17,867 nucleotides of DNA, taken from assembly GCA_028681035.1 (NCBI GenBank), contig JAQUJJ010000070.1, positions 1 through 17,867 on the forward strand, written 5' to 3'. Below are positions 1 through 17,867 of the stretch, piece by piece. A program made the position numbers and the translations under genes. Position 1 is the stretch's first letter; each line of letters begins with the position of its first letter. Source of the DNA: Candidatus Cloacimonadota bacterium (GTDB lineage Bacteria > Cloacimonadota > Cloacimonadia > Cloacimonadales > Cloacimonadaceae). The notes below the pieces were generated by a model. It worked only from the letters and a program-made list of their open reading frames with translations. It was not told where the DNA came from and searched no databases.

Positions 1-140
1 AAAAGGGTGATTTAAGAAAGATGATTTGTTCCTATCATTTGCATCAGGTACCAGTTAGATTACTTTTTATCAGGGTCATAACCATTTTCGTAGGGTCAAT
101 TTTAGGACAATGAACCTTTCTTATCTCCGCCTCGCAGCCC

Positions 141-1076
141 TTAATCGAGAGGCCGCACTTCTATTTCTTCTTTGATCCTCTCAAAGTCTGCCAAATCAAT
201 AGATATACTCAAGAGCAGCCGTTCAGGCAGGATTCCTCTGAAAACGAGTACACTGCCCAGCCGGACCTCGCATCTTCTGCCGATGTGAAATACAGAGAAG
301 CGAATCTCGCAGCCCTTGCCTTTTATCCAGGAAATCTCGCTGCTGTCGTCTAACAGTTTTGCTGAGATCGTCATTGAATTGCATATTTCCGGGTAAGAGC
401 TAATAGATTTCTCATGCGAGGGAATGGATGCATCTCTCAAGAGACTGTATCGGACACTTGTTTGCCGTGGCTGTATATTATCCTCCAGGAGATGCGGAAT
501 TTTGAGGAAACCGTCCTCGCTCAGATTCATGGCACGCAATTCGCAACTAAGATCAAATTCCTGATTCACAAAGCGATAGCGCAGCTCATCTGGCAGATCC
601 TTGTGCAGTAATTTTCCCTGTTTGCGATAGTTTTCGTCTTCGATATAGTCCTCGGCTTTCATCAGATCAAAGATTCCCACGCCGTCCACCGGGATACTTT
701 TCAGCACTTGTCTTTTCTTCAGGATGAAGCTGTTTTCCTGCAGAGCCACAAAGCGGCCACCAAAGGCCTTCAGGATCAGATCGCCCTCGGCTGCGAACTC
801 CGTGAAGTAGCTTACTTTCAGGGCCAGAAAGCGTGAATCAGAGAGCTCTTTTACCACCAGGAAGCTGATCAGCCTATCCCAAAAGCTCAGGATGCGGATG
901 CTGCCCTGTGGCTTCGGCTCTGTCTCCAGATCTGGACAAGCAAAATCCTCATCCCGGGATGCAGATTCCTGTCCGGATGCCTCTTGGACAAATGACGGTA
1001 CTCTCTGGGCCCGGGTGGAATCCAGGTAAAGCTCATAGAGCCGGTGGTACAGCGAAATATCGTTTTTCATCATCAT
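141..1076 (-). CDS. Hypothetical protein, second gene of a sigma-like pair
   Basis: A 311-residue protein of no family I recognise. It starts with three consecutive ATG codons (MMMKN), the first of which overlaps the stop codon of the upstream gene as ATGA, so the two are almost certainly translationally coupled. No signal peptide or clear transmembrane segment is seen. Residues about 30-60 are acidic and look like a flexible linker. The rest alternates charged and hydrophobic residues like a soluble mixed alpha/beta protein; the C-terminal part (about 240-300) looks beta-rich with several Cys and Arg residues. By position it could be a partner or regulator of the sigma-like protein encoded just before it, but this is inference from the operon only. 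No terminator was recognised in the 140 bases after the stop. The reading frame is confident; the function is unknown. Confidence 0.75.
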   Translation of the reverse strand: MMMKNDISLYHRLYELYLDSTRAQRVPSFVQEASGQESASRDEDFACPDLETEPKPQGSIRILSFWDRLISFLVVKELSDSRFLALKVSYFTEFAAEGDLILKAFGGRFVALQENSFILKKRQVLKSIPVDGVGIFDLMKAEDYIEDENYRKQGKLLHKDLPDELRYRFVNQEFDLSCELRAMNLSEDGFLKIPHLLEDNIQPRQTSVRYSLLRDASIPSHEKSISSYPEICNSMTISAKLLDDSSEISWIKGKGCEIRFSVFHIGRRCEVRLGSVLVFRGILPERLLLSISIDLADFERIKEEIEVRPLD

Positions 1077-1876
1077 TGCTTGCCTTCTGTATATCTATAT
1101 GTCCTGGAGGCGGGGACTTCCTGACACATTTTTTCCATGCAGGTCTTGCAGAAGACGCGCATCACGTCAGCATCGATCTTGCGATCTTCTTGCATGGTCT
1201 GGATCCTGCGACGCAGACGGGAATGCAGTTGATCGATATTGGCCTGGCTTTCATCGGCAAGTCTTTGGGTGGGAATCTCATAGAGGGTCTCGTAATAATG
1301 GCAGAATACGTTCAGATGGCTGGGTTTCCAGCTCTCAATTACCCAGTTGTAAAGCTGGGTAGCCTCTTTTCTGATGGCGATCTTATTCAGCAGCTCCGGC
1401 AGGCTTTGATAGCCACCCTGGACCCTGGAAAGGGATGGAAAACGCCTGCGGTCCTGATTCTGGGGCAAGAGATCAGCCAGCTCTTCCTTGTTGCAGCGCA
1501 GGAGGTTGTATTCCAGAACGCGATAGAAATAGCGATTCCACTGCTCCTGGACCTGTGCCCTGAGTTGTGCAGCGATCTTTTCCGCGCGTATGTGGATTCT
1601 CTGAAAAAGGCAGGTCGCCCTGGAGTTCAAGCTTTTCCAATAATCCTGATTACGCTCCTCACAGACTCTGCGAATCAGATCTCCCTGGGCTTTTCGCACC
1701 CGGCTGACGTAGCAGACCAGATAGTTCAGATCTTCCTCATTCATCGCTCTGCCCTCGGGACTCATAAAGCTCCAGATACGCTTTAATATCACGTCAAAAT
1801 CCAGACCTTTTTCGCCAAAGCCAGTCAGCCAATTGCGGTATTGGGATTCAAATGATCTGCCCCTGTGCTGCATCAT
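1073..1876 (-). CDS. Hypothetical protein with a sigma-70 region 4-like HTH
   Basis: A 267-residue protein rich in Arg, Gln and Glu, probably mostly helical. Residues about 188-228 (VFCHYYETLYEIP, then QRLADESQANIDQLHSRL and RRRIQTM) follow the hydrophobic pattern of sigma-70 region 4: a helix with YYE-x-L, then an HTH ending in S-R-L-x-R-x-x. An N-terminal helical part (about 25-130) could stand for region 2, but no conserved region 2 motif is evident, so calling it an ECF-like sigma factor is inference. A Cys cluster (C243, C246, C251) follows the HTH. AAGGAG lies 2 bases before the first ATG and 5 before the second, so the second Met is the likelier start. It overlaps the next gene by 4 bp (ATGA). 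A promoter-like element with a dyad lies just upstream. It could instead be another helical DNA-binding protein. Confidence 0.6.
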   Translation of the reverse strand: MMQHRGRSFESQYRNWLTGFGEKGLDFDVILKRIWSFMSPEGRAMNEEDLNYLVCYVSRVRKAQGDLIRRVCEERNQDYWKSLNSRATCLFQRIHIRAEKIAAQLRAQVQEQWNRYFYRVLEYNLLRCNKEELADLLPQNQDRRRFPSLSRVQGGYQSLPELLNKIAIRKEATQLYNWVIESWKPSHLNVFCHYYETLYEIPTQRLADESQANIDQLHSRLRRRIQTMQEDRKIDADVMRVFCKTCMEKMCQEVPASRTYRYTEGKQ

Positions 1877-1891
1877 TACTCCTTGAATCTT

Positions 1892-1910
1892 TTATCTTTT
1901 GGCAAGATAA
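1892..1910. promoter_or_regulatory. Dyad over the -10 box (possible operator)
   Basis: TTATCTT (1892-1898) and AAGATAA (1904-1910) form a perfect 7-bp inverted repeat with a 5-base centre. The right arm contains the predicted -10 box of the minus-strand promoter and the left arm covers its start site. A repressor bound here would block the promoter. In RNA it would be only a weak AT-rich hairpin, so a DNA operator is more plausible than a terminator. Confidence 0.35.
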
Positions 1911-1932
1911 GTTTGAGCGCCTTAATGGTCAA
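1904..1932 (-). promoter_or_regulatory. Sigma-70-like promoter of the 1073-1876 / 141-1076 pair
   Basis: Read on the minus strand, TTGACC (1932-1927, 5 of 6 matches to the -35 consensus) is followed after exactly 17 bases by TATCTT (1909-1904, 4 of 6 to the -10 consensus). Transcription would start near 1897, about 20 bases before the first ATG. The call rests on consensus matching only. Confidence 0.45.
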
Positions 1933-2095
1933 GAGAAATTGGAGAGTTCAGAGTTTTTGGCGGTGGATGCTTGATTTTACAGCCAATATTTCGAGAAGCT
2001 CATTATTTTTGTCAGGATCACTTTCCTGCCCTGCATGTAACAATACAGAAGGCGCGGTTATAAAGCCGTGTCCCAAAAATTCCTGGGAGGAAATC

Positions 2096-3064
2096 ATGAT
2101 AAAAGTTCTACTCGACAAACTTGTAAGTTACGAGACCGGTGAGCCACAAAGCTATGGCGCGCTGAGAATCTATCCGATGCTGGGCAAGGCCGATTGTCCG
2201 CACGACTACATCTCCCTGCGCAAGGCCCTGGAAGCGGGAGAAATCCACATCTCGGAGCTTAGCCAGAGTGGCAGCGTTCCGGAATTGAAGGTGATCAATC
2301 AAGGAAAACATACCGTGCTCATCTTGGCCGGAGAGGAACTGCGCGGTGCCAAGCAAAACCGCATCCTCAATACTACCGTTTTGATCGCCCCTCTTAGCGA
2401 GACCATCCTTCCGGTAACTTGTACCGAAGCAGGACGTTGGTCTTACCAAAGCAAAGAATTCAGTGAATCCGGAAACATGATGCAGCCCAGCCTGAAGAGT
2501 AAGTTAGTGCATAGCGTATCAGTATCTTACCGGATGGACCGCAGTGCCAGATCCGATCAACATGAAGTCTGGGCAGATATCGCCAAGCTGCAGATGGAAC
2601 ATGCCAGCCATTCGATCACCGGTGCCATGGCGGACGTGTATGAAACAAGCAAGGACAAACTGGAGGATTTTCAGAAGTCCTTCCCGCTCACACCAGGACA
2701 ATGCGGGATCTATGCCCTGATCGGCAAACGCTTTGCCGGCCTGGATCTGGTCTCCAGCCCGGAAGTCTGGCAGGATCTGTATGACAAAATCCTGAGATCC
2801 TACGCTATGGACGCTCTGCGCAGCCAGGAACAATGTCCACCGCAGGATGATTCCAGACCCAGCCTGGAAGATCTGCTGAGGGATGCCAGACTGAGCGAAT
2901 TCGACGGAATCGGTCTGGGCAAAGAACTGCGCATTGAAAAACCGAATCTCACAGGCTCGGCCTTGATCTGGAATGATCACCCTGCTCACCTGAGTGTTTT
3001 TCCACATCAGGGAAGTGAAAGCAGAATGAATAATGAGAGATTTCATCGTGGAATGAGGGGCTAA
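2096..3064 (+). CDS. ARPP-1 (DUF6569) family protein
   Basis: A 322-residue ARPP-1 family protein. The family is known from its association with ADP-ribosylglycohydrolase and rhodanese-phosphatase superfamily proteins; its biochemical activity is not established to my knowledge. The family signature is clear: YPMLGKADCPHDYISLRKAL (about 26-45), SGSVPEL (58-64), GEELRGAKQNRILNTTVL (79-96), the C-T-E-A-G-R-W-S stretch (109-116), and SDQHEVWADI (153-162) followed by an S-x-T-x-A element. The length is normal for the family. The frame is open upstream to 1865, but the start is set at 2096 because GGGAGG (2085-2090) lies 5 bases before this ATG and the family begins here; the upstream part has no family similarity. 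TATAAA at 2059-2064 is a possible -10 box. The gene stands alone on the plus strand and ends before a strong hairpin. Confidence 0.88.
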   Translation: MIKVLLDKLVSYETGEPQSYGALRIYPMLGKADCPHDYISLRKALEAGEIHISELSQSGSVPELKVINQGKHTVLILAGEELRGAKQNRILNTTVLIAPLSETILPVTCTEAGRWSYQSKEFSESGNMMQPSLKSKLVHSVSVSYRMDRSARSDQHEVWADIAKLQMEHASHSITGAMADVYETSKDKLEDFQKSFPLTPGQCGIYALIGKRFAGLDLVSSPEVWQDLYDKILRSYAMDALRSQEQCPPQDDSRPSLEDLLRDARLSEFDGIGLGKELRIEKPNLTGSALIWNDHPAHLSVFPHQGSESRMNNERFHRGMRG

Positions 3065-3098
3065 TAATAAACCCGGACTTACGTAGGGCGGGCTCTGA

Positions 3099-3124
3099 AA
3101 AGCGGGGAGTTGACTCCCCGCTTT
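3099..3124. terminator. Bidirectional hairpin terminator between convergent genes
   Basis: AAAGCGGGGAG (3099-3109) and CTCCCCGCTTT (3114-3124) are perfect 11-bp inverted arms around a TTGA loop. The GC-rich stem is flanked by A and T runs, giving a short U-tract in both directions. It lies 35 bp after the ARPP-1 stop and 27 bp after the end of the minus-strand defence genes, so it can end both transcripts. Confidence 0.85.
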
Positions 3125-3150
3125 GAACTTGAGAATTGGACAAGATTCTT

Positions 3151-3903
3151 CTATTTAGCCATCCAATCTTCAGGCAATAAGAGAGGGTTACACAGCCACT
3201 GATTATCCTTTCTGATGATACCCAAAGCCCCCGATGTATCTGAAACTATGAACGGAAAGCAATCCAAATTGAATATGGCAGGTTTCTTTTCAACCTCTTT
3301 CGTAAGAAACTCAAACCGCTTGACTATCGCTTCACGATATGAATATGGAAGTGATCTGTCCTCAATGAGTAGTAAATCCACACTTTCAGCATAGTGTTTG
3401 TTTCGCTTTGTTTCTATAGCTGATAAGATGATAGATACCCATTGTTTTTCAGCATACCACCCATACATTCCGGTATCCTGTAAACCCTCTCCTTTAACTA
3501 CCAGATTTTTCCGCATTTCCCCTTTTAGTGGCTTTTCGGAAGTAAACATGTCATTAGATACTTCTGCCATATCAATATCGTCATTAGCTAGGGATAACTG
3601 ATGCTTGAGAGCTTCGTTTTTCATCGTAGTAGCACGGGTAATCTCGATTAGCATTACCTCCCCTCTGCTCAAGACTATCTCAAAATCTGGCTCTTCTCTT
3701 TTTAGCACTCGATAAGGATACACCAGAAGCTGACTGATACATTGCATGAATAGATTCTTCTTAAGGGTGTTCAACAGGCACTGCCATTCACTAATGTAGC
3801 AGTTTGACCTGATGCTTTGGCAACCAAACACCCTTTCGTGATGATACTTCACATCTTGCGGGTTGTTTATTAACACTTCTGTAAATGTATACTGCTTTTT
3901 CAT
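3151..3903 (-). CDS. Hypothetical protein, possible PD-(D/E)xK-like nuclease
   Basis: A 250-residue protein I cannot assign to a named family. Residues 72-89 (PDFEIVLSRGEVMLIEIT) resemble the core of PD-(D/E)xK enzymes: an acidic residue after a Pro, a turn, then a hydrophobic strand carrying Glu. The usual Lys of ExK is replaced by Thr (E87-I-T89). Further on, a hydrophobic strand and helix with Lys residues (about 155-170) lead into VDLLLIED (175-182), also typical of this fold's later strands. No signal peptide or membrane segment is seen. Its ATG overlaps the stop of the DUF262 gene as ATGA, so the two should be made together. It is the last gene before the bidirectional terminator. A nuclease or nucleic-acid-binding accessory role is inference; the reading frame is well supported by the coupling. 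Confidence 0.7.
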   Translation of the reverse strand: MKKQYTFTEVLINNPQDVKYHHERVFGCQSIRSNCYISEWQCLLNTLKKNLFMQCISQLLVYPYRVLKREEPDFEIVLSRGEVMLIEITRATTMKNEALKHQLSLANDDIDMAEVSNDMFTSEKPLKGEMRKNLVVKGEGLQDTGMYGWYAEKQWVSIILSAIETKRNKHYAESVDLLLIEDRSLPYSYREAIVKRFEFLTKEVEKKPAIFNLDCFPFIVSDTSGALGIIRKDNQWLCNPLLLPEDWMAK

Positions 3904-5708
3904 GCTTCGTCAGGCTTAAGAATGCTGCTGTTTTGTTCGTCCAATTTTGCGTAAACTCTTTCAGTGGATAGATGTTCCCCATCATACACAATCCTTGCTG
4001 CTTGTTCCAAAAGCATCGATCTTGCTTCCACAAATCGAGAATAATCTTGCTGTATTTTAGCCTTGGTTTCAGTACTGTCGAAATCAGAGTAGTCAACATT
4101 TAGCTCTTGAATCGGGATTAAATGACTTCGCAGTCTTCTGTTTCGCTCTTTTTCACCTAAGTCGCAGTTTTCTGCTCTTTCCAGGAGATACTGCATAGGG
4201 TTCTTATCTGAAATGGTTCGATTTGTTTTCCAAGAGATCAGCGCACAATTGGCAGAACTGAATATCTTGTTGTTTGGTATATCAGTTTTGCCCAGTAATG
4301 CTGCTGGGAACAAGTGATGATACTCTCTGCTAAGGACGCTTTGCTTTGTGGCAGGGGTATTGTCAGCAATATCATAAGCTCCACATTTTATTTGCAGAGC
4401 CAGAAGACCTCTACCCAAAATAGTCCTATTCTTAGCCCAAGCAGCATCGCTGATTACCTCTTTCACCGGAGCAGGATATTCCTGTTCGTTAAAGATTGGG
4501 ATATCTTTGTACTCACCTTTGCCGAGAAGGTAGTCCTTTATCTTACGAAAGTCCGATAAAGAATTTGTGGTAGTTGCCTTCTCATACCTGTCTGTGAGAA
4601 ATGCTCTCCACAAATACTTTTTGAGAAGATGCCTGGCATTACCCAGTTGATCTACATTCGTGGGCAAGTATTTAGTAAGCGCTGCAAGTACTGGCAGGAC
4701 TGTATATGAAGGTAGTCTCTTTTCATCGTATATATGCTCTTCTTCCAAGAGGTCAACCATCTTGGTGAAGCAGCTTTCCAAATCATCCCACTCATCAACT
4801 AACTGCCGATAATTGATGTTTACATAGCCTGCTTGGCTTGGTATGATATCTTGCAATAAAGCGATCGTATCCAGCACCAGGTCTGGCAGATCAGCGTAAT
4901 CTTTTACTTTGGGAACTTTCGTGGCTAATGAATCTACTAATTCATGCAGTGATGTTTCGGCAGTGTCCTCCACCAAAGCTACAACTATATCATAAGCAGT
5001 CAGTTTAACAGAACTGGTATTAAGCTTGATAAACACATCCAGGGCAACATGCTTCTTTGTAGTGGAAGGAAGCTCCAAAAAAGGAAGATTGAAATGCTTG
5101 ATTCTCTCACGTAGTGCATCAATCAGATCATCAAGAAACTCTCGCATCTCAATATCATCTGGTGCTGCTGCCTTGAGCCATAATTTCTTTTCTTTAGATA
5201 TATCATCAGGACGAAGTAAATGAACAGGGATCAATCCCCTTTCCCAGCATTCTTTGGCTGAATTGATCCACATTGGATACTTATTGCCTTTTTTCTCGTA
5301 AACAGCCTGAGCTACCACTTCAATTTCATTTGATTCAAGATAATCAGATGGATTGACATTGAAATCAATGGTCGATTTGTCTATCGAAACGAAAAATGTC
5401 CGCTTATCATACAGATTGTAAAGGCTTTTCCACATTGCTGTTAAGCGTTGTTGCCCATCCAATAGTTGCTCAGTGATGTTTCTTCCGCCTTTTGGGGTCC
5501 CGTCTAAGTATTTGCTTCCAAACTGCTCAGGTCCATCAACTCTTAAAATGAGAGCTGCTCCTGTAGGTAAGCCTCTTAACATGGATCGCAGTAAGTTTGA
5601 TACTTCATTGTGAGTCCATGCTTCAAATCTCTGGAATCTAGGCAGAGTTAGCTGCCCTAATTCTATCAGGTTAAACCATTTGTATAACGGTCTGTTGTAT
5701 GCTTGCAT
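3900..5708 (-). CDS. DUF262-DUF1524 (GmrSD-type) nuclease
   Basis: A 602-residue protein with the two-domain layout of the GmrSD family. The N-terminal DUF262 domain (ParB/sulfiredoxin-like fold) shows LPRFQRFEAW (22-31), LRGLPTGAALI (44-54) and the hallmark DGQQR (84-88), which in this family binds and hydrolyses nucleotide; FIKLNTSSVKLTAYDI (226-241) is a second conserved DUF262 block. The C-terminal DUF1524 domain has an HNH-like site: His464-His465 in EYHHLFP, Asn487 and Asn496. Relatives (GmrSD, BrxU, SspE) restrict phage DNA, several of them in a modification-dependent way. Both catalytic motifs look intact. The target DNA or modification cannot be read from sequence. It lies 68 bp after the HNH nuclease gene, with only a weak ribosome binding site (GAGGTT), and is coupled by ATGA to the next gene. 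Confidence 0.88.
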   Translation of the reverse strand: MQAYNRPLYKWFNLIELGQLTLPRFQRFEAWTHNEVSNLLRSMLRGLPTGAALILRVDGPEQFGSKYLDGTPKGGRNITEQLLDGQQRLTAMWKSLYNLYDKRTFFVSIDKSTIDFNVNPSDYLESNEIEVVAQAVYEKKGNKYPMWINSAKECWERGLIPVHLLRPDDISKEKKLWLKAAAPDDIEMREFLDDLIDALRERIKHFNLPFLELPSTTKKHVALDVFIKLNTSSVKLTAYDIVVALVEDTAETSLHELVDSLATKVPKVKDYADLPDLVLDTIALLQDIIPSQAGYVNINYRQLVDEWDDLESCFTKMVDLLEEEHIYDEKRLPSYTVLPVLAALTKYLPTNVDQLGNARHLLKKYLWRAFLTDRYEKATTTNSLSDFRKIKDYLLGKGEYKDIPIFNEQEYPAPVKEVISDAAWAKNRTILGRGLLALQIKCGAYDIADNTPATKQSVLSREYHHLFPAALLGKTDIPNNKIFSSANCALISWKTNRTISDKNPMQYLLERAENCDLGEKERNRRLRSHLIPIQELNVDYSDFDSTETKAKIQQDYSRFVEARSMLLEQAARIVYDGEHLSTERVYAKLDEQNSSILKPDEA

Positions 5709-5776
5709 ATATTAACCTCAATTTAGTAGTTAGAGTTGAATACATCCAGTTTGTTACTGCTCATTGCGTGAAATTG

Positions 5777-6721
5777 TCAGCTATTTAACTGGCGCAATAA
5801 ATCGTTTGTTAGCTTTGAATATGGTTTTTCGTGGTATTCCTCAAGTTGAGGTGAGACATTAAAAAGCATTCTAAAGATGTCCTTATCCGATAAATGCCCA
5901 AGTTCTGGAACAAGGTGGTTTAAACTCTTATTATAGATTTTATTATATATCTCTTTATTTCTATAAATGTCTACAACTATGTCTTTGTGGTGATTATATC
6001 TTTCGGTTATGCGCAATTTATTGACTTGCTTTTTTTTCCTTAGATCATCCGATTCAAAGATAACTTTTGAATCGCTGGTATCATTTGATAATAATGGAAT
6101 AAACGATCGTCCAGGAATAAATACAAATCTATCATTATCATCAAAGTGGTCGTCATGGGGATTAATAACGATTTGCTGTTCCTGCTTAACATGATTACAG
6201 CTATGACAAACTGGAATAAGATTATAAAACGATAAGGCAAAAAATGGATATATGCTTTTTGGTAAAAAGTGATCGAGTTCGGCGCGCATCTTTCCTGAGC
6301 CTTTGTCGTATATGGAATAAGTACAATTCTCATTACAATAAGGACACGTCTTAAGTCCAATCCCGTCAACCAATTGGTAAGATCCCCAGAGCTTTTTCTT
6401 ATTATAGGGTAACCCAGTATAACTAAAGAAATGATAGTCAAAGATTTCTAGGATATTATCTTTCAAATTCCTGTAATCCTTATTTACTGCTTTTATATCC
6501 TCATCAAACTCTTTAAGCCATTGAATACGTCTACCTAAAATCATATCAATGTTAGCAATAGCTAATGTTATAAGAGCATCCAAAGACTTCCTTTTAGATT
6601 GTGACAATTCTGTTAGGATTTTCCCATCTTTGTATTGTTGATACCTGAATGCTACAAACTGCTTGCAATAGTGAACATGCTTTCTCTTCGTATCTTCCAA
6701 ATCTGTCCAAATCTTCAGCAT
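5777..6721 (-). CDS. ptuB: HNH endonuclease, PtuB-like (Septu)
   Basis: A 314-residue HNH nuclease with the features of Septu PtuB. The zinc-ribbon-type HNH domain has CPYC (126-129), ELDHFLPK (148-155, catalytic H151), N167 in SFYNLIP, and C172-x-x-C175 followed by N176. The two Cys pairs should bind a structural zinc ion and His151 should activate water for DNA cleavage. The N-terminal 100 residues are helical and Lys-rich, and the C-terminal part is also helical; these are expected to contact the ATPase. It follows the ATPase gene after 29 bp with a good AGAGAGG site. Coding an HNH protein directly behind this ATPase type is what defines Septu; the same pair also occurs in some retron systems, but no reverse transcriptase gene is nearby. 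The HNH call is firm, the Septu label moderately so. Confidence 0.8.
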   Translation of the reverse strand: MLKIWTDLEDTKRKHVHYCKQFVAFRYQQYKDGKILTELSQSKRKSLDALITLAIANIDMILGRRIQWLKEFDEDIKAVNKDYRNLKDNILEIFDYHFFSYTGLPYNKKKLWGSYQLVDGIGLKTCPYCNENCTYSIYDKGSGKMRAELDHFLPKSIYPFFALSFYNLIPVCHSCNHVKQEQQIVINPHDDHFDDNDRFVFIPGRSFIPLLSNDTSDSKVIFESDDLRKKKQVNKLRITERYNHHKDIVVDIYRNKEIYNKIYNKSLNHLVPELGHLSDKDIFRMLFNVSPQLEEYHEKPYSKLTNDLLRQLNS

Positions 6722-6750
6722 AACTACCTCTCTTTACCGGGATTTACTAA

Positions 6751-8691
6751 TCACTTGTGCAATTGATCTAGAAAGTCATTATCACCCTTGTAAGAATGAA
6801 TAGCATCCTCTAACTGCTTTGTAAGGAATGATTTTATTATCGGCTCTCCTATTGCTGATATTAATGTATGCACATCATTCATCATAGCATTATCGATCTT
6901 CAGACCATTAGAGTTCTCTATCTCATGAATTATCTTTAGTATCTCTTCGATTTTTAGTTTTGCAAAAGATCCTATATAGTCGTTATCAAAGAAGAATGCA
7001 TCATTTAATAGATTGTAAAGATTCGCCCCAAATGTAGAATTCCCTCCCTCTTTATAGCAATCTATGATATCTGAATCTCTACCATCACTATGTCTACAAA
7101 GTTTGACAACATTTGTCGGCAATATGTCTGACAAAGTTAATGGATTATTTGTCGAAAAAACTATCTGTATTCTTCTCTGATTCTTAGAATCAGAATTTTT
7201 TGAATCGCTGGCATAATCTATTGCAATGAACTTGATAATGGATTCTATAAAGCGCTTTTGCCACTCAGGATGAAGATAGACATCGGGCTCGTCTAGTAGA
7301 AGTAAGATGTCATCCTTATCTATATGAGACACATATGTTGAATCAACGAGATAGTGAAGGCGTGAATACATATTAAACAAAGCAAGCTGACCGGAGCTTA
7401 ATCCGCTCCAATTAAAATTCAACGCTCCTTCAATAATCTGGGTACCAAAGTACAACTCAAGGAATTGAGATAAACCTAAAATGCTCTTGTGGTTTATATT
7501 GTAAACATATCTATTTGTTAAGTCCCAATACTCAATGTGTTGAGCCTCAAAAGCTCCAATAAAATGCTTCAGCAGCTTTCCTATATTGTCAAAATGATAC
7601 CTGAAAGCTTCAAACATAGATCCTAGAGTAACGATAATCTTCTGTAATGATTCATAAGAGGGCTCATACGATTCCAAGTCGAAGCTCAATTTAGCTAATT
7701 TAGGCTTTACGAAATTAATGCCATAGTGAAGAATACAATAAAGGTTGTGTATTAATAAATACGATACGAGTGGTATAATAACTATCTCATAATTTGGTGA
7801 TTTCTTGTTGAAACGTATTTTCATTTCAATGTTCTTTCGTAAAATTCCGATCAAAGATGTAAAAGCTTCATTATCTGGGAATGTCAATTCCTTGTACTTA
7901 TTTATGATCTCCGCAGTAACTTCATTTAATGCAGGTTCGTTGGCTCTTTCTATGACCAATTTATCAGGCAGTGAAAATGGCAGTGTCAGATTATTTTTCT
8001 TATGATAGAAACTAACGAAACGAAGTTGTTTCTCTATCTCAGAATTGTGATACGCTTGGACATCAGATAGATACTGCGCCTGGGGGGTTTTGTTTTCATT
8101 GAGTTTGATTTTTTCGTTTCTTACTAAGTAGTTTGTTGAGATGTTCTTTAGTCCAATTACTTCACTTTCAAACCTCTGATCAAAGATATTCGAGAAAAAG
8201 ATAATATTTACATCTCGAAATGGCTTCGTTCCTACCACGGTAGTTCGGGAACTTGTACCGTGCTTCCGAGGTATGATTTTCAAATCTAATCCGGTTCTAT
8301 CTTCAATCCTAATATCATGCTCATTGTATACGAATAGCGTAAAAGCACCATCTTTGTCTCGGTTTACAAATAGGCAATTAGTATCTATTTCTCCCTCTCC
8401 ATCAGGAAAGTAACCTTTAATAAAGTCGAACACCGTTGTTTTGCCAGATCCGTTTTCTCCAACTAATGCAGTCACATTAGTAATATGGGCTACTTGATCA
8501 TGGGCTAGAGGATCTACAGCAGGTAAATTGTAAAAACCTTGTATATAAGATTTGTTTTTCTTGGATGTTATAGTAACGATATTCGTAGAATATTGTGAAA
8601 AATCAAGACTGAAGAGGTTCTCACCTCCAAAGTTGAAACCCTGCTTCTCGAGGCACTTGTATTTCTCTATCCAAAGATATTCTATTGTCAT
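6751..8691 (-). CDS. ptuA: AAA/ABC-type ATPase, PtuA-like (Septu)
   Basis: A 646-residue ATPase with an SMC/ABC-type head split by a long helical insert. Walker A is GENGSGKTT (78-86), the signature is LSSGQ (431-435), and Walker B with D-loop is ILLLLDEPDVYLHPEW (462-477). The switch position reads FSTNNP (512-517), with Asn where this class normally has His (T-H-S/N). Family knowledge: PtuA forms oligomers that hold PtuB and control its nuclease through nucleotide binding. The opening (IEYLWIEKYKCLEKQGFNF) is typical of ATPases paired with HNH proteins in defence loci. GGGAGG lies 5 bases before the ATG. The gene is AT-rich compared with the DUF499 and DUF1156 genes, which suggests separate origin. 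It could alternatively be an OLD-like ATPase, but there is no Toprim domain. Confidence 0.82.
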   Translation of the reverse strand: MTIEYLWIEKYKCLEKQGFNFGGENLFSLDFSQYSTNIVTITSKKNKSYIQGFYNLPAVDPLAHDQVAHITNVTALVGENGSGKTTVFDFIKGYFPDGEGEIDTNCLFVNRDKDGAFTLFVYNEHDIRIEDRTGLDLKIIPRKHGTSSRTTVVGTKPFRDVNIIFFSNIFDQRFESEVIGLKNISTNYLVRNEKIKLNENKTPQAQYLSDVQAYHNSEIEKQLRFVSFYHKKNNLTLPFSLPDKLVIERANEPALNEVTAEIINKYKELTFPDNEAFTSLIGILRKNIEMKIRFNKKSPNYEIVIIPLVSYLLIHNLYCILHYGINFVKPKLAKLSFDLESYEPSYESLQKIIVTLGSMFEAFRYHFDNIGKLLKHFIGAFEAQHIEYWDLTNRYVYNINHKSILGLSQFLELYFGTQIIEGALNFNWSGLSSGQLALFNMYSRLHYLVDSTYVSHIDKDDILLLLDEPDVYLHPEWQKRFIESIIKFIAIDYASDSKNSDSKNQRRIQIVFSTNNPLTLSDILPTNVVKLCRHSDGRDSDIIDCYKEGGNSTFGANLYNLLNDAFFFDNDYIGSFAKLKIEEILKIIHEIENSNGLKIDNAMMNDVHTLISAIGEPIIKSFLTKQLEDAIHSYKGDNDFLDQLHK

Positions 8692-8738
8692 AAAAACCTC
8701 CCAATCATAACAAACTGACGACTTTTGAAAAGGTGCAA
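8688..8738 (-). CDS. Possible 16-codon leader ORF before ptuA
   Basis: In the 69-bp gap before ptuA a strong AAGGAGGAG (8749-8741) is followed by a TTG codon at 8738 that opens a 16-codon frame (HLFKSRQFVMIGRFL after the start). Its TGA overlaps the ptuA ATG by two bases (ATGA). The layout fits a leader peptide coupled to ptuA translation. The SD-to-TTG distance is short and the start codon is weak, so this is tentative. Confidence 0.2.
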   Translation of the reverse strand: MHLFKSRQFVMIGRFL

Positions 8739-8760
8739 TTCTCCTCCTTGATATGTATGT

Positions 8761-11490
8761 TCATTGCTGTATATTGATTCTCTTGTATCTTCTGGCAAAA
8801 GCTTCTCTTCCGCCTTCTAAAACATCGCAAACACTATTCCGAACATCTATCCGTTGAAGGCTTCCCTGAGACTTTATTTCTGTGCGACCATTGGGCACAT
8901 GCAAAGTTATCACATTCTCTGCATCTCCATTAACAACAATATTTGCATTGTGAGTGACGACTATTACTTGCCTCCGTATTTTGTTACTTCTTAGTGACTC
9001 TACAATGAGACTATATATCATGTGGTTGTCAATATCATCTTCTGGTTGATCAAGCACAAGTGGCTCATCTCCATACGATAAAATAAAAGCCAATAGAACT
9101 GCCGTCCTTTGACCAGGTGACCCTGTCTCTAATGGAACAAAGTCTCTACCTCTTGCTTTGAATTCAATTTTTAAAGAGTCTTCAGGGTACCAACATAACA
9201 GTCCATCTATAATTGATGCCGGTAATTCCTGAATTCTTGCAGCAAATCTTTTATCCTTAGCCGAATATGATCCTCCTTGTTTGTTCTCATAAACATCCAT
9301 AATCATCTGCTTGAATCTATGTATCCTTTTTAAAGCTGTGCCATCTCCATTGACCAGAGAATACATCATACCCCCTTCATTATCAGGATTCATGTCCCTA
9401 TCAAACAAATCTGTACTCGAAAACAATATTTCTCTGATGGTCTCTGGAGATTCGGCAACACACCCATAAGGCACAACTGTAATCTTCACAAATTCATTAT
9501 TGGAAAGGACATTGTCCAAAAACAATTGTCTTTGTGCTGTTAACTTCTCGCGGAAAGGATGAATTTCTTTACAGGTTAGGTTGCATAGTTTTTTTAGCCT
9601 TAAAAGATCATTTGATCTTCTGTCAAGCTTTGTCTTTTCTCCTTCGAGAAACTGCATTCTAGCTAATAACTCAGTGTGCTCAGAAAGATTAGTTATACCT
9701 GCACTTTCCATCTCAACAATAGTTTCATGGTAACTACTCTCAATTTGCAATCTTCTTTGGTTAAAAGGGAGTGCACTATATTTTTCTTTCCATAATTTTG
9801 CTACTACGTTGACACTATCCGCAGAAGCCTCAATACTTGAAATAACCCCGTTTATACTTTCTTTCGCTTCATAGTAAGCAGATACCACTTCAAGACCTTC
9901 TGCGTCTGATGCAAACAATGACTCGTCTATAGCGGGACATTCTATAGATTGTTCAAACTCACTTATTATATCTGATAGTTCAGTCAGACCTGTCTCAAAA
10001 GCATGTAACTCATTAAGCTGCTTTTGTAAAACACCATACGAAGATAATTTTTCCGAATTGCCTTTCTTGTTAAATACCGAGAGTTTCTGTTTAACGTCAC
10101 TTATTTGACCATTTATTGAACGTTTTTCTTCATCTGTAACTACGGTAGACCTGAATCGTGAACGTTCATCAAGAAACTTATCTTTCAAGCTTGAGAATTC
10201 TCTTTCCCAGTTTGAATAGCCCACCTCAGGGGCATCATCAATAATGTCTAATAGTCCTTGGGTATTACGAGTCATATCAAAAATTTGTTTCTGACTGTAT
10301 ATTCGGATTGGAAATCTTCCAGATATGTCACCTTCATCTGGCTCCCAATTATCGTCTACGAACTTTTCAAGGGTAAAATTCTCATTATCTTTTTGGAATG
10401 CTATTCTATACTGAGCTTCATCTTTCCAATAACGGACATTTAAAACCGTGTTTGCTAGCAGCAATCCATCCTGGTCACGTGAATGCACAAGGGTATACTT
10501 TTCGTGTTCCATCCCAAGAGCCTCCGGTATTTCAGATTCCCGACCTAAGACCTTACGTAAAAACTCAATTATTGTTGACTTTCCAGTTCCTCTACCGCCT
10601 ATTATTGCATTTAGCCAGGGATTGAAACGAATTGTTAGTTTCTCACCTCTTCCCAGGTATTTGGCATTATCAATTACAATTTTTTCTATCATCATATTAC
10701 TGTGAATGTTTTGGTCTGATGCAAACTGGTCAGATCTCCGTATTGATAATTGACCATCTATCAAGGCCAGCCTCAAGCCTTCTATGCTGGGTTGTTCCAT
10801 CTTTACCCAAGTGAATCTGATTCCAGGATAGGGAAGAACTGAATCTGAATCATAATTCAGCTTATGCGAATCAGACCCAAGTACATCAGTCCATTTAATC
10901 TTTCTTTGTGCATACAATGGAGGTTTTGCATTATTTAGATCGATAGTCTCAATTGCAAAGATACTTGGATTCCGCATCACGTTTTCTAAAGTAGTTCCAT
11001 TTATAGCTGAGAATAATCCTTTGGGTTGATCAACATGGGCAGGAATAGCTATTCCCATACTCTTTGAAATCTCAGAAACAACTTCATCTATTGGTTTTTC
11101 AGTGACACTATCACTTGTCCCTTTTGTTCCTCTAAACCCAACCGCTCCGAGAAGTGAAGCTATATCAGAAGTACTTGTTTCTAATGGTAAAATCGCTAAT
11201 ACGTGAATTCCATTATTAACAGAAATTTCAACTCCTGGAAATATACTTAGTTCCCTAAACCCGGATGGATTAGATTGTTCCATAGTTAAGTAAGCTTGCT
11301 TAAGCCTATCCACCCAATCCCCAGTATTATGATCTGTAATGGCCACACAGTCTATTCCAGCTTTCATGTATGCTAATAGCCAATCTTCTGGTGTATCAGT
11401 TTTAGTCGGGTAGTCATTAGAAGCAGGAGTATGTGTATGGAAGTCAAATTTCCACCATTTCGCACCTGTCCAAATCTTATTAAAAGTCAT
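8761..11490 (-). CDS. trlF: TrlF-like PHP-domain and SMC/ABC-type ATPase
   Basis: A 909-residue fusion. The N-terminal PHP phosphoesterase domain (about 12-245) has all expected metal ligands: HTH (18-20), TDHN (52-55), GVE (86-88), H96, H152 and GSDSH (205-209). PHP enzymes use two or three metal ions to hydrolyse phosphoesters. The C-terminal part is an SMC/Rad50-like ATPase: Walker A GGRGTGKST (298-306), a coiled-coil-rich middle (about 430-680), signature SPGQR (791-795), Walker B LVLDQPEDD (811-819) and H-loop THN (846-848). This matches the TrlF family of AAA-like ATPases. All catalytic residues look intact, so an ATP-gated nuclease or phosphatase is likely; the substrate is unknown. 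It follows the DUF499 gene by 70 bp, which contain a small dyad and an AAGGAG site. Confidence 0.85.
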   Translation of the reverse strand: MTFNKIWTGAKWWKFDFHTHTPASNDYPTKTDTPEDWLLAYMKAGIDCVAITDHNTGDWVDRLKQAYLTMEQSNPSGFRELSIFPGVEISVNNGIHVLAILPLETSTSDIASLLGAVGFRGTKGTSDSVTEKPIDEVVSEISKSMGIAIPAHVDQPKGLFSAINGTTLENVMRNPSIFAIETIDLNNAKPPLYAQRKIKWTDVLGSDSHKLNYDSDSVLPYPGIRFTWVKMEQPSIEGLRLALIDGQLSIRRSDQFASDQNIHSNMMIEKIVIDNAKYLGRGEKLTIRFNPWLNAIIGGRGTGKSTIIEFLRKVLGRESEIPEALGMEHEKYTLVHSRDQDGLLLANTVLNVRYWKDEAQYRIAFQKDNENFTLEKFVDDNWEPDEGDISGRFPIRIYSQKQIFDMTRNTQGLLDIIDDAPEVGYSNWEREFSSLKDKFLDERSRFRSTVVTDEEKRSINGQISDVKQKLSVFNKKGNSEKLSSYGVLQKQLNELHAFETGLTELSDIISEFEQSIECPAIDESLFASDAEGLEVVSAYYEAKESINGVISSIEASADSVNVVAKLWKEKYSALPFNQRRLQIESSYHETIVEMESAGITNLSEHTELLARMQFLEGEKTKLDRRSNDLLRLKKLCNLTCKEIHPFREKLTAQRQLFLDNVLSNNEFVKITVVPYGCVAESPETIREILFSSTDLFDRDMNPDNEGGMMYSLVNGDGTALKRIHRFKQMIMDVYENKQGGSYSAKDKRFAARIQELPASIIDGLLCWYPEDSLKIEFKARGRDFVPLETGSPGQRTAVLLAFILSYGDEPLVLDQPEDDIDNHMIYSLIVESLRSNKIRRQVIVVTHNANIVVNGDAENVITLHVPNGRTEIKSQGSLQRIDVRNSVCDVLEGGREAFARRYKRINIQQ

Positions 11491-11503
11491 TCCTTCACTC
11501 CTT

Positions 11504-11530
11504 GGTTTCTATTCTTATGTCACAGAAACC
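11504..11530. promoter_or_regulatory. Short inverted repeat before trlF
   Basis: GGTTTCT (11504-11510) and AGAAACC (11524-11530) are perfect 7-bp inverted arms around 13 bases, directly beside the AAGGAG ribosome binding site of the PHP-ATPase gene. It could be a weak hairpin affecting translation or a protein-binding dyad. With no T-run it is unlikely to be a terminator. Chance occurrence is possible. Confidence 0.25.
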
Positions 11531-11560
11531 GTAATCTTCTCTTTATCAAAAGCTATCATT

Positions 11561-14404
11561 CTATTCAAACTCACTCAAATCAAACCTGAGTGTGTTGCAA
11601 TTCTCTTTGATCGTGCGCTGTGTAGCTTCATCAAAGCCTTCCAGACAGTCTGCTTCGATTTCTATTTTGATGCTTGCATTGACGGTTGGACTTTTAATCA
11701 GATGCAAGACTATCTCATCGACAATAGTGGCAAAATCTGCTTTGGCTCGGGGTGGGTTCAAATCTATCCTGCCATAAAAGCGTTTCTTGTAAGGGGCTGG
11801 TTCGGGAATGGGACCTGTACCACCAGCTCCATTAGGAGGAATTGCCCCTTCACTGCCACCATCCGCTGTTCCACCAGTGCCGGGCTCTCCTGCGCCTGTT
11901 TCATTGGGTGTGGGCGTCCTTGCAGCATCTTTTTTGGCCTGATATTCTGCTGCTGACATTGGCTCAATTAGCAACAAGGAACTATCAAACACAGGCATGA
12001 TAGCCTTAGCATAGGAGAAGCCGATATACTCTTCACCTTCCTTAGCATAAGCCAAGCCAAAGAAATCTCTGTTCCCTGCTCCCGCTGCGATAGCATTGGA
12101 AAAAGTGTTCTCATTCTTGAGTCTGGGTAGGTAGAGATAGCAACAAGTGCTATGCCAGATATCCTTGGCTTTCACATCTTTAATATCCTCTTTCCAGAAC
12201 CACCGCTTCAGCAGGTTGTGAAGATGAATGGGTGACCACTGAGTTATCAGTTGCTCGCTATCGCTTAGAATCCGTTCTATCTCTCCCACGAGATTTGGCA
12301 CACTTGGGTTGATCGTGAAAGCTTCAAATTTATCACCCGGCACCTTATCCTGTTCCGGCACCAAGATCCATTTATAAGTTTCTTTCACCAGGCGATCAAT
12401 GGATTTCTTGGCATCCTCAAACCCAGTCTTAGCTTGTTTGCTTTGGTATTGGTCGAGGTTGAGTTTCAGGGTTTGGATGTCTTTGAGGATGGAATCCCAA
12501 GCCAGCAAGGTAAGCACCTGATCTTTCAATCTGCCCATCACTTCACCATCGGCAGCCAGGAAGATCAATCTATTTTGTTTCAGTCTCGGTTGTTCTCCCC
12601 GAGTTGTAAGTATTTTCTTAGCTCCCTCGCTATTCAGCGTGCCCCCTATGGCAAAACTGCCCCCAGAACGCAGGTAATAGGCATCAGGTGGCAAGATCAC
12701 CAGCCGCAGCGAGTAATCATCCGGAATGTCATCAGAACGCGTGAAAATGTGGATGCCGTCGAAACAGCCATTATTTACCAAACGTTGAAGCTGCTCTTTG
12801 ATCACCGGGATTACATCATCTTTATCACTAAAGCGCCGTTTGCGGTCTTCCATCTCGCGTCTCAGGTTCGGACGCGTATCAAACCAAAATAGCTTATTAT
12901 CGGCATTGCTGAGGTAATGCAGTTTATCTACCAAACGGGTCATGGCATCCTTGAAGATACCAATCACCTGATCTGGCTGCACCGCTCCCAGCAGAATCCT
13001 CTTGTACTCAATACCTCTGGAAGTGCGGGCCGCATGCAGGGCTACTGCGTGCGGAGCAGAGCCAAAGAAGATGGTTCTCGCCAGCTTCTTACAGGCTTGC
13101 AATTGACCAAATCTGGCTTCATTCTTCTCAATCTGCGCGGTTTCCGAGCGTGAGCCATCGATGTCCCTCTCCAGGACAGGGTCCCAACCCTGGGGCAGAT
13201 AGTAGATAACTTCATGGCGGACATCGGCATCGTATAGCGGCAGATTGCCTGGCGTGATCAGCGGGTCTTTATTATCGTCTATCCAAAGCTTATGTATGAT
13301 CTTCGCCATCAGTTTGAGCACACCGCGCGTTCTTTGGAAGTTATCCAGGCTCGACCAATCTTCATACAAACGGTCAAAGATCTCAGGATGAATGGGATAG
13401 GCCTGTTTCAAACGCTCATAATAGTGCGTTTCCTGGGTCTCATTGGGAAAGTCACCCGGGTTTGCAATATAAAAATCCGCATAGGCCCGGCAGGTCTCTT
13501 CCAGCGACTTTTGATCGGTGATATTGGCGAACAGCCTGCGGCGTACTATTTCAAACGCTTCTTCGGTAGCCACAGGTTTCCACAAGGCCTGAATGCGCCC
13601 AAAAGTATGCTCCAACGAACGCAGTACATTGATCCCAATCTGACCGCCGGCCTCTTTATCGGATTCTGGCAGTGAAGCCAACATAAGGGCACTTGGCACC
13701 GCCTTCAAGGCTTCCGTCAAAGCATGGATAAATGAGATGTTGGAATCATAACTGCCACCAGTATAGCTCTTATTCGGCTCAAATTGACGGATATAAGCCA
13801 CCAATTCATCCACCAGAATCACACAGGGAGCATATTGCGTCAGCAGTGGGATCAGCACCTCCTTACCGGGTGAGGTGCCACTCAGATCAGCTTGTTTTAC
13901 TTGCTCATAGCCATTTGCACCACCCAATTGCCAGGCAAGCTCTCCCCAAAGGGTATTTACTGTAATGCCACCTCTGATTCTCGGGCTTCCCGGAGAGAGC
14001 TGATTGCCGTCTATCACTGCCACCTTAGCGGGGGGCAAAGATGTGATTCCTGCTCTATCTATCAAGGGTGGAATGCCTTGCAAATCAGACAAAGGCACCT
14101 CGCCCTTGGCCAGGTGATATACAGCCAGCATGGTATGCGTCTTTCCACCGCCAAAAGCGGTCTGCAATTGGATTACAGGATCGCCTCCCTTGCCGCTCAA
14201 ACGCTGAATTACAGAATCAAAGAGTAAGCCCATGCCTTCTGTGATGAAGGTCCTCTGAAAGAACATCACCGGATTTTGATACTCTGCGCTGGCATCTCCG
14301 GTATGCACCCGGGAAAGGTCTGCGGCAAATTCTGATTGTTTGAAAGTACCTTTTAGTACGTCCTGATGCGGTACTGCGATGTCTCGCCATGCTTTGATAG
14401 TCAT
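11561..14404 (-). CDS. DUF499 P-loop ATPase
   Basis: A 947-residue DUF499 protein. The N-terminal ATPase has Walker A FGGGKTHT (84-91), Walker [11 protein letters not shown] (195-204) and a sensor-like stretch MLASLPESD (241-249). A large central region (about 250-820) is helical and typical of the family. Residues about 829-871 form a linker made almost wholly of Gly, Pro, Thr, Glu and Ala, followed by a small C-terminal domain (872-947) that should fold independently. DUF499 proteins are regularly encoded beside DUF1156 methyltransferases in putative restriction-modification-like systems, where they are thought to act as the motor or regulatory ATPase. That is the arrangement here, with only the small winged-HTH gene between. 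The GAGG site lies in the last codons of that gene, 5 bp upstream, so translation is coupled. Confidence 0.88.
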
Positions 14405-14408
14405 GTTT

Positions 14409-14816
14409 TTATCCTCGTTTTATCTCGTTAAATTGCCAATAGCCGGTTTTGTCTGAACCGATGCGGCTAATAATTCCAGCCTTCTTAAGAATCTGAATGT
14501 TCCGCATTACAGTGACTCTGTTTATAGCTAAGGTATCTGCCAGTGTATCGTAAGATACAAAGGGATCGTTTACTATGTTATCAATGATCTTTTGCTGAGT
14601 ATCTGTCAGTTTTACAGGTGCATTTACAGGTGCATTTACAGGTGCATTTACAGGTGCATTTACAGGGTCATTTATAGGGTCAATTGTAGTTTCATCCCGA
14701 TACATCGTGATCATCAGGCAGTCCTCATCAGTGCTAAACTCCGGCTCTTTTCCAGTAATAGCTTTCACCTGCGGGATCACTTTGGCGATCAGATCCAAGG
14801 CTTGCTTCTTTGTCAT
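14409..14816 (-). CDS. Small winged-HTH protein with tetrapeptide repeats
   Basis: A 135-residue protein in three parts: a short N-terminal segment (1-45, with [20 protein letters not shown]), a run of (A/D)-P-(V/I)-N repeats (46-69), and a winged helix-turn-helix (70-130) whose recognition part reads [20 protein letters not shown] followed by the wing [13 protein letters not shown]. This order closely resembles the C-terminal tail of AlbA_2 (Schlafen-like, divergent AAA-4) regulators, which often end in 'PEF..' , a DPVN-type linker and a winged HTH. The AlbA_2 and ATP-binding parts are absent, so it is either a standalone DNA-binding subunit or a shortened relic. It starts immediately after the methyltransferase stop (TAGATG) and ends 4 bp before the DUF499 gene. 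It may target the complex to DNA or regulate the operon; both are inference. Confidence 0.8.
14617..14688. repeat. 12-bp tandem repeat within the winged-HTH gene
   Basis: Four perfect copies of GGTGCATTTACA (14617-14664) are followed by two diverged copies, GGGTCATTTATA and GGGTCAATTGTA. Further to the left, GTCAGTTTTACA (14605-14616) may be another decayed copy. Each unit encodes one A/D-P-V/I-N tetrapeptide on the minus strand. A change in copy number would lengthen or shorten the linker without breaking the frame. Confidence 0.95.
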
Positions 14817-17684
14817 CTAAAACTCAAATTCGGTTTGCTCATTTTGGGCTTCACTCTTCACCGCCTGCTTTTCGATGGAGAGCCAGGCTGTAACGATATC
14901 GTTATAGGGACGAGCATCTTCTGCCCAGCCCTTGCGCTCACATAGGGTGTAGAGTAAAAAGGCAAGCTGCCGGGCTGTTGCCGATAGTTGTGGAAGAGCA
15001 GACACAATCTCGGCGGCGGCAGATTCTCCACTGCTTTGGTGAGCCCGGATAAGCTGATGCAAAACCTCCCAAACAGGAGTGCGGCTATCTTTCAAGGCCT
15101 TCCAATCAGCGGGATATTCTGCAGGACGATAGAGACGCACCTTGCCAGCTTCGGCAATGAGAACTCCACTATCCCGGACGCCTTCTACAGAAAGACCTTT
15201 TGCCTTAGCAAGTACTTCGGCATCGCCATAAACCCCTTCTTTGAAACCATATTCACTAAACCACTGCAAACAAAAACGGGTGTCATTATCCCAATCCCCT
15301 TCTCGCTCTTTGAAATACTCATCCAAAGCTTTATTAATCAGGATCAGGGCTGTGTGGACTGACATTGGGCTACCGTCTGCTTCCAGAATGGCTTTGTACT
15401 TGGAAAATACCGCCATGCCGGGGCCGATGGAGGCTTGAGCTAAATCAACAGGAGATATCGGACTCGAAGTATCGCTGCCATTGATCATAGTATCTAACGC
15501 CTTGGGTATCTCTTGATTTAGTTCTCGTAAGAAATCCTTGCGGCTGATCGTTTGTGCAGCTACATCACGCTTACGGCAGACTAAAACAATACTTGAAGAA
15601 AGCATATTGCTACCAACACCACTTACTTTGTTAGCAAGTTCTGTTCGCATAGGCCATGTGCCAACAATTGCCATATCTGATTTGATAACAGCATCTAAGA
15701 AGGTTACCCATCCAGTTGAAGAACTTCCGGAATTGGTAGTTTCCGATTGCTTGAATGCGTAGTAAATAGTGACGGGAAAACTTGGATGAGCTTGACTGGA
15801 GATGTTGCTCATTGCCTTAATCATGCCTTCAAGAAAGAAGGAATCGGCCTCTTTTTTTGAATCATGACGATACTGAGATGCGACTAACTCGTTTTCCTTG
15901 GGAGTAGCTAAAGTCAGAAATAAATCTGGAAAAGCTTGTTTAAGGACAGGCTTTTGCCACACATAAAAGAAGTCAGACAAATCAGCATACATGATATTAT
16001 CGTAATACGGTGGATCTGTCGACACTATTTTATTTGTGGTTATACACTGTGATGTCGCGTCAGCTAACTCAACAAATCCTGTTATAGATGGATCAAATGA
16101 CTTAAGTGCTTTCCATACCCAACTTAACATAGATGTCCAATTTCCTGAAGAGTTTGAGAAAGGGTTTACCTCTACAAAATCCCATACCATTGCAATTGCT
16201 TGTCTGCCAAATGTATTCCTGATTAGGGATTTGCTAATGTGCCAACTACATGCAGTAGACCAGTAGTCTGCACATTTATCGACACCGAAACTTAGATATA
16301 AGGTAATAGCATCTTGGTACTTAATTGTTCTTAACTCTGTTTCTCTTCCCTTAGGATAATCAATCTCAGAAACAAGCTTGTAAAAGTTAATCAAGGCATT
16401 AAGTTGTCTATCACTAAATATATCCCCATATGTTCGCATTCCATATAATGGTAACTGGTCTGCACTTTTCCCAACCAATGATTGTTCTGGTTTCCATTCA
16501 GGTTTAACTGAAACAGCAATATCCTCTTGAATTTGATCGGGTGATAGGTAAACTCTCTCATTCTTGCCCTCACAAACAATGGCCATCAGCTTAGATGCCA
16601 TTCTGCCAGCCTGGCCTTCAGCTTTAATGTATTTCCCATCAATCGGGGTGCCAGATAAGAGGCAATAAAAGGTTGAGCCTCTACCTGCGGCCTTAGTGCC
16701 CTTCTTCACTTTTTCAAGATCCTCGGGCATGCCAAATCGAACTTTGAACTCATACTTGTCTCCATTAACAATCGGCTCGATCCAGGCTTCCTTACCCTTC
16801 TTGTTTGAAAGTAGGAATGTGGAGGCAAGAGGAACATTGGCATATGAGAATAAGGGATTAGGACTCTTAACGGTTCTTGCCCAAAGATAAGCAATAACCG
16901 TCAGTTTTTTCCCTTTATACTGTTCTAAGTCATGACGCTCTGCCACCATTTCAGAGCTTACCTTGATGGGCGGATAGAGATGTCCGAGACGTTTAAAGGC
17001 TTCTTGTCTAATCCAATATCCATATCTGCGAACGTCCTCTGCCAGCCCAGTTATGTCTGGCCAAGTATATTGACCGGTATCAATTTGCTTTTCATGGGCA
17101 GGAATAGGCCCGATGGGGCGTCTGCCTACAAATTTGGGTGGAATTTCAATCATGGCTTTATTGATTAGTACTGCCACCGGGTTTAGGTCGCTGGCCCAGG
17201 CTTCCAGACCAAGCCTTTGCGCTTCCAAAGGAATGGAACCGCCTCCGGCGAAGGGATCATGGAAAGCAGGCAATTTGTCAGGATTAAAGAGTTCAGCCGC
17301 TTCGGGATGATCTTTATTAAGTTCACAGGTAACTTTCCAGCTTTTCTTGATTTCTGTTCGCGCTTGGTTTAGGACAAGTTCATTAGTGGTATTTTCCCAT
17401 TTAACCAGTTCTCTAATGATACCAAAGAGTCGTTCTCGTTCCCGATTCGCATCTGCTTTTCGCTTATAGCCTATCTTAAGTTTTTCGTCCCAGCCGGGAT
17501 CATTTACCAATTGCGCAAAGAGCACGGCTCTGGCCGCAGCCAAAGGACGTCTTGCCCAATACAGATGCAAAGTGGAGGGATGACCCTGATTAATAGATTT
17601 TTCCCGGACGCAGGCTTCATTGATCTCTTTGAGAGGAAGAGCTACTTCTATGAGTTTCTTGGGGGCTTTCACCTGATATGTCAT
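14817..17684 (-). CDS. DUF1156 DNA methyltransferase
   Basis: A 955-residue methyltransferase with an N-terminal DUF1156 domain, recognised by KSINQGHPSTLHLYWARRPL (29-48) continuing into AAARAVLFA. The catalytic domain has SAM-binding motif I DPFAGGGSIPLEA (143-155) with SDLNPVA (165-171), and motif IV DPPY (557-560) in STDPPYYDNIMYADL. D-P-P-Y places it with amino-methyltransferases of adenine N6 or cytosine N4. About 400 residues separate the two motifs and may include target recognition. It should mark host DNA, with the DUF499 ATPase as partner. The length is usual for the family and nothing catalytic is missing. The start overlaps the stop of the preceding gene as ATGA. Specificity cannot be read from sequence. 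Confidence 0.9.
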   Translation of the reverse strand: MTYQVKAPKKLIEVALPLKEINEACVREKSINQGHPSTLHLYWARRPLAAARAVLFAQLVNDPGWDEKLKIGYKRKADANRERERLFGIIRELVKWENTTNELVLNQARTEIKKSWKVTCELNKDHPEAAELFNPDKLPAFHDPFAGGGSIPLEAQRLGLEAWASDLNPVAVLINKAMIEIPPKFVGRRPIGPIPAHEKQIDTGQYTWPDITGLAEDVRRYGYWIRQEAFKRLGHLYPPIKVSSEMVAERHDLEQYKGKKLTVIAYLWARTVKSPNPLFSYANVPLASTFLLSNKKGKEAWIEPIVNGDKYEFKVRFGMPEDLEKVKKGTKAAGRGSTFYCLLSGTPIDGKYIKAEGQAGRMASKLMAIVCEGKNERVYLSPDQIQEDIAVSVKPEWKPEQSLVGKSADQLPLYGMRTYGDIFSDRQLNALINFYKLVSEIDYPKGRETELRTIKYQDAITLYLSFGVDKCADYWSTACSWHISKSLIRNTFGRQAIAMVWDFVEVNPFSNSSGNWTSMLSWVWKALKSFDPSITGFVELADATSQCITTNKIVSTDPPYYDNIMYADLSDFFYVWQKPVLKQAFPDLFLTLATPKENELVASQYRHDSKKEADSFFLEGMIKAMSNISSQAHPSFPVTIYYAFKQSETTNSGSSSTGWVTFLDAVIKSDMAIVGTWPMRTELANKVSGVGSNMLSSSIVLVCRKRDVAAQTISRKDFLRELNQEIPKALDTMINGSDTSSPISPVDLAQASIGPGMAVFSKYKAILEADGSPMSVHTALILINKALDEYFKEREGDWDNDTRFCLQWFSEYGFKEGVYGDAEVLAKAKGLSVEGVRDSGVLIAEAGKVRLYRPAEYPADWKALKDSRTPVWEVLHQLIRAHQSSGESAAAEIVSALPQLSATARQLAFLLYTLCERKGWAEDARPYNDIVTAWLSIEKQAVKSEAQNEQTEFEF

Positions 17685-17867
17685 TTCTTTACCTTCGGTT
17701 TTATCACTTTTCCTATTTGTTTCAGCTCCTGCACTGCCTGAACAAAATGGTTTTCTGCTTCAGTAGGGGCAGTGAGTTCCACTTTGTGCCATCTTTCATA
17801 TTCCAGCCGAGCCTTTTGCGCTGCGTCATCGTGGGCTATGGAACCAGCATGCTCCAGGATTTCTCTG
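17681..17867 (-). CDS. C-terminal end of a probable RhuM-family protein (partial)
   Basis: The window edge cuts this gene; about 61 residues of its C-terminus remain, in frame from 17866. The tail (ILEHAGSIAHDDAAQKARLE, then YERWHK, and later FVQAVQELKQIGK and a Lys-rich end) matches the pattern I associate with the RhuM virulence family end: AG-x-IS/A-H-x-x-A, A-x-x-EYE-x-(F/W), then a helical F-x-x-A-V/I-x-x-(L/I). RhuM proteins are common beside restriction-modification genes, but their function is not settled. Its TGA overlaps the methyltransferase ATG (ATGA), so the operon continues beyond the right edge. The family call rests on a short tail. Confidence 0.5.
   Translation of the reverse strand, partial: REILEHAGSIAHDDAAQKARLEYERWHKVELTAPTEAENHFVQAVQELKQIGKVIKPKVKK

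Follow-up and report, generated by a model that had tools for sequence, protein, structure and literature searches.

Does an unbroken run of defence-type genes encode one composite system, or is it a stack of several systems? The question is raised here by a 17,867-nt stretch of Candidatus Cloacimonadota bacterium DNA (contig JAQUJJ010000070.1; hereafter the window), in which nine co-directional minus-strand genes extend from the right edge down to position 3151. We confirmed the initial annotation of a one-strand run reaching from the right edge to a terminator with gaps of no more than 70 bp and two ATGA overlaps. From right to left the junctions measure -4 (RhuM/HmaB, an ATGA overlap), 0 (HmaB/wHTH), +4 (wHTH/HmaC), +70 (HmaC/TrlF), +69 (TrlF/M62A), +29 (M62A/M62B), +68 (M62B/GmrSD) and -4 bp (GmrSD/REase, again ATGA), with 68-70 bp separating modules and at most 29 bp within them. 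GC content likewise breaks at the modules, being 0.44-0.49 for HmaB/HmaC, 0.335-0.38 for TrlF/M62 and 0.40-0.41 for GmrSD/REase. A hairpin with a perfect 11-bp stem, identified by sequence and fold, marks the terminator (3098..3123, no strand assigned). Scanning the window sequence revealed no terminator-like sites in the internal gaps and a near-chance number of promoter-like sites (44 found vs 38.4 expected, sd 6.6), with one weak site in the TrlF-M62A gap. Nothing in these scans splits the run, which may be transcribed as a single unit. The single strand, the tight spacing and the lack of any internal terminator found in the scan are what would be expected of one obligate composite system, that is, a single machine needing every part. 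Opposite-strand ORFs within the run reach up to 152 aa.

Family matches were obtained for eight of the nine genes, and two of these define the core. HmaB (14817..17684, minus strand; PF06634), a DUF1156 adenine-type DNA methyltransferase with GGGS and DPPY motifs, matches PADLOC model PDLC00660 over its full length (E=0, residues 1-954). HmaC (11561..14404, minus strand; PF04465), a DUF499 ATPase with GGGKT and LVDE motifs, matches PDLC00662 in the same manner (E=0, residues 1-947), against 5e-44 for the DUF499 model PDLC02192. A full-length DUF1156 methyltransferase and DUF499 ATPase in one operon are features in common with Hma, the Type-1 BREX-related (BR) system (PMC8565338; PMC12839542); the DUF3780 family of Type-2 BR is absent from the window proteins searched, in a locus cut at the window edge. 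We therefore read the run, with a probability of about 0.8, as an Hma (Type-1 BREX-related) operon of Cloacimonadota with exchangeable accessory modules. The gene order, previously regarded as unnamed, is so for the run as a whole but not for its core.

The third core gene, hmaA, encoding a SNF2 helicase, is absent from the window. In relatives this helicase stands first in the operon: HmaA precedes RhuM-HmaB in genomes G012 and G019 and HmaB in G015, and the order in G012, also a member of the Cloacimonadota, is HmaA-RhuM-HmaB-AlbA_2-HmaC followed by the start of TrlF. The gene order of these relatives would place hmaA just past the right edge, out of view, and the visible run is probably incomplete.

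Accessory modules separate the core genes from one another and continue downstream of hmaC, namely RhuM, a truncated AlbA_2 protein, TrlF, the M62 pair, and GmrSD with a REase-like gene; the window differs from Hma as described in having five cargo blocks in one locus. Hma/Type-1 BR systems have been linked to Septu, auxiliary nucleases, OLD-ABC/HNH pairs, GmrSD and Schlafen-wHTH proteins in the available portions of the literature (PMC8565338; PMC12839542), and the terms “RhuM”, “Septu”, “TrlF” and “PHP” do not occur in the available portion of PMC12839542. The hmaA-hmaB place of the window is filled by a RhuM-family protein of which only the last 61 aa are visible at the window edge (17681..17867, minus strand; PADLOC PDC-S05). 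The RhuM proteins that occupy this place in G019 and G012 have ends 69% and 51% identical to the fragment, and the G019 protein matches PF13310 at 1.3e-109. Across Hma loci, the hmaA-hmaB interval is at least 406 bp in 38 of 55 loci, 32 of which have a listed ORF there, and the hmaB-hmaC interval is at least 397 bp in 46 of 75 loci (43 with a listed ORF). The hmaB-hmaC interval measures at most 117 bp in a further 29 of the 75, which argues against a machine that needs every part. Listed ORFs of at least 150 aa are almost invariably co-directional (36/36 between hmaA and hmaB, 67/69 between hmaB and hmaC; 103/105 together), and cargo-cluster representatives match GmrSD, PtuB, HEC-02, HEC-08, PDC-M61, YhcG, NYN and TrlF-type genes.

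The hmaB-hmaC place of the window holds a 135-aa wHTH protein with PVNA repeats (14409..14816, minus strand), which is 68% identical, along 128 aa, to a segment (residues 371-498) of the 500-aa protein with SLFN_AlbA_2-HATPase-wHTH domains that occupies this place in G039. Judged by its sequence, the short protein is the C-terminal stub of such a Schlafen/AlbA_2 protein, and a stub among the parts of the run sits poorly with an obligate machine. It could instead serve the operon as a dedicated regulator or antitoxin and be no remnant at all, given that its frame is intact, that the hmaB-side stop TAG directly precedes its ATG, and that its dN is 0.19 vs a dS of 0.62 against G039. We consider this rather unlikely, as the protein equals the last 128 aa of the G039 protein and starts inside its HATPase domain, and its dN/dS of 0.31 exceeds the 0.08 of HmaC for the same genome pair.

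Directly after hmaC lies a TrlF/Ppl-like PHP-ATPase gene (8761..11490, minus strand), which scores 596 bits against NF045780, above the curated cut-off of 350, and 1.4e-135 against the Ppl model PDLC02208; compared with the anti-phage protein Ppl itself, it falls below the NCBIfam cut-off (574 of 1000 bits). In G012 a trlF start also follows hmaC, its first 78 codons being 81% identical before homology stops 140 bp from the contig end, and a distant TrlF directly follows hmaC in another locus (L066). The next two genes encode PDC-M62A (6751..8691, minus strand; PDLC04735, 1.6e-113), a Septu-like ABC/OLD-type ATPase with Walker A, SSGQ and Walker B motifs, and, 29 bp downstream, PDC-M62B (5777..6721, minus strand; PDLC04743, 2.4e-54), a predicted HNH nuclease in which HNH PF01844 falls just below its cut-off and which has two CxxC motifs and one LDH motif. 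An M62A ATPase followed by an adjacent M62B HNH protein is the arrangement of PDC-M62, which resembles Septu in pairing an ABC-type ATPase with an HNH protein. Septu type I was considered and rejected, its PtuA (1.5e-12) and PtuB (7.4e-10) matches being far below those to PDC-M62A/B.

Support for these downstream modules as Hma cargo comes partly from decayed copies. In an independent genome (G041) the M62A N-terminus follows the HmaC C-terminus as a scar. Database matches at 84% to HmaC and 69% to M62A share a longest contig of 22,977 bp, with differing contig counts (1 vs 2). Neither M62A/B (tblastn, E<=1e-5) nor RhuM has a match in the initial set of 116 Hma loci. A co-directional ORF of at least 100 aa begins within 150 bp after hmaC in only 28 of 60 loci, and this place is accordingly less fixed than those between the core genes.

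The run ends with a GmrSD-like gene (3900..5708, minus strand) and an overlapping gene for a 250-aa protein (3151..3903, minus strand). The former has the DUF262 N-domain (PF03235, 2.2e-21) with the DGQQR motif in common with GmrSD type IV restriction enzymes, and a 73% identical relative in G033 over residues 1-588; the GmrSD C-terminal domain gave no Pfam match at E<=0.001, an HHLFP motif being the only trace, and unlike GmrSD it is overlapped by the REase-like gene. The earlier gene names hold for DUF262, while the pair labelled PtuA/PtuB-like is closest to PDC-M62A/B and not Septu proper. The last gene had been labelled PD-(D/E)xK, for which no family match was found and the structure is only suggestive. 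Its product belongs to a narrow, unnamed protein family: among 223 word-sharing candidates, 43 clusters match at E<=1e-3, counting that of the window itself. PD-(D/E)xK enzymes are recognised by an a-b-b-b-a-b core with PD and E-x-K; the structure model has this core with a conserved PD...E-x-T (PD72-73, E87-I-T89). The model gave no Foldseek match at E<=1e-3, and its weak VIA matches include several PD-(D/E)xK-type nucleases, the top rows not being such. The protein may be a nuclease of this type. In a remnant in G045 the ATGA start of the REase-like gene is present again, and matches to this gene and to Hma report the same 271,417-bp record with 39 contigs for both. The association of Hma with the M62 and REase modules appears to recur, as we infer in part from such contig records.

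From published family descriptions, HmaB would mark host DNA by methylation, HmaC would assemble or scan, and HmaA would cut unmarked DNA. The cargo would provide independent backup defence: GmrSD, for example, would target modified DNA, with the M62 pair serving as ATPase sensor and HNH nuclease; protection by this division of labour is likewise a prediction. What had been an unnamed gene run may in this way be modelled as a known core with internal places open to interchangeable backup defences. We also offer a more tentative extension, which we hold to be doubtful: Hma as a cargo platform embedded in the operon and having two fixed places inside it, in which modules are swapped by recombination through conserved core genes, cargo is wired to the core such that Hma failure or inhibition sets off the backup, and TrlF plus AlbA_2 are one such module of two genes that enters or straddles the core. 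The counts of intervals and of turnover, the decayed copies, the pairing of TrlF with AlbA_2 and the narrow family of REase-like proteins provide targets for studying the dependence of modules on their host operon.

The whole gene order was not found in any other locus examined, and loci with HmaC 70-85% identical to that of the window carry other cargo or none. Cargo changes many times along the HmaC tree: 41 times across 80 rows for slot 2 (mean of 46.5 and minimum of 41 in 200 shuffles) and 31 times across 59 rows for slot 1 (mean of 35.1 and minimum of 29 in shuffles). Slot 2 changes are fewer than in nearly all shuffles, suggesting that its cargo is partly inherited; cargo turnover is fast, with some inheritance left. 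An obligate composite could also draw on the recurrence of the core, TrlF, M62A and REase in linked combinations, yet close relatives keep the core and differ in cargo, making it very improbable. Since modules come and go in relatives, the run looks like a stack on one core and not a new ten-gene machine; the initial suggestion that three or four systems are stacked here was largely right, and a strictly composite single system is not supported.

An ordinary defence island, with unrelated systems having landed next to each other and no Hma-specific pattern, is another reading. It would fit the sister genome G040, which has other genes at the same chromosomal site, and distant M62 and REase-like relatives with no HmaB or HmaC in view (L137, L191, L192). 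Against it stand the cargo located between core genes and almost always co-directional with them, the reuse of the same few cargo families and the HmaC-M62A adjacency in the independent genome. Furthermore, among 48 genomes, 8 of 40 GmrSD copies and 3 of 9 TrlF copies lie inside or directly against Hma cores, against our estimate of about 0.1 or fewer for random placement; AlbA_2 does so in 2 of 41 cases and RhuM in none of 22 matches, the last in keeping with an island. These counts bear on the proposal that the blocks might co-occur at no higher rate than any two defence systems; the yardstick was random placing, a weak null, against which GmrSD and TrlF lie at Hma cores far too often. Overall, we regard an ordinary island as unlikely and retain the Hma operon with exchangeable modules. 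As a separate observation, the L191 stretch contains a helicase distantly like HmaA.

The nine minus-strand genes between the right edge of the window and position 3151 are separated by gaps of at most 70 bp, with ATGA overlaps at two junctions (RhuM/HmaB and GmrSD/REase), and these coordinates bear out the tight co-directional run described in the initial annotation. The run ends at a hairpin terminator with a perfect 11-bp stem (3098-3123); a consensus scan of the window listed no terminators in the run's internal gaps, and promoter-like sites were near chance in number. Against the PADLOC Hma models, HmaB (a DUF1156 methyltransferase) and HmaC (a DUF499 ATPase) gave E=0 across almost their full length. 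Family searches identified the remaining genes as RhuM (C-terminal 61 aa), TrlF, the Septu-like ATPase and HNH nuclease pair PDC-M62A/B and a DUF262 GmrSD-like gene, and returned no match for the last gene, which encodes a 250-aa protein.

Payne et al. (PMC8565338) gave Hma its name and note its frequent co-occurrence with Septu type I. Rakesh and Krishnan (PMC12839542) place Hma among the Type-1 BREX-related systems and report accessory nucleases beside or inside such loci, including OLD-ABC with HNH, GmrSD and Schlafen-wHTH proteins; the general idea that these loci carry cargo is therefore already published. From published family descriptions, HmaB would mark self, HmaC would act in assembly or scanning, the SNF2 helicase HmaA would carry out restriction and the cargo would serve as backup; the window supports the anatomy only, the division of roles being taken from those descriptions.

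GC content and spacing divide the run into three blocks, HmaB-HmaC (0.44-0.49), TrlF-M62 (0.335-0.38) and GmrSD-REase (0.40-0.41), with gaps of 68-70 bp following HmaC, TrlF and M62B, a pattern to be expected if the modules differ in origin. The left flank (positions 1-3064) is 95% identical to a genome of the same phylum (G040) in which other genes (OmpA-family, MotA-like, tubulin-like and Macro; L187 and L188) occupy this site as far as ackA, pointing to a host within Cloacimonadota and to a site of variable content. At 1865-3064 an ARPP-1 family gene adjoins the island, along with two genes without a Pfam family.

Among the best 80 of 501 relatives, taken from genome contigs, HmaA and HmaB occurred in order in 55 loci and HmaB and HmaC in 75, the other five having no HmaB in view. 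The helicase, the core gene absent from the window, whose domains were determined on one copy, lay upstream of HmaB wherever both were located, with none reversed; three distant loci from viral collections (L109, L111 and L115) show the reverse of the usual order, HmaC-HmaB-helicase. Measured between alignment ends, so that small gaps are approximate, the hmaA-hmaB interval (the first place for cargo) was at most 302 bp in 17 of 55 loci and at least 406 bp in 38, with a listed ORF in 32, and the hmaB-hmaC interval (the second place) was at most 117 bp in 29 of 75 and at least 397 bp in 46, with a listed ORF in 43. With families assigned by cluster from one identified representative each, second-place cargo included GmrSD (12/75), an AAA_21 ATPase usually partnered by a match to HEC-02 (11/75) and PDC-M61 (8/75), and first-place cargo included NYN (11/55), HEC-08 (8/55) and an AAA_15 ATPase partnered by a match to PtuB (6/55). 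Listed ORFs of at least 150 aa were co-directional in 36/36 cases in the first place and 67/69 in the second, and a co-directional ORF of at least 100 aa followed hmaC within 150 bp in 28 of 60 loci. Cargo turnover is high: on an HmaC tree built with FastTree (85 rows), the second-place state changed 41 times across 80 rows, where 200 shuffles averaged 46.5 with a minimum of 41, and the first-place state changed 31 times across 59 rows, where the shuffles averaged 35.1 with a minimum of 29. The count for the second place is at the bottom of the shuffled range, so part of the cargo is inherited.

Some cargo families were also counted genome-wide: 50 of the 80 loci were chosen by eye for long flanks, and 48 genomes were searched. 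TrlF above the cut-off had nine copies in eight genomes, three of them at Hma; GmrSD_N (E<=1e-10) had 40 copies in 26 genomes, eight of them assigned to Hma by hand from contig ranges (one, L035, in the first place and the other seven in the second); and AlbA_2 had 41 copies in 23 genomes, two at Hma. Random placing would give about 0.1 per 40 copies for a locus of ~10 kb in a genome of ~4 Mb, an estimate that ignores defence-gene clustering. RhuM gave 22 matches in 17 of the 48 genomes, tblastn placing none at Hma, and the 116 Hma loci first fetched held no match to M62A or M62B.

The closest HmaC relatives are Cloacimonadota, with matches in 11 of 124 genomes of the phylum, some distant or fragmentary. 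The orders are HmaA-RhuM-HmaB-AlbA_2-HmaC-trlF start in G012 (HmaC 85%), HmaA-RhuM-HmaB-HmaC in G019, HmaA-HmaB-HmaC and then other genes in G015, and HmaB-AlbA_2::wHTH-HmaC in G039, where a gene of 588 aa and then a Shedu-like one come next; RhuM thus occupies the first place in two of the three Cloacimonadota loci where HmaA and HmaB are both visible. In G012 trlF matches over its first 78 codons at 81%, after which the sequence diverges (L130 12931-13074) 140 bp short of the contig end, which may reflect an insertion, a broken gene or an assembly fault there. In two Cloacimonadota loci (L129 8036-10447 and L131 10937-13261) hmaC is followed by a 558-588-aa gene and then a 214-215-aa gene; for the L129 pair the outcome was no PADLOC match and a Shedu-like assignment, and the L131 pair was compared only by the starts of its sequences.

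The window's wHTH gene corresponds, at 68%, to the final 128 aa of a protein of 500 aa with AlbA_2, HATPase and wHTH domains that G039 has in the same place. Its dN/dS is 0.31 and that of HmaC 0.08 for this pair of genomes, a difference that hints at relaxed constraint, short of proof of decay. This gene (14409-14816) also encodes, by tandem 12-bp repeats, PVNA repeats ahead of the wHTH. TrlF adjoins AlbA_2 in four of the 48 genomes (G127, G136, G137 and G147), two of these on contigs other than Hma's, and adjoins an SLFN_AlbA_2-HATPase gene in L220 (G127), L221 (G147), L018, L020 and L041, both in and outside Hma; the two probably form a two-gene module. The window and G012 have an AlbA_2 gene or stub before hmaC and trlF after it, and linking this split arrangement to the side-by-side pairs is a guess, because the AlbA_2 proteins are only ~25-30% alike. 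In G128 a RhuM match comes after a TrlF-family match on the same strand of contig C109 (114203-117707), away from the Hma locus retrieved.

Remnants and contig records bear on the M62 and REase modules. A scar in G041 (L135 4780-5300) contains a YhcG C-terminus (37%, 7e-26), a weak HmaB-N-terminus-like stretch of 11 residues (E 0.40) in frame with the HmaC end, the last 32 residues of HmaC (81%, 5e-15) and, after these, the first 23 residues of M62A (74%, 2e-10) with an ATGA overlap at its start; judged from its sequence, it is a decayed Hma copy. G045 retains the start of the REase-like gene (residues 1-54, 72%), its ATGA start lying behind a frame whose end resembles that of GmrSD, by eye only, and a chimeric ORF in G015 (L131 10419-10895), beside an intact Hma locus, joins GmrSD residues 1-109 to HmaC 902-947. 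When protein-database contig records were compared (19, 42 and 4 clusters), the same longest contig was recorded for HmaC (84%) and M62A (69%) at 22,977 bp, with contig counts of 1 and 2; for M62A (86%) and REase (72%) at 14,629 bp, with five contigs each; and for HmaC (70%) and REase (70%) at 271,417 bp, with 39 contigs each. From these matching record entries we infer contigs in common. Among the matches listed, five M62A clusters, one of them the window's own, reach at least 65% identity, and the next stands at 28%.

For the 250-aa protein (3151..3903, minus strand) the search recovered a family of 43 clusters, counting that of the window. Two relatives, both distant, come from G033 and G074. 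PD72-73 and E87-x-T89 are conserved, and the AlphaFold2 model (mean pLDDT 72.7) has an a-b-b-b-a-b core and gave no significant Foldseek match; the protein is likely a nuclease of PD-(D/E)xK type, a putative assignment that draws on this model. One relative, P0123, is nearly identical to it in the C-terminal part and different in the N-terminal part, and the family looks mosaic.
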